Shown in pieces: positions 1 through 64,000 of a DNA stretch of 64,000 nt. A model generated the notes under the pieces. The model did not search any database, had not been told where the DNA came from, and was given only the letters and a program-made list of their open reading frames with translations. The DNA lies in contig MCFE01000081.1 in NCBI GenBank assembly GCA_002104905.1, positions 116,028 through 180,027 of the forward strand. The letters run 5' to 3'. A program made the translations under genes and the position numbers. This DNA comes from Basidiobolus meristosporus CBS 931.73 (Eukaryota > Basidiobolomycota > Basidiobolomycetes > Basidiobolales > Basidiobolaceae). Position 1 is the first letter of the stretch. Each line of letters starts with the position of its first letter.

Positions 1-556
1 TGGAGCAGTCAGGTAAGCTTGTAGCATTGCATTGGTGAATGGCCCTGTGGCAGGGGGTTGTTCCTCTATTTACAAACAACACACTCGCAGCAATACCCAA
101 AATTGGCCTGCATGATTACGTTTCCCAGCCCACCAATACAAGCTTATCTATAGTACCGAACGATCTGTAGTGAGAGGGGGGGACTACATAGCCAACTTGT
201 AATATGTGTTTGTAAAAAGTCGACCTGCCTGCAGTGGGTTACACAAATCTAATTGATCCTTAATATCCACCTCAGGGATTTCCTTATTTGTCGTCGAAAG
301 GTTAACCTCATTTGATAAGACAAATATTAAATCTTGCCATTTCGGTACCATTTCAATGCTATTTCAATGCTCTGCTGTGTTATATATATAAATCCTAGGC
401 CTTGCTTCTCCTTTCTTTTCCTATTTCCTTCACCCATTCTCCTTTCGCCTATTTTTAGAGCCTATAAAGCGTGTGGCGTTGTCGGCTACTTCGCGTTACC
501 CCACATTTCTTTTTGACTCCGGCAGAAGCTGCTGTTATACATTTACTTCACCCCTC
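1..556. other. Intergenic / upstream of Sec7 gene
   Basis: No convincing coding frame or RNA gene seen. It includes pyrimidine-rich stretches just upstream of 557 and may hold the promoter, 5' UTR or further 5' exons of the Arf-GEF gene that follows; window truncation prevents deciding. Confidence 0.4.
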
Positions 557-2896
557 ATGCCAGTGACACCACCCACACTGTTGATAACGGAACCAGACGA
601 GGGTGAGCTTCTATCCGCCAAGAATGACCTACAGGTATATTTCTTGGCACTAGGAACTGGTGTCTTGCATAGGTTAACGTACGCAATATGTAGTTTCTGA
701 ACCCGACTGCAGACCGAATCAACGAATCCTTTACGCTATTGAAAAACGATATGTTCCTCGACAAGCCTACACCCGGGTTGAGGACCGAGCAAGAGGCGGA
801 TATCCTTGCGCGGCGATTGTTCTTGGATGACAAGGATTTATTCAGCAAAGAGGAGGCGGCCCAATTCCTCGGGAAACGGTAGCGCATCAGTTATCCTTCC
901 ACGACGCATAAGTCATTGCTAACCCACGCCCCAGCGGGGAGCTTAATATGCTAACGTTAGAGAAATACCTGGATCATTTCGATTTCTCCAAAATGCGGCT
1001 GGAGGATGGCTTTCGGTATTGTATAGGATGTTGGTCCCGATGAACCGGAGCTGTTGCTGATCCCATTTTTGTCCTAGCCGCTTTTGCTCGAAGCTGTTTC
1101 TGAAGGGAGAATCACAGACTATTGACCGGATTCTAAATCAGTTCGCACGTAGGTACTGGGAGTGCAATCGGGACGGGGCTTTTCCTAATCAGGGTAGGTT
1201 TCCATGAATCCAACTCCCTCGAACACTGATTGATGCTTGTTTGCGCTAGACACTGTGTACACCATCGTGTATTCACTACTGCTGCTCAACACCGATCTCC
1301 ACGGGTCCCACATCACGAGGAAAATGTCAAAGCAGGATTTCATCAAGAATACCTTGGCCAGTGTGCAGACGTGCGCTCCAGACGAGGATCATCCGAGTTT
1401 GAGCGGAGAGGAGCTCACCACGCTACTAAAAGAGATGTACTCTTCTGTCAAACATAACCAAATCCCCCAACCCTTTGAGGGGAAATCAAGGCGTAGATCA
1501 TGCTCTGAGAGTGGCATCGGGTTAACCAGATCCCAGTCGGCACATACCTTGAGGAAAGTTAGGAGTAAATTAACCACAAAGCCTTCAACCTCGAGTTTCT
1601 TTCGATACGACAGCCGAAGCGCTTTTTACACTGAGGGGAAGAATCCCCGATCGATACACCGATTGCCATTTGGCTCGGCTATAGCATCCTTGGGTGAAGA
1701 GGCCGGGGGTTATTCGAAATCCGGGATCTTGGCGCGTAAACATCTCAATGAGAGGACCGGGAAAAAGGCGCAGCATCGCCAGTGGAAGAATTGCTTCGTA
1801 GCGTTGGATCGAGGTGACCTGAAGATGTTCAAAGCCGGAAAGGGCCATCATGGGGGTGATGGCAGTGAGCTCATGGTATTTTCGTTGGCATCTCTTTGGG
1901 GAGTTTGACAAATCGCTTAAACCGATTCTTAGGATCTCACCATGCAGTTGGGGCATATCTCACTTCGACACAGCCTGACCATTGCGCTTCCGCCTCCTGG
2001 CTATTCCAAGTGCCGACCCCACGTTTTCGCGGTTCAACTTCCCAACGGTGGAGTCTTTCTGTTTCAGACGGAGTCCCACGAACAAGTGCAAGAGTGGGTC
2101 AACACTTGTAATTACTGGGCGGCCAGGGAATCAAAAGAGCCGATGCCTGGTGCGGTATGCAATATTGACTATGGCTGGAAGAATCATTTTGAGCCGAAGA
2201 GTAAGCTCGCGGTAGAAATTCGTCTACCGGCTGGCTACGACGATCATACTTATATCAAGGAGTGGAGTCAGCCCAACAACCCTATGCTGCGGTCGAATTT
2301 AAGCGAAGTAAGCCATAATCATGCACCCCTTCCTTGACAACTCTGCTCACCTCCATTTATACAGAATGCTCAGCTTAAATCTCTCATCCAGTATAACGAC
2401 TTCCTGGATAAAGAACTGGCTAATCACATGGAGCTGAGAAGCGTGATATTTGAACGGGTATGTGGCTGCTGCCTGGCATTGATTGGCCTTCCTAACACCT
2501 CTCCTTTCCTCAACCAAGTTTTCTCCCAAATCCTCGAATATGAGCCGCGCATTCTCGAATTGGGAACGCAAGTCACAATACTTGTTACGTGAATTGATCA
2601 AATACCAAACATATGCCGATTCCCTCAAACAGGCTCTACCGGACTTTGATCACGATCTAAGCTTCAATGACTCGCCCAAGATGGAAGCATTTTCAGAAAG
2701 TCCTCTACAGCATTCCTTATCAGCCGTGCCGTTGTTCAATCTTACCAATGATAACATCGACGATCCAGCTCAGTTCGACGCAATCCATTGGGCTGGCCCC
2801 ATTGAAGCGCCAGTGAAAACCACCGAGCTGGAGCCCGATGATGAGAGCATCTACGAACTATGCAGAGAGCACTTGAGCTCGACGGAGTCCGACTGA
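557..2896 (+). CDS. Sec7-PH domain Arf guanine-nucleotide exchange factor (Syt1/Yel1-like)
   Basis: A multi-exon gene for a GEF that loads GTP on Arf GTPases at Golgi, endosomal or plasma membranes. Exons at 557-634, 694-878 and from 935 join in frame. The Sec7 domain spans about 694-1440: its start reads FLNPTADRINESF, the glutamic-finger motif FLKGESQTIDR keeps its Glu at 1109-1111, and the final helices contain LLLNTDLHG. A Ser/Arg-rich linker follows (about 1460-1670), then a PH domain split by an intron at about 1876-1935 (GILARKHL... to EQVQEWVNTCNYW). The C-terminal 130 residues include a helical, coiled-coil-like segment (about 2365-2630) and an acidic tail ending in TGA. This architecture is that of the fungal Sec7-PH family. 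The start at 557 is the first ATG in frame with the Sec7 exon, but upstream exons are possible because family members usually have a longer N-terminus. Confidence 0.85.
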
Positions 2897-3558
2897 ATCC
2901 TGGGACTGGCATTTCACAAGACCACTTCTCCCACATAGATTAATGCTTTGGCGCATATTGCTCGCATTTCACTCCCTTAATCTCATCCACCGGTATCGAA
3001 CGAACCTCCAATATAGAGCTGATCAGTATTGAGCAAACCTCAAGTGTAGAGCTTAGATGGCCAATGTTTTTTGTGTATGGTGGGCTCAAGTCTAGAGCCA
3101 GTCAGGAAACTTCATCCATCGAGCTTGATCAATGGAATTCCCATAAGTTGGCCGAAAATCATTTAGGCTCGATCAAGTGAGAGGGGAATTCCTTACCTAA
3201 TGAGAATATTTGATTCGCTTGGTGTAAATCCGGCCCCATCACATCACCCATTAGGGGACCGGAACAGGTACAAGCGCAGAGCAAGCTTTCCAATGGATCT
3301 GGATCGAAACATGGGATTGAAACAGTTGTTTATTTCTTATCCATCTCCTCCAGGTTGGAAACAGTGTCACCAGTTGACGAAACAGTAGACAGAGTGTGCG
3401 AAGGGTGGGGTTTGCTATCACTTAAATAGGGGGAGGTGGGGTGTGTGTGACATTGGATGGGTGATGAATACGAGTGGGTGGTGATGGAGATGGTGTGTAT
3501 GTGAAAGTGAGCGTGCCAGGGTAGTTGAGGGTGTAGAAATGAATGTGGCCTCATGTAT
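2897..3558. other. Convergent intergenic region
   Basis: Lies between the 3' ends of the Sec7-PH gene (+) and the MAPKK gene (-). Contains diverged repeats of a motif like CTCAAGT(G/C)TAGAGC (about 3039-3100) and a GT-rich stretch at 3425-3520. No coding potential seen. Confidence 0.4.
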
Positions 3559-5127
3559 CTAAACGTTGGTTGGATTTGGTTGATTCCCCTTCTCCTTGCG
3601 CTTTCGGTTGGCTTCTTGTGCCCAACTCTGCATGTCTACCTCGGTGGTTTCGTATTTCTGAAGCCAGGGGTGTGCCTATTCAGCAAAGTCAGAAAAGGAA
3701 CGCCTGGAGGCTGTCTATTGGGCAAGATGCTTACCAACAACTCCGAGTAATTTGGCCTCATCTTGGGATTCTTGATCAGGCTAGAGGGATGGGATAGGTA
3801 AGCGACAAATGCCAGGTTAGTTCCAAATGACTTGCTACCAACTAACCACTGAGCAACAAAGTGTCTGCAATCCTCCGAAAACCTATCTTCGGGAAGTGGT
3901 AATGGGTTCCCAGCAACGATCGCTCTGATTTGAGCGAATGGCGAGTCGAAGGTTTCCGACGGATAGGGATATCTTCCAAGTGCCAACTCAAGGATAGAAA
4001 GGCCAAGTGACCACACATCTGACTGGACCGTGTAGGATTCGGCGGTACTAGAGGTGATTCTTTCGGGCTAATATCGATGGTTACGAAGCAATCAGATGGT
4101 CTCGATCAAAAGGAACTACTTACTGCCATATAACTCTGACACCCAATGTGAGTTTTGGCTAGCGACTGGATCAGTTGTCCAGACACGCCAAAATCGCACA
4201 ACTTCACTTGGCCTTTGGAATTGACCAGGACATTTGTAGGCTTGACATCTGGGAAGAAACCGGCTTGTTAGGCAGTGTCGAGAAACCCTTTGGAAATGCG
4301 CGAATACCTCTATGGATGATGGAAAGGTCGTCCTTCAAAAACTTCAGTCCTTTGATTATCTACGTCGCATACACTTTAGTCAGCACTTCCCATGTCGAGG
4401 CAAACTTGCGAATGACTCTATACAAACCGATAAAGTGATTTTGGCAAGTACGTCCTCTGATACACCCTCGTGGTATAATTTATCCAACGAGCCACAATCC
4501 ATATTCTCCATGCAATAGTACACACACGACTCTATAAAGAAAGCACCATAGAACTCTACGATATAAGGTGATTGTGATTTGTGCAAGACGTCCAACTCCA
4601 TCAAGATTTGGTTCAGCTTCGCCTGGTCCAATTCAAGGCGGATTTCCTAATGAAATAAACGATGTACGTTAGTGCGGATCCGGGGGAAACTGCGAATATC
4701 GGACGGGAAATAGGCGTGTGACAGGAGACGCATCCGACAGATGTATGAGGCGTGGCTCAAACCTAACCTTCATGGCCATGGTTACGTTGGTTGGCTTGTG
4801 GAAAACTCGTTGGACAACCCCATATTGTCCCTTGCCGAGTTCTTCCTCTAACACCAACTCGTCAATGTTGATTTTGTAGCTGTTTCCGTTGCTGAAATCG
4901 ACACCTTGAGCGTGAAGAACTGCCTTGCCATTGAAATTAAGTTTACCAGAAGGATCACTAAGTGTTTTAGGGTTACGAGGGTTAGTTTGGAAAGAGGGGA
5001 TCTGGTGAGCATGGTCTACTTACACGAATTTCGAGAAATTGGCGAATGGGGAAGGACCAGGTGGCAATGCGGGTAGGCCACCAAGTCCTTTGCCCATCAT
5101 GCCTAGATTGAGCTTTGGGTGCTTCAT
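3559..5127 (-). CDS. PBS2: MAP kinase kinase of the HOG pathway (Pbs2-type)
   Basis: A dual-specificity MAPKK that would phosphorylate the Hog1/p38-type MAPK in osmotic and general stress. Spliced from at least seven minus-strand exons. From the start: the pre-kinase segment [18 protein letters not shown], then [12 protein letters not shown], the Gly-rich loop [21 protein letters not shown] of the hinge region, [17 protein letters not shown] (catalytic loop), [19 protein letters not shown] with the S-x-A-K-T activation site, DVWSLG-type [14 protein letters not shown], and a last exon [15 protein letters not shown] ending at TAG 3559-3561. The SLAKT-x-IGCQSYMA activation loop is what separates Pbs2/Wis1 from Mkk1 (SLAGT) and Ste7 (SIADT). 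The chosen ATG at 5127 opens right before the conserved pre-kinase segment; the long N-terminal Hog1-docking region usual in Pbs2 is not visible, so earlier exons in 5128-6090 are likely. Confidence 0.88.
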
Positions 5128-6091
5128 TTTTATGGTTTTCTAACCGATAGAATATGGTTCGTAAAGACCGGGTTGAATTAGAAATCACTAAAAAACGCAT
5201 CAGAGCCCTGAATTAGTGCACCGCATCAACCGGGTGGGGCGGAACAAGTGCTTACCAAACAAACTGGCTATCTAATCTCACAATGTACAGTTGCAAGAAG
5301 GAAGTGGATATGTCCAAAATCGGTTTTGTACAAGCGTTGAAACAGTCAGGAATAAGTGTAGAAGCTCAGTCAAACAAATGGCGCTCGCTGAAGGTGGTGT
5401 GGACTAGTGAGCGCTGGATGGAATTGGATGAGGTAAGAGCAATTTACCAATAAGAGCCCGCGGACTCAATTAAGAAAGTTACCTTGAAAAGGCCCATCAA
5501 TTTAGCGCACAGAAATCCATCGCAATTGAGGAAAAATACCCGCCTTTGGTGAACTAGGGGTAGACACAGGTAAGTTCGATGGGTAGTTTGGGTGAGTGGA
5601 AGGCGAACAAGTAAAACATAATCTTGGATGAAACGTTGGGTAGTGCAATCTTACGAATCCATATATTTAATTGAATTGGGAGATATTAGAAAAACCAAAA
5701 CCGATTTGAAGTTAACCCATTTTAGCAAGCGATGTGTGGGTCACTTGTGGGAAAATCGGGCGTAATCAGCAAGGAATCCACCACTGTTCTATATCCCCCT
5801 AACTGGTAAAGACACCTCAGAAGCCCATTAGTAATATTAATCTATCCGGCCCTTCAGCAATAATAACCCATCCGACCCTCTAGTAACAATAATCCATCTA
5901 CTGATCAATTAATGCGGATGATTCTTCCGAGAGGCTAAGCTAAGAAAACTTTGATTTTTAATTCGACAAGTTGAAAAGAATCTACAATGACGAGAACTCG
6001 ACAACATCTATATCTCGATTGAAATGAAGTTATCAAACCAAACGCAAACCACACGTGTAGCTATGGAATGGCAATGCTGAGGACAATATGC
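5128..6091. other. Intergenic or 5' exons of the MAPKK gene
   Basis: No frame here could be tied to a known protein. An acceptor-like sequence just upstream of 5127 (minus strand) hints that a 5' exon or a spliced leader of the MAPKK lies inside this stretch. AT-rich with several short repeats (for example ATCCATC / ATCTATCC around 5840-5900). Confidence 0.35.
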
Positions 6092-6311
6092 TTAGAAGAG
6101 CTTCTGAGCGTATTCGATGGCGAAAGGAACTAGGGTAAACAAACTGCGGTTAGAACCGTGGCCTAGATCTGGTCAATATTTCAAAAAGCATACCCAAGCG
6201 AATGGCGGCTACGAGAGTAACAAAGTTGGTGAAGTTGGACACGGTCTTCTTGCGGTTCATGGCCTTCTCTTCTTCAGAGACCTTAGGGGGTTGTGGTTGC
6301 ATGCCGAACAT
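6092..6311 (-). CDS. TOM5: Tom5, small subunit of the mitochondrial outer-membrane translocase
   Basis: Two exons (6194-6311 and 6092-6129) with a 64-nt intron give a 51-residue tail-anchored protein. The N-terminus MFGMQPQPPKVSEEEK matches the fungal Tom5 signature (MFG-PQ-VSEEEK), followed by a basic stretch and one hydrophobic segment (about residues 27-42: NFVTLVAAIRLVPFAIEY) that would span the outer membrane. Tom5 links the receptors to the Tom40 pore and helps TOM assembly. An in-frame ATG 13 codons upstream (6350) could extend the protein, but the conserved start is at 6311. Too small to be found by length alone; identity rests on the N-terminal motif, size and anchor. Confidence 0.8.
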
Positions 6312-6618
6312 GGTGGAAGACTGCGGAGTTGAGAAAATGGACAAAGACAAATCTCCTTCCGAGTTGCGGTAAAAGGCTTAAATTTTCGTCTCCCCTCCGG
6401 GGTGCACCCCACTTTTTCGCATGATTCATCGAGTGGCCGCATTGGGTGATTTTTTTCTTTCCAAGCAAGTTGACGCGAGTAAATAATCCTTAGAGAAGTT
6501 CAAGCCTATCGCATATCCACAAGAGTATTTATTCAGATACAACATTACGAGAAGGATTGCGTACATTTGACAAGTAGGAGAGGACAGGATGATTGATAAA
6601 CATTAACTACACGCTAAT

Positions 6619-7045
6619 TTAGTTATCCTCAACAACCTCGGTTTGGAGTCCCTTGAAGGTGGTAACAGGGACAAAGGTAACGTAGGTGTAGAGCTTCTCC
6701 TTGGCATCTTCGTCATCATTACGTCTGCGAGCAAGACGAACACGAATACGGCGTTGGACGTTACGGATACCGTGGCTCCAAACTTGCTTGTTGACGGAGG
6801 GGTCCAGACGGACATCGACAGTGCCCATTTGCTTGGAGGCAAAAGCCTTGATGGCCTTGACAGCAGTGGGGGCCTTCTTCTTGAAGGAACTATTCAAATT
6901 GGTTAGAATCGAGCATGGTGGGTGTTGATGTTGTGGCAGTTGCTGCTTACCGGTCGTGAATAAGCTTGTGAAGATGGATGGTGTACTCTCTGGTTACAAC
7001 ATCGGAGAGGGTAGAACGCTTGGTACCTTTTTGTTCCTTGGCCAT
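6619..7045 (-). CDS. RPL31: 60S ribosomal protein L31 (eL31)
   Basis: Exon 1 is 6951-7045 and exon 2 is 6619-6889, joined at HDR|SFKKK; the product is 121 residues, the normal eL31 length. Recognisable blocks are [60 protein letters not shown] and [18 protein letters not shown]. eL31 sits near the peptide exit tunnel of the large subunit. The ATG at 7043-7045 starts MAKEQKG. Strongly codon-biased relative to neighbours, as expected of a ribosomal protein. Confidence 0.97.
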
Positions 7046-7373
7046 TGCTATTGTCGCGTAGGTGGGGGGTTAATGAATGGATGCACAAACGTGATCAAAG
7101 ATTCTGCAGACGTACCGAAAATAAACACTGGATGAACAGCGGAAGAGAGAGAGAACCAGGCAGGCTCTAGATGTCTTGTAATTGAGACGAATTCGATTCC
7201 GTATTTGGAAATGGCCTCGACACCGAGTCATCTTTTTCTTCCAGCAAGTTGATTAAACAGCACATAGAACAAACAGCCTCGATTTCATTGCCTCAATGGA
7301 ATGACAAAAATTTCCTTCGTACTTAAGGCAGCTAACCGGGAATCCACAATTCACCGCGAACACCGCTTTCGAG
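7046..7373. other. Divergent promoter region RPL31 / phosducin-like gene
   Basis: 328 bp between two divergently transcribed genes; expected to hold both promoters. No specific binding site that I can defend. Confidence 0.45.
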
Positions 7374-8255
7374 ATGAATCCCGACGAAGACACCGAATGG
7401 AATGATATCCTCCGTGCGAAGGGTATCCTCCCTCCCAAAAATGAAATCACTGAGGAGCAGATCCTGGATGCCTTGGATGAAGTGATCGCTGAAGCCAACT
7501 CCAAAAAGTTAGAGGACAAGGACTTGGATGAACTTGACGAGCTGGAGGATGAGGAGGATGAGAGGGTTTTGTTGGAATACCGGTCGGTACCCCCAGAGAA
7601 ATGCGTATTTCCCCCGATTGTGTAGTAACCCAATCTCCTTAAAGCATGAAGAGGATGGCGGAGATGCAGGCCCAAGCAGAAAAAGATGTCTTCGGCGAGC
7701 TCAACCAAATCTCTGAGCAAGATTTCGTTAAAGAGGTCACGGAAGCCAGTAAAGAAGTTGCAGTGGTTGTGCATCTCTTTAAGGACCAGTAAGTGGCCTC
7801 CTATCTTTGGAATGTACGCTAGCTAAGTGAGGCTCACATTCACCGTTAGGTATCCAGCCTGTCGTTTAATGAATGCACATCTCGCTACGCTAGCGCAGAA
7901 ATACAAGTCGACCAAATTCGTGAAGATCATATCGGATCATTGTATTCATGGCTATCCTGATCAAAACCTTCCTACCCTTCTTATCTACGTCCAAGGAGAT
8001 CTAAGAAAGCAACAGATCGGCTTGTTGGGCCTTGGTGGAATGAACATGAAGCCAGAGGGTAGGTCTTTCTTACTGTGTGTCCGCTTTATGCAGGATCTTA
8101 ACTTGAATGGTTAATTCCTAGATCTGGAGATACTGCTCCATGGTGCTGGTGCAATCGAGGGCTATGTCCCAACCCGCTCTGCAGAGCCAAGTAAAAAGCA
8201 GTTCACCATATATAGTAATACAGCCTTGAGCGATGATGAGGATTCCGACTATTAA
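7374..8255 (+). CDS. PLP2: Phosducin-like protein 2/3 (CCT co-chaperone)
   Basis: Four exons with short introns (one at about 7582-7644, one at 7788-7849, one at about 8058-8121). The N-terminal helical region starts MNPDEDTEWNDILRAKGILP, the hallmark of the PLP2/PDCL3 family, followed by an acidic stretch and RMAEMQAQAEKDVFGEL. The C-terminal half is a phosducin thioredoxin-like fold: EVAVVVHLFKDQYPACRLMN, KFVKIISDHCIHGYPDQNLP (no redox CxxC, as expected), LPTLLIYVQGDL, and an acidic tail SDDEDSDY ending TAA. These proteins bind the cytosolic CCT/TRiC chaperonin and assist folding of actin and tubulin. Exon joins were chosen by consensus GT/AG sites that keep the conserved protein in frame. 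Confidence 0.93.
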
Positions 8256-8495
8256 AAAGATCCCGAATCTTAATCAATAAATCGATTTTTAATGTTATTC
8301 TATTGGCACAGAGCCCCAACCATTATTATCAAATCTCCCCAGGATATCCTAGCGAACAGTGTCCTACGATTTTATGTGGGGCACATCAATTTTTTGAGGA
8401 ACAAAGGTTGGGTCATAGTATCAAGTTAGTTCAGATAGATAGCTTGTTTAGCGCTGTTGTGTTTGCTTTAGTTTCTACCTAGAGAAGAAAGCAAT

Positions 8496-9207
8496 ATGTC
8501 CAGACAACTACTCAGATTTCGTAACGTTGGAAGTTTACTCACTCGTCAAAATGGCCCCATCAGTAGCGTAAAGAACACTCGTACATTGGCTTCTCAAAGT
8601 GATGCTCACCACGAACAGCATAACTTTCCTGTTGAAGGTTGGTATCCACTTTAGTGGGGAAATCTCGTTGACAATATTTGTACCTATTGCGCTGGCGCCT
8701 TTGAAGTGATCTTGAAAGTAACACGCCATCGGTTATATAGATTTCTCCGGCGGTTTCTGGAAAGGTACTCTTCTTGTTATCGGTGGCATCTTTGCTTGGT
8801 CCAAGTTAGATGAGTCCCTTCTGAGCAAATCGGAGGTATTTTCTTTTTCCTGTCTGCACCCTGTTTCCTCGAAATTCATTCGTGTTTCTTCAGCAACACC
8901 CTATCACTAAATTCATCGAGCGTTTCATGACTCCCGAGGAAGTGTGGAGAGACATCAACCAAAAGGAATTGAAATTGGTTGCCGACTATGTTGAGGATAG
9001 CTTCCTTTTGAGAGAGGATGTTCGTCCTAAGTACCGTGCCCTACGCTATCCTGAGTACGTTATTATAAATGAACCAGATACAACAAAAATGCCTGAAATT
9101 TAACCAACGTTGTTTATAGGATGTTCGAACGTGCTTCACCTCACTTCCTCGTTGCTGGTGAACAAGCTGACCTTTCAGACTTGGTTCTCAAGGGACACCG
9201 CTACTAA
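8496..9207 (+). CDS. Probable mitochondrial complex I accessory subunit (NUO17.8-like)
   Basis: Four exons (intron at about 8639-8741, then 8837-8893 and 9057-9119). The product of roughly 150 residues begins MSRQLLRFRNVGSLLTRQ, an Arg/Ser-rich amphipathic start typical of a mitochondrial presequence, has one hydrophobic segment (GTLLVIGGIFAWSKL), and then a soluble tail with HPITKFIERFMTPEEVW, ADYVEDSFLLREDVRPKYR and RYPEMFERASPHFLVAGEQ. From memory this pattern (presequence, one membrane span, HPIT...TPxExW...YPEM) resembles the fungal 17.8-kDa NADH:ubiquinone oxidoreductase subunit. That assignment is recall, not alignment; the membrane topology and mitochondrial targeting are what the sequence shows. 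Confidence 0.6.
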
Positions 9208-9850
9208 ACAGCCTCCTTTCAAAACGCATGTTAATCCTTATTCAACTTTTTAACACTACCTTCCAATTTCCATCTCACATAACTCATGCAAGTTGAGGTT
9301 ATGTCGGTCAATAAAGACATTATAACTTTGACTAGTATTATTACCCTTGAAAGCAACAGACATCCATCGCCAATAGCCGCTTGGCTTTAATCACGATTTT
9401 AATTAAGCATGGCTTAACTATTACGGAATCATTCAAGATAGAAATAGTCTGTTGGAGAATCAAGTGCCGCACATCATGAAACATGTCCCCAGGCCATTTT
9501 AGAAAATACCCTAAAACACACAGGTTCAATCAATATTGGGTGTGCTCGAACTAATATAGCATGAATTTAACCTAAAGGAGGAGTGCCGTTTGTGCCCCGT
9601 CACATCAAGAGTTCGCTGACGTAGGGGAATTCCAAGATCATCGATCTGTCAAACCAACAATGAGCTCCTGGAACCAGGGTTAGAGTGTAAAGATAGTATT
9701 ATTTTATTATAAACGTTCAGGCATATACAACGATATACATCGACCAGATAGTGAAGCAAAATGGGAGTTCGGTAAACTAGCTTCGAGGCATTCCAGTAAA
9801 GTGATGCAGACGGGATTGTTGATTGTGGGAGGCTTGCAATGCGAAATGAC
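9208..9850. other. Convergent intergenic region
   Basis: 3' flanks of the complex I-like gene (+) and glycogen synthase (-). AT-rich; no gene-like frame seen. Confidence 0.45.
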
Positions 9851-11991
9851 TTAGTTGTATTTGTTCTTTAGAGGAAGGGCAGGGCGGTCGTCTTCATCTT
9901 CTTGATCATTACTCAATGAAAGGGCATTGACTGCTTGATCAATGGGGAACTCTTCCAGAGTATCGAAGGTGGCCTTGGGGGAGCCTGGTACAGAGAGAGG
10001 TCTGGGGATCTTGTGATGTTCACCCTCCCCGAAGGCATCCTCTCCAGAGAAAGAGTCAGAGTAGCATCTTCTAAGTGCAAGTTGTCTAGCCTTCATGTAT
10101 TCAATACCAAGGCGCTTCCAGTCCAGCAAATCACTCAAACGTTCTGTACGGTTACGCTGGTTAATACGTTGACGGCGGGTCTTTTGACAGAAGTCGAACA
10201 TCTGGCTGCACAGCTGCTCAATGGACTCGTCAACAGCCTTCATTCGACGATCGACAATGTAGATACCATAATCGGAAGGATTTTCGATATTATCCTCCAT
10301 GTAACAACCGAAACCAGAGAGATTGGTTGTGATCGAAGGAACACCCATGACTGTACATTCGGCGGGAGTGTAACCCCATGGCTCGTAGTATGAAGCGAAA
10401 ACACCCAAGTGGCAACCACGAACAAAGTCTTCGTAATCAAGGCCGAGAACTGGGTTGTTTGAGTTGAGGAACTCGGGGTGGAAAATGACCTTGACTCTAT
10501 CCCCGTCAAAGTTGAACAGGTGATTGCGACGAAGTGCATTCAACACATCATCGTTGGCGTCATCAACCAGGTTGTGGGTTACAATGGCTGGCAAGTTGTT
10601 GCGCTTCAGTGCGAAGACACGACGCTTGAGAAGGACCTTCTCTTCTTCGGAAAGAAGATCACCACAATCCTTGGGTTCTTGTCCTCTAGCGGCGGCTTCG
10701 AATAGGCGCTCACCAATGTTCTTCTGGATTTGTTCAACGGTATCCTTCAGTTGCTTGGTGACTGCTTGTCCCTTCAAAGTATCTACAGTGTATGATTGGG
10801 TTTGGGCTGGCATAATGATAAAAGCTACAACGGTAGTCTTGGAGTTGGAGTTACGGAGGCGTTGGTTGAGTCTGGCCAAAGATTCGATGAACATGTCTAC
10901 ACCCTTGTTACGGAATTCATAACGACCCGCGGTGAAGAAATACACGGTGTTTTCGAGGTCAAAGTTGTAGTGTCCGTAGAAATGTCCTCTGACGAAGTCA
11001 TTGATCTTCTCTTTAGCAATTGCGTGGAGATTTTGGAATTCGTGCATAGCACTGAACTTGACCACGTTCAAACCATTTGGCAATACACCATCAGGCTTTC
11101 TCTTGAGAAGATGTTCTGCCTCATAGGCTGTGATGTGGGAAACGGTGGTAAACACATCGGCACAATGGGCGGAAGCTCTTTCCAGGCAGTAACGGTGATA
11201 GATTCCGCGTTTACCGGCCTCATGATCGACATCGAAATCGCGAAGACCGTTATAGAAGTCAGCATTACCAGCACACAAGTATCTTCCCAGAAGGGTGGCA
11301 TGGGTGGTGAAGATAGTAGCCACATCGATTTGGCGCTTTCTGCAGAGAACCAAACCAATACCGGCAAGCCACTCATGGAAATGAGCGATGACTGCAGTGT
11401 GACGTTGGCGGCGAACAAACTGTGTATTACGGTTGATTAGGAACCTACTATTGAGCTGCGATACATTACGGTACTAGCTTACCTCTTCCAAGAACCAAGC
11501 GACAAGATAGCCAAAAACGATAGCATCGTTGGTTTCGGTGTCGTTTGCAGGAGAGGGAATACCGGCAATCTTCCAGATATCAGCCTTCCATTCATCGAGC
11601 TTGTTAAAGGCGGACATAATATCAAAGAGTAGAACATGGGGGGCGCCTTCCACCAGCCAGCGACCATAAAGGTACTTCACACCGGCGTCTTCCATGCTTT
11701 TTAAGGTATCTTTCATTTCTTGGCTCGTGGGCTCCAGGCTTTCGACCTCCATAGGGGCGGTTTTCCAGTTGAGAGGACCAATAAGGGTGAAACGATCACC
11801 ATATTCCTTCACCGTGACCGGGGCCTTGGTCTTAATGACGGTGTAAATTCCACCAACTACATAACAAGAAGTAAGCAAGTGATATCTACCAGCAAGTGTT
11901 CTGACGTACTAGTTCACTACTCACCTTTGTTTGCAACCTCCCAAGCAATCTCAAACAAGAGGGGTCTGTGGACATCACGCTTTTGAGCCAT
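9851..11991 (-). CDS. GSY: Glycogen [starch] synthase (GT3)
   Basis: Three exons (11925-11991, 11483-11856, 9851-11419) join in phase to 669 residues, close to fungal Gsy enzymes. The enzyme transfers glucose from UDP-glucose to the non-reducing ends of glycogen in the cytosol. Visible landmarks: [24 protein letters not shown] at the N-terminus (UDP-glucose binding KVGGIY), [75 protein letters not shown], the donor-site [26 protein letters not shown] and the Arg-rich regulatory helix ([22 protein letters not shown]). The tail from about residue 600 is Ser-rich and ends in an acidic DQEDEDD stretch, where Gsy enzymes are inhibited by phosphorylation. Start ATG precedes the conserved N-terminus directly. 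Confidence 0.97.
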
Positions 11992-13182
11992 TTTAGTTTG
12001 CTACAGAAGTGATAAGGTAGAGAGATGACGCGGTAGTCAGTAGAAAAGAATATGGGGTGCGTAGACTGCAATTCCCGGCTACGTTATATATCTCAGCATT
12101 ACCCCGTAACGATTGGATACTAGTTACCCATTCGAGAACATATCAGGTTGGACGAGATTTCGGAATCGTCAGAGACCCATCAGCCAATGATTTCAAAGGT
12201 TACCTGTACATCATGTACATATTAAAATGTAGATTGGTAAAACAGCGCTAATATGGGCGAATGCAGTGTTCAGTGGGAACGAGAAATGAAGATGCTGTCA
12301 ATCTTACGTAAACAATAGGTAGAAGTGACATTAGATGGTGAAGGACATTCTGGAGGAGAGCGGTGTGGGCTAGTCAAGGCAACCCTATGGTTTTCGTGAC
12401 AGTGATTAGTTCCATTACCAAACCCTCGAATCCCTGGATTATCCGCACCTGCTTTGTAATTTCATGTGGGCAAATATGGAAATGGCGAAAAAGATGGGCT
12501 TTATTAACAGAACATTAGGAATCATCGAATCGGGCCAGATTGTTGAGCTTGATGTGGCTTAAATTGTGCTTCGTAGTTAATCCACCAATGTATAATCTTG
12601 AAGCCACTGGAGTGAATGAGCCAACCTTATCTCCTGTCCTTGGTCCTACTCAAGGAGGCTCTGTATTTGTACACGCTTATCGATCAACCAAGTGCGCCAT
12701 CTATGAATTGAGCTTAGATGTTATGCTGGGAATTTTGCACGATAACCACATTGCTTGGGGTCGCTTTCTGATACCAACCCTGGTCAAGCTCTGATTTATG
12801 CTCCAAAATTAGTCATCTTGCTTCGTTAGTTGTAGTTTATGCAAGCAAGTTAGTCATTTTGCTTTTCTTAGTGCCAGCAATCGTGGTATTTGTAACGTAT
12901 TGGTTTGTGGGACAGAGATGCCGTTTGGCTTGGTGGTGGTTACACTACCAAGAGATCTGGATACCGTCCGATACAAATCAACTCAATCCCACAATTTCTG
13001 TGCGAGGGTTGCTGGTGCGTGTGGAGTACGTGCGGGGTATAATAAAGGCCGAGTTGATGGCTAAAGATTAGAGTTGGTTTATATGTATTATCCGTATTGA
13101 TGGCTTAAGGCTTGATATGAGAGTTGGTTTATTTGTATTATCCGTGGGTAGGGAGGAGCATCACAGTCAATGTAACACATCA
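11992..13182. other. Gene-poor interval with short direct repeats
   Basis: About 1.2 kb between GSY and the fusion gene. Contains two imperfect direct-repeat pairs: TTAGTCAT(C/T)TTGCTT at about 12810 and 12851, and GAGTTGGTTTAT.TGTATTATCC at about 13075 and 13121. Frames here have no recognisable motif. Confidence 0.45.
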
Positions 13183-15649
13183 CTATACATAGCGATTCAT
13201 ACTCTGAGCTAGTGCAGTGATGTTATCATCAACGAAAGTGCCTTGAAGATTGCTTCTTTCCGTGCGTTCCACTAGCTCGACGAAATGATGGACATAGTCA
13301 TCCGCGATGAAGATCTGCTTCAATCCGAGTATCATGTCGTGCTTGATTTGGTCCATGGTCAGCTTGTACGACGAGGCCTTCATTTTTTCAAATGCTCCTT
13401 CGATATCTTCGACTTGGTGGGCGATGTGATGAACAAACCCGTGGCCCTTCTTCTGCAGAAGTTTCCTGAAAACACTTTCTTCAGTAAGACCGCTGGTGAT
13501 CACTAGGACACGGTGGTGATCGTTGGGCACTCCCATTACATGATTCAACATGTCATGCTCTCCCTCGGGGGCAGTGCCCACGTTGAGTCGGATGGTGTTT
13601 ATGTGCTTGTAGCCCAGGATGTTGACATGGAAGTCTTTCACCTTGTCGGCGTCATCAACAATCAGCGTGTAGTGATCAATTCCAGTATGTGCAAGAGCTG
13701 GCTCGGTGGAGAGTGGGGGCAGTGGCTTCATGGAGATATCATGGAAGTTCGTGACGTCAAATGCGTCCTCGAGGATTACAAAGCCATAGCCGCGATCCTC
13801 AGCAGGAATATTCAATCCACCCACAGTCCATAGTGGGTGTGATTTGACCAAATCAAAGGAAACAAAGTTTTGCTTTAGAGTATCTGTCACCAGATCGATA
13901 TCACTGGCACTGAACGCAAGATAATCAATCCCACAATCGGTGATGGCCGATGCGGGATCCTCGGAAATAATCAAGAACGGATCCTCTTTGGTCAAGAAGC
14001 GGATCACACATTGGCGGGTAAAACGGCGATCATTGTAGCTGGCGTTGCTGCCATCAATCATCTTGATCTCACAAGCCATATTCTCTTGGTAAAATTTCAG
14101 TGGGACTGTTAGATCTTGCGTAACGATGTGGTAATGGTGGATCTTTGATATAACAAGATCTTTGCGACGTCCCTCCAACTCCCGTTGTTGACGGATGGCC
14201 TGCGCGTATTTGCTGCAGCACTCATAAGAATTCAACGTTTGGTCAACCAGGGCGGCTCTTTGGATGAATTCGGTGATGTCGTTCCGGATGTCCTCCAGGA
14301 TCACTTTGGTAACGCTCTCCTCATCGGAATACTGTCTGGTGCAAGTCAACATGAACAAGCACGAAGTTCCAGAGTTGGTGACCCATTCTGGAAGCATCTG
14401 GACTCCAGCGTCGGTCAGACAACCCAGAAGAGCTGCCTGTTCCTGTGGAGAGGTGCGTTTAGATTGTCCTTCCTCCCACTTTCCAAAGACGTTGTTGGCC
14501 CCAGCCAAGATGAACCGGCTCCTGTCGTCAGAAGAGGCAAAGGTGGTTTCCACCAAGGCGCTAGCAATCTCAGCGGTCAGACAATATCTTCCTGCACATG
14601 GGGCCCAAACGTCGGCCTGCGTGGATTTGATAAATCTGAAGCATGTCAGCAGAGATGTTTGAATCAAGAGTGGCCCTTCACATACCTCAGCAAATAGTCC
14701 TGGTCATTTTCGTTTTCATCTCTTTTGGAATAGGCCGAGGATGCCAATTGTTCAGGGGTCAGACATGCCTCCACTGATTTGATATCAAGGCCGGCCTCAT
14801 CACGCCTCGCGTGACGAACCCTGAGCAGCTCAAGAACATCTATGTTATCGTCAACGTAAATCCCATCGATGCTCATGATTCCGACCACTCTGCCAATCCC
14901 AAGCTCCTTTAAATAATAGGCAAAGGTACTGCCAACAGTCCCAAACCCTTGAATGATCACTCTGGCCTTACCGATGAGCTCTGGATTGCGCACCTTCATA
15001 AGCTCAAAGAGACTCACAGCGGCACCGTAGCCAACAGATGCTTCGCTTAGGTTGAAGAATTCATTGACATCCATGGTCAGAGGCTTGTGCAAGATATTGA
15101 TCTCATTTTCCAACCCATGAGCCTTGTAGATGCTGTACAGCGCGGTAGAGATTCCAATCTCTTCTTTGAACAAAACATCAATAACGTGATGGTCAGTGTT
15201 AAGGTCAGCACCGGTTCCCCAGTAATTCAGTAGTACGCTCTTGTTATCTCGGAAGAATCTGCGCAGCACTTCTTGAGCACGAGGATCAGTGTGGTCAAAG
15301 CGGATACCCCCCTTGGCACCACGGACAGTCGAGATACGAGAGACGCACATCTTGTTACTCATGGTGTTGGCAATATCACAAACCTCCATGAGAGTTGCTG
15401 AAGAGGACATGAAAAGGCCTCCGCCAGCTGTGCGTGGTTGACTACCATCAATTGCGATCCAGCCGATAGCATTGGTTTCGCAGTCTTTCCATTCAAAGAT
15501 GGTGAAAGGCAGACCGTTATCATAGGTGATTGACTTCACTAAAAACAGAAGACACAGTCAACTACAGGCAAGGTGCACATCCACATGAAGCCTGACTTAC
15601 CAGTAACGAATTCTGAAGGTGAAAAGCTCTGAATGGAAGGCGTAGCCAT
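13183..15649 (-). CDS. Fusion: Glu/Leu/Phe/Val dehydrogenase + 4-hydroxyphenylpyruvate dioxygenase-like protein
   Basis: Three exons (15601-15649, 14686-15538, 13183-14635) join in phase (total 2355 nt) to 784 residues. Residues about 15-390 form an amino-acid dehydrogenase: GWIAIDGSQPRTAGGGLF, NKMCVSRISTVRGAKGGIRF (substrate/catalytic Lys region), NYWGTGADLNTD, the NAD-binding VIIQGFGTVGS Rossmann turn, and DVWAPCAGRYCLT...FILAGANN near its C-terminus. A helical linker follows. Residues about 475-784 are two tandem VOC modules: KIHHYHIVTQDL begins the first; the second has GIDHYTLIVDDAD, GFVHHIAHQVEDI and HHFVELVERT, the His/His/Glu iron-ligand pattern of 4-HPPD (DHVV, VQHIAL, FFEIIQR), and a final helix with GTF..N..AL. 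Inference: an aromatic amino acid (Tyr or Phe) could be oxidatively deaminated by the first half and the 2-oxoacid oxidised by the second. The dehydrogenase is divergent, so substrate is open. Confidence 0.85.
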
Positions 15650-16673
15650 GTTGAGTAGGTAGATGATGCTGACCAAGGCAACCTTGCAGTAGCATTTATA
15701 CAAGTTGTGGCGTGGACAGGTTTGCTCCATAGTGACACAAACATGAAGTTGACAATGGTGATGGCTTTTGATGAACAGTTGAAAGGCGATTGCAAAAATA
15801 TTCACGGAAATAGCGAGCATACATTACGACACTAGATGATGGTTCGCCTCTACACAAGTACTCGACAAGGTGAACTGTGCTGGCAGAATTGACCAATCGG
15901 CATAGGCCGAAGCAGAACATCTCGACAATAAAGATCTACCTGTAACTTACCAAAAAAGCGAAGGACCGACTACCACTAGAAGGGAAAGGCCTGGGAATCA
16001 ACTCACAATGAATGGCAGCCCTTATTCACAGTGTGATAGAATTCCCTGATTTTCTTAACTCTAGAGTTGTTTGTGTAGCACAGGTATGAGTAGAGTACCG
16101 CTGAATATGTGGCACAACAATTAAAATTGCACTGGAGTCCATGTGCGTCAGGTTGGTCAAATACAGGTCATCCATGGGAAAGAACACAGATTAGAGGGGC
16201 ATACTTAGTTCCGTGTCTATGAAGCAAAGGGCTTGGCAAATCAAGGGCTGAATGGTGCGAAGAGCCAGATGAACAAACACCTGTATTCCGTAACGCATAT
16301 TGTGCTCTTCTATTCCGCAACGTATATTCGATGTAATGAGCCCTTCTATTCCAGACAAAGTTTATTATTGGGAGAAGCTGGCATTATTAATCGAGCTGAG
16401 TCAATTTTCTATTTGGATAGAATTGCTACCGGTTTTGTCAGGCTTTGCAAACCACCTAGCAGGAATTCAATGCTTTATGTGGAATGGATCCCAACGCACA
16501 TGTTGTGCATAACCTTATCCGTAGATATGGTTGATATGCTGTGTCTATGACGTAGATTTGAACTATGCCAAAAGGTTAAAACCCGTCGGTTGAATAATAA
16601 ATCCGCCCTACTGGGAATAAATAAGACCCATTGCCGTTGCCGTTTCTTCACTTCTTCCCTGAAAACTGTGAGA
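15650..16673. other. Divergent intergenic region
   Basis: About 1 kb separating the fusion gene (-) from the transporter (+). A repeated phrase (TATTCCGTAACGCATATT / TATTCCGCAACGTATATT, about 16284-16330) is present. No supported gene. Confidence 0.45.
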
Positions 16674-18172
16674 ATGTCAGCAAATCCAGATCAAGGTGAA
16701 AAGGGTATCGAGATAAGATCTGAGCCGCCAAATGGGCCCCCAGATGGGCCCCCAGATGGTGGTTATGGGTATGGTTAACCCCGCAACCGACAAATGCGCC
16801 TATTTTCTAATCTCCATTTCTTTTCGATGCAAGGTGGTTTGTGGTGGCTGGCTCATTTCTTTGCCAATGGGTGATATTTGGTTATAATTTCACCTGGGGG
16901 ATCTACGAAGATTACTACCATCGGGAGGTTTTCAAAGAGAGCGTCTCCATTTCCGTCTTGGCGCTGGTTGGCACAGTGGGAACCGCGTTGATTGTAGTAC
17001 TGGGGCCTATAAATGGGCCTCTCATAGATCGCTTTGGCTACAGGAAGCTGGCAGGACTGGGCGCCATTCTGCTTCCATTGGGAATATTCTTGGCTTCGTT
17101 TGCAACTGAGGTACTGACGCGTCTAATATTGATAGCCCAAGCGATCCACTAACCCTTGGTATGCATATAGCTTTGGCACCTCTTCCTAACTCAGGGACTA
17201 CTTTATGGGATTGGTGCGTCTTTAGTATTCTTCCCATCAGTAGGAATTATAGCCGAGTGGTTCAGCGTTAAAAGAGGACTAGCATCGGGTATTGCCGTCT
17301 CTGGCACTGGAGTGGGGGGTCTGGTCCTAGGACCTCTTACTCGTAAATTGATAGATGTGGTCAATGTTGCCTGGACTTTGAGAATCATTGCAATCCATGC
17401 TTTTGTATTCCTAGTCGTTGCAGCATTCCTACTCAAAGGACGTATCGAGAGACCCAAGCGCTCATTTAGCCTCGACTTCTCATTACTTCATGATAGGAGA
17501 TTTGTTGCCCTACTTGTCACCTCTTTCTTTGAATATTTCGCATACGTTATTCCATTTTTCCTGACTCCAGGTATGTGACCGTATTACTGAAATGCTTGCG
17601 CTTATTGCTAATCTCCCGGATAGAGTATTGCGTATACATCGGGCTTGGTTCTAGCACCGGTGGTCTTTTTGTAGGACTTATGAGCGGTGCAAATGCAGTT
17701 GGCCGTATTGTATTCGGATTTGTTGCCGATAAATTTGGGAATACGGTCACCATTACTAGCTGCACTTCTCTTGCAGGCCTATCGATTTTATTATTATGGT
17801 CATTCTCCCACGGCTATGCACTTATGTGTATTTTCGTGCTGGCTTACGGGTTTTTCGGCGGTGGCTTCGTAAGCCTATTGCCAGTGGTAACCGCACAAAT
17901 CACGGGTAGGTATCTTTCTATGACCGTGTCTGGAATAGGCGCTAACAAATCTGCCAGGTGTCCAAAAGCTCGGAAATGCATTGGGCCTGGTATTTGCTAC
18001 TACAATAGTTAGTAATCTGGTGGGAACACCAATTGCGACCGCCTTGAAGGGTACCGCCGGTAGTGGTAATATGGAGTATATTCCCCCAATACTATTCTCT
18101 GGGTTTGTCACCCTTGCTGCTGCTTGCAGTCTGCTGACTCTTCACCTGATGAAGAAACCCCAGAGTCCCTGA
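16674..18172 (+). CDS. MFS monocarboxylate-type transporter (MCT/SLC16-like)
   Basis: Five exons with short introns (about 16777-16833, 17110-17170, 17573-17622, 17906-17957). A short hydrophilic N-terminus ending in PPDGPPDGGYG, the D/E-G-G-[YW]-GW motif that opens TM1 in the fungal MCT family, leads into WFVVAGSFLCQWVIFGYNFTWGIY. Twelve membrane segments are readable; the TM2-3 loop has GPLIDRFGYRKLAG, the TM4-5 part GLLYGIGASLVFFPSVGIIAEWF, and the TM8-9 loop VGRIVFGFVADKFGN. Predicted to move a small monocarboxylate or related metabolite across the plasma or an internal membrane with protons. ATG 16674 (MSANPDQ) is preferred over an in-frame upstream start. Its divergent placement beside the amino-acid/ketoacid fusion enzyme is suggestive but not evidence of a shared pathway. 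Confidence 0.88.
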
Positions 18173-19279
18173 ACCCCTGCACTTTTTACGAGTTTTTCTG
18201 TACTATCAATGTCGCCAATAATAATATAATGAACAAATTATAGGTGAATAAATTCCATACTGCTATATAGGTGAATAAATTCCATACTGCTATCAATAGA
18301 GAGGAGGTCTAGACATTGCGACAGTACAATTATCTACTTTTTGTATCACTAGGTATATACGCACATGCCCGCCAAAAGAGAGGCCATATGTGATAACGGC
18401 TGTCTGATGGTTCCAAACATTGATTTAGGCAATTCTCTTATCTAGGTCGCACCTTACAAAAACATGAACACAGATCGCATGAGTGGACGAAGAAATATCC
18501 AAAGTTTTTGTGGAAGTAGAAACCAGTTGTTGATGGATGAAGGTGAGCATTTCATGTTGCATCACTGACGAGGAATGCTAACCAGAGCGGATGATTCTTC
18601 AAGTAATGGTCGCACTACAATGGCTACAAACAATCGAATCCCAGTGCGATCATCAGAAAGCATCCATAAATAGAATCCAAATTAGTGTTCTCACCAGAAA
18701 GAATTCTCTGACCTCTCCTGACAAACATCTTCACAGTTCGATAAGGATAATTGGCTCTGCTCATTGATTTTTCCTATTTAAGCTATATAGTTTGAAGCTT
18801 GAGGGTGATATGGTGGTATCTCGTTAAAAGTGTGTTTTGTAATATATTATACAATACTTCTCATAGAGCTTTGCGTGTTGTAAATGGCCATGGGGTTGGT
18901 TCCACTCTTAATTGTTGCTTATATTTTTAAGAGACCTTTGAAATAACAATGTGGAGGTGTTTTGGGGAAGATTCCAGGAAGCTGCGTGGGATGTTTTTAG
19001 GCATTTCGCCAAGCTCAACAGTTTTAGTGACTTCTGTGGCTTCTCAATTTGAACAGTTAGTCAGATCTTTCAAGCCAGGTGTTAGTCAGCAATACATATT
19101 CTTAACAAGAGAGTTGAAACATGCTTATAAACCCACTGAAAATGGCTGTGGGAGCCTTAAAGTGACTTGGAGTCTATGACAGAGAGTGTGGTTTCCACTT
19201 GATGTTTTAATGGAGAAGTATCATACATAAGCTATCAAGTGATAGCAAAAATTACTTTGATGTATCAGAATATATATTA
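18173..19279. other. Gene-poor interval with a tandem 27-bp duplication
   Basis: At 18240-18293 the segment TATAGGTGAATAAATTCCAT... is present twice in tandem (27 bp each). The rest is AT-rich with no supported gene; a 76-codon frame at 18949 has no recognisable motif. Marks the change from gene-dense chromosome to transposon-rich sequence. Confidence 0.45.
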
Positions 19280-19610
19280 TGTTGTAAAAATTCGGAATTC
19301 CACCTAAATATTGACCTAACTTAGTCACTTAGATCATTACCTTCAAATTCTAGTGAATACTGACCAAATTCATGTTAGGATTTACTTGGAATATTTACCC
19401 AGAACATGAAAATTAGATAAGTTGTCCAAACAGCCCCAAACTTTGCACACATGCTCTTGGGACCTTCTTTAACCTATTCTATGTGTCTTTTATGCCAAGA
19501 TAATGTAAAAGTATAAATACTACTTTTGCATTCAATAAATCATTATGTGAAAACCAAAAAAACTACTTGTTGTCCCAATCACTTGATGTATCACTAAAAC
19601 TCTTACAGCA
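19280..19610 (+). repeat. Degenerate copia solo LTR
   Basis: Aligned by eye with the LTRs of the element at 19873: starts TGTTGTAAAAATTCG, shares CACCTAAATATT.ACCTAACTTAGTCACTTAGATCA and the CCCCAAACTTTGCACACATG block, ends CTCTTACAGCA. Many substitutions; no clear target duplication. Confidence 0.85.
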
Positions 19611-19872
19611 ATGCTCACGTTGTAGGAGCTTTAAAGTGTTGGCAGTCACTACACAAACTTGGAAAATATGTGACTTTTACTGAATAAATGATCGAATGTA
19701 ATCCAAGCTCTCACAAAGTATGCAGAAAATATACAAGATCATAAACTATAGTTTAAATGACTAGGCTAATAGTATTCAACCTGATATATTACTTCTCAAC
19801 AACTCCAGGCTGTGGTGGAAACTCATCATGAGTATAACAATAGACTTGTAGCAAGACTCTGGGGCATATTGC

Positions 19873-20205
19873 TGTTGTAAAAATTCGTATTTTCCACCTA
19901 AATATTCACCTAACTTAGTCACTTAGATCACCACCTTCAAATCCTAGAGAATACTGACCAAATTCCTTGTCGGGATTTACTTAGAATATTTACCCAGAAC
20001 ATGAAAATTCTCAAAGTTGTCCAAACAGCCCCAAACTTTGCACACATGTTCTTGGGACCTTCCTTAACCTATTCTACGTGTTTGTAATGCCAAGACCATG
20101 TAAAAGTATAAATACTACTTTTACATTCAATAAATCATTAAGTGAAAACCACATAATCTACTTGTTCTCCAAATCACTTCCAATATCTCCAAGACTCTTA
20201 CAACA
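19873..20205 (+). repeat. 5' LTR of copia element
   Basis: 333 bp, TG...CA ends (TGTTGTAAAA to TCTTACAACA). Contains AAAAGTATAAATACTACT (about 20102), a TATA-like promoter candidate, and ATTCAATAAATCATT (polyadenylation-type AATAAA). Confidence 0.95.
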
Positions 20206-20222
20206 GGTTATGAGCCCCAAGC
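20206..20222 (+). promoter_or_regulatory. Primer-binding site: initiator-tRNA-Met half-molecule type
   Basis: GGTTATGAGCCCCAAGC follows the 5' LTR without a spacer. Its first 12 bases are the exact complement of GGGCTCATAACC, the anticodon stem-loop of yeast-type initiator tRNA-Met, not of a tRNA 3' end. Drosophila copia uses the same internal iMet site via a cleaved half-tRNA. The gag-pol start ATG (20210) lies inside this site. Confidence 0.8.
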
Positions 20223-23200
20223 TGTCACTCTCTGCAATGTCTACTACTGCTATTACTGGAATTTTTCCCTCTGCTGAAAAGTTGGATGGCTCTAACTACC
20301 AAGTGTGGAAGGTGAAGATGAAGATGCTGCTACAAGAAAGAGGCCTTTGGGATATTGTCATGGGAGAAGAATGTCCTCCTAAAAACATGGGAGAGGAAGC
20401 CTTAAAGTACCAGAAGAAAGAACAAAGTGCCTTTAACTGCATTTGCCTTAATGTCAAGGACAAATTGCTAATTCAATGCTCAAGAGCAAAAACGGCAAAG
20501 AATGCCTGGAAGGCATTAGAAGACACCTACCAGTCATGTTCAGCTGCCAAGAAAATGTATCTGAGAAGAAAATTCTTTACTACAAAGATGCTGCCAAGAG
20601 AAGAAATGAAAAATCTAATTAACAGAATTACCCTGCTGGTAGATGAGATGGAATCTGTGGGCGTACCAACTACTGATGAGGATGTGATAGTTACCATCCT
20701 GAATAGCCTGACAGACGAGTTTCAGGGCCTTGTATCAGCCCTAGAGTCCAGAACTGAAGATTTGACCTTAAATTACGTATATGGAAGGCTCCTGGATGAA
20801 GAATTAAGAAAATCAAGCGCCAATAAGAAGGAAGAAGAAAATGCTTTAATAAGCAATGATAACCAACAAAGGAGGTACCCAAGACCCTACAAAGGCAACA
20901 GCAACCTATTTTGCAACTACTGCAAAAGGAAAGGACACACATCAGACCGGTGTTTCAAAAAGAGAGATTATCAGCAAAAGAAGCCTGAATATGGAAATGC
21001 TGCAACAACTGAAGATAGACTATTCATATCTGCACTAAATATGACCACAAACAAGGATTCTCAGACGTGGTATATTGACTCCAGAGCATCTCAACACTTT
21101 ACACAACAAAAAGAACTTTTTACCCAATATCAAGAAATTCCAATTAAGAAGGTTTTCATGGGTGACAATAGAACACTTGATGCAGTGGGAGAAGGAACTA
21201 TCCAAGTAAACCTTAGAAGCAGTGAAGGAAGCCATACACTGACCTTTAAAGAAGTACTCTATGTACCAGAAATAGCCAAGAACCTACTCTCTGTAAGCAA
21301 GGCCACAGCAGAAGGACTCAGTTTCAGTTTTGACAATTCTGGATGCAGGATCACTGATCAAAATGGTGCTCATATTGCTTTGGGCATCAGAGATCAGAAC
21401 CTATACAAGTTGACTTATATTCCATCATATCTGGAAGCCAATATAAGTAACTTAAATGAAGAAACACCAATGCTTTGGCACAGGAGATTTGGACACATCA
21501 ATTTTGATTATTTGCGTAAAATGATCAAAGATCAGCTAATTTCTGGAGTGAAAATTGATCCCCCAGCTATTTTGGAGCACTGTGAAGCCTGCATATATGG
21601 GAAACAAGCCAGACAACCGTTCAAGAGCTCTGGGTTAATCAAAACTAAGAAAAAATTAGATCTAATTCACTCAGATCTGTGTGGACCTATGCAAAATTTA
21701 TCCTTAGGCGGGATGAAGTATTTAATCACTTTTATTGATGATTATACAAGATACACATGGGTCTACTTCATGGAGAGAAAGGAAGAAGCTCTGTCTAAGC
21801 TCAGGGAGTTTAAAGCCATGGTGGAGAGAGAAACTGGTGAAAAAATCAAGAAAATACGCTCTGACAATGATGGAGAATATACCTCAAAACTCTTCATCCA
21901 CTTCTGCAAAATTCATGGGATAAAGCAAGAGACTACTATACCATACTCCCCACAGCAAAATGGAGTAGCAGAACAAGCTAACAGATCAATAATTGGTATG
22001 GCAAGATCTATGATCCATGATCAAAAATTATCCTATGATTTTTGGGCGGAATCAGTTGCCACTGCTGTATATCTTAAAAATAGGAGTTATAACAGAATAC
22101 TTCGTGATTCTACTCCATTTGAAGCATGGTATGGATACAGACCAAGTGCAGAACATCTAAGAATATTTGGGTGTACAGCATATGCCAAAAAACTGGCCGG
22201 AAATCAGTCAAAATTTGAGCCAAAAAGTGTAAAATGCATATTTTTGGGCTACTGCAATGAGAGTAAGGCATACAGACTCTACAATACTGAAGCAAAGAAG
22301 CTGATCAAGTCCAGGGATGTGTTGTTTGATGAAAATTCAAAATTTTCACAAAAAATGACATCAGATGATGACGAAAATTTGATCTCAAGTCCACCAATTG
22401 TCAGGATTGAATCAGAGCAAAACAATGAAAATTTTTTCACTCCAGAGGACTCTACAACCGTGGTTCAGCCAGAATCAGTGCCCAGGAATATCCCAGAAGT
22501 GATTATTCCAGTATCAAATGCCCGGAGATCCAATCGGACAAGAAATAGCCCAAATTACTATATCAATGAGGGTACAAACTTAGCCTATGCCTATTCAGTC
22601 CATGTTGATGAACCCCAGACTGTAAAAGAGGCCCTAAATAGCCCTCAGACAAAGTTTTGGAGATCTGCAATGACTGAGGAATATCAGGCACTGATGGAAA
22701 ATCAAACTTGGGACTTAGTCAAATTACCAATCAACCAAAAATCAATTGGATGCAGATGGGTCTTCAGGACAAAATACAAGGCTGATGGTACAATTGAAAG
22801 ATACAAAGCAAGACTTGTAGCCAAAGGATACTCTCAAACAAAAGGACTTGACTATACTGAGACCTTTGCACCGGTAGCCAAATTTAATTCCATCAGATTA
22901 ATATTGGCTATTGCAGCCAAATATAAGTTTTTTATTCATCAAATGGATGTAAAAACTGCATTTTTGAATGGAGAACTTGATGAGGACGTGTATATGGACC
23001 AGCCTGATGGGTTTGTTGACCAAGATAACCCCCATTTGGTCTGCAAGCTTAAAAAGTCACTCTATGGTCTCAAACAATCACCGAGAGCCTGGAATTGCAA
23101 GATAGATTCTTATTTGGAATCTTTGAGTTTCAAAAGGAGTAATGCTGACTATAGTATATACTATAAGCCAGATAGAGCAAATCCAGTCCTATTAGCTCTA

Positions 23201-24181
23201 TATGTGGATGATCTTATTATAGCCGCCAATAACCTAGAAACATTGGAAGAGACTAAATCCAGCCTATCTAAGGAGTTCAAGATGTCCGATCTAGGAGAAC
23301 TTAGTTACTACTTAGGGATTAAGTTCTCCATAGACAGAAGTACCCAGACTATTACCCTAAGCCAATCCAAGTATATTCAAGATATACTAAAGAAGTACAA
23401 AATGGAAGACTGTAAACCGGCAGCTACCCCAATGGAGACAAACCTTAACTTGGTCAAAACTCAACCAAATCAAGAGAGCTTGGTGCCATCTGAAAGCCCT
23501 GACTTTCCTTATCAATCTATGGTCGGCAGTCTGATGTATATTGTGCTTGGAACACGTCCAGATATCTCATACTCAGTGGGAGTTGTCAGCCAACATAATC
23601 AGAATTATGGATCTGATCATATTGCAGCAGTTAAGCGGATTTTTAGATACCTAAAAGGAACTGCTGATATCTGCTTAAGATACACTTATAAGGATTCAGA
23701 ACAGGATCTTGTGGGATACTCTGATGCTGATTGGGGACAAAATTTAGAAGACAGAAGATCCACCACAGGATACACCTTTCTTTACTGTAAAGGAGCCATT
23801 TCATGGAATTCAAGAAAGCAACCAACCGTAGCACTTTCTACTACAGAGGCAGAGTATATGGCAGCCTGTGAAGCTACAAAAGAAGCAATGTGGTTAAGAA
23901 AGCTCTTTACAGATTTAGGCCTATGTCAAAAAACGCCTACTACTTTATTTCAAGATAATCAAGGATGTATACAATTAGGTAGAAATCCAACTTTTCATGC
24001 TAGAACCAAGCACATAGATATTAGACATCATTTCATACGTGAAGCTATAGAGAATAACTTAGTTAGCTTAGTTTACTGTCCTACAGATGAAATGATTGCA
24101 GACATATTTACCAAACCATTAGCTAGAGACAAGTTTGAATATCTTAGGTCAAAATTAGGACTAGTCAGTATGAACATTTAG
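20210..24181 (+). CDS. Copia Gag-Pol polyprotein
   Basis: An uninterrupted frame of 1323 residues. Order: Gag (DGSNYQVWKVKMKMLL..., UBN2-type), zinc knuckle CNYCKRKGHTSDRC, protease WYIDSRASQHF, GAG-pre-integrase/HHCC zinc region (LWHRRFGHINFDYL...CEACIYGK), integrase core (LDLIHSDLCGPM, FIDDYTRYTWVYF, RSDNDGEYTS, TIPYSPQQNGVAEQANRS), reverse transcriptase (RWVFRTKYKADG, QMDVKTAFLNGEL, CKLKKSLYGLKQSPRAW, LYVDDLIIA) and RNase H (GYSDADWGQN, STTEAEYMA, HIDIRHHFI, DIFTKPL). That is the copia order with integrase before RT. The frame extends upstream through the LTR, but the first plausible ATG after the LTR is 20210. Odd point: the protease active site reads D-S-R-A-S where D-S-G-A-S is normal, so this copy may be unable to mature its proteins although otherwise intact. 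Confidence 0.96.
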   Translation: MSPKLSLSAMSTTAITGIFPSAEKLDGSNYQVWKVKMKMLLQERGLWDIVMGEECPPKNMGEEALKYQKKEQSAFNCICLNVKDKLLIQCSRAKTAKNAWKALEDTYQSCSAAKKMYLRRKFFTTKMLPREEMKNLINRITLLVDEMESVGVPTTDEDVIVTILNSLTDEFQGLVSALESRTEDLTLNYVYGRLLDEELRKSSANKKEEENALISNDNQQRRYPRPYKGNSNLFCNYCKRKGHTSDRCFKKRDYQQKKPEYGNAATTEDRLFISALNMTTNKDSQTWYIDSRASQHFTQQKELFTQYQEIPIKKVFMGDNRTLDAVGEGTIQVNLRSSEGSHTLTFKEVLYVPEIAKNLLSVSKATAEGLSFSFDNSGCRITDQNGAHIALGIRDQNLYKLTYIPSYLEANISNLNEETPMLWHRRFGHINFDYLRKMIKDQLISGVKIDPPAILEHCEACIYGKQARQPFKSSGLIKTKKKLDLIHSDLCGPMQNLSLGGMKYLITFIDDYTRYTWVYFMERKEEALSKLREFKAMVERETGEKIKKIRSDNDGEYTSKLFIHFCKIHGIKQETTIPYSPQQNGVAEQANRSIIGMARSMIHDQKLSYDFWAESVATAVYLKNRSYNRILRDSTPFEAWYGYRPSAEHLRIFGCTAYAKKLAGNQSKFEPKSVKCIFLGYCNESKAYRLYNTEAKKLIKSRDVLFDENSKFSQKMTSDDDENLISSPPIVRIESEQNNENFFTPEDSTTVVQPESVPRNIPEVIIPVSNARRSNRTRNSPNYYINEGTNLAYAYSVHVDEPQTVKEALNSPQTKFWRSAMTEEYQALMENQTWDLVKLPINQKSIGCRWVFRTKYKADGTIERYKARLVAKGYSQTKGLDYTETFAPVAKFNSIRLILAIAAKYKFFIHQMDVKTAFLNGELDEDVYMDQPDGFVDQDNPHLVCKLKKSLYGLKQSPRAWNCKIDSYLESLSFKRSNADYSIYYKPDRANPVLLALYVDDLIIAANNLETLEETKSSLSKEFKMSDLGELSYYLGIKFSIDRSTQTITLSQSKYIQDILKKYKMEDCKPAATPMETNLNLVKTQPNQESLVPSESPDFPYQSMVGSLMYIVLGTRPDISYSVGVVSQHNQNYGSDHIAAVKRIFRYLKGTADICLRYTYKDSEQDLVGYSDADWGQNLEDRRSTTGYTFLYCKGAISWNSRKQPTVALSTTEAEYMAACEATKEAMWLRKLFTDLGLCQKTPTTLFQDNQGCIQLGRNPTFHARTKHIDIRHHFIREAIENNLVSLVYCPTDEMIADIFTKPLARDKFEYLRSKLGLVSMNI

Positions 24182-24192
24182 CTGAGTGGGAG

Positions 24193-24541
24193 TGTTGTAA
24201 AAATTCGTATTTCCACCTAAATATTCACCTAACTTAGTCACTTAGATCACCACCTTCAAATCCTAGAGAATACTGACCAAATTCCTTGTTGGGATTTACT
24301 TAGAATATTTTCACCAAAATACCAGGTACCCAGAACATGAAAATTCTCAAAGTTGTCCAAACAGCCCCAAACTTTGCACACATGCTCTTGGGACCTTCCT
24401 TAACCTATTCTACGTGTTCGCAATGCCAAGACCATGTAAAAGTATAAATACTACTTTTACATTCAATAAATCATTAAGTGAAAACCACATAATCTACTTG
24501 TTCTCCAAATCACTTCCAATATCTCCAAGACTCTTACAACA
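24193..24541 (+). repeat. 3' LTR of copia element
   Basis: 349 bp; same ends as the 5' LTR, followed by target duplicate ATTGC. Carries the roughly 17-bp segment missing from the 5' LTR. Confidence 0.95.
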
Positions 24542-24546
24542 ATTGC

Positions 24547-26394
24547 AAGTGATATATGGAACTTGAAGAATTGCACTAAATTTACTGGCTGTTTATTAAG
24601 CTCTAGTGAGGTGTTCATATTGCTGGAGCAGCCTCACTGGAAATTTTATACAGATACCCCTATTAAAGCTCCAAAGGTTGTTGTGCCAAGGTTGAGCAAA
24701 TATGACAACTGCTATGTTTTTATTAGTTCTGAAAAATAGCTAATTTGTCACAAAATAAGTCTAAAGCAGGTGGCACATAGATTTGCAATATGCAAGATGC
24801 TTTCTTGGGGTATGTGAGCAGTACCAATGTAAGCATAATGTTTGCAGTTTCAACAGGTGTACATTCCAACAAGATTGCAAATTTGGATGCTATACTGATT
24901 GAGGAACAATTAAAGTATTTGTAGGAAGCCTTGCATTTGCACATATATATTCCATTAACTCAATCACCAAGACAATAGTTTATGAACTGTATAGTTTTCT
25001 TCCTAGTCTTCTGGTCACAGCATAGATAGAGCAATCTGGATAGAATACTATATGCCAATATCATGACAATACTTGGGGTTGACCAGAAGCCCCTCAAACT
25101 TTGCACATATCCTTTGAGGACCTTCCTAAGCCTATTTCACATGCTTTTATTGTTGCGAGGCACTAGTGAGTATTGAATGTGACTTTGAGAGTTAGAAGAA
25201 CAGTGTGCTATCTTTTGCTGTTTTATTGAGCTCAGGTACACAATATAGACTAGGAGGGCTCTGGGAGATTATTGATAGGAATGCATTAAAGAAGGTTTCA
25301 GGAGGTTGCATACAAAGCTTGAACTTTTTTTGCTGTGAGAGTCTCGAAGATATCGGAAGTGAATGAGAGAACACATATATTATGTGGTTTTCACTTTATG
25401 GTTGATGGAATGTAAATGCAGTATTTATACTTTTACATTGTCTTGGCAAGACAAACACATAAAATGTGATTCGGAAGGTTCCAAGAGCATGTATGCAAAG
25501 TTTGGGGCTGTTTGGTCAACTTAACATCCAAAGGTTGCACCTCAAGTCAATCCGTTCTATATCATTACAATTTCAGTCAACTGGGAACCCCAAGAAATGA
25601 CCATTTAGTAGGTAGCATGCTTTTACTTTATCAATAATACTGTACTGTGGAACATAGTTGATGGAATTTACATTTAAGCAAGTGTATGACCTTGAAATTG
25701 AAACAGTATCAGATTTCCTTGTGAATTAGCTATACCAGAATTATTGCTCGCAACAACAACAACAATAGCGAGTGCTGCAATCATAATTTTTGAATCCAGA
25801 TGTACTGTGGAATTGTAATTCCGTGAGATTAACCGCAAGTTCACTGTAAAATATAATTCCCTACTTAGCGCTAGAGCGGCACTAGTGAAAACCTAAACAA
25901 TACTGCTGTCAATAAGCCTACTCAAGGGGGAGCTGGCTGGTAAAACTTGTCGAATTATATTGTTGTGTGTAGGCAGGAATAAGAATAAGAGTCGATACTT
26001 ATCAATTCAACCCCAGCTCTATGGGAGAGAAACGAGCAACATCTACAGAGAATTGACTCCGCGCACTCTTATGTGCAAATTGCTTTCCTTGCCCTACCAC
26101 TGTACCTGTGCGAATGTTGAATTTAACTATATATATCTGGCTGACGCTATAGAGTAAGTCTAACCGATGATATAGCACGTTTGGGTTTGAATCCTTCACA
26201 GTCCATATGAGAAACCAGTTGGAGCTCACGTTAGACGCTATGCTATACTACGATCCTTGCCTAATTAATTCAAATTTAGTTACACTCTATCGCAAACACC
26301 TGAGAAAATCATATTTGCTAGAGAAGGCTAAGTGCTATAAAAGGTATCGATTCAGAGTCGATGATGAGCATTATACCAGCGGTCTCAACACATC
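24547..26394. other. Gene-poor interval with LTR debris
   Basis: No supported gene. A forward LTR scrap lies at about 25060-25160 (CCCCTCAAACTTTGCACATATCCTTTGAGGACCTTCC) and a reverse LTR fragment at about 25335-25530. A trinucleotide run (CAACAACAACAA, about 25752) is present. The final 300 bp should contain the promoter of the LPMO gene at 26395. Confidence 0.5.
25335..25530 (-). repeat. Fragment of copia-type LTR (reverse)
   Basis: The reverse complement matches the 3' half of the copia LTR: GCAAAGTTTGGGGCTGTTTGG, GTATTTATACTTTTACAT and TTATGTGGTTTTCACTT are readable on the plus strand. Diverged; no terminal duplication found. Confidence 0.7.
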
Positions 26395-27261
26395 ATGAAA
26401 GTACTAGCTTGCTTAGCCTCACTGTGTATCTTAAGCTCCGTGTCAGGCCACATGGAGATTCAGTCACCGGCCCCTCGTAAATCTACCTTCAGCAAGTACT
26501 ATCAGTCAATTAGGGATATTGACTATGATATGAATGGTCCGCTAGGCGTATTCCCTTGTAAGGGATATAAACCAGGGCATGTTGAATACACCTACAACGC
26601 TGGTGATACTGTGCAAGTCCAGTTTGCTCCCGGAAATACCCATGATGGTGGGCATTGTCAATTTGCCCTCTCTTATGATAATGATCAGACATTTGTTGTG
26701 TTAAAGACAGTCGTTCGCGACTGCTTCAAGAATGGTCTCACTTTTGACGTACCAATCCCTGCCAATGCTCCTCCTAGTAAACGGGCCACCCTAGCATGGA
26801 CATGGGTTAATGCCGAAGGTAATAGGGAATACTACATGAACTGCGTTGATATTACAATTAATGGTGGAGTCCCTGGTGGAAAGGTCACTGGTCCGAAGCT
26901 CATGGTAGCAAACCTTCCTGGCTATCCCACCATTCCTGAATTTGCTCTTGGTAAAGGTGATGGCCACCAGTTGCTTGACAATCGCCCTATTATTACAGTT
27001 GGTGCTACAGATAGCGGATCAACCCCAGAGCCTACCACCACTTCTACAACTAAGCCTTCTGCAACAACTTCAGCCACACCAACCGCCACCAATAATCCGG
27101 GCAGCGGCTTATGTACTGGTGTAGCAGTATGGACGGCCAATTCAGCATATAGTGCTGATCAAAAAACCACGTATAATGGTCATCTTTGGCAAGCCAAATG
27201 GTGGACCCAGAATGAAACTCCAGGCAAGCAAGGAGTCTGGACCGACCTGGGAGTCTGTTAA
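26395..27261 (+). CDS. AA11-like lytic polysaccharide monooxygenase with CBM5/12 chitin-binding module
   Basis: Intronless, 288 residues. A signal peptide MKVLACLASLCILSSVSG is followed by HMEIQSPAPRK, so cleavage would expose the N-terminal His of the copper histidine brace. The catalytic module (about residues 19-185) has DMNGPLGVFPCKGY, GNTHDGGHCQFALSYD with the second brace His candidate, and NREYYMNCVDI; FPCKG and the YMNCxD block fit AA11. Next is a Ser/Thr/Pro linker (about residues 203-235), then a C-terminal CBM5/12 of about 45 residues, with AVWTANSAYSADQKTTYNGH and LWQAKWWTQNETP. Predicted secreted enzyme that oxidatively cleaves chitin. It stands beside two GH16 genes, so the three look like a wall-polysaccharide set, for remodelling, mycoparasitism or feeding. 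The exact AA family needs a profile search. Confidence 0.85.
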   Translation: MKVLACLASLCILSSVSGHMEIQSPAPRKSTFSKYYQSIRDIDYDMNGPLGVFPCKGYKPGHVEYTYNAGDTVQVQFAPGNTHDGGHCQFALSYDNDQTFVVLKTVVRDCFKNGLTFDVPIPANAPPSKRATLAWTWVNAEGNREYYMNCVDITINGGVPGGKVTGPKLMVANLPGYPTIPEFALGKGDGHQLLDNRPIITVGATDSGSTPEPTTTSTTKPSATTSATPTATNNPGSGLCTGVAVWTANSAYSADQKTTYNGHLWQAKWWTQNETPGKQGVWTDLGVC

Positions 27262-27507
27262 ACTTGATATAAGAGACAAAGTGAACCAACAGTATTCTCT
27301 CGAATAAAGCGATACTTCAAAAATACGTATGCGAAGTTGGGATATATTGTGTAACCATACATATATATACCACTAGTAAGGAAAATCATGTTGCACAAAA
27401 GTTTACGAATCGTTGAACACTTGACTAGACAACCCCCATTGCATATGCATTACTGATTGGTAAATATAGGATCTAATGCTGTCTTACTACAAACAACAGC
27501 GGGGATT

Positions 27508-28963
27508 TTATTCAGACCATACTTTGACGTAGTCAATTGCGAGTGCTCTGTACTCATCATCTGGCCACGTCTTAAGCCACTCATCTTTAGCAAGCCAGAA
27601 CTCCTTTGCTGCTACAGGAGACTGGTTTGACCAAGGTTTGGTTGGGTGCTCGGGGAAATAGCCATTTACTCCACCAACAGCGACATTGAAGATAAGATAG
27701 AATTCTTGATCGAATGGCGCATCATTTCCTCTACCCTCCCAGGGATTGTTGAAATCCGAAGGGAAATTGCCACGTTGCCAGAAAGATTCCTTGATGGGAA
27801 CTTCCAGAACCTGGTTATTGTCCACGCTGGTTTTGATGGAAGTAGAATCCCATTCTAGAGTAAATATGTGGAAATCCTGGCTGAAATCAGCATCGCCTGG
27901 TAATGTGTACTTTGCGGTCGTCTTCAAGTATTGGTTGTAGACGCTCGAAGGTCCTGAAAATCATTAGCCATTGTTGATTTACACGCATGCAGTCTTTAAA
28001 CGTACCCCAGTGTAATGTTGATGAAATCGTATTTAAGCCATCAGGGTAACCACCCGCGTTTCCACGTGACTCGACAATATCAATTTCACCTGATGCTGGC
28101 CAAGGCCCGTATTGTTCATATTTGGGCAGCATCCAAATGGCCTGCGGAGATCAGCATTAATGACGTATCCATTTCTGGCAAATTCAAATTCAAACCTACT
28201 GGCCTAAACAAAAATGTCAGCATAGATTGAGGTACGAGATGATGATATAACCCAATACCAAATCCAATCACCACGTGGCAATCTAGCGCGAATCTCGACC
28301 TTCCCATATTTCAAATTCATGGAATTGTACGAGCGAACAAGTGCGGATTGTATGGGATTGAGTATACTGTTTCCATTACTTGAGCGCTTGCACCCGTAGA
28401 AGGCATTTCCTAAGTAACACTGTCAAACCAAATCCCCACCGACGTTGCTAGCATGATGGAAACGTACCAGTACAAGCATTAGCAGGATCAGAGCCCCTTC
28501 AATAACAATCGATTAGGATATCGTAATAGTCATGATTAAACAACGTTTTTACCATAGATCAATAGTACCGCCGTTCATTACAGCAGCCTCGCCGATTCTG
28601 TCAGCTGTCAAAGTAGGCTTGATATAGAGAACACCATCTTCAACATACGAGTTGCTACGATTGTTGTAATAATACTCGAACTCCCAGTTCCTGAGCAATA
28701 TCCATTTAGTGGGATTTCTTGACAAGATTCTGGTGAAACCTACCCGCCACCGCTCAAGGTAATATCGTGCTAATAAAAGAATTAGTTACAAAGCAGCAAA
28801 CTATCAATCAAAACTAACGTACCCTCCAGACACTCACATCAAAAGTGTCAAAATCATCCTGGAAGACTAATTGCCGGGCGGCTATTACTTGCGCAAAAGC
28901 TAACAGCAGTAAAAAAGCCAAAAACCCTGCTGGGCGAAGAAGCACAGGGGATCGTGAAAACAT
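27508..28963 (-). CDS. Secreted GH16 beta-1,3-glucanase-type protein
   Basis: Spliced gene of about eight exons; last exon 27508-27953, then 28006-28141, a 4-nt exon 28200-28203 and 28259-28409. N-terminus MFSRSPVLLRPAGFLAFLLLLAFAQ is a signal peptide. The catalytic core is ASGEIDIVESRGN, the GH16 E-x-D-x-x-E motif, in a frame with RLPRGDWIWPAIWMLP and FYLIFNVAVGGVNGYFP, which are the landmarks of the beta-1,3-glucan-active GH16 group (laminarinase and glucan-recognition proteins). The protein ends a few residues after DYVKVWSE, with no extra domain. Head-to-head with the larger paralogue at 29488; 524 bp separate the starts. Exon joins were set by GT/AG and by matching the paralogue. Confidence 0.9.
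28200..28203 (-). other. 4-nt microexon (GCCA) of GH16 gene
   Basis: On the minus strand TTTGTTTAG|GCCA|GTAGGTT. Only by including these four bases does ...GDWIW join PAIWML in frame (TG+G CCA+GCC ATT TGG). Confidence 0.75.
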
Positions 28964-29487
28964 GTCTGTGTGGCAACAAATTGACCTTTATTAATCTTTA
29001 TATAAAAGCTCGCTGAAAAAAGAAATTCAAGGGCCTCTAGAGTTGGAAGATACCGTGTGTGACCCTGTCAATTGAAAAAGGAATATCTTCCACTTGTCTC
29101 GAATGCCGATGCCTCTCAAGGATGGCACCCAATCACCAGCGTAACAATTTGTAGCCACGATCGATTAAAAGGCTTGAGCAATCTATTATGGCAAAAGCGT
29201 AGGGTATGGATCGAGTATGGATCATCGTTATCACCAACCTTCTCCTGCGATTGTCATTGCCGTGAAGCTTTTCGCACGCTTTTGGTAATCCGTGATATAT
29301 ATGTCATAGATACAGATTTGCTTCAGGCGTGGAGCGTCCAATTTTGTATTTATCATATATGCATTGAACATCTAATTTTGTATTTATCAAGATACCCGTA
29401 ACCATTTTTTTTACTCCTCGATCTGTGCGCTGTAGATCGGCGTATATAAGGATTGACTTTACTCTGTGGTTGATTCTTGAGTGAAGA
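28964..29487. promoter_or_regulatory. Shared bidirectional promoter of the two GH16 genes
   Basis: 524 bp between two divergent start codons. TATA-like TATATAAAAG on the minus side (about 29000) and TATATAAGG on the plus side (about 29442) lie roughly 40-45 bp from each ATG. No regulator site identified. Confidence 0.5.
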
Positions 29488-30248
29488 ATGCGTGTCAGTT
29501 GGTTCCAGAACTACAGAGCCGCGCTGATTGCTGCCTCTCTGTCTGCGTTGCACGCAGAGGCTTCCTACAAACTGGTATTTGAAGATAACTTCAATACATT
29601 CGACTTGAGCCGATGGAAGGTGAATATTGTGCTGTTTACGCGTATTTAAAGTATCAAGCTAACGTTTTTCTGAAGCACGATATCACCTTGAGCGGTGGAA
29701 GGTAGTTCTACACTTGTCATTGCTCTATTGCATGTTGATTCACCAGGTGTTACCTAGCAATTGGGAGTTTGAGTACTATTATAACAACCGCTCTAACTCG
29801 TACGTGAAGGATGGAGTCCTCTACATCAAGCCCACTTTTACTGCCGACAGAATTGGTGAAGCTGCAGTCATGGATGGTGGGGAAATCGATCTTTGGTAAG
29901 TTCACATCGAAATGTTAGCCGCCTTTTTTCTGAATACTGACCTCATCTCACAGGGGCACGGTGCCTGCCGATGTTTGTACGGGTAAATACTTATCAGATA
30001 TACCTTAAAGTGGCTAGGCTCTAACTGTAACCCAAAAAGGAAACGAGGACTATGGGTGTCTGCGCGCGAGTAACGGGCAGAATATTCTAAACCCAATTCA
30101 GTCTGCGCTTGTTCGTTCATACGAGTCTATCAATGTACAATACGGTAAAGTCGAGATTCGAGCCAGATTGCCGCGTGGTGATTGGATATGGTACTCAAAT
30201 GTCATAGCCGAATTTCTGGAAGTGTTTTACTAATGCTTTTGATTTCAG

Positions 30249-30252
30249 GCCG
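30249..30252 (+). other. 4-nt microexon (GCCG) of GH16 gene
   Basis: TGATTTCAG|GCCG|GTAAAGTG. Required to join GDWIW to PAIWML; homologous to the GCCA microexon of the divergent paralogue. Confidence 0.75.
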
Positions 30253-31079
30253 GTAAAGTGAAATGTTGTTGAACACTGCGAATGTAGCATTTATTAACTC
30301 CAGAATAGGCCATCTGGATGTTACCCAAGTCCGAGCAATATGGTCCTTGGCCCGCTTCTGGTGAAATCGATATTGTTGAATCCCGTGGAAACCTGGGTAA
30401 TTACCCAAATGGGCTAAACACAATGTCATCGACGTTGCACTGGGGTATCTGTTTTACTATACGCATAACTGCATACCGCATAGAGCTAATCTTTAAAAAT
30501 ACGAATTGTAAGGCCCTTCTTATCAATACGATAGATATCAGAAGACCACTGCATCCTATAGGTTACCGGGAAATGCTGATTTTAGTCAGGACTTCCATAT
30601 TTTTACTCTCGAGTGGAATAGTAACACCATCAAAACAAGTGTGGATAACACAACCGTCTTGGAAGTCGCGTTTGACGAGCCCTTATGGGAAAAAGGCGAT
30701 TTTCCAGAAGGATTAAACAATCCTTGGGCCTCAGGGGGTAAAAATGCTCCATTTGACAAAGAGTTTTATCTTATATTTAATGTTGCTGTTGGTGGAGTAA
30801 ATGGATACTTCCCAGACCACCCTGACAAGCCATGGTCAAATACTTCCCCAACAGCACCTGAGGAGTTTTGGGAAAGAAGGAATGAGTGGATGGGAACTTG
30901 GCCGGACAACGAATACAGAGCGATGGCTATAGACTACGTCAAAGTTTGGTCAGATACAGCTGATCAAACCGACAAGAGCACGGCAACAAGTCAGCATAAA
31001 ACCAAGTCAACAGAATCTGCGCAAAGCAAAGGCAACAAGGCCAAGAGTGCACACTTAACAACAACAAAGCCCCCTTCCA

Positions 31080-34000
31080 GTGAGCACAACACCATAAAGA
31101 GCTCTCACCCGGCTAAGTCAACCGAGTCTCACTCAAGCAAGCATACTACTGTGAAGAGCGAACACTCAGTCAACCCAACAGAGTCTCACTCGAGCGAGCA
31201 CACTACTAAGAAGAGCGAACACCCGGTTAAGCCAACTGAGTCTCACTCCAGTGAGCACACTACTGCGAAGAGCGAACACTCAGCCAAGCCAACTAAGTCT
31301 CACTCAGTCGAGCACACCACTGTCAAAAGTGAACACTCGGTCAAGCCAACAGAGTCTCACTCGAGCGAGCACACTACTAAGAAGAGCGAACACTCGGTCA
31401 AGCCAACCAAGTCACATTCCAGCGAGCACACCACCATGAAGAGCGAACACCCGGTGAAGCCAATTAAATCTCACTCAAGCAAGCACACTACCGAGAAGAG
31501 CGAACACTCGGTCAAGCCAACTGAGTCTCACTCAAGCAAGCACACCACCATGAAGAGCGAGCACTCGGTCAAGCCAACTGAGTCTCACTCCACCAAGCAC
31601 ACTACTGAGAAGAGTGAACACTCAGTCAAGCCAGCTGAGTCTCACTTGAGCGTGCACACTACTGAGAAGAGTGAAAACTCGGTCAAGCCAACTGAGTCTC
31701 ATTCCAGTGAACACACTACTGCGAAGAGCGAACACTCAGTCAAGTCAACTGAGTCTCACTACAGCAAGCACACTACCGAGAAGAGTGACAACTCAGTCAA
31801 GCCAACTGAGTCTCATTCCACTGAGCACACTACTGCGAAGAGTGAACACTCGGTCAAGCCAACTGAGTCTCATCCCAGCAAGCACACTTCTGCGAAGAGT
31901 GGCCACTCGGTCAAGCCCACTGAGTCTCACTCCAGCGAGCACACAAGCATCAAGAGCGAACACTCGGTGAAGCCAACTGAATCTCACTCAAGCAAGCACA
32001 CTACCGAGAAGAGTAACCACTCAGTCAAGCCCACTGAGTCTCATTCCAGTGAACAAACTAGTGAGAAGAGCGAACGCTCGGTCAAGACAACTGAGTCTCA
32101 CGCAACCGAACACACTACCCAGAAGAGTGAACACTCGGTCAAGCCAACCAAGTCTCATTCCAGTGAGCACTCGGTCAAGACAACTGAGTCTCACTCGAGC
32201 GAGCACACCACCATGAAGAGCGAACACTCGGCCAAGCCAACTGAGTCTCACTCAAGCGAGCACACCACCATGAAGAGCGAACACTCGGCCAAGCGAACTG
32301 AGGCTCACTCAAGCGAGCACGCCACCATGAATAGTGAACACTCGATCAAGCCAACTGAGTCTCACTCCAGCGAGCACACCGCCATGAATAGTGAACACTC
32401 GATCAAGCCAACTGAGTCTCACTCAAGCGAGCACACCACCATGAACAGTGAACACTCGGCCAAGCCAACTGAGTCTCACTCAAGCGAGCACACCACCATG
32501 AAGAGTGAACACTCGGCCAAGCCAACTGAGGCTCACTCAAGCGAGCATGCTACCGAGAAGAGTGAACACTCGGCCAAGCCAACTGAGTCTCACTCGAGCG
32601 AGCACACCACCGTGAAGAGCGAACACTCGGTCAAGCCAACTGAGTCTCACTCAAGCGAGCACACCACCATGAAGAGTGAACACTCGGTCAAGCCAACTGA
32701 GTCTCACTCGAGCGAGCACACCACCTTGAAGAGTGTACACTCGGTCAAGCCAACTGAGTCTCACTCGAGCGAGCACACCACCATGAAGAGCGAACACTCG
32801 GTCAAGCCAACTGAGTCTCACTCGAGCGAGCACACCACCATGAATAGTGAACACTCGATCAAGCCAACTGAGTCTCACTCAAGCGAGCACGCCACCATGA
32901 AGAGCGAACACTCGGCCAAGCCAACTGAGGCTCACTCAAGCGAGCATACTACCGAGAAGAGTGAACACTCAGCCAAGCCAACTGAGTCTCACTCGAGCGA
33001 GCGCACCACCGTGAAGAGCGAACACTCGGTCAAGCCAACTGAGTCTCACTCAAGCGAGCACACCACCATGAAGAGTGAACACTCGGCCAAGCCAACTGAG
33101 TCTCACTCAAGCGAGCACGCCACCATGAAGAGCGAACACTCGGTCAAGCCAACTGAGGCTCACTCCAGCGAGCACACCACCATGAATAGTGAACACTCGA
33201 TCAAGCCAACTGAGTCTCACTCAAGCGAGCACACCACCATGAAGAGTGAACACTCGGTCAAGCCAACTGAGTCTCACTCGAGCGAGCACACCACCATGAA
33301 GAGCGAACACTCGGCCAAGCCAACTGAGTCTCACTCGAGCGAGCACACCACCATGAATAGTGAACACTCGATCAAGCCAACTGAGTCTCACTCCAGCGAG
33401 CACACCGCCATGAATGGTGAACACTCGATCAAGCCAACTGAGTCTCACTCAAGCGAGCACACCACCATGAACAGTGGAACACTCGGCCACGCCAACTGAG
33501 TCTCACTCAAGCGAGCACACCACCATGAAGAGTGAACACTCGGCCAAGCCAACTGAGGCTCACTCAAGCGAGCACACCACCATGAAGAGTGAACACTCGG
33601 CCAAGCCAACTGAGTCTCACTCGAGCGAGCACACCACCGTGAAGAGCGAACACTCGGTCAAGCCAACTGAGTCTCACTCAAGCGAGCACACCACCATGAA
33701 GAGTGAACACTCGGTCAAGCCAACTGAGGCTCACTCAAGCGAGCACGCCACCATGAACAGTGAACACTCGGCCAAGCCAACTGAGTCTCACTCAAGCGAG
33801 CATGCTACCGAGAAGAGTGAACACTCGGCCAAGCCAACTGAGTCTCACTCAAGCGAGCACACCACCATGAAGAGTGAACACTCGGTCAAGCCAACTGAGT
33901 CTTACTCCAGCGAGCACACCACCGTGAAGAGCGAACACTCGGTCAAGCCAACTGAGTCTCACTCAAGCGAGCACACCACCATGAAGAGTGAACACTCGGT

Positions 34001-36760
34001 CAAGCCAACTGAGGCTCACTCAAGCGAGCACACCAATATGAAGAGTGAACACTCGGCCAAGCCAACTGAGTCTCACTCAAGCGAGCACACCACCATGAAG
34101 AGTGAACACTCGGCCAAGCCAACTGAGTCTCACTCGAGCGAGCACACCACCATGAAGAGTGAACACTCGGTCAAGCCAACTGAGGCTCACTCAAGCGAGC
34201 ACACCACCATGAAGAGTGAACACTCGGCCAAGCCAACTGAGTCTCACTCGAGCGAGCACACCACCATGAACAGTGAACACTCGGCCAAGCCAACTGAGTC
34301 TCACTCGAGCGAGCACACCACCATGAAGAGTGTACACTCGGTCAAGCCAACTGAGTCTCACTCAAGCGAGCACACCACCATGAAGAGTGAACACTCGGCC
34401 AAGCCAACTGAGTCTCACTCGAGCGAGCACACCACCGTGAAGAGCGAACACTCGGCCAAGCCAACTGAGTCTCACTCAAGCGAGCACACCGCCATGAAGA
34501 GTGAACACTCGGTCAAGCCAACTGAGGCTCACTCAAGCGAGCACGCCACCATGAACAGTGAACACTCGGCCAAGCCAACTGAGTCTCACTCAAGCGAGCA
34601 TGCTACCGAGAAGAGTGAACACTCGGCCAAGCCAACTGAGTCTCACTCAAGCGAGCACACCACCATGAAGAGTGAACACTCGGTCAAGCCAACTGAGTCT
34701 CTACTCCAGCGAGCACACCACCGTGAAGAGCGAACACTCGGTCCAAGCCAACTGAGTCTCACTCAAGCGAGCACACCACCATGAAGAGTGAACACTCGGT
34801 CAAGCCAACTGAGGCTCACTCAAGCGAGCACACCACCATATGAAGAGTGAACACTCGGCCAAGCCAACTGAGTCTCACTCGAGCGAGCACACCACCATGA
34901 AGAGTGAACACTCGGTCAAGCCAACTGAGGCTCACTCAAGCGAGCACACCACCATGAAGAGTGAACACTCGGCCAAGCCAACTGAGTCTCACTCGAGCGA
35001 GCACACCACCATGAACAGTGAACACTCGGCCAAGCCAACTGAGTCTCACTCGAGCGAGCACACCACCATGAAGAGTGTACACTCGGTCAAGCCAACTGAG
35101 TCTCACTCAAGCGAGCACACCACCATGAAGAGTGAACACTCGGCCAAGCCAACTGAGTCTCACTCGAGCGAGCACACTACCGTGAAGAGCGAACACTCGG
35201 CCAAGCCAACTGAGTCTCACTCAAGCGAGCACACCGCCATGAAGAGTGAACACTCGGTCAAGCCAACTGAGGCTCACTCGAGCGAGCACACCACCGTGAA
35301 GAGTGTACACTCGGTCAAGCCAACTGAGTCTCACTCGAGCGAGCATACTACTGAGAAGAGTGAACACTCGGCCAAGCCAACTGAGGCTCACTCAAGCGAG
35401 CACAGCACTATGAAGAGTGAACACTCGGTCAAGCCAACCGAGGCTCATTCCAGTGAGCATACCACTGTGAAGAGCGAACACTCGGTGAAGCCAACTCAGT
35501 CTCACACAACCGAGCGTACTAATGAGAAGAGCGAACACTCCGTCAAGACAACTGAATCTCACTCAAGAAAGCACACTAACGAGAAGAGTGAACACTCGGT
35601 CAAGCCAACTGAGTCTCACTCGAGCGTGCACACTACGGAGAAGGGCGAATACTCGGTCAAGTCAACTGAGTCTCACCCAAGCGAGCACGCCACCATGAAG
35701 AGCGAACACTTCGTCAAGCCAACTGAATCTCACTCCAGGAAGCGCACTGCCCAGACGAGTGAACACTCGGTCAAGCCAACCGAGTCTCACTCAAGCAAGC
35801 ATACTACCGTGAAGAGCGAGCACTCGGTCAGGTCAACTGAGTCTCATTCGAGCGAGCAAACCACCGTGAAGAGTGAGCACTCGGTCAAGCCTACTGAGTC
35901 TCATTCCAGCGAGCACACTACTGAGAAGGGCGAACACTCCGCCAAGCCAACTGAGTCTCAATCAAGCGAGCATACTGCCGTGAAGAGTGAATACTCGGTC
36001 AAGTCAAACGAGCCTCACTCGAGCGAGCACACCACCGTGAAGAGCGAACACTCGGTCAAGCCAACTGAGTCCCATTTAAGCGAGCATACTGCCGTCAAGA
36101 GTGAGCATTTAGCTAAGCCAACAGAATCAAGAGAGCGCGCTACCATGAAGAGTGAAAGCTCGATCAAGCCTACTGAGTCTCATTCCGGCGAGCGCACTAC
36201 GGTGAAGAGCCTGCCCTCGTTCCCGCCAGTTGAGTCTCATCCCAGCGAGCCCTCTGCTGTTAAGAGTGGGCATCCAACCAAAGCTACTGAGGCGCATTCA
36301 GTCGAGCATACTACTGTAGTGAGTGAATATTCCTCAAAACCATCGGAATCCCATACCAGTGAACGTGCTATGGCTAAGAGTGAACACCCAACTAAGGCAA
36401 CTGAGTCTCCTTCCAGTGGGCACACTGCGGTGAAGGTGGAGCATTCTGCAAAGCCTGCTCAATCCCATTCTGCCGAACATGTCACCATGCGGAGCGAACG
36501 CCCCACTATGATGCATAAAGCCTCGGAGAGTCAGCACTCTTCTAGGACAGTTGGGTCCCATTCTATTGCGCGTGGTGCCTCCATGGACGAGCCTTTGACT
36601 AAGGCGGAGATGTCTCAAACCAGTGTACATAATATTTACAAGAGCGGAGGCTTAACCAAACCAACAGAGTCTCTTTCTAGCGAACACATTGTCACCCACA
36701 GCCAGTATCCGACTAAGCCAGCGGTGTCTCTTTCAAGCCACCTTCAAGTCTCTTCAACCA
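31080..36760 (+). repeat. 57-bp coding minisatellite (megasatellite)
   Basis: About 100 tandem units encoding a 19-residue repeat with alternating SEH / KSEHS / KPTESHS. The units at the two edges are diverged; those at about 32200-35480 are nearly identical. A higher-order duplication of 14 units (798 bp) is visible: about 33740-34535 recurs from 34540. All four frame-breaking indels lie in the homogenised core. Confidence 0.95.
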
Positions 36761-37317
36761 GTCGCTCATCAATCACGCCAATTGAACCAAATTGGTGCTT
36801 GAATTATACAGTTACTGTGACAAAAACCGTTACTGTGAGTACAGCTTCAACTACTGTCGCTGCGACTGCCACTGCTGCTGGATGTATTGATGGCCAGCAT
36901 ACTTGCATTGACTCGGGGCTTTCAAATAAGTTTACTATTTGCTCAAACAACAACTTGGTGCATCAAGAATGTGCCCCAGGTACAGTTTGTCGTACCTTCA
37001 TGGACTCGATCATATGTGACTGGCCTTACGAAGATTAGTAACTATTAGACTCCAAATATCAATGAAATAGAGGTTAAATAAAGTATATTTTGAACTACCA
37101 TCCAGATATTATGGGGGAAATAGTAGTTTTTAATTGGTAACCATTTGATCTACACTGTAACGTGTGTTTATTACCAAGAAATACAATATCAGATACAAGT
37201 TGCAATTTGAATCTTTACATAATAATTATGTGTAGAAGAAATTTTAATTCTCCTCTTATTGCGATATCTTGGGAAAACTTATTCAAGAAACCGTACACAT
37301 TACAGACAGTTTGTTTG

Positions 37318-37369
37318 CGTTGTAAGAGATTTGGATATAGTGGAAGTGAATGGTAGGACAAGTAGATTA
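37318..37369 (-). repeat. Scrap of copia LTR (reverse)
   Basis: TTGTAAGAGATTTGGATATAG... matches the reversed 3' end of the LTR; abuts a forward LTR at 37370. Confidence 0.6.
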
Positions 37370-38340
37370 TGTTGAAAATTTTGTAATTACAACTAGACAT
37401 TCACATAAATTGGTCACTTGGATCATTACCTACAAATCGTAGAGAATTCTGAGCAAATTCCTTGTTGGAATTCACTTTGAATATTTTCACAAAAACTTCA
37501 TGTACCCAGCAAATGTGATTTCTCAAAGCTGCTCAAACAGCCCCAAACTTTGTAAACATGCTCTTGGGGCCTTCCTAAACATATTCTACATATGTGTATT
37601 GCCAATACCTTGTAAAAGAATCAACATACTTTTGTTGTAAAAATTCGTATTTCCACCTAAATATTCACCTAACTTAGTCACTTAGATCATCACCTTCAAA
37701 TCCTAGAGAATATTGACCAAACTCCTTGTCGGGATTTACTTAGAATATTTTCACCAAAATACCAGGTACCCAGAACATGAGAATTCTCAAAGTTGTCCAA
37801 ACAGCCCCAAACTTTGCACACATGTTCTTGGGACCTTCCTTAACCTATTCTACGTGTTTGCAATGCCAAGACCAGGTAAAAGTATAAATACTACTTTTAC
37901 ATTCAATAAATCATTAAGTGAAAACCACATAATCTACTTGTTCTCCAAATCACTTCCAATATCTCCAAGACTCTTACAACAACTTTTCCATTCAACAAGT
38001 CATTGAGTGAAAACCACATAATCTCCTTGTTCTCTGAATCACTACCAATATCTCAAGTGCTGTTACAACACATTATAAGCAAAAAGCTATAACTGTCTGG
38101 AATGTCTACTACTGCTATTACTGTAACTTTTCCCTCTGCTGAAAAAATGTATGGATCCAACTACCATATCTGGAAGGTGAAGATGTAGATGCTACTACAG
38201 GAACAAGACCTTTGGGCTATTTTTATGGGGAATAAATGCCCTCCAAAAGGTGTAGGGAAGCCATACAGTACCAGAAGAAAGTACAAAATGCTCTTAACTG
38301 CATTTGCCTTGAGCCTATTAATAGTAACTTGGTCACACAG
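37370..38340 (+). mobile_element. Old truncated copia element split by a younger solo LTR
   Basis: A diverged forward LTR occupies about 37370-37632 and 37987-38070, interrupted by the solo LTR 37633-37981. It is followed by a decayed primer site (CATTATAAGCAAAAAGC) and about 270 bp of gag remnant (ACTGCTATTACTGTAACTTT, PSAEK, W K V K M) with stop codons. It ends against a reversed LTR near 38349. Confidence 0.8.
37633..37981 (+). repeat. Young copia solo LTR with intact target duplication
   Basis: 349 bp, TGTTGTAAAA...TTACAACA, flanked by the 5-bp duplicate ACTTT (37628-37632, 37982-37986). Contains the segment absent from the 5' LTR of the 19873 element. Confidence 0.93.
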
Positions 38341-38348
38341 GTGGATCC

Positions 38349-41144
38349 TGTTGTAAGAGTCTTGGCAATAATGGAAGTGATTGGGAGAACAGGTAGATTA
38401 TGTGGTTTTCACTTAATGATTTATTGAATGTAAAAGTAGTATGTATACTTTAACAAGGTCTTGACATAAAAAGCTCATAGAAAAGGTTAAGGAAAGACCT
38501 AAGAATATGTGTGCAAAGTTTGGAGCTGTTTGGACAACTTATCTAATTTTCATGTTCTGGGTAAATATTCTAAGTAAATCCCAACAAGGAATTTGGTCAG
38601 TATTCCCTAGGATTTGAAAGTAATGATCTAAGTGATTAAGTTAGGTGGATATTAAGGTGGAATTACAAATTTTACATCACCCCCACTCAGCTAAATGTTC
38701 ATACTGACTAGTCCTAATTTTGACCTAAGATATTCAAACTTGTCTCTAGGTAATGGTTTGGTAAATATATCTGCTATCATTTTGTCTTGAGGACAGTAAA
38801 TCAAGCTAATCAAGTTATTCTCTATTGCTTCACATATGAAATGATGTCTAATATCTATGTGCTTAGTTCTAGTATGAAAAGTTGGATTTCTACCTAATCT
38901 TATACATCCTTGATTATCCTGAAATAAAGTAATAGGCATTTTTTGACATAGGCTCAAATCTATAAACAGCTTTCTTAACAACATTGCTTCTTTTGTAGCT
39001 TCACAGGCTGCCATATACTCTGCCTCTGTGGTGGAAAGTGCTACAGTTAGTTGCTTTTTTGAATTCCATGAAATTGCTCCTTGACAGTAAAGAAAGGTGT
39101 ATCCTGTGGTGGATCTTCTATCTTCTAAATTTTGTCCCCAATCAGCATCAGAGTATCCCTGAAGATCTTGTTCTGAAACATTATAACTGTATCTTGAGCA
39201 GATAACAGTAGTTTCTTTTAGGTATCTAAGAATCCACTTAACCGCTGCAATGTGATCAGATCCATAGTTCTGATTATGCTGGCTGACAACTCCCACTGAA
39301 TATGTGATCACTAGACATGTTCCAAGCATAATATACATCAGACCCTCTACCATATATTGATAAGGAAAGTCAGGGCTTTCAGATGACAACAGGCTCTCTT
39401 GATTTGGATGAGTTTTGACCAAGTTAAGGTTTGTCTCCATTCTGGTAGCTGCAGGTTTACAGTCTTCCATTTGGTACCTCTTTGGTATATCTTGAATATA
39501 CTTGGATTGGCTTAGGGTGATAGTCTGGGTACTTCTGTCTATGGAGAGCTTTATCCCCAAGTAGTAACTGAGTTCTACTAGATTGGACATCTCAAACACT
39601 TTTGATAGGCTTGATTTAGTCTCTTCCAATGTTTCTAGGTTATTGGTGGCAATATTAAGATCATCCACATATAGAGCTAATAGAACTGGATTTGCTCTAC
39701 CTGGCTTATAGTATATGCTACAGTCAGCATTACTCCTTTTGAAGCTCAAAGATTCCAAATAAGTATTTATCTTGCAATTCCAGGCCCTTGGTGATTGTTT
39801 GAGACTATATTGAGATTTTTTAAGCTTGCCAACCATATAATGGTTGTCTTGGTCCACAAGCCCATCAGGCTGGTCCATATACATGTCCTCAACAAGTTTT
39901 AGATTCAAAAATGCAGCTTTTACATCCATTTGATGAATAAAAAACTTATATTTGGCTGCAATAGCCAATATTAATCTGATGGAATTAAACTTGGCTACTG
40001 GTGCAAAGGTCTCAGTATAGTAAAGTCCTTTTGTTTGAGAGTATCCTATGGCCACAAGTCTTACTTTGTATCTTTCAATTTTACCATCAGCCTTATATTT
40101 AGTTTTAAAGACCCATCTGCATCCAATTGATTCTAGATTGATTGGTAACTTGACCAAGCCCCAAGTTTGATTTTCTATCAGGGCCTGATATTCCTCAGTC
40201 ATTACAGATCCCCAAAACTCTGTGTGAGGGCTACTTAGGGCCTCTTTTATAGTCTGGGGCTCATCAATATGGACTGCATAGGCATAGGATAAGTTTGTAC
40301 CCTCATTGGTGCAGTAATTTGGGCTATTTCTTGTCTGGTTGGATCTCCTGGCATATGATACTGGAATGATCACTTCTGGGATATTCCTGGGCACTGATTC
40401 AGGCTGAACCATGGTTGTAGAGTGCTCTGGAGTGAAAAGATTCTCATTGTTTTGCTCTGATTTAATCCTGACTATTGGTTGACTTGAGATGAAGTTTTGT
40501 CATCATCTCATGTTACTTTTTATGAAAATTTTAAATTTCATCAAACAGCACATCCCTGGACTTAAATGGCTTTTTTCTTTGGTGTTGCAGAGTCTGTATG
40601 CTTTACTCTCATTGCAGTGGCCAAAAATATGTATTTTACACTTTTTGGCTCCAGTTTTGATTGATATCTGGCCAGTTTCTTGGCATATGCTGTACACCCA
40701 AATATTCTTAGATGTTCTACACTTGGTCTGTATCCATACCATGCTTCAAATGGAGTAGAAGCACATAGTATTCCATTATAACTCCTATTTTTAAGGTATA
40801 CAGCTGTGGCAACTGATTCTGCCCAATACTCACAGGTCAATTTTTGATCAGGAATCATTTATCTTGCCATATCAGTTAGTGATCTGTTTCCACTTTCTGC
40901 TACTCCATTTTACTGTGGGCAGTATGGTATAGTAGTCTCTTGCTTTATCCCATGAATTTTACAGAAGTGGATGAAGAGTTTAGAGGTATATTCTCCACCA
41001 TTGTTAGGGCATATTTTCTTGATTTTATCACCAGTTTCTCTCTCCACCATGGCTTTAAGCTCCGTGAACTTAGACAGAGCTTCTTCTGTTCTCTCCATGC
41101 AGTAGACCCACATATATCTTGTATAATTATCAATAAAAGTGATT
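38349..41144 (-). mobile_element. Minus-strand copia element, proximal part (LTR plus pol)
   Basis: The 3' LTR lies at 38349-38679 (reverse orientation). The pol region runs from 41144 down to 38691. Its upstream continuation is found 10.15 kb away at 51296-51541, where the element resumes at the adjoining pol position. The LTR is about 331 bp and diverged. Confidence 0.88.
38691..41144 (-). pseudogene. Decayed copia Pol (integrase-RT-RNase H)
   Basis: A clean stretch of 573 codons (40412-38691) covers RT and RNase H, with LYVDDLNIATNN in place of YVDDLIIA, GYSDADWGQN, STTEAEYMA and DIFTKPL. Upstream pieces (40858-40503, 41144-40910) carry integrase sequence (FIDNYTRYMWVY, FEAWYGYRPS) but are shifted or stopped. 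It matches the intact element at 20210 residue for residue over long runs, so it is the same family, but it is inactive. Confidence 0.92.
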
Positions 41145-41179
41145 AGACTTGTTCTATTGGATAGTACCACATAGTGCCA

Positions 41180-42212
41180 GCCTGTTTATAATGCTGGATT
41201 GATCTGGCACTCTACGGCACTATCTGGCACTATATTTTCTACCATGATACCAGTGGTATGATACAGCTACTGGTAATTTTACTCAATCTTACTTATGTTG
41301 CTCAGAATAGTGCTTTCCTTGCGTTATTTACTCTTCATAATGCTCCAGACACATTTCTCTCAATGGATATCTTCTTGTATGAGCATACTGCACATTAATA
41401 AGTATCTTTACTATTTTACCTATTCTGCTGTTTTCTCCAATACATATGACTTTCCTCTGTATTTACCTGCCAATATGCTGAATCTCTTCTGATATCCAAA
41501 TGTGTGCTCTACCCTCACTCTGAAATGATTGAATATCTCATTGTAGAGCTTCTGCTTCCTGCCAAGCACACCATTCCTTGGCTTCCTATAAGCTGTAATA
41601 CATCCTAATCTGTGACAATCCTATTCAATATAGGCTGCATCTGCCATATATTTCTCCCCTCTACTGAATTCAGGATGATTCTCTACCCAGAGTGCTTTGT
41701 CATGCCTACTTCCAGCAAATGGCCTGCTAAACCAGATGATGTTACCCTCAATGTCAGACAGTGCTTGAAACTTCACAGTGTGCCTTGTACTTGCCAGACT
41801 AAAAGTGCCTCTGCCCTCTAGAAGGTCTGTTAATCCTCACTGGGAAGGTATCCAAAATACTCCTGATATGGAACCTGTTGCTGAGCACTCTGGGATATGG
41901 AAGTCTATTGGAGCTTCTAAACCTAGTATTCCAAGCTTGCTCTAGGTCATTCATACACTCTGCAAGGTGGTTCTCCATTGATGTCAGCTGGGAATGAAAG
42001 CTTCTAGGACTTTTGTTGCCATGGATGGTGGGATGAAACCTTGTAGGGCAATAGTTCTGGTAATAGTGGAGAAGCTTAACAAGGGATCTCCTTGAGTAGA
42101 TTGGGGTAGATGGTCCACAATACTTGGAAAAGATCTCCTCTAGTGTGTCACAAGGAAATCCAGTGGTAGTGATGGGATTGATGAGAAAAGACCATTCAGA
42201 TGAGTAAGTCAT
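41180..42212 (-). pseudogene. Harbinger/DDE_Tnp_4 transposase relic
   Basis: A 137-codon open piece (42212-41799) begins MTYSSEWSFLINPITTTGFP. Reading on through about 41780-41480 with one stop gives KFQALSDIEGNIIWFSRPFA, GSRHDKALW, EKYMADAAYI, CITAYRKPRNG and YNEIFNHFRVRVEHTFGYQK. The D...GSRHD...DAAY...N.. .RV.VEHTFG pattern is that of DDE superfamily transposases of the PIF/Harbinger (IS5-like) group. Stops and frame slips show it is dead. Confidence 0.8.
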
Positions 42213-42571
42213 ATTAAAATTGGTAGATGATTGTATGAAGGTGGTTTGAATGAATTCAGCACAATCTGAGTTATTTATCTGATTTTTAATGCATTATGAT
42301 TAAATCTCCATCAATTGCCATGTATCCCATCATTATGTTGCAAAAATTATCCGCAAACAATGCTTTGGTACTTTTATTGATGCTTTGCTCATAGGTCTGT
42401 AATCAAACAGGAAATCTGCAATTGATGTGATCTGATCCGTGTCAACGCAATCCAAGAGGCATCATGCATAATATATGGAAAATTCAACAATCACATTAGT
42501 TTTCATATATATTTCATATAAGACCAGGTTGATGCCAATATACTGCTGTATAAGTATCCAAATCCGTTGCT
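42213..42571. other. Interior spacer of the DNA transposon
   Basis: Between the two oppositely oriented relic ORFs; no coding signal recognised. Expected to hold the divergent promoters of the element. Confidence 0.4.
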
Positions 42572-43487
42572 ATGGTCCCCATACCAAGTCTCAACTCATC
42601 TTTAGTACAACCCAGACAAAACCCATCCCCAAGCTCACAAGCGTGGTCCGGACCGGAAGAGTTGATGTCAGATCCATTTGAGTTCTTGCCAAATGATTTT
42701 AGTATGGCCCAAGTGTCTATGATGAGCCTTCATACAGACATTTGGGCACTACTGACTAATCTAGCAGAACTAGATACCTCAGAGAGTCAACAAAGATGGA
42801 AGAATTTGAGTAGAAAGCTGTGGCATGAGTTCTACATCAAGATGCAGCCAATGTATGTAAGAAGATATTTAACAAGACAAGTATTGAAATCAAGAATGAG
42901 CTGAGAGTGAGGGGATATGATGAAGAAGCTGTGCGGGAACAATTTTGCAAGCAATTTGCACAGTACGGGCTGGACATGTCCATTTGTGCCTCAACTTTGG
43001 GAACCAAAGAGATTTTGAATAAGTTTTTGCCTCAAATGACTAATGTACTATGTGATATATTAGTAGAGCTAAGTGGCTTCTAAGAGCAATATACACAGGA
43101 CTCATTCAGGCAACAGCTCCAAAGTATCAGACAGAGGGTAAGTGAATACCTTGAGAAATCAGATGAAGCTTCAGGAGGAAGAATACAGACTGCAAGCAAC
43201 ATCATCCAGATTGCGCCAGCACACCTTGCTGGATTCCTTACCATCTCGTGCAATCACAGCGCGCTGGCACACATCAGTCCAGACTATGCCAACGCCCTTT
43301 ACCAGAATGCCCTGCATTGAGTCAACATGCGTCAGGTCAACGTGCACGCTTCAGAGCAAAACTACCAGAACTTGCCAAACTGCTCATTTAGACACAAGTC
43401 CATTGGAGCAGACCAAGTTGCATCAACATGCAGCATCACATCAAACTCAGCCAAGGGCCATCTCAATGTGTCAAGTAGCGCCTGCGC
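42572..43487 (+). pseudogene. Second ORF of the DNA transposon, 5' part
   Basis: An open piece from 42572 (SDPFEFLPNDFSMAQVSMMS, SESQQRWKNLSRKLWHEFYI) continues after a frame slip near 42850 as NELRVRGYDEEAVREQFCKQ and on to 43487 with two stops. Unrecognised. PIF/Harbinger elements normally carry a second, Myb/SANT-like ORF divergent from the transposase, and position and strand fit that. Interrupted by the gypsy insertion at 43488; the tail continues at 49873. Confidence 0.5.
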
Positions 43488-44558
43488 TGTAGTGGGGTGA
43501 CAGTGACACCCACTGACAGATGTGCTCATTCCCTTATTTTCTACTTCCCTATATCTCTACTACACTTATTTTAGTTTTATCCCATTTGTCTTACCCAATC
43601 AGTACTATCCCATAAGCCGGTTGACTATCACACCTGCTTACCTTATTGCATAAGTTAACCCTCACTTTATGTAAGATTACTAGCTATAAGTACTTCTATA
43701 TTAGGCAAGTACCCGCGCCAGTACCCGTGACACATGATCAGCCCGTGTCACCATCCATACCACTTCCATACCATATATGGTATCCCCATGTTACACAGGT
43801 TTCAGAATACTGATTCCTGATTGGTCGGATGTGCTGTGCCTCTTAGAACCTTCCGGCACCTACTTAGAACATTCTTAGGTCATTCTGATGTCATTAAGAT
43901 TTCTATTGATCTCCGGAACCTTCTGGAACACCATGATTAGTAATCACTTAGCCAGTAAGAAAAGTATATAAGGGAGGCTATCCCTCAACAATAAATCATC
44001 ATCCCTTTTATCAATATACCGACTTGTTGATTAGTGTGATCACTGCTACCTGCTGCTACCTGAACTTCCAACCCTAGACCACAGGACACTCCCAGGAAAC
44101 CGCGCTGACAGCCAACTGACCTTGGAGGCACTACTTGTGAGGAATACTCAGAGTAGGTATCTTTTATTATATTTGATTCTTTCCCAAGTTTGTTCTTGTA
44201 CAGGCAAAGATACTTTTCTGTCTTTGTAACTATTGACCAAAGCTGCATTCTTATCAAGTCCCTGCTGGTGGAGTTTACAGTTGTTTTGACTTTGGAAGCT
44301 TTAGTACATTGTCATCTCAAAGGACGCTGAACCCAGCACATACTTTTGTTAAGACGCCAACTAAGTTGGGGATTGTAGCTCAATAGTTTTCCCTTGACAA
44401 GCTTGTGGCTTTATTCCCCTTCACATTAGATTAGAGACAGAACCCAAGTATTCCTAGCAAGCTTTTGCCAGAGGTTATCGCACCCAGTGAACACCCCACA
44501 CACAAAACACTTGAGAAGTGTTGGACGTATCTCTCCCTTGGACCTATACACCACCACA
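43488..44558 (+). repeat. 5' LTR of gypsy element (long form)
   Basis: 1071 bp. Contains TATATAAGGGAGGC (about 43967) as promoter candidate and AATAAATCATC (about 43991). The segment from about 43566 to 44349 has no counterpart in the 3' LTR. Confidence 0.9.
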
Positions 44559-44699
44559 TATTTGGCACCCAACGTGGGGGGTTCATACAAGCTCCCTAGG
44601 ACCCAACAAGATTTACCTGAAGATTTGAGCTGTTATCCACCTATTGAAAAGAGACTACCGATATTACCAAGATTACAACACCAACATACCTGCCCAAAA

Positions 44700-45962
44700 A
44701 TGAACTCTATGCCATTACCACTCTCACATGGAGCCCCACAGTTTGATGGAAAGAATGTGGAGAGCTTCATATTCAAATGGGAGAAGCTCTGCAAGATGTG
44801 CAGCCTATCTGAACAAGAAATGGCTGAAGACTTCCCCTACTACTGCACCGATGATATTACCACTAAGCTTCTCAGACAAGGAGACATTCTCACTGACTGG
44901 GCCTTAATGAAGACCTACCTACAGACCAAGTATGGTAGACCCCAGATATACTATGGAATTGAAGACCTCAGGCACTTTGGAAGAACTGGACTTTCCAAGC
45001 TACCACTTGAAGAGTTCATTCAACAGTATGAAGATATGGCCAAGCCACTCCTAGAGTCCCAGGCTATAACTGAGTTTACCATGACACTTTACCTTGCACA
45101 AGGGCTTCCCCAGGACTTGGCAAGGAAAGTTGACTTACATGCAGCCAAGGATGACAAGTCTGGCATTCCTTGCTTTGCAGAGATGAAACGTGTTCTCCTA
45201 GAGGCAAAGCAAACTTCTACCTTTATGAGACTCCTGACATCTAATCTGCCAGACCAGTCAACCAAGGAGCCAAGGAGTGCTGCTGCTGACAATCAGACCT
45301 ACACTACCGACAGAATTGACCAACTTGCTGAACAGCTACAAAAGCTAGCCCTCAAGATTAATGGCTCAGCTGAGGTTGCTACTGAGGGACAAAGACCTTT
45401 GCCTAGGCACTGCATCTGGTGTGACTCTACTCAGCATGCCAGACGAGAATGCTCAGAGCTTAGCCAGCTACTCAGAGAAGGAGCAGTACAGTTTGATGCT
45501 GATGGAATGCTTGCTGACAAGGAAGGAAGAAGGATTCCCACTAATTTCCGAAGAGGAGGGATGAGAGCCCTTTTCCAGAAATCTGACTCAGCAACCAGAA
45601 AGATTACTGTTGATGCCCCTATTGGGACACATAAAGTGAATCCAAGCAGCCCTGACAACAGACAATATGAAGTTGATGCCTTTGCTACCAAAAGACACCT
45701 CCCTGAAGAACCTGCCAAACCCATCCTTAGAAGACCACAATTTGAAGAACCTGAAGTTGTTATTGACAAGAGGCCTAGTATGCTGCCCACCCAAAATCCA
45801 TCGCCTCACTTTCAGATGACCTCAAAGATAGCAAGCTACTCAAGCCCTCAACTGATTACTGAGAAGCTGCTGAAGCAGAACCTCACTTTGTCGGTTGGAG
45901 AAATCATGAGTGTATCCCCATCTGTTAGGAAGACCTTTGATGAGCAGCTTAGAACAAGATGA
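44700..45962 (+). CDS. Gypsy Gag-like protein
   Basis: First ATG at 44700 (MNSMPLPLSHGAPQFDGKN). The retrotransposon Gag fold is suggested by FDGKNVESFIFKWEKLC, DWALMKTYLQTKYG, LEEFIQQYEDMAKPLL and LAQGLP. A Cys/His cluster (CIWCDSTQHARREC, C-x2-C-x4-H-x4-C) forms the zinc knuckle. It ends at TGA 45960-45962; the next ORF is in the same frame, so the stop may be a nonsense change in what was a longer Gag-Pol. Confidence 0.85.
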   Translation: MNSMPLPLSHGAPQFDGKNVESFIFKWEKLCKMCSLSEQEMAEDFPYYCTDDITTKLLRQGDILTDWALMKTYLQTKYGRPQIYYGIEDLRHFGRTGLSKLPLEEFIQQYEDMAKPLLESQAITEFTMTLYLAQGLPQDLARKVDLHAAKDDKSGIPCFAEMKRVLLEAKQTSTFMRLLTSNLPDQSTKEPRSAAADNQTYTTDRIDQLAEQLQKLALKINGSAEVATEGQRPLPRHCIWCDSTQHARRECSELSQLLREGAVQFDADGMLADKEGRRIPTNFRRGGMRALFQKSDSATRKITVDAPIGTHKVNPSSPDNRQYEVDAFATKRHLPEEPAKPILRRPQFEEPEVVIDKRPSMLPTQNPSPHFQMTSKIASYSSPQLITEKLLKQNLTLSVGEIMSVSPSVRKTFDEQLRTR

Positions 45963-45977
45963 CAAGCTGTTGAACAT

Positions 45978-46592
45978 ATGGACACTCATATAATTCAGAC
46001 AAACCATGAAGACCACCAAAAGGATGACAACACTACTGAATATAAGACCTTTTACTCAGTTGCAACTGCTGTGGTGAAAGGGTATATATATGATGACCCT
46101 GTTGACTGCCATATTGACAGTGGCTCAGAGATTTGTGTTATGCCGCTAGACTTCTGGAAGACACTTAAAAGCAAGGAGCTACTGCCTGTTGATAGAGATA
46201 TTGGATGGAACATGACCGATGCAAACTCAGGATCTAGTCCACTCTATGGTGTAGTACACAAGTTTCCTATTGAGGTACAAGGAATCAAGGTCTGGCTTCC
46301 CCTCTTCATCTGCCAGAAGGCAAACTTTGACCTTCTGCTAGGTAGACCATGGGAAACCAGTACTAAGGCTACAACTACCAACTATTCCGATGGGTCAGTA
46401 TGGTACACCATACAAGGATCCAATCCAGGACTACAGTCAACCTTCTGTGGTGTAACACCCAACAATAAGAGGACACATACTGCTTGCCAGAAGGCACATC
46501 TTGTTATGGAAGAAGATGAAGAGCCTGACAATATACACCCCAACATTTGGAGCTGCTCATTAGGTATACAGGAGCAAACAGCTATGGTTTGA
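45978..46592 (+). CDS. Gypsy aspartic protease segment
   Basis: Same frame as Gag and RT. The active site is HIDSGSEICVMP (D-S-G) with the flap-distal LLLGRPWE, typical of gypsy retropepsins. Bounded by in-frame TGA at 45960 and 46590, with another at about 46622; at each of these a Trp (TGG) would read sensibly, suggesting G-to-A damage. Confidence 0.8.
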   Translation: MDTHIIQTNHEDHQKDDNTTEYKTFYSVATAVVKGYIYDDPVDCHIDSGSEICVMPLDFWKTLKSKELLPVDRDIGWNMTDANSGSSPLYGVVHKFPIEVQGIKVWLPLFICQKANFDLLLGRPWETSTKATTTNYSDGSVWYTIQGSNPGLQSTFCGVTPNNKRTHTACQKAHLVMEEDEEPDNIHPNIWSCSLGIQEQTAMV

Positions 46593-46787
46593 ACAAAATA
46601 CAAGACAGTAGAACAGAAGATTTGACCATCACTTACCCCACTGACTGATGGATCTCGACCTGCTGATTACATTAGACCACCAGAAAAAACACCAGATGAT
46701 ATACGACTTACACCTGAGAGACTTAAGCAACTTATCATTGGTGATGGAAACCTAACACCAGAGGAGATACTATTATTCAAGGAGACC

Positions 46788-48419
46788 TTGAAAAGGCATG
46801 ATAAGGTCTTCTCGTATAATGACAAGGAGATGGGACTCTTAAAGACATCGGTTGAAAAACCTATCAAGATTCATACAGTGCCACACACACCCTGGTCATT
46901 TAAGCCTTACCCACTGCCCAGAGGACTCCAAGCTGATGTGCATGACCTACTTAAGAAGAAGATAGAAGCTGGCATCCTAGAACCTTGCCATGGACCCTAT
47001 GCTAACAGATGGTTTGTGACCAAAAAGAAGAATGGAAAGCTCCGATTCATTCAAGACATGCAACCTGCAAATGCTGTCACTATCAGAGATGCTGCTATAC
47101 CTCCATCTATTGATGACTTTGCAGAAAGCTTTAGTGGCCACTCCATCTACTCAACATATGATCTCTACTCAGGATATAACCAGATCCCCCTTGATGAGAC
47201 ATCAAGAGATATGTTTGCACTACAGACACCATTTGGACTGTTAAGGATGACAAGACTCAGTCAAGGGGCTACAAACTCCGTGGCTCAGTTCCAGAGATGC
47301 ATGGTAAATGTGCTGTATCAGTTTATACCTGAGAAACTTGCTGTCTTTGTGGATGACATAGGCATCAAAGGATCAAAATTCTGGGACACCACTGAAGTTA
47401 TGCCTGGAGTAAGAAAGTTTGTCTATGACCATATTGCAGACAATGATGCCATATTAGGAGCCATTGAAGAAGCTGGACTCACCATCAGTGGTGAGAAAAG
47501 CAGCTTTGGTGTATCAGAGATATCCATTGTTGGACAAAAATGCAACACCTTTGGTCGTTCACCTGGAGACTCCAAGACACAAAAGATATGCAACTGGCCT
47601 ACCCCCACAAATCTCACACAAGCTCGTGGCTTTGTGGCTGCTTGTGGGCTCTTTAGGATCTGGATCCCAAGATTTTCTGAGATAGCAGAACCAATTTACC
47701 AACTACAGAGAAAGAACACCCCATTTATCTGGGGAGAAGAGCAAGAAGAAGCCATGCAATTACTGAAAGAGGCCTTAGTATCTCCACCAGTTCTGAGACC
47801 TCTTGACTATCAAAACACTGAATGCCCACCTATTTTGACAGTGGATGCAAGCCCCATAGGAGCTGGAGCACTACTTGGACAAGATGATGAAGATGGCAAC
47901 CGCTATGCCTGCAGATATGAGAGCTGCCTACTCTCTCCTAGAGAACAAAGATACTCACAGATTAAGAGAGAACTACTAGGAGTTGTAAAGATGCTGAGGA
48001 AACTGAAGTCACAACTCTACATGACACATTTTATCCTGGAGACAGATGCCAAGCCACTGACAGGAATGATCAACAAGCCTGACCTACCTGATGATGCCAC
48101 AAACCAATGGATGGCATGGCTGAAAATGTTTGACTTTGAGGTCAAACATATCCCTGGCAAGACAAATGTTGTGGCTGATGCACTCTCCAGGAAGGGACCA
48201 CAATTATTTGAAGACTTGGACCCTCACTTTGATGATATTATTGATGCAGAGATCCAACAGATTGCCATCAAAGACCAAGAGAGAACTACCTGGAGCCTGA
48301 TCAAGGAATATCTAAGGACACTTAAGAAACCTAGTTGGATGGATATTCAGGAGTTTAGAAACTCAGGAAGAAGGCACACCACTACTATCTTAAAGATGAT
48401 CTTCTCTTTAAGCGAGTGA
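46788..48419 (+). CDS. Gypsy reverse transcriptase / RNase H
   Basis: RT: GILEPCHGPYANRWFVTKKK, RFIQDMQPANAVTIRDA, YSTYDLYSGYNQIPL, TPFGLLRMTRLSQGATNS, LAVFVDDIGIKG (F-V-D-D catalytic box). RNase H: ILTVDASPIGAGALLGQ, YSQIKRELLGVVKML, FILETDAKPLTGM and the linker KHIPGKTNVVADALSRK. The true frame probably extends upstream of 46788. It ends falsely at 48417-48419 because of a 1-nt shift at about 48360-48375; the integrase continues in another frame. Confidence 0.92.
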   Translation: MKRHDKVFSYNDKEMGLLKTSVEKPIKIHTVPHTPWSFKPYPLPRGLQADVHDLLKKKIEAGILEPCHGPYANRWFVTKKKNGKLRFIQDMQPANAVTIRDAAIPPSIDDFAESFSGHSIYSTYDLYSGYNQIPLDETSRDMFALQTPFGLLRMTRLSQGATNSVAQFQRCMVNVLYQFIPEKLAVFVDDIGIKGSKFWDTTEVMPGVRKFVYDHIADNDAILGAIEEAGLTISGEKSSFGVSEISIVGQKCNTFGRSPGDSKTQKICNWPTPTNLTQARGFVAACGLFRIWIPRFSEIAEPIYQLQRKNTPFIWGEEQEEAMQLLKEALVSPPVLRPLDYQNTECPPILTVDASPIGAGALLGQDDEDGNRYACRYESCLLSPREQRYSQIKRELLGVVKMLRKLKSQLYMTHFILETDAKPLTGMINKPDLPDDATNQWMAWLKMFDFEVKHIPGKTNVVADALSRKGPQLFEDLDPHFDDIIDAEIQQIAIKDQERTTWSLIKEYLRTLKKPSWMDIQEFRNSGRRHTTTILKMIFSLSE

Positions 48420-49552
48420 AACCTGGACTTATGCCAAGAAGAGTAGTCACTACCCCTCAAGAGCAACTGAACATCATGACAAGTATCCACCAAGGTGAAC
48501 CAGGAGGACATAGAGGACAAGAAGCCACATACAATACTACAGCTCAGAGGTACTACTGGGAAAACATGTACTATGATATCCAACACTTTGTTGAGTCATG
48601 TGTAGCCTGCCAGAAGAGATCCTCAAAGCGTTATGAAGAACCACTGCATCCTACTTACACAATCTGTCTATGGCAAAAGGTTGGTATTGACCTTGTCCAC
48701 ATGCCAACAGCTGGATCAAAAAAGTACCTGATTGTTGCTAGAGATGACCTTAGTGGATGGGCAGAGGCTCAAGCCTTGCCCAACAACAAGAGCCATACCA
48801 TATGGAGATTTATACTTGAAGACATCATCTGCAGATTTGGCTGCATCCAACAGTTTGTTGCTGACAGAGGAGAGATGACATCCCAAATGATCCAGGAGTT
48901 GTGCTCAAAGTACAAGATACACATTGCTTTTACAACAGCTTACCACCCTTAAGCCAATGGAATGATAGAGAGAGGACATGGACCATTGGTGAACTCTCTT
49001 GTCAAGACCTGTGAGAATAACACAACACTGTGGCCACAGCAATTACATCTAGCACTCTGGGCAGATAGAATTACTACTAAGAGGACAACTGGATTATTGC
49101 CATTCAAGCTACTCTATGGACATGACTGCATACTACCAGTTGAGTTAAACACAGTCACTTGGAACTCATTGAATTGGAGATCCAATATGCAGACTGAAGA
49201 CCTCCTTGCAACTCGCATACAGCAACTTGATCACCATGACTTGAATATCAGCAGAGCTGCTGAACAACTTAAGGATACACGACTAAAGAACAAGGTGCCC
49301 TTTGACAAATCACACCCAACAAGACCAAAACCACTATCACTAGGAGACCCAGTATTACTCTATGATTCTACCTTGGACAAGCAATGGAGTCGGAAGTTTG
49401 ACAACAAATGGACTGGCCCCTACCTCATTTCCAAAGTGATTGGAAATGGAAGTTATTACATATCTGAGCTTGACAACACCCAGTTGAGAGCACCAGTTGC
49501 TGGAAATCAACTTAAGTTATTCAAGCATAGGAATTTTGCACATCAAGATTAG
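48380..49552 (+). pseudogene. Gypsy integrase, with nonsense codon
   Basis: Starts HHYYLKDDLLFKRVKPG, then the zinc region HQGEPGGHRGQEATY...CVACQKRS, and the core VGIDLVHMPTAGS, VARDDLSGWAEAQ, FVADRGEMTS and TTAYHP. There CAA has become TAA (48951-48953), and ANGMIERGHGPLVNSL continues in the same frame to 49552, with a C-terminal chromo-like/GPY region GPYLISKVIGNGSYY. Confidence 0.88.
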
Positions 49553-49591
49553 TTTGCTTTGACCCAAGTTCAAAGCTGAGAGGGGGGTGGA

Positions 49592-49868
49592 TGTAGTGGG
49601 GTGACAGTGACACCCACTGACAGATGTGCTCATTCCCTTATTTTCTACTTCCCTATATCTCTACTACAACTAAGTTGGGGATTGTAGCTCAATAGTTTTC
49701 CCTTGACAAGCTTGTGGCTTTATTCCCCTTCACATTAGATTAGAGACAGAACCCAAGTATTCCTAGCAAGCTTTTGCCAGAGGTTATCGCACCCAGTGAA
49801 CACCCCACACACAAAACACTTGAGAAGTGTTGGACATATCTCTCCCTTAGACCTATACACCACCACAG
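49592..49868 (+). repeat. 3' LTR of gypsy element (short form)
   Basis: 277 bp. Same first about 78 bp and last about 200 bp as the 5' LTR; joined at CTACTACA|ACTAAGTTGG. Confidence 0.9.
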
Positions 49869-49872
49869 CGCA

Positions 49873-50212
49873 TGTTGTTTTGCTTGACTATCAGCAAGTT
49901 ACTTCTGGTGAACTGACTGATGATGACCAACATGAAGTGCCTCAACCACCAGAGCCCTTGGCAAGTAAAAGAACACGTCAGTGCGTGGCACTCCAGGCCA
50001 GTTCTGTTAGTTCAGTTGGAGCATTTCAGTGCAACCAAGCTGCAGCATCACACTCATCAACTAGGAGGCAAAATACTGACTACAAATACACAAGTAGCCA
50101 AGATGATAGTCAGCCAAGTAGTAGTATAGGTGTGCAAGGTAAGTCACTACCATGCTTCAGTAGTAATCCCTGTGAGAAAAAAACCCAGGAGAAGATGATG
50201 CAATTGCTTTGA
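49873..50212 (+). pseudogene. Second ORF of the DNA transposon, 3' part
   Basis: Continues from 43487 after removing the gypsy element and one GCGC. Reads LLDYQQVTSGELTDDDQHEV, PEPLASKRTRQC and a Ser/Gln-rich end to a TGA at 50210-50212. Function unknown. Confidence 0.5.
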
Positions 50213-50767
50213 ATTGCTATTATATGTAATGATCCCAACAACCCATTTTTTTTGCAATCCAAATTGAGCCATTGCAAATCAGTGATCATCAAATTTTTGA
50301 TATAAGTAATACCAAGGTTGTCTCACATTTGAGACAGAACCCCTACAAATAAACACCCTGCATATATATACACCATCTGTAATACCAGTGCAGCTATTTA
50401 ATCTGTTTTGCACCTACCTGATTGCTTGCGTGCTAGCTATGACACCTTGTCCAATCACTAGGATCAGGGATTTACTTGCTCAATGGGCAAAATGGGATAT
50501 TTGACGGTGAATCAGGTAGCTTGTTTAGTAGTCAATGAGCCAATTGGAGGCTGCCCACTTCAGGATACTTTTGGACCAATTAACCACCAAGATACCGTCC
50601 AATTGGAGTGATGGTAACCAAAATGGTAAGTATCAGTGTAGTTTATAGTGTGATACACATTTATTTCCATTTACATTAAAGAAACATATCCAAAAACCGG
50701 ATTTTACCTGCCATAATAGCAGTATCCAATTGCGCACATGATGCAAACATTACAAGTTGGCACAATC
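50213..50767. other. Non-coding interior of the DNA transposon
   Basis: No coding signal. Several short motifs such as CCAATTGG recur (about 50530-50610). Belongs inside the 41145-51295 element. Confidence 0.45.
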
Positions 50768-51116
50768 TGTTGTAAAAATTTGTATTTCCACCTAAATATT
50801 CACCTAACTTAGTCACCTAGATCATCACCTTCAAATCCTAGAGAATATTGACCAAATTCCTTGTTGGGATTTACTTAGAATATTTTCACCAAAATGCCAG
50901 GTACCCAGAACATGAAAATTCTCAAAGTTGTCCAAACAGCCCCAAACTTTGCACACATATTTTTGGGACCTTCCTTAACCTATTCTACGTGTTTGTAATG
51001 CCAAGACCAGGCAAAAGTATAAATACTACTTTTACATTCAATAAATCATTAAGTGAAAACCACATAATCTACTTGTTCTCGAAATCACTTCCAATATCTC
51101 CAAGACTCTTACAACA
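50768..51116 (+). repeat. Copia solo LTR with intact target duplication
   Basis: 349 bp, TGTTGTAAAA...TTACAACA, flanked by CAATC on both sides (50763-50767, 51117-51121). Same subfamily as the LTR at 37633. Confidence 0.94.
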
Positions 51117-51295
51117 CAATCATCTGTGCCAACCTCATAGTGTCAGATTGTGCCATAGTGTGCAAGATTGTCCCACATAGTGCAAAATTGTCCTAGAACA
51201 ATCCTGCCTACTGGTAGCTAAAATATTGCACCCAATTGTTCTTTACAACCACGGATTGCGCCACGCACCCTGGCATGGTACAATGAAACAAGTCT

Positions 51296-51541
51296 ATCAA
51301 GTACATCATCCTGCCTGGGGATAAACTTTGCGTAGATCCGCACAGATCTGAGTGAATTAGATCTGGTTTTTTTAGTTTTGATAAACCCAGAGCTCTTAAA
51401 TGGTTGTCTGGCTTGATTCTCAAGTATGCAGACTTCACAGTGCTCCAAATTAGCTGAGGGATCAATTTTTACTCCGGAAATTAGCTGATCTTTGATCATT
51501 TAGCTCAATGAATCAAACTGATGTGTCCAAATCTCATGTGC
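51296..51541 (-). mobile_element. Distal part of the split minus-strand copia element
   Basis: Encodes (minus) MIKDQLISGVKIDPSANLEH, CEVCILENQARQPFKSSG and, after a frame slip, LSPGRMMYL. These adjoin the LITFIDNYTRY that begins the piece at 41144. It ends without LTR at 51541, where telomere repeat begins. Confidence 0.85.
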
Positions 51542-51555
51542 TAGGGTTAGGGGGG
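51542..51555 (+). repeat. Internal telomere repeat sealing the copia breakpoint
   Basis: TAGGGTTAGGGGGG starts immediately after the copia reading stops (…CATGTGC). About two telomere units, then the first LINE 3' end. Confidence 0.9.
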
Positions 51556-51609
51556 AGACAGTTAACAACAGGTGAAATCTTTATTTCAGTTGAAACAAAG
51601 AAGCCAGCG

Positions 51610-54378
51610 CTAATGTTGTAGCTTTGATACAAGAGTGTGTAGCTGAGGGGAATTTGTTGGCAAGTTAATGAGAAGTGATGATAGCTCTTCAGTGCTCAAG
51701 ACACTGTTTGGTGGGAAGGGGGGTAGCAAGAGAGGTAAGAATGACTTGTGAACAACATTAATGAGGGGAATTTGATAAGGATTGATATTGATCATAAAGG
51801 GAGTGTGCTGCTGCAGATATTGCTGCCGAAGGTCTGTCAAGTACTTCAGGTAGGCCAGCTTGGGTTTTTCTGACTGCAGAATATAGTGTGCAAACTTCTT
51901 GACTTCAGGATCTCCAAGTATAGTTCTCCAGCAGGAGCCAGGTGTTGTGTGGTGTGTTCTCTTCCAGGCCTTAATCAGTGGGTTGTTGCAGTTGTAAAGT
52001 CTGAGGTATGATCTGGTTCTAAGGTAGAGAAGTCTGATCTTATAGGGCATAAACCCAAAAGCACCAAGAATAGCATGTCTGTAGGGGCATTCAGGCAAAT
52101 GAGGCACCAAGGAGGTAATGCACCATACTGCAAACTTGTCAAGCTTAGTGCAGTCTCTAGAAGTAAGAGAGAGAAGTGGTAAGCCAAATTCCAGGACAGG
52201 GAAGACAAACTGCTTGAGTAGAAGGAGGCAGCTGGGAGCTGAAGTTGTAGGAGGAGTAACAGCCAGTAGCTTGTGGAGTGCCTGTCTTGCCAGGATAATT
52301 CTCTACTTCAGGTGTGCTCCAGAGTCTAGTCCAGTAGGAAGGAAAGGAAAGCCAAGATATGTAGCAGAAACCTGAGCAGGTAGAGTGGAGTTCTCCAAGT
52401 TGATGGGAGAGCCCAAAGGTACTGTCTTTGCAATGGAAAGCTGGAGATTATTCTTCTGCAGATACTGGTGGATGGTCTGGGAGTCTTGTTGCACATTGGA
52501 GGAGGATATTCTGATGTCATCAGCAAAGAGAGTAACCAGGCAGTCAGCTGAGAGTCTTGGGAAATCATTCAGGAAGATGGCAAACAGTATAGGACCAAGC
52601 ACAGAGCCTTGAACCACTCCATTAGGAACTGAGAACACAGCTGATTGCTCACTTGGGTGCAGAATTCTTGCTTGTGGATCCAGAAACAGAGACCTGACAA
52701 GGAGGGTGAGAGAGGTACTGGAGAAGCATTGCAACTTGGACCAAAGCAGATTTCTGTCAACTGAATCAAAGGCCTTAGTAATATCAAACAGAACTGAGGG
52801 ATACTTGCACTGGAGAGAGTGATCTTGGCTAAGTATGACTGCATATTCAAAGGAGAGGCCAGGAACACAGCCAAACTGTGCAGGATGAAACTTGAGGGAG
52901 GCAGAGTAGAGCTCCTGGGCAAGCAGAAGCTCAAACACCTTTCTGCAGGTGGGCAGCAGAGATATTGGCCTGTAGGAGCTAGGATCCAGGTGCTTTCCTT
53001 TACCCTTGTATAGTGGCAGAACATTTGCAAAGGACTATTCCTCAGGAGTAGAAACCTGGGCTGAGCATTGCTGAAACAGTGGAAGCAGAAGTGCAGACAT
53101 GGCCTTGGTACTAGTCTTCAGAAGCTCATAGGATATTGTGTCCACACCTGGAGCAGTAGAGTTGGGAAGCCTCTTGAGCACATTATAGATTCTCCCTTGA
53201 TCAAGTGCAAGTGGGATGGGCAGAGTCTTGAAGTCAGGATGAAAGCCAGGAGTTGAATACTGCTTTGTAGAGAAGAAGATGTTAGCCAGCTGTTCTGTTG
53301 AAGGTAACTTCCTGGAAGAGGGCCTCATTGCCCTGTAGAGTCTTGATACTGTTCTTGTTATAGAGTTGGAAGATTGCAGAGGCAAGGAACTCATAATATG
53401 ATCCCAGAGCTGAGTATGCAGAGTGTGGTGAATTGCCTTGGTGTGGTGTATTGCTGTCAGGAGGAGTTTCTCTGTTTTTGGGTTAGGGAAACTCAGGTAG
53501 CTTTGTTGCAGGGCTGAAACAATGGATTCCCATTTTCTTGAGGTAACAGCAGTAGTCTTGCATGGCAGTGAGAGGGAGGCAGACACCAGAATCAGATGCT
53601 TCACAAGGAGCCAGGCATAGTTGAGATCATCAGGCAGAGAAAGTAGCAAGCTGGCAAGCTTCAAGTAGTTCCCAAAGTCTTTCTTCTGATTCTTGGTAGC
53701 TCTGTGGGTGAGCACAGTAAGTTTTGGCAGCTTCTTCTTCACAACTGGTTCCATAGAAAGGGACCAGGCTGGGTGGTCAGAGGCTCTCAAGGATCCTTGC
53801 TCAGCTCCAGAGAATTGCTTAACTTCATTCACAAAGTAGAGGGCAGCAGCAGAAGGGCAGATCCAGTCAACACATCTTTTCTCAGATTGAGCACCTAGTG
53901 CTAGCAGATGGCTTTCTCTCAGGAAGTTCAGTAGGAATGTAGACCTTGGCTTTATTCTTGCAGTCAGAGTAGTCTTGTTCTCAGGATGGGGAATGTTGAG
54001 ATCTCCAAGCAAGATAATAGGTGTTGATACAGATTGCTGGTATTGCTGAACTTTCTGGCATATAACTTGCACTTCCTGAAGGGCAAGACTTGGAGGCAGA
54101 TAGCAGAGCACCAGACTGATAGTTGGCAACTGGAGAGCAGCACAGTAAGGGGAGTAAAGAGGAACACAGAGCTGAGGAGTATTGATGGTAGAAGAGATGA
54201 AGCAGACAGAGGAGGTATTCTTTGTTCTAGGAGTAGAAAAGCAATATAGATTAGTCAAAAGTATAGAGGGTAGCTGGACATCAATCAAACACAGGAGGGA
54301 AAATCATGAAAGAAGTCTCTCTGAAGTTGGTCTTGATGGCTGTATGCTGTTGCAGTTAAGCAACAGAACTTCAGGTAG
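51610..54378 (-). pseudogene. LINE ORF2: APE endonuclease and reverse transcriptase (copy 1)
   Basis: Same frame as ORF1. Endonuclease landmarks: LLLNCNSIQPSRPTSERLLS near the start, TPIILLGDLNIPHPE (catalytic GDLN) and RASDHPAWSLSM (SDH). RT: WSFANVLPLYKGKGK, SYRPISLLPTCRKVFE, SVLFDITKAFDSVDRNLLW, NGVVQGSVLGPILFAIFLND and LFADDIRISSSN (F-A-D-D box). The C-terminus has no RNase H; it ends KLQH-TAG at 51610. Premature stops at about 54304 (TGA), 53035 (TAG) and 52303 (TAG). No copy in the window preserves a full intact ORF2. Confidence 0.92.
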
Positions 54379-55887
54379 TCAGCCAGAGGTTGTAGCTTCT
54401 TCAGAGGCAGCATTGACAATGTGACCTGCAGAGTCCCAGAGCTCTTCAAATGGTGCATCACTTAAGTCAGCAAGGAGGGAAATGGCATGGTTATTGAGGA
54501 AGTATGCCACATCATAGGAGGGGGCTTGTCTCTTGATGGCAGCAAAGAAAGACAGAATGGCAACATGGGCTGGAGGCTTGTTGAACAGTAGAGAGTCAGA
54601 GAATTCAGATTCTTCAGGCACTATCTTGAAGTCAGTTTTCAGCCAGTTAAGGTTCTTCTCCACAAAGGCAACAAATGGGTCAGCAATGTTTTGGTCTAGG
54701 ATAACCTCCAGAATCTTCCCTTTTCTCCAGGCCAGGTTGACAACTCTTGAGAGCTGAATATTGCATGCCTTGAGTGCTTTCCTGATGTTGGAAATGGGAG
54801 TCCAGGGAACTTGCTTCAAGTACACCACAGTCCAGGTAGAAGCTGGTGGTAGGTTTGCTGGGGGCTTGTAAGTCCTTCTGTGTGGCAATGGAGCTGCAGT
54901 AGTCAGATTGGAGTCCACATTCTCAGTAGAGGGTTTTCTTGATGTGTCTTGCTGAATGGTACTGGAGCTGGATGTGCTGATAATTCTTGCTAGAACCTTG
55001 CCTGCATAAGTCTGAGGTATAGCTGAGGTGAATGTAGAGGTGGTGGCAGCTGGTGCAGGTGGAGAGGCAGAAACTGAAGCAGGAACTGAGGTCACCTGGG
55101 AGAAGGCAGTAGAAGCAGGTTTTCTGGGAGGAACAGAGTTCACTATCCAGTTGTTCTGTAAAACACTGGAGTAGCTTTTCTGTGGAACAGGATCTTGCTC
55201 TTGAACAGGAACAGAAGCAGGAGGCTGGGGCTGAGCAGTAGTGGTAAGGCAGTGGCACTCCAAGGAAGCTTTTTGCAAGGCATCTCTGGTAGCTTTCAGG
55301 GCAGTATTGGCTTCATTCTTGAGCTTCTTGCATTGGGCATCCAGTCTCTTGTTTTCAATAGCCAGGGCAGTATTGGCAGCCTCTAAATCAGCAATTCTCT
55401 TCTCAATTGCAAGGAATCTCTGAAGAAATGCATCAGTAGAAGTGCTGGCATCTGGGAGAGCAGTGGCAGGAATAGAGTCCATTGACAGTGGGCTTCTTGG
55501 AGGCAAGGAAAGTGGACTGGCAGATTCAAGCACAAAAGGAGATATCCTGGCAGGAGGAGAAGGAGTATCCAAGGCAGTAACAGAGGCAATTCTTGTTGGT
55601 GAAGCAGCAGCAGGGGAGGCAAGCCTGTTCAGAAACTGGGCAGGAGAGAGTGCTTGAGGAGAGGGAGTCTTCAGCTTGCCAAGCATGTCTTCCATCAGAG
55701 TGATACCAATATTCCTGGTGCATTTGCAGAGAAAAGTAAGCTTCCTGAGTCTGCCAGCTCTTCCATTCCTTCTGATAGTTCCTTTGTTTCCACAGTTGGG
55801 GCAAGAAATCTTCTTGACAGACTTGTCAAAGCAGTCAAGAACCTTCCTTTCAGGTGTAGTGGGCTCCTGTTGAGGTTTTGGTGGCAT
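54379..55887 (-). CDS. LINE ORF1 protein
   Basis: 502 residues from ATG 55887 (MPPKPQQEPTTPERKVLDCF). A Cys-rich zinc-ribbon-like head reads CPNCGNKGTIRRNG...FLCKC. Then a Ser/Ala/Pro-rich region, a coiled coil (about residues 165-215: FLAIEKRIADLEAANTALAI...), a second low-complexity stretch, and a conserved C-terminal domain (TWTVVYLKQVPWTPISNIRK ... ILEVILDQNIADPF ... ELWDSAGHIVNAASEE). The layout (zinc ribbon, coiled coil, C-terminal domain) suits an RNA-binding LINE ORF1 product that coats element RNA. The C-terminal domain is shared with the solitary protein at 56415. It ends at TGA 54379-54381, with ORF2 continuing in the same frame. Confidence 0.82.
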   Translation of the reverse strand: MPPKPQQEPTTPERKVLDCFDKSVKKISCPNCGNKGTIRRNGRAGRLRKLTFLCKCTRNIGITLMEDMLGKLKTPSPQALSPAQFLNRLASPAAASPTRIASVTALDTPSPPARISPFVLESASPLSLPPRSPLSMDSIPATALPDASTSTDAFLQRFLAIEKRIADLEAANTALAIENKRLDAQCKKLKNEANTALKATRDALQKASLECHCLTTTAQPQPPASVPVQEQDPVPQKSYSSVLQNNWIVNSVPPRKPASTAFSQVTSVPASVSASPPAPAATTSTFTSAIPQTYAGKVLARIISTSSSSTIQQDTSRKPSTENVDSNLTTAAPLPHRRTYKPPANLPPASTWTVVYLKQVPWTPISNIRKALKACNIQLSRVVNLAWRKGKILEVILDQNIADPFVAFVEKNLNWLKTDFKIVPEESEFSDSLLFNKPPAHVAILSFFAAIKRQAPSYDVAYFLNNHAISLLADLSDAPFEELWDSAGHIVNAASEEATTSG

Positions 55888-55956
55888 ATCCAGAGTTTCA
55901 GCTTCAAATTTCAATTTTTGAGATTTTTGGGTGATTTTTGATGGGCAGGATCAAAA

Positions 55957-55970
55957 TTAGGGTTAGGGTT
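55957..55970 (+). repeat. Internal telomere repeat
   Basis: TTAGGGTTAGGGTT at the 5' edge of LINE copy 1. Confidence 0.92.
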
Positions 55971-56318
55971 GCGCGCTGTGACTGCTTTTTACGATTGCAA
56001 GGTCAGAACCTAGGAAAAAATAAAAATAGTTAGTAAAGGTGATTTAATGGATGGATGGATGGATTCGGAGTCAGATTCAATCAAAATATCAAATTGTTGA
56101 CTAATTTAAAAGAGCAGAAAAAATAAAAATAGTTAGTAAAGGTGATTCAATGGGTGGATGGATGGATTTGGAGTCAGATTCAATCAAAAAATCAAATTGT
56201 TGACTAATTTAAAAGAGGAAAAAATAAAAATAGTTATTAAAGGTGATTTAATGGATGGATGGATGGATTTGGAGTCAGATTCAATAAAAAAATCAAATTG
56301 TTGACTAATTTAAAAGAG
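55971..56318. repeat. Three-copy minisatellite between telomere islands
   Basis: About 40 bp of unrelated sequence (GCGCGCTGTGACTGC...), then three tandem units of roughly 103 bp. Each contains AAAATAAAAATAGTTA, GGTGATT(T/C)AATGG, a short TGGA/GGAT run, GGAGTCAGATTCAAT and AATTGTTGACTAATTTAAAA. No coding signal. Confidence 0.85.
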
Positions 56319-56325
56319 AGGGTTA

Positions 56326-57307
56326 GGGGATGATAATCACCACAGGGTGAAATCTTTATTTAATCATAAATAAAGAAGCAAAGTTCAAATATGAATATTT
56401 GAGATGCAGTAAGCCTACAAGATAAACTTGGACTTTGCTGTATCCCAAATATCCTCAATATCAAAGTCTAGAGGAGAATGTAGCAAAACTGCTTGTTCAC
56501 TGTAGTATTTCTTGAGGAAGTTTGTGACTTGAAGGGAAGGAGAGTTTTTCAACAAGCTGGTAAACATTTTGAGGAGTTCTTTTTCCAGAGAGAATGGTAC
56601 AAAGAGTGGAATGTCTAAATGATGTCTGAATATATGCTCTGAGGGCTCCCAATCCAGCATATTTTTGACTTCCTCTGTAAAATCTTCAACAATATCTTTG
56701 TCAAGAATAACTTCCAAGAGATCCCTGGCAATGTACTGAATGTTAATAATCTTAGGCATATGAATACCTAGGTCCTTGAGGTAGTTTCTTTGTTCTGAAA
56801 TTGGGAGATAGCCAGCATTTCTGAAATAGCAAACAGCCCAGTTGGCAGTGGGAGGAGTATCAGGGCTGACAGGGAATCTTCTTCTGGCTTTAGGGAGCAC
56901 TGGCTTAGTTGACTGTCTTGTTGGAAGGGCAGCTGGCTTTGGATGATCTTGAAGTGCTTGGGAGTATGTCTGAGTATGAATGGCAGGAGTAGCTGGTTGC
57001 TGACAGTGATCAGATTGACTGGAGGAAGTGCTGGTTGAGGGGTTGCAAGGTAAGGAAGAAGCTGAAAGAGAAGTAGAGAGTGCAGGGTGAAGTTCAGAGA
57101 GAGTTTTGAAAAGAACCTGGATCTGAGATTTCAACATTGAGTTTTCAGCTTCAAGAAGAGAAACTCTTTGTTCAAGGTAAGAGGTCTGTAAAGAGTGAAA
57201 GCTGGGTAAAGACATAGAAGTAGTAGATAATAAGAAGAAAGGAGTAGTTGGGGTGGGAGGGTGGAAAAATAGTCAAGAAGAAAAGAGAGGAAAGATCTGA
57301 AATTGAA
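56326..57307 (-). mobile_element. ORF1-only non-autonomous LINE relative
   Basis: Bounded on both sides by telomere-type repeat. Its 3' end (left) reads TTAGGGGATGATAATCACC..., and on the minus strand AATAAAGATTTCACCCTGTGGTGA: the same tail and hairpin as the LINE. Encodes only the 266-residue ORF1-like protein; no endonuclease or RT. Confidence 0.8.
56415..57215 (-). CDS. ORF1-like protein of the non-autonomous element
   Basis: 266 residues, intact, ATG at 57215. Starts with a coiled coil (SYLEQRVSLLEAENSMLKSQ), a Ser/Thr/Pro-rich middle, then a C-terminal domain TANWAVCYFRNAGYLPISEQ ... LLEVILDKDIVEDF ... IEDIWDTAKSKF. This aligns with the C-terminal domain of LINE ORF1 (STWTVVYLK..PWTPIS ... 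ILEVILDQNIADPF ... ELWDSAGHIV). It lacks the zinc-ribbon head. The frame is preserved despite lying in a repeat graveyard. Confidence 0.78.
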   Translation of the reverse strand: MSLPSFHSLQTSYLEQRVSLLEAENSMLKSQIQVLFKTLSELHPALSTSLSASSLPCNPSTSTSSSQSDHCQQPATPAIHTQTYSQALQDHPKPAALPTRQSTKPVLPKARRRFPVSPDTPPTANWAVCYFRNAGYLPISEQRNYLKDLGIHMPKIINIQYIARDLLEVILDKDIVEDFTEEVKNMLDWEPSEHIFRHHLDIPLFVPFSLEKELLKMFTSLLKNSPSLQVTNFLKKYYSEQAVLLHSPLDFDIEDIWDTAKSKFIL

Positions 57308-58817
57308 GGGTAGGGGGGAGACAGTCACCAACAGGTGAAATCTTTATTTCAGTTGAAACAAAGAAGCCAGCACTACTGTTGTAGCTTTGATACAAGAGTG
57401 TGTAGCTGAGGGGAATTTGTAGGTAAGTTAATAAGAAGTGATGATAGTTCTTCAGTGCTAAACACACTGTTCAGTGGGAAGGGGGGTAGCAAGAGAGGTA
57501 AGAATGACTTGTGAACAACATTAATGAGGGGAATGTGATAAGGATTGATATTCATCATAAAGGGAGTGTGCTGCTGCAGATATTGCTGCCAAAGGTCTGT
57601 CAAGTACTTCAGGTAGGCCAGCTTGGGTTTTTCTGACTGCAGAATATAGTGTGCAAACTTCTTGACTTCAGGATCTCCAAGTATAGTTCTCCAGCAGGAG
57701 CCAGGTGTAGTGTGGTGTGTTCTCTTCCAGGCCTTAATCCGTGGGTTGTTGCAGTTGTGAAGTCTGAGGTATAATCTGGTTCTAAGGTAGAGAAGTCTGA
57801 TCTTATAGGGCATAAACCCAAAAGCACCAAGAATAGCATGTCTGTAGAGGCATTCAGGCAAATGAGGCACCAAGGAGGTAATGTACCATACTGCAAACTT
57901 GTCAAGCTTAGTGCAGTCTCTAGAAGTAAGAGAGAGAAGTGGTAAGCCAAATTCCAGGACAGGGAAGACAAACTGCTTGAGTAGAAGGAGGCAGCTGGGA
58001 GCTGAAGTTGTAGGAGGAGTAACAGCCAGTAGCTTGTGGAGTGCCTGTCTTGCCAGGATAATTCTCTTCTTCAGGTGTGCTCCAGAGTCTAGTCCAGTAG
58101 GAAGGAAAGGAAAGCCAAGATATGTAGCAGAAACCTGAGCAGGTAGAGTGGAGTTCTCCAAGTTGATGGGAGAGCCCAAAGGTACTGTCTTTGCAATGGA
58201 AAGCTGGAGATTATTCTTCTGCAGATACTGGTGGATGGTCTGGGAGTCTTGTTGCACATTGGAGGAGGATATTCTGATGTCATCAGCAAAGAGAGTAACC
58301 AGGCAGTCAGCTGAGAGTCTTGGAAAATCATTCAGGAGGATGGCAAACAGTATAGGATCAAGCACAGAGCCTTGAACCACTCCATTAGGAACTGAGAACA
58401 CAGCTGATTGCCCACTTGGGTGCAGAATTCTTGCTTGTGGATCCAGAAACAGAGACCTGATAAGGAGGGTGAGAGAGGTACTGGAGAAGCATTGCAACTT
58501 GGACCAAAGCAGATTTCTGTCAACTGAATCAAAGGCCTTAGTAATATCAAACAGAACTGAGGGATACTTGCACTGGAGAGAGTGATCTTGGCTAAGTATG
58601 ACTGCATATTCCAAGAAGTGGCCAGGAACAAAGCCAAACTGTGCAGGGTGAAACTTGAGGGGGTCAGAGTAGAGCTCCTGAGCAAGCAGAAGCTCAAACA
58701 CCTTTCTGCAAGTGGGCAGCAGAGATATTGGCCTGTAGGAGCTAGGATCCAGGTGCTTTCCTTTACCCTTGTACAGTGGCAGAACATTTGCAAAGGACCA
58801 TTCCTCAGGAGTAGAAA
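57308..58817 (-). mobile_element. Telomeric LINE, copy 2 (5'-truncated)
   Basis: The left edge is GGGTAGGGGGGAGACAGTCACC; the 5' end is cut in RT at ...TCCTGAGGAATGGTCC (58817), where GGGTTAGGGG follows. Carries the RT C-terminal half without stops from 58817 to 57373. Intact 3' hairpin TCACC-TGTT-GGTGA. Confidence 0.92.
57373..58817 (-). pseudogene. LINE ORF2 RT fragment (copy 2)
   Basis: Open from the truncation point: EEWSFANVLPLYKGKGK, SYRPISLLPTCRK, FDITKAFDSVDRNLLW, FADDIRISSSN and C-terminal THTLVSKLQQ-stop. Lacks the endonuclease and the RT N-terminus. Confidence 0.9.
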
Positions 58818-60085
58818 GGGTTAGGGGGGAGACAGTCACCAACAGGTGAAATCTTTATTTCAGTTGAAACAAAGAAGCCAGTGCTACTGTTGTAGCTTTG
58901 ATACAAGAGTGTGTAGCTGAGGGGAATTTGTAGGTAAGTTAATAAGAAGTGATGATAGTTCTTCAGTGCCCAAGACACTGTTCAGTGGGAAGGGGGGTAG
59001 CAAGAGAGGTAAGAATGACTTGTGAACAACATTAATGAGGGGAATGTGATAAGGGTTGATATTCATCATAAAGGGAGTGTGCTGCTGCAGATATTGCTGC
59101 CAAAGGTCTGTCAAGTACTTCAGGTAGGCCAGCTTGGGTTTTTCTGACTGCAGAATATAGTGTGCAAACTTCTTGACTTCAGGATCTCCAAGTATAGTTC
59201 TCCAGCAGGAGCCAGGTGTTGAGTGGTGTGTTCTCTTCCAGGCCTTAATCCGTGGGTTGTTGCAGTTGTGAAGTCTGAGGTATAATCTGGTTCTAAGGTA
59301 GAGATGTCTGATCTTATAGGGCATAAACCCAAAAGCACCAAGAATAGCATGTCTGTAGGGGCATTCAGGCAAATGAGGCACCAAGGAGGTAATGCACCAA
59401 ACTGCAAACTTGTCAAGCTTAGTGCAGTCTCTAGAAGTAAGAGAGAGAAGTGGTAAGCCAAATTCCAGGACAGGGAAGACAAACTGCTTGAGAAGAAGGA
59501 GGCAGCTGGGAGCTGAAGTTGTAGGAGGAGTAACAGCCAGTAGCTTGTGGAGTGCCTGTCTTGCCAGGACAATTCTCTTCTTCAGGTGTGCTCCAGAGTC
59601 TAGTCCAGTAGGAAGGAAAGGAAAGCCAAGATATGTAGCAGAAACCTGAGCAGGTAGAGTGGAGTTCTCCAAGTTGATGGGAGAGCCCAAAGGTACTGTC
59701 TTTGCAATGGAAAGCTGGAGATTATTCTTCTGCAGATACTGGTGGATGGTCTGGGAGTCTTGTTGCACATTGGAGGAGGATATTCTGATGTCATCAGCAA
59801 AGAGAGTAACCAGGCAGTCAGCTGAGAGTCTTGGGAGATCATTCAGGAAGATGGCAAACAGTATAGGACCAAGCACAGAGCCTTGAACCACTCCATTAGG
59901 AACTGAGAACACAGCTGATTGCCCACTTGGGTGCAGAATTCTTGCTTGTGGATCCAGAAACAGAGACCTGACAAGGAGGGTGAGAGAGGTACTGGAGAAG
60001 CATTGCAACTTGGACCAAAGCAGATTTCTGTCAACAGAATCAAAGGCCTTAGTAATATCAAACAGAACAGAGGGATACTTGCACT
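58818..60085 (-). mobile_element. Telomeric LINE, copy 3 (5'-truncated)
   Basis: Begins at GGGTTAGGGGGGAGACAG on the left; truncated at ...GGATACTTGCAC (60085), followed by TTAGGGGGGGGG. The RT frame runs from 60085 to 58884 without a stop. Confidence 0.92.
58884..60085 (-). pseudogene. LINE ORF2 RT fragment (copy 3)
   Basis: Starts inside RT at CKYPSVLFDITKAFDSVD and keeps FADDIRISSSN to the normal C-terminus. The open frame appears to extend right of 60085 only because copy 4's 3' UTR happens to be open; that is not a real fusion. Confidence 0.88.
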
Positions 60086-61693
60086 TAGGGGGGGGGAGAC
60101 AGTCACCAACAGGTGAAATCTTTATTTCAGTTGAAACAAAGAAGCCAGCGCTACTGTTGTAGCTTTGATACAAGAGTGTGTAGCTGAGGGGAATTTGTAG
60201 GTAAGTTAATAAGAAGTGATGATAGTTCTTCAGTGCTAAACACACTGTTCAGTGGGAAGGGGGGTAGCAAGAGAGGTAAGAATGACTTGTGAACAACATT
60301 AATGAGGGGAATGTGAAAAGGATTGATATTCATCATAAAGGGAGTGTGCTGCTGCAGATATTGCTGCCAAAGATCTGTCAAGTACTTCAGGTAGGCCAGC
60401 TTGGGTTTTTCTGACTGCAGAATAAAGTGAGCAAACTTCTTGACTTCAGGATCTCCAAGTATAGTTCTCCAGCAGGAGCCAGGTGTTGTGTGGTGTGTTC
60501 TCTTCCAGGCCTTAATCAGTGGGTTGTTGCAGTTGTGAAGTCTGAGGTATAATCTGGTTCTAAGGTAGAGAAGTCTGATCTTATAGGGCATAAACCCAAA
60601 AGCACCAAGAATAGCATGTCTGTAGGGGCATTCAGGCAAATGAGGCACCAAGGAGGTAATGCACCAAACGCAAACTTGTCAAGCTTAGTGCAGTCTCTAG
60701 AAGTAAGAGAGAGAAGTGGTAAGCCAAATTCCAGGACAGGGAAGAAAAACTGCTTGAGTAGAAGGAGGCAGCTGGGAGCTGAAGTTGTAGGAGGAGTAAC
60801 AGCCAACAGCTTGTGGAGTGCCTGTCTTGCAAGGATAATTCTCTTCTTCAGGTGTGCTCCAGAGTCTAGTCCAGTAGGAAGGAAAGGAAAGCCAAGATAT
60901 GTAGCAGAAACCTGAGCAGGTAGAGTGGAGTTCTCCAAGTTGATGGGAGAGCCCAAAGGTACTGTCTTTGCAATGGAAAGCTGGAGATTATTCTTCTGCA
61001 GATACTGGTGGATGGTCTGGGAATCTTGTTGCACATTGGAGGAGGATATTCTGATGTCATCAGCAAAGAGAGTAACCAGGCAGTCAGCTGAGAGTCTTGG
61101 GAAGTCATTCAGGAAGATGGCAAACAGTATAGGACCAAGCACAGAGCCTTGAACCACTCCATTAGGAACTGAGAACACAGCTGATTGCTCACTTGGGTGC
61201 AGAATTCTTGCTTGTGGATCCAGAAACAGAGACCTGACAAGGAGGGTGAGAGAGGTACTGGAGAAGCATTGCAACTTGGACCAAAGCAGATTTCTGTCAA
61301 CTGAATCAAAGGCCTTAGTAATATCAAACAGAACTGAGGGATACTTGCACTGGAGAGAGTGATCTTGGCTAAGTATGACTGCATATTCTAAGGAGAGGCC
61401 AGGAACAAAGCCAAACTGTGCAGGATGAAACTTGAGGGAGTCAGAGTAGAGCTCCTGAGCAAGCAGAAGCTCAAACACCTTTCTGCAGGTGGGCAGCAGA
61501 GATATTGGCCTGTAGGAGCTAGGATCCAGGTGCTTTCCTTTACCCTTGTACAGTGGCAGAACATTTGCAAAGGACCATTCCTCAGGAGTAGAAAGCTGGG
61601 CTGAGCATTGCTGAAACAGTGGAAGCAGAAGTGCAGACATGGCCTTGGTACTAGTCTTCAGAAGCTCATAAGAGATTGTGTCCACACCTGGAG
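60086..61693 (-). mobile_element. Telomeric LINE, copy 4 (5'-truncated)
   Basis: Left junction TTAGGGGGGGGGAGACAG (nine G). Truncated at ...CACACCTGGAGC (61693), followed by TTAGGGTTAGGGTTAAGGGTTAGGG. Longest of the truncated copies. Confidence 0.92.
60151..61693 (-). pseudogene. LINE ORF2 RT fragment (copy 4), frameshifted
   Basis: Starts VDTISYELLKTSTKAMSALL and keeps FADDIRISSSN. A 1-nt deletion at about 60668 (CCAAACGCAAAC versus CCAAACTGCAAAC in the sister copies) shifts the frame; the C-terminal 166 residues are open separately (60651-60151). Confidence 0.9.
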
Positions 61694-61719
61694 CTTAGGG
61701 TTAGGGTTAAGGGTTAGGG
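61694..61719 (+). repeat. Internal telomere repeats
   Basis: About four units (TTAGGG, TTAGGG, TTAAGGG variant, TTAGGGGGG) between copies 4 and 5. Confidence 0.93.
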
Positions 61720-62168
61720 GGGAGACAGTCACCAACAGGTGAAATCTTTATTTCAGTTGAAACAAAGAAGCCAGCGCTACTGTTGTAGCTTTGATACAAG
61801 AGTGTGTAGCTGAGGGGAATTTGTAGGTAAGTTAATAAGAAGTGATGATAGTTCTTCAGTGCTCAACACACTGTTCAGTGGGAAGGGGGGTAGCAAGAGA
61901 GGTAAGAATGACTTGTGAACAACATTAATGAGGGGAATGTGATAAGGATTGATATTCATCATAAAGGGAGTGTGCTGCTGCAGATATTGCTGCCAAAGGT
62001 CTGTCAAGTACTTCAGGTAGGCCAGCTTGGGTTTTTCTGACTGCAGAATAAATTCAGCAAACTTCTTGACTTCAGGATCTCCAAGTATAGTTCTCCAGCA
62101 GGAGTCAGGTGTAGTGTGGTGTGTTCTCTTCCAGGCCTTAATCAGTGGGTTGTTGCAGTTGTGAAGTC
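61720..62168 (-). mobile_element. Telomeric LINE, copy 5 (short, about 450 bp)
   Basis: 3' UTR plus the last about 130 codons of ORF2 (61777-62168). Truncated at ...GTTGTGAAGTC, followed by TTAGGGTTAGGG. Same hairpin tail. Confidence 0.92.

Positions 62169-62199
<31 letters not shown>
62169..62199 (+). repeat. Internal telomere repeats
   Basis: Five units including one TTTAGGG variant, ending in eight G at the start of copy 6. Confidence 0.93.
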
Positions 62200-63246
62200 G
62201 GGGGAGACAGTCACCAACAGGTGAAATCTTTATTTCAGTTGAAACAAAGAAGCCAGCGCTACTGTTGTAGCTTTGATACAAGAGTGTGTAGCTGAGGGGA
62301 ATTTGTAGGTAAGTTAATAAGAAGTGATGATAGTTCTTCAGTGCTCAAGACACTGTTCAGTGGGAAGGGGGGTAGCAAGAGAGGTAAGAATGACTTGTGA
62401 ACAACATTAATGAGGGGAATGTGATAAGGATTGATATTCATCATAAAGGGAGTGTGCTGCTGCAGATATTGCTGCCAAAGGTCTGTCAAGTACTTCAGGT
62501 AGGCCAGCTTGGGTTTTTCTGACTGCAGAATATAGTGAGCAAACTTCTTGACTTCAGGATCTCCAAGTATAGTTCTCCAGCAGGAGCCAGGTGTTGTGTG
62601 GTGTGTTCTCTTCCAGGCCTTAATCAGTGGGTTGTTGCAGTTGTGAAGTCTGAGGTATAATCTGGTTCTAAGGTAGAGAAGTCTGATCTTATAGGGCATA
62701 AACCCAAAAGCACCAAGAATAGCATGTCTGTAGGGGCATTCAGGCAAATGAGGCACCAAGGAGGTAATGCACCATACTGCAAACTTGTCAAGCTTAGTGC
62801 AGTCTCTAGAAGTAAGAGAGAGAAGTGGTAAGCCAAATTCCAGTACAGGGAAGACAAACTGCTTGAGTAGAAGAAGGCAGCTGGGAGCTGAAGTTGTAGG
62901 AGGAGTAACAGCCAGTAGCATGTGGAGTGCCTGTCTTGCCAGGATAATTCTCTTCTTCAGGTGTGCTCCAGAGTCTAGTCCAGTAGGAAGGAAAGGAAAG
63001 CCAAGATATGTAGCAGAAACCTGAGCAGGTAGAGTGGAGTTCTCTAAGGTGATGGGAGAGCCCAAAGGTACTGTCTTTGCAATGGAAAGCTGGAGATTAT
63101 TCTTCTGCAGATACTGGTGGATGGTCTGGGAGTCTTGTTGCACATTGGAGGAGGATATTCTGATGTCATCAGCAAAGAGAGTAACCAGGCAGTCAGCTGA
63201 GAGTCTTGGGAAATCATTCAGGAAGATGGCAAACAGTATAGGACCA
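62200..63246 (-). mobile_element. Telomeric LINE, copy 6 (5'-truncated)
   Basis: RT C-terminal part open from 63246 to 62259, including the FADD region. Truncated within LGPILFAIF at ...TATAGGACCA, followed by AGGGTTAGGGTTAGGG. 3' hairpin intact. Confidence 0.92.
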
Positions 63247-63266
63247 AGGGTTAGGGTTAGGGTTAG
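63247..63266 (+). repeat. Internal telomere repeats
   Basis: Three units of TTAGGG between LINE copy 6 and the SINE, running into a G run. Confidence 0.92.
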
Positions 63267-63792
63267 GGGGGGAGGAAAGTCACCAAGTGGTGAAATCTTT
63301 ATTTACTTATGACAAGTATTTAAAGAAGCCAAGTTAATCTGAAGTTATTCCTAGAAAGCTAGGTCTGAGAGATATCTTCCTGGTAAGCCAGGTCTAAGAG
63401 TTTTGAGGCTGAGTGGTACTATATTTCCTAGTTAGCTAGGTCTGAGAGAGGTTTCCTGGAAAGCCAGGCCTGAGAAGTGAGAATCTGAATATATCTGAGC
63501 TAAGTTATACTGGTTTGTGGTAGCTGAATTGTGGCCGGAATGGCCAGTAGACTGGGGGAACTGAGAGGAATTTCTGGGCGATCACTGGCCAAATTTACTA
63601 GGAAAATCTGGCCAATTAGCATTTCAAGGATTTCAGCCAATCAGAGCCTTTACTTTGCCCGATGGTTGATCAAGCCATCTCCCAATGAGCACACATCAAT
63701 TTTATTAATCAAATTTTGCTGGATCCAGGATTTGAACCCACAACCATGGGTATGGAAGGGTTAGGGATAACCACAAGGCTAAGTGTTCTTGG
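63267..63792 (-). mobile_element. tRNA-derived SINE with LINE-like 3' tail
   Basis: On the minus strand the 5' end has a tRNA-like region: A box TAGCCTTGTGGTTA and, 43-44 nt later, a perfect B box GGTTCAAATCC (plus-strand GGATTTGAACC at about 63728). That is the exact spacing in a tRNA gene, i.e. an internal RNA polymerase III promoter. The body (63343-63480) has four diverged repeats of TTCCTgg..AGCyAGGTCTGAGA. The 3' end, AATAAAGATTTCACCACTTGGTGACTTTCCTCCCCCC in pieces, shares tail and hairpin with the LINE. About 525 bp, no ORF. Confidence 0.8.
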
Positions 63793-63798
63793 TTAGGG

Positions 63799-63809
63799 GG
63801 GGGAGACAC
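63799..63809 (-). mobile_element. Minimal LINE 3' stub
   Basis: TTAGGG is followed by GGGGGAGACAC and then TTAGGG again. GGGGGAGACA is the last ten bases of the LINE 3' end, so this looks like an insertion truncated after about 11 nt. Confidence 0.7.
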
Positions 63810-64000
63810 TTAGGGTTAGGGTTAGGGTTAGGGTTAGGGTTAGGGTTAGGGTTAGGGTTAGGGTTAGGGTTAGGGTTAGGGTTAGGGTTAGGTTAGGGTT
63901 AGGGTTAGGGTTAGGGTTAGGGTTAGGGTTAGGGTTAGGGTTAGGGTTAGGGTTAGGGTTAGGGTTAGGGTTAGGGTTAGGGTTAGGGTTAGGGTTAGGG
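63810..64000 (+). repeat. Terminal telomere array (TTAGGG)n
   Basis: About 32 units to the window edge, with a single 5-nt variant TTAGG at about 63889-63893. G-strand 5'->3' toward the right end, as at a right chromosome terminus. Confidence 0.98.

Follow-up and report, generated by a model that had tools for sequence, protein, structure and literature searches.

How is a chromosome end built when LINE copies and telomere repeats alternate along it? The question is raised by the end of the window (the whole 64,000-nt stretch of Basidiobolus meristosporus DNA analysed here), which is a telomere: a terminal (TTAGGG)n tract of 191 nt (63810–64000, plus strand) closes the contig, C1102. The elements inward of this tract all lie on the minus strand. 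LINE copy 1 (51553–56318) is 5'-complete, with ORF1 at 54379–55914 and ORF2 split over several frames. An ORF1-only non-autonomous element (56329–57300; 266-residue ORF at 56415–57215) follows, and then five 5'-truncated LINEs: copy 2 (57316–58817; 1502 nt), copy 3 (58827–60085; 1259 nt), copy 4 (60094–61694; about 1602 nt), copy 5 (61720–62173; 454 nt), and copy 6 (62202–63248; 1047 nt), the last with 0 differences from the majority over the 3' 370–400 nt compared. A full-length SINE (63269–63793) and a TAGGG-type junction leading into a LINE-like 3' stub about 10 nt long (63794–63809; stub at 63800–63809) complete the array. Short TTAGGG tracts lie between the elements. Counting both strands, the window has 64 TTAGGG where 26.9 are expected, and a count of 64 was attained in 0 of 100 shuffles. 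A sequence-only reading had described the six LINE copies, ORF1-only element, SINE, and stub as a tandem array in one orientation with every 3' end toward the centromere, and all were found as claimed. It had also held that 5' truncation is universal, at points that always differ, and that no copy is inserted in another. The truncation points do differ, but copy 1 and the SINE are complete. Nested insertions are absent from the window but not from the genome, where LTR elements lie inside the arrays at L031, L035, and L038.

Copy 1 is scored as 5'-complete because the LINE's 5' leader includes a (TTAGGG)2 at 55957–55968 and three 101-bp minisatellite units ending at 56318. The (TTAGGG)2 was considered as an inter-copy tract and rejected: all six copies that reach this point (L003, L008, L010, L027, L029, and the window copy) read on alike past it, with a single base change in L029. 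ORF1 encodes 511 amino acids and matches no Pfam family above the cut-off; its bZIP-like matches are all sub-threshold. The ORF2 part at 53035–54288 (minus strand) contains an APE-type endonuclease region with GDLN, VDW, and SDH motifs recognized by eye and a sub-threshold Exo_endo_phos_2 match (23 bits versus a cut-off of 27.4). Outside the broken frames of copy 1, an open ORF2 of 917 amino acids retains this region. A general Pfam scan of the open ORF2 detected RVT_1 and sub-threshold Exo_endo_phos matches upstream of the reverse transcriptase, and nothing downstream of it, where a restriction-like endonuclease would lie. The best solved-structure matches of the reverse transcriptase are LINE-1 ORF2p. 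One endonuclease sequence, P0092, scores just over the Pfam cut-off (27.5 versus 27.4), and the matches of the others fall below it. A PDB search with the endonuclease sequence returned no relevant match, and comparison with P0093 was not significant. Read by eye, the motifs N, Y, GDxN, D, and SDH are kept; in a by-eye alignment the usual glutamate of motif II is aspartate in all four sequences spanning that position (window, L033, P0090, and P0091). These motifs and the weak Pfam scores back the earlier assignment to an APE-like class, unlike the restriction-like enzyme of MoTeR. Endonuclease cutting is probably used for something, which weighs against end priming, because the open ORF2 keeps the region at 52% identity to a distant relative compared with 61% in the neighbouring stretch.

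The LINE has partners with the same 3' end. The 3' hairpin TCACC(4–6 nt)GGTGA plus ATCTTTATTT is common to four families, and its z-scores against shuffles are −2.35 for the LINE, −1.16 for the SINE, −2.09 for the ORF1-only element, and −2.24 for EL4; the SINE hairpin taken singly is not clearly above shuffles. The genomic 3' ends that were read have the hairpin and a C-run on the sense strand, and poly(A) is absent. A 3' stem-loop common to a LINE and its SINE is a feature of the stringent-type LINE class. Of the 5' ends in the loci read, 24 of 40 were complete for the SINE versus 9 of 64 for the LINE, the 64 including divergent-LINE pieces and one end counted twice. The SINE 5' end has A- and B-box-like motifs, judged by eye against the consensus. 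A tRNA origin of the SINE was not supported by Rfam or ARAGORN, neither of which gave a tRNA match, and only the box-like motifs are present.

The LINE 3' tail occurs 1400 times in the genome, 1279 times forward and 121 times in reverse. Array positions were scored in 30 of 44 matches listed and 74 of 100 tails listed, using those on contigs of known size. Of 40 sampled arrays on contigs longer than 40 kb, 39 lie no more than 20 kb from a contig end and point outward, and none of the 40 faces inward at a contig end. A dispersed repeat that served as the strand control occurs on both strands (21 plus and 19 minus among 40 scored matches). Of 29 array ends, 18 carry a terminal TTAGGG tract of 149–237 nt, which sits on a LINE (11), a SINE (2), the stub (1), or other sequence (4); none of the 15 opposite ends has one. 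The tract is missing at 11 of the 29, also at the C543 array end, and 10 of the 29 stop within a LINE. Abundant internal copies would speak against end attachment. They were not found among the sampled copies; the few internal ones seen are on C558 (about 95–100 kb of 218 kb) and at C291 left; at the latter, 1.3 kb of non-array DNA adjoins the 5' end of a LINE. Very short copies of about 10–60 nt occur in the window and at L031, L102, L119, L120, L123, and L125.

The inner edge of the window array interrupts a dispersed repeat (51242–51541, plus strand), which is truncated at the innermost junction. Its other copies continue beyond the junction point in 5 of 5 read. The 1200-nt continuation is absent from 51542–64000, where the 70-nt matches of one flank copy come from a LINE piece of its own. 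The interrupted flank is cut short and not divided in two. On C2, an LTR element breaks off at its nucleotide 2337, and beyond it only LINEs and telomere follow until the contig end. LTR-retrotransposon ORFs also adjoin the inner side of the window array (44487–49552, plus strand), encoding reverse transcriptase, RNase H, and integrase in the Ty3 order. In 10 of 14 arrays the innermost copy is the more diverged, a slope matched by 60 of 5000 permutations; removal of the two non-terminal arrays leaves 8 of 12 (227 of 5000). The gradient is mixed, with three arrays running the opposite way, and it weakly suggests that inner copies tend to be older and outer copies younger.

The junctions were then compared across copies. 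Inner tracts were measured in 85 unselected gaps: the median is 8 nt, the longest is 62 nt, and 52 gaps hold no whole TTAGGG; 19 further gaps were set aside because their search query began inside a TTAGGG tract. Among the first 84 exact tails listed, 81 have TAGGG within 12 nt of the 3' junction. The G-run at the 3' junction, read in 84 copies, is 4–12 long, with one of 1, and an internal G6 run is six in 57 of 58. This constant control rules out homopolymer error as the main source of the variation. At L034, a copy is joined to natural GGGG without TTAGGG. The 5' junctions overlap TTAGGG by 1.82 nt at 28 truncated ends compared with 0.76 in simulations (0 of 5000); the sample began as 61 truncated ends, of which 31 were readable and 3 were dropped as duplicate or over-extended alignments. 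Overlap of this kind can also arise from ordinary target-primed insertion.

We conclude that the LINE is probably reverse transcribed onto chromosome ends that prime its synthesis, with telomerase capping the product. The LINE RNA would end in the short hairpin and C-run, and the C-run of the LINE RNP would anneal to the G-rich 3' end of a chromosome that has eroded or broken, perhaps assisted by read-through CCCUAA. Copying onto the end would mostly stop early and leave 5' truncation, and telomerase could then seed TTAGGG on the cDNA end through an overlap of a few nucleotides. Repetition of the cycle would stack copies outward. The SINE, ORF1-only element, and EL4, with the same 3' hairpin, may be carried along by trans-mobilization, and the endonuclease would be dispensable. 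The telomerase RNA-binding domain (TERT) has two neighbouring matches above the cut-off at C880; a TAG lies inside one of them, where an intron is possible. End attachment with telomerase re-capping was the earlier interpretation, and array position, terminal versus inner tracts, flank loss, and G-runs make it the best-supported reading. The reason given for it, that polarity is a signature of end priming that sets these elements apart from those of Bombyx and Magnaporthe, does not stand. Polarity is not diagnostic because MoTeR and a Zymoseptoria family have it too, as by inference does SART1. MoTeR arrays are described with the same polarity and (TTAGGG)1–10 spacers (PMC7367193), the Zymoseptoria non-LTR family with 1–3 TTAGGG at a 3' end that never faces the telomere (PMC4522978), and SART1 as entering the TTAGG strand (PMC7265360), which would give it the polarity found here.

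Endonuclease-dependent, target-primed insertion into telomere repeats, the route put forward for SART1 and MoTeR, would nick the G strand and leave the old distal tract outside the new copy. The endonuclease region in the open ORF2 agrees with such a route, as do the polarity that G-strand nicking would yield, the TAGGG within 12 nt at 81 of the first 84 listed tails, and the TTAGGG that flanks many copies on both sides, where target duplications are indistinguishable within the repeats. The contrast between the terminal tracts (149–237 nt) and the 85 inner gaps argues against random insertion into a full tract, which would leave longer inner ones, although insertion confined to the innermost one or two repeats would evade this argument. 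The L034 junction and the loss of distal flanking DNA in the window and on C2 also oppose it, and we regard target-primed insertion as unlikely.

Arrays could also be made by break-induced replication or unequal recombination between interstitial TTAGGG tracts, with retrotransposition rare. Formation of MoTeR arrays by recombination after telomere failure is documented and provides a precedent (PMC7367193, PMC8381367). FAMX, a large helicase family, begins at one and the same base in all 9 starts read; 8 of these come immediately after TTAGGG and behind differing sequences. This suggests that recombination too builds these chromosome ends. Recurring LINE truncation points (5 of 49) would fit as well, but one comes from a single end that was read twice, two belong to a divergent LINE, and two (225 and 3704) have different following sequence. 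Copying of a donor junction would preserve its G-run, whereas the 3' G-runs vary and the internal G6 does not; the weak tendency of outer copies to be younger is a further point against recombination, and it is improbable as the general source of the arrays. Assembly artefact, with contigs breaking in repeated arrays, would explain the 10 of 29 array ends that stop inside a LINE and the odd contig orientation (1279 versus 121 tails). Breaks in internal repeats predict equal numbers of inward and outward arrays, but the 40 on contigs above 40 kb include none facing inward at a contig end, and 18 of 29 ends finish in TTAGGG tracts. An artefact is very hard to credit.

Beyond end-primed attachment itself, a broader model is offered tentatively. 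Two enzymes may alternate at these chromosome ends, telomerase and an APE-type LINE whose reverse transcriptase is primed by the G-rich 3' end. The LINE would serve a guild of passengers and act as a back-up, and since no cutting is needed at ends, its endonuclease would have drifted (motif-II E to D). The passengers in this model are the SINE, the ORF1-only elements, and perhaps the helicase-bearing subtelomeric family, with RNA 3' ends that would pair with TTAGGG ends. The copy-by-copy alternation makes the LINE testable as a back-up telomerase, and likewise G-overhang priming without cutting. If the model is true, the LINE backs up ends that telomerase let shrink to one or two repeats. The spacers may preserve how long the telomere was when each copy attached.

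Among the matches listed from the open-licence literature, no title or abstract opening describes telomeric LINEs in Basidiobolus or in early-diverging fungi, and the main text of the Basidiobolus genome paper (PMC7466969) contains neither 'telomer' nor 'transpos'. MoTeR elements of Magnaporthe (Pyricularia) likewise form fungal telomeric arrays with the 5' end nearest the chromosome end and short TTAGGG spacers (PMC7367193). Further likenesses are the 5' truncations healed by telomerase and the internal relics of MoTeR and FoTeR, the second related element MoTeR2 and the LTR element MAGGY within MoTeR arrays (PMC7367193, PMC12857005), and the upstream VNTRs of FoTeR in Fusarium oxysporum (PMC12857005). 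However, MoTeR and FoTeR are CRE-clade elements with a restriction-like endonuclease, whereas the Basidiobolus LINE has an APE-type region, two ORFs, a 3' hairpin with a G/C-run, and a SINE partner. MoTeR2 is not known to have a reverse transcriptase. Subtelomeric family 4 of Mycosphaerella graminicola (Zymoseptoria) also has TTAGGG at its 3' end and the same polarity; it comprises 34 full-length copies and 49 truncated ones, 13 cases being tandem, and was interpreted there as an endonuclease-lacking Penelope-like element (PMC4522978). Unlike telomeric Penelope-like elements, with no endonuclease and a TERT-related reverse transcriptase, the LINE described here combines an RVT_1 whose best solved-structure matches are LINE-1 ORF2p with an endonuclease region. 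Zepp of Chlorella and Tx1-1_ACar of anole are telomere-associated LINEs (PMC10088271) and, on our reading, the L1-like ones listed there. They differ in hosts and junctions and are likened here by description.

SART1 and TRAS1 of Bombyx, of the R1 clade, are APE-type LINEs in telomere repeats, and the Basidiobolus element may have the same type of endonuclease. They insert into existing repeats with an endonuclease specific for the telomere repeat, whereas the inner tracts here are very short, and SART1 RNA has a poly(A) tail that the Basidiobolus LINE lacks. HeT-A, TART, and TAHRE of Drosophila attach to ends, are 5'-truncated, and include autonomous and non-autonomous partners. The Basidiobolus arrays show the same single polarity and terminal position, and the act of joining would be shared. 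Telomeres of the HeT-A/TART type have a Jockey-clade reverse transcriptase and neither telomerase nor short telomeric repeats; the Basidiobolus genome encodes a telomerase domain and has TTAGGG both between the copies and as their cap. The most familiar telomere-attached LINEs come from flies, where telomerase is lost, and the silkworm, where it is undetectable, or are insertions of the restriction-like endonuclease type in ascomycetes. At dozens of sampled ends in this early-diverging fungus, an APE-type LINE and its own SINE take turns with TTAGGG caps, one copy at a time, and the chromosome ends look like a hybrid of fruit-fly and ordinary end maintenance.

The window (C1102:116028-180027) is the right end of a 180027-nt contig of Basidiobolus meristosporus CBS 931.73, a strain sequenced with PacBio according to the accessible text of PMC7466969, and the genome searched comprises 89.0 Mb in 1311 contigs. 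The sequence-only reading described a tandem, single-orientation array from 51542, and this was borne out: it consists of six copies of a LINE together with one ORF1-only element, one SINE, and a stub of ~10 nt that resembles the LINE, and the contig closes with a 191-nt TTAGGG tract. The further claim that every copy is 5′-truncated does not extend to the SINE, which is complete, or to LINE copy 1 (51553-56318). The (TTAGGG)2 at 55957-55968 was considered as a tract between copies and rejected, because all six LINE copies reaching that point continue identically into a 101-bp minisatellite. The motif is part of the LINE, and copy 1 is therefore 5′-complete. Among the loci read, complete 5′ ends were found for 24 of 40 SINEs and 9 of 64 LINEs, the latter total taking in divergent-LINE pieces and one end counted twice. 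Elsewhere in the window, a 57-bp unit forms a long tandem array at 31115-36209 (71 copies in one stretch) and is possibly a coding repeat.

The genomic positions of the arrays were sampled from 30 of the 44 listed window-query matches and 74 tails out of a listing of 100 (653 in the genome), all on contigs of known length; the other 26 listed tails lie on C1, C202, C204, C205, C210, C217, C224, C225, C232, C236, C237, C244, C258, C269, C280, and C284. Among the matches listed on contigs >40 kb, 39 of 40 arrays point outward and begin <20 kb from their contig end, compared to 6.9 expected by place alone. A dispersed repeat used as a control lay on both strands (21 versus 19 of its 40 scored matches). 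The sole exception is on C558, at ~95-100 kb of 218 kb, where a LINE/SINE array adjoins nested LTR elements, of which one has both its LTRs (C558:86000-100000). This array is a candidate internalized former end or chimeric contig. The left array of C291 was scored as outward, yet its outermost LINE abuts 1.3 kb of non-array DNA. The LINE 3′ tail (≤2 mismatches) has 1279 forward and 121 reverse occurrences across the genome, and a reversed-sequence control gave 0 matches; array ends are thus printed at the contig right about 10:1, perhaps an assembler habit. C735 (196824 nt) and C291 (160813 nt) each carry outward-facing subtelomeric elements close to their two ends, which hints at very small chromosomes of ~160-200 kb, with C291 left needing a check.

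TTAGGG tracts of 149-237 nt (median 217) close 18 of the 29 array-bearing right ends. They sit on LINEs (11, two of them on the LINE 5′ leader), SINEs (2), the window stub (1), and other sequence (4). Of the 11 right ends lacking a tract, ten break off within a LINE and one in other sequence that includes a piece of a divergent LINE; the C543 array end, counted separately, is likewise without a TTAGGG tract. None of the 15 opposite contig ends carries a terminal tract, and old or truncated array elements were found at two of them (L060 and L070). TTAGGG also caps short stubs of ~10 nt in the window and ~50 nt at locus L125.

The innermost junction is a truncation of the flank and not an interruption by insertion. 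The flank (51242-51541) belongs to a dispersed repeat, other copies of which extend beyond the junction point in all five cases read, and the window flank passes instead into TAGGGTTAGGG and then the LINE. The 1200-nt continuation from the five flank copies compared is absent from 51542-64000; the short matches given by one copy are its own 59-nt LINE piece. Similarly, an LTR element on C2 breaks off at its nt 2337, and nothing but LINEs and a terminal tract lies beyond it.

The junctions between copies were examined at 85 gaps that were not query-selected. The gaps have a median of 8 nt and a maximum of 62, and 52 lack a whole TTAGGG; therefore, attachment seems to have taken place on ends with almost no telomere left. 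TAGGG lies ≤12 nt upstream of the tail in 81 of the first 84 exact LINE tails listed, the others being C3:164592, C36:168712, and C180:157518. In 84 copies, the run of G preceding AGACAG is 4-12 nt long, except for one copy with a single G. This variation is hardly sequencing error, because an internal G6 control run keeps its length of 6 in 57 of 58, and it points to a separate priming event at each 3′ junction. At L034, a LINE is joined without any TTAGGG to a GGGG that belongs naturally to another element. From 61 truncated 5′ ends, 30 were unreadable for phase and 3 more were dropped; the remaining 28 overlap TTAGGG by a mean of 1.82 nt compared to 0.76 simulated (0/5000), as in telomerase healing.

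In a LINE copy near the C291 right end, ORF2 is open over 917 aa. It matches RVT_1 at 91 bits, and its Exo_endo_phos_2 score of 20.8 is below the cut-off of 27.4. By eye, the endonuclease (EN) region retains the motifs N, Y, GDLN, VDW, and SDH, and D (CLIDVQL) replaces the usual motif II catalytic E in this copy, the window copy, P0090, and P0091. No profile match to an RNase H or restriction-like domain was found in ORF2. The closest solved structures to the reverse transcriptase (RT) are LINE-1 ORF2p and another RT, and its closest relatives include proteins of the same strain (P0001, 96% over 49% of the query; P0005, 80%; P0002, 62%). A 3′ hairpin of the form TCACC-loop-GGTGA, with ATCTTTATTT after it, is common to four families, with z-scores against shuffles of -2.35 (LINE), -1.16 (SINE), -2.09 (ORF1-only), and -2.24 (EL4), which suggests that the LINE may mobilize the others in trans. 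A telomerase RNA-binding domain at C880 matched as two adjacent pieces, one holding TAG. A second, divergent LINE family left pieces near ends at L016, L020, L022, L025, L043, and L091 (83-84% identity in L020, L025, and L091).

Other sequences accompany the arrays. The large subtelomeric helicase family FAMX (L119:4923-9430; both ends of C735; C1024, C577, C80, and others) contains a domain related to SNF2 and gives weak Kelch-like matches, with 99-100% identity over 226-228 nt in 40 scored of 167 candidates. All nine starts read begin at the same base (TGTAGGTGTT), eight straight after TTAGGG and behind differing LINE, SINE, or other sequence; the distal cut points vary, and either a TTAGGG cap or a LINE or SINE comes next. 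In five sequences counted, GGGTTAGG occurs inside the LINE (2), SINE (1), EL4 (5), and ORF1-type 5′ repeat (4), always on the array G strand, and is absent from the ORF1-only body and the opposite strand (expected <0.2 each). Sites include window 53480, 55960, and 63758, L023, L007, and L038, where one also lies in an LTR (by eye). It is possibly a promoter site (Tbf1-like) or a pairing site.

Repeated end attachment with telomerase capping probably built the arrays. On a chromosome that has eroded or broken, the G-rich 3′ end would pair with the C-run at the element RNA 3′ end, the RT would copy outward and stop early, telomerase would cap the cDNA end, and further erosion or breakage would restart the cycle. 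We infer the priming on the chromosome end, the RNA 3′ ends, and the dispensability of EN. In arrays with at least two LINE copies, the innermost LINE is more diverged in 10 of 14, the outermost in 3, and they are equal in 1; when copies were permuted within arrays, a decrease as steep arose in 60 of 5000 trials. Without C558 and C291 left, which are not clean ends, the counts are 8, 3, and 1 of 12 arrays (227/5000), with several arrays read only in part. This gradient lends weak support to outward stacking. Five of 49 LINE truncation points recur, which would fit recombination; one of them is a single end read twice, two belong to the divergent LINE, and two (225 and 3704) lead into different sequence. 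Recombination and EN-dependent insertion into telomere repeats are the rival readings, and both may contribute. The weaker gradient and the recurring points slightly lower our confidence in end attachment and in the novel reading that telomerase and the LINE alternate at ends, with the LINE as back-up, which we offer as a tentative possibility.

In the part of the literature covered, no published report of telomeric LINEs in Basidiobolus was found. The accessible texts describe polarity and short spacers like those here for MoTeR (PMC7367193) and a Zymoseptoria family (PMC4522978), and the target strand of SART1 (PMC7265360, as far as its accessible text goes) implies the same polarity. The accessible text of PMC12857005 assigns FoTeR and MoTeR to the CRE clade, which carries restriction-like endonucleases, whereas the Basidiobolus LINE has a putative APE-type EN region. 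What looks new here is a guild of APE-type LINE and SINE at the TTAGGG-capped ends of an early-diverging fungus.
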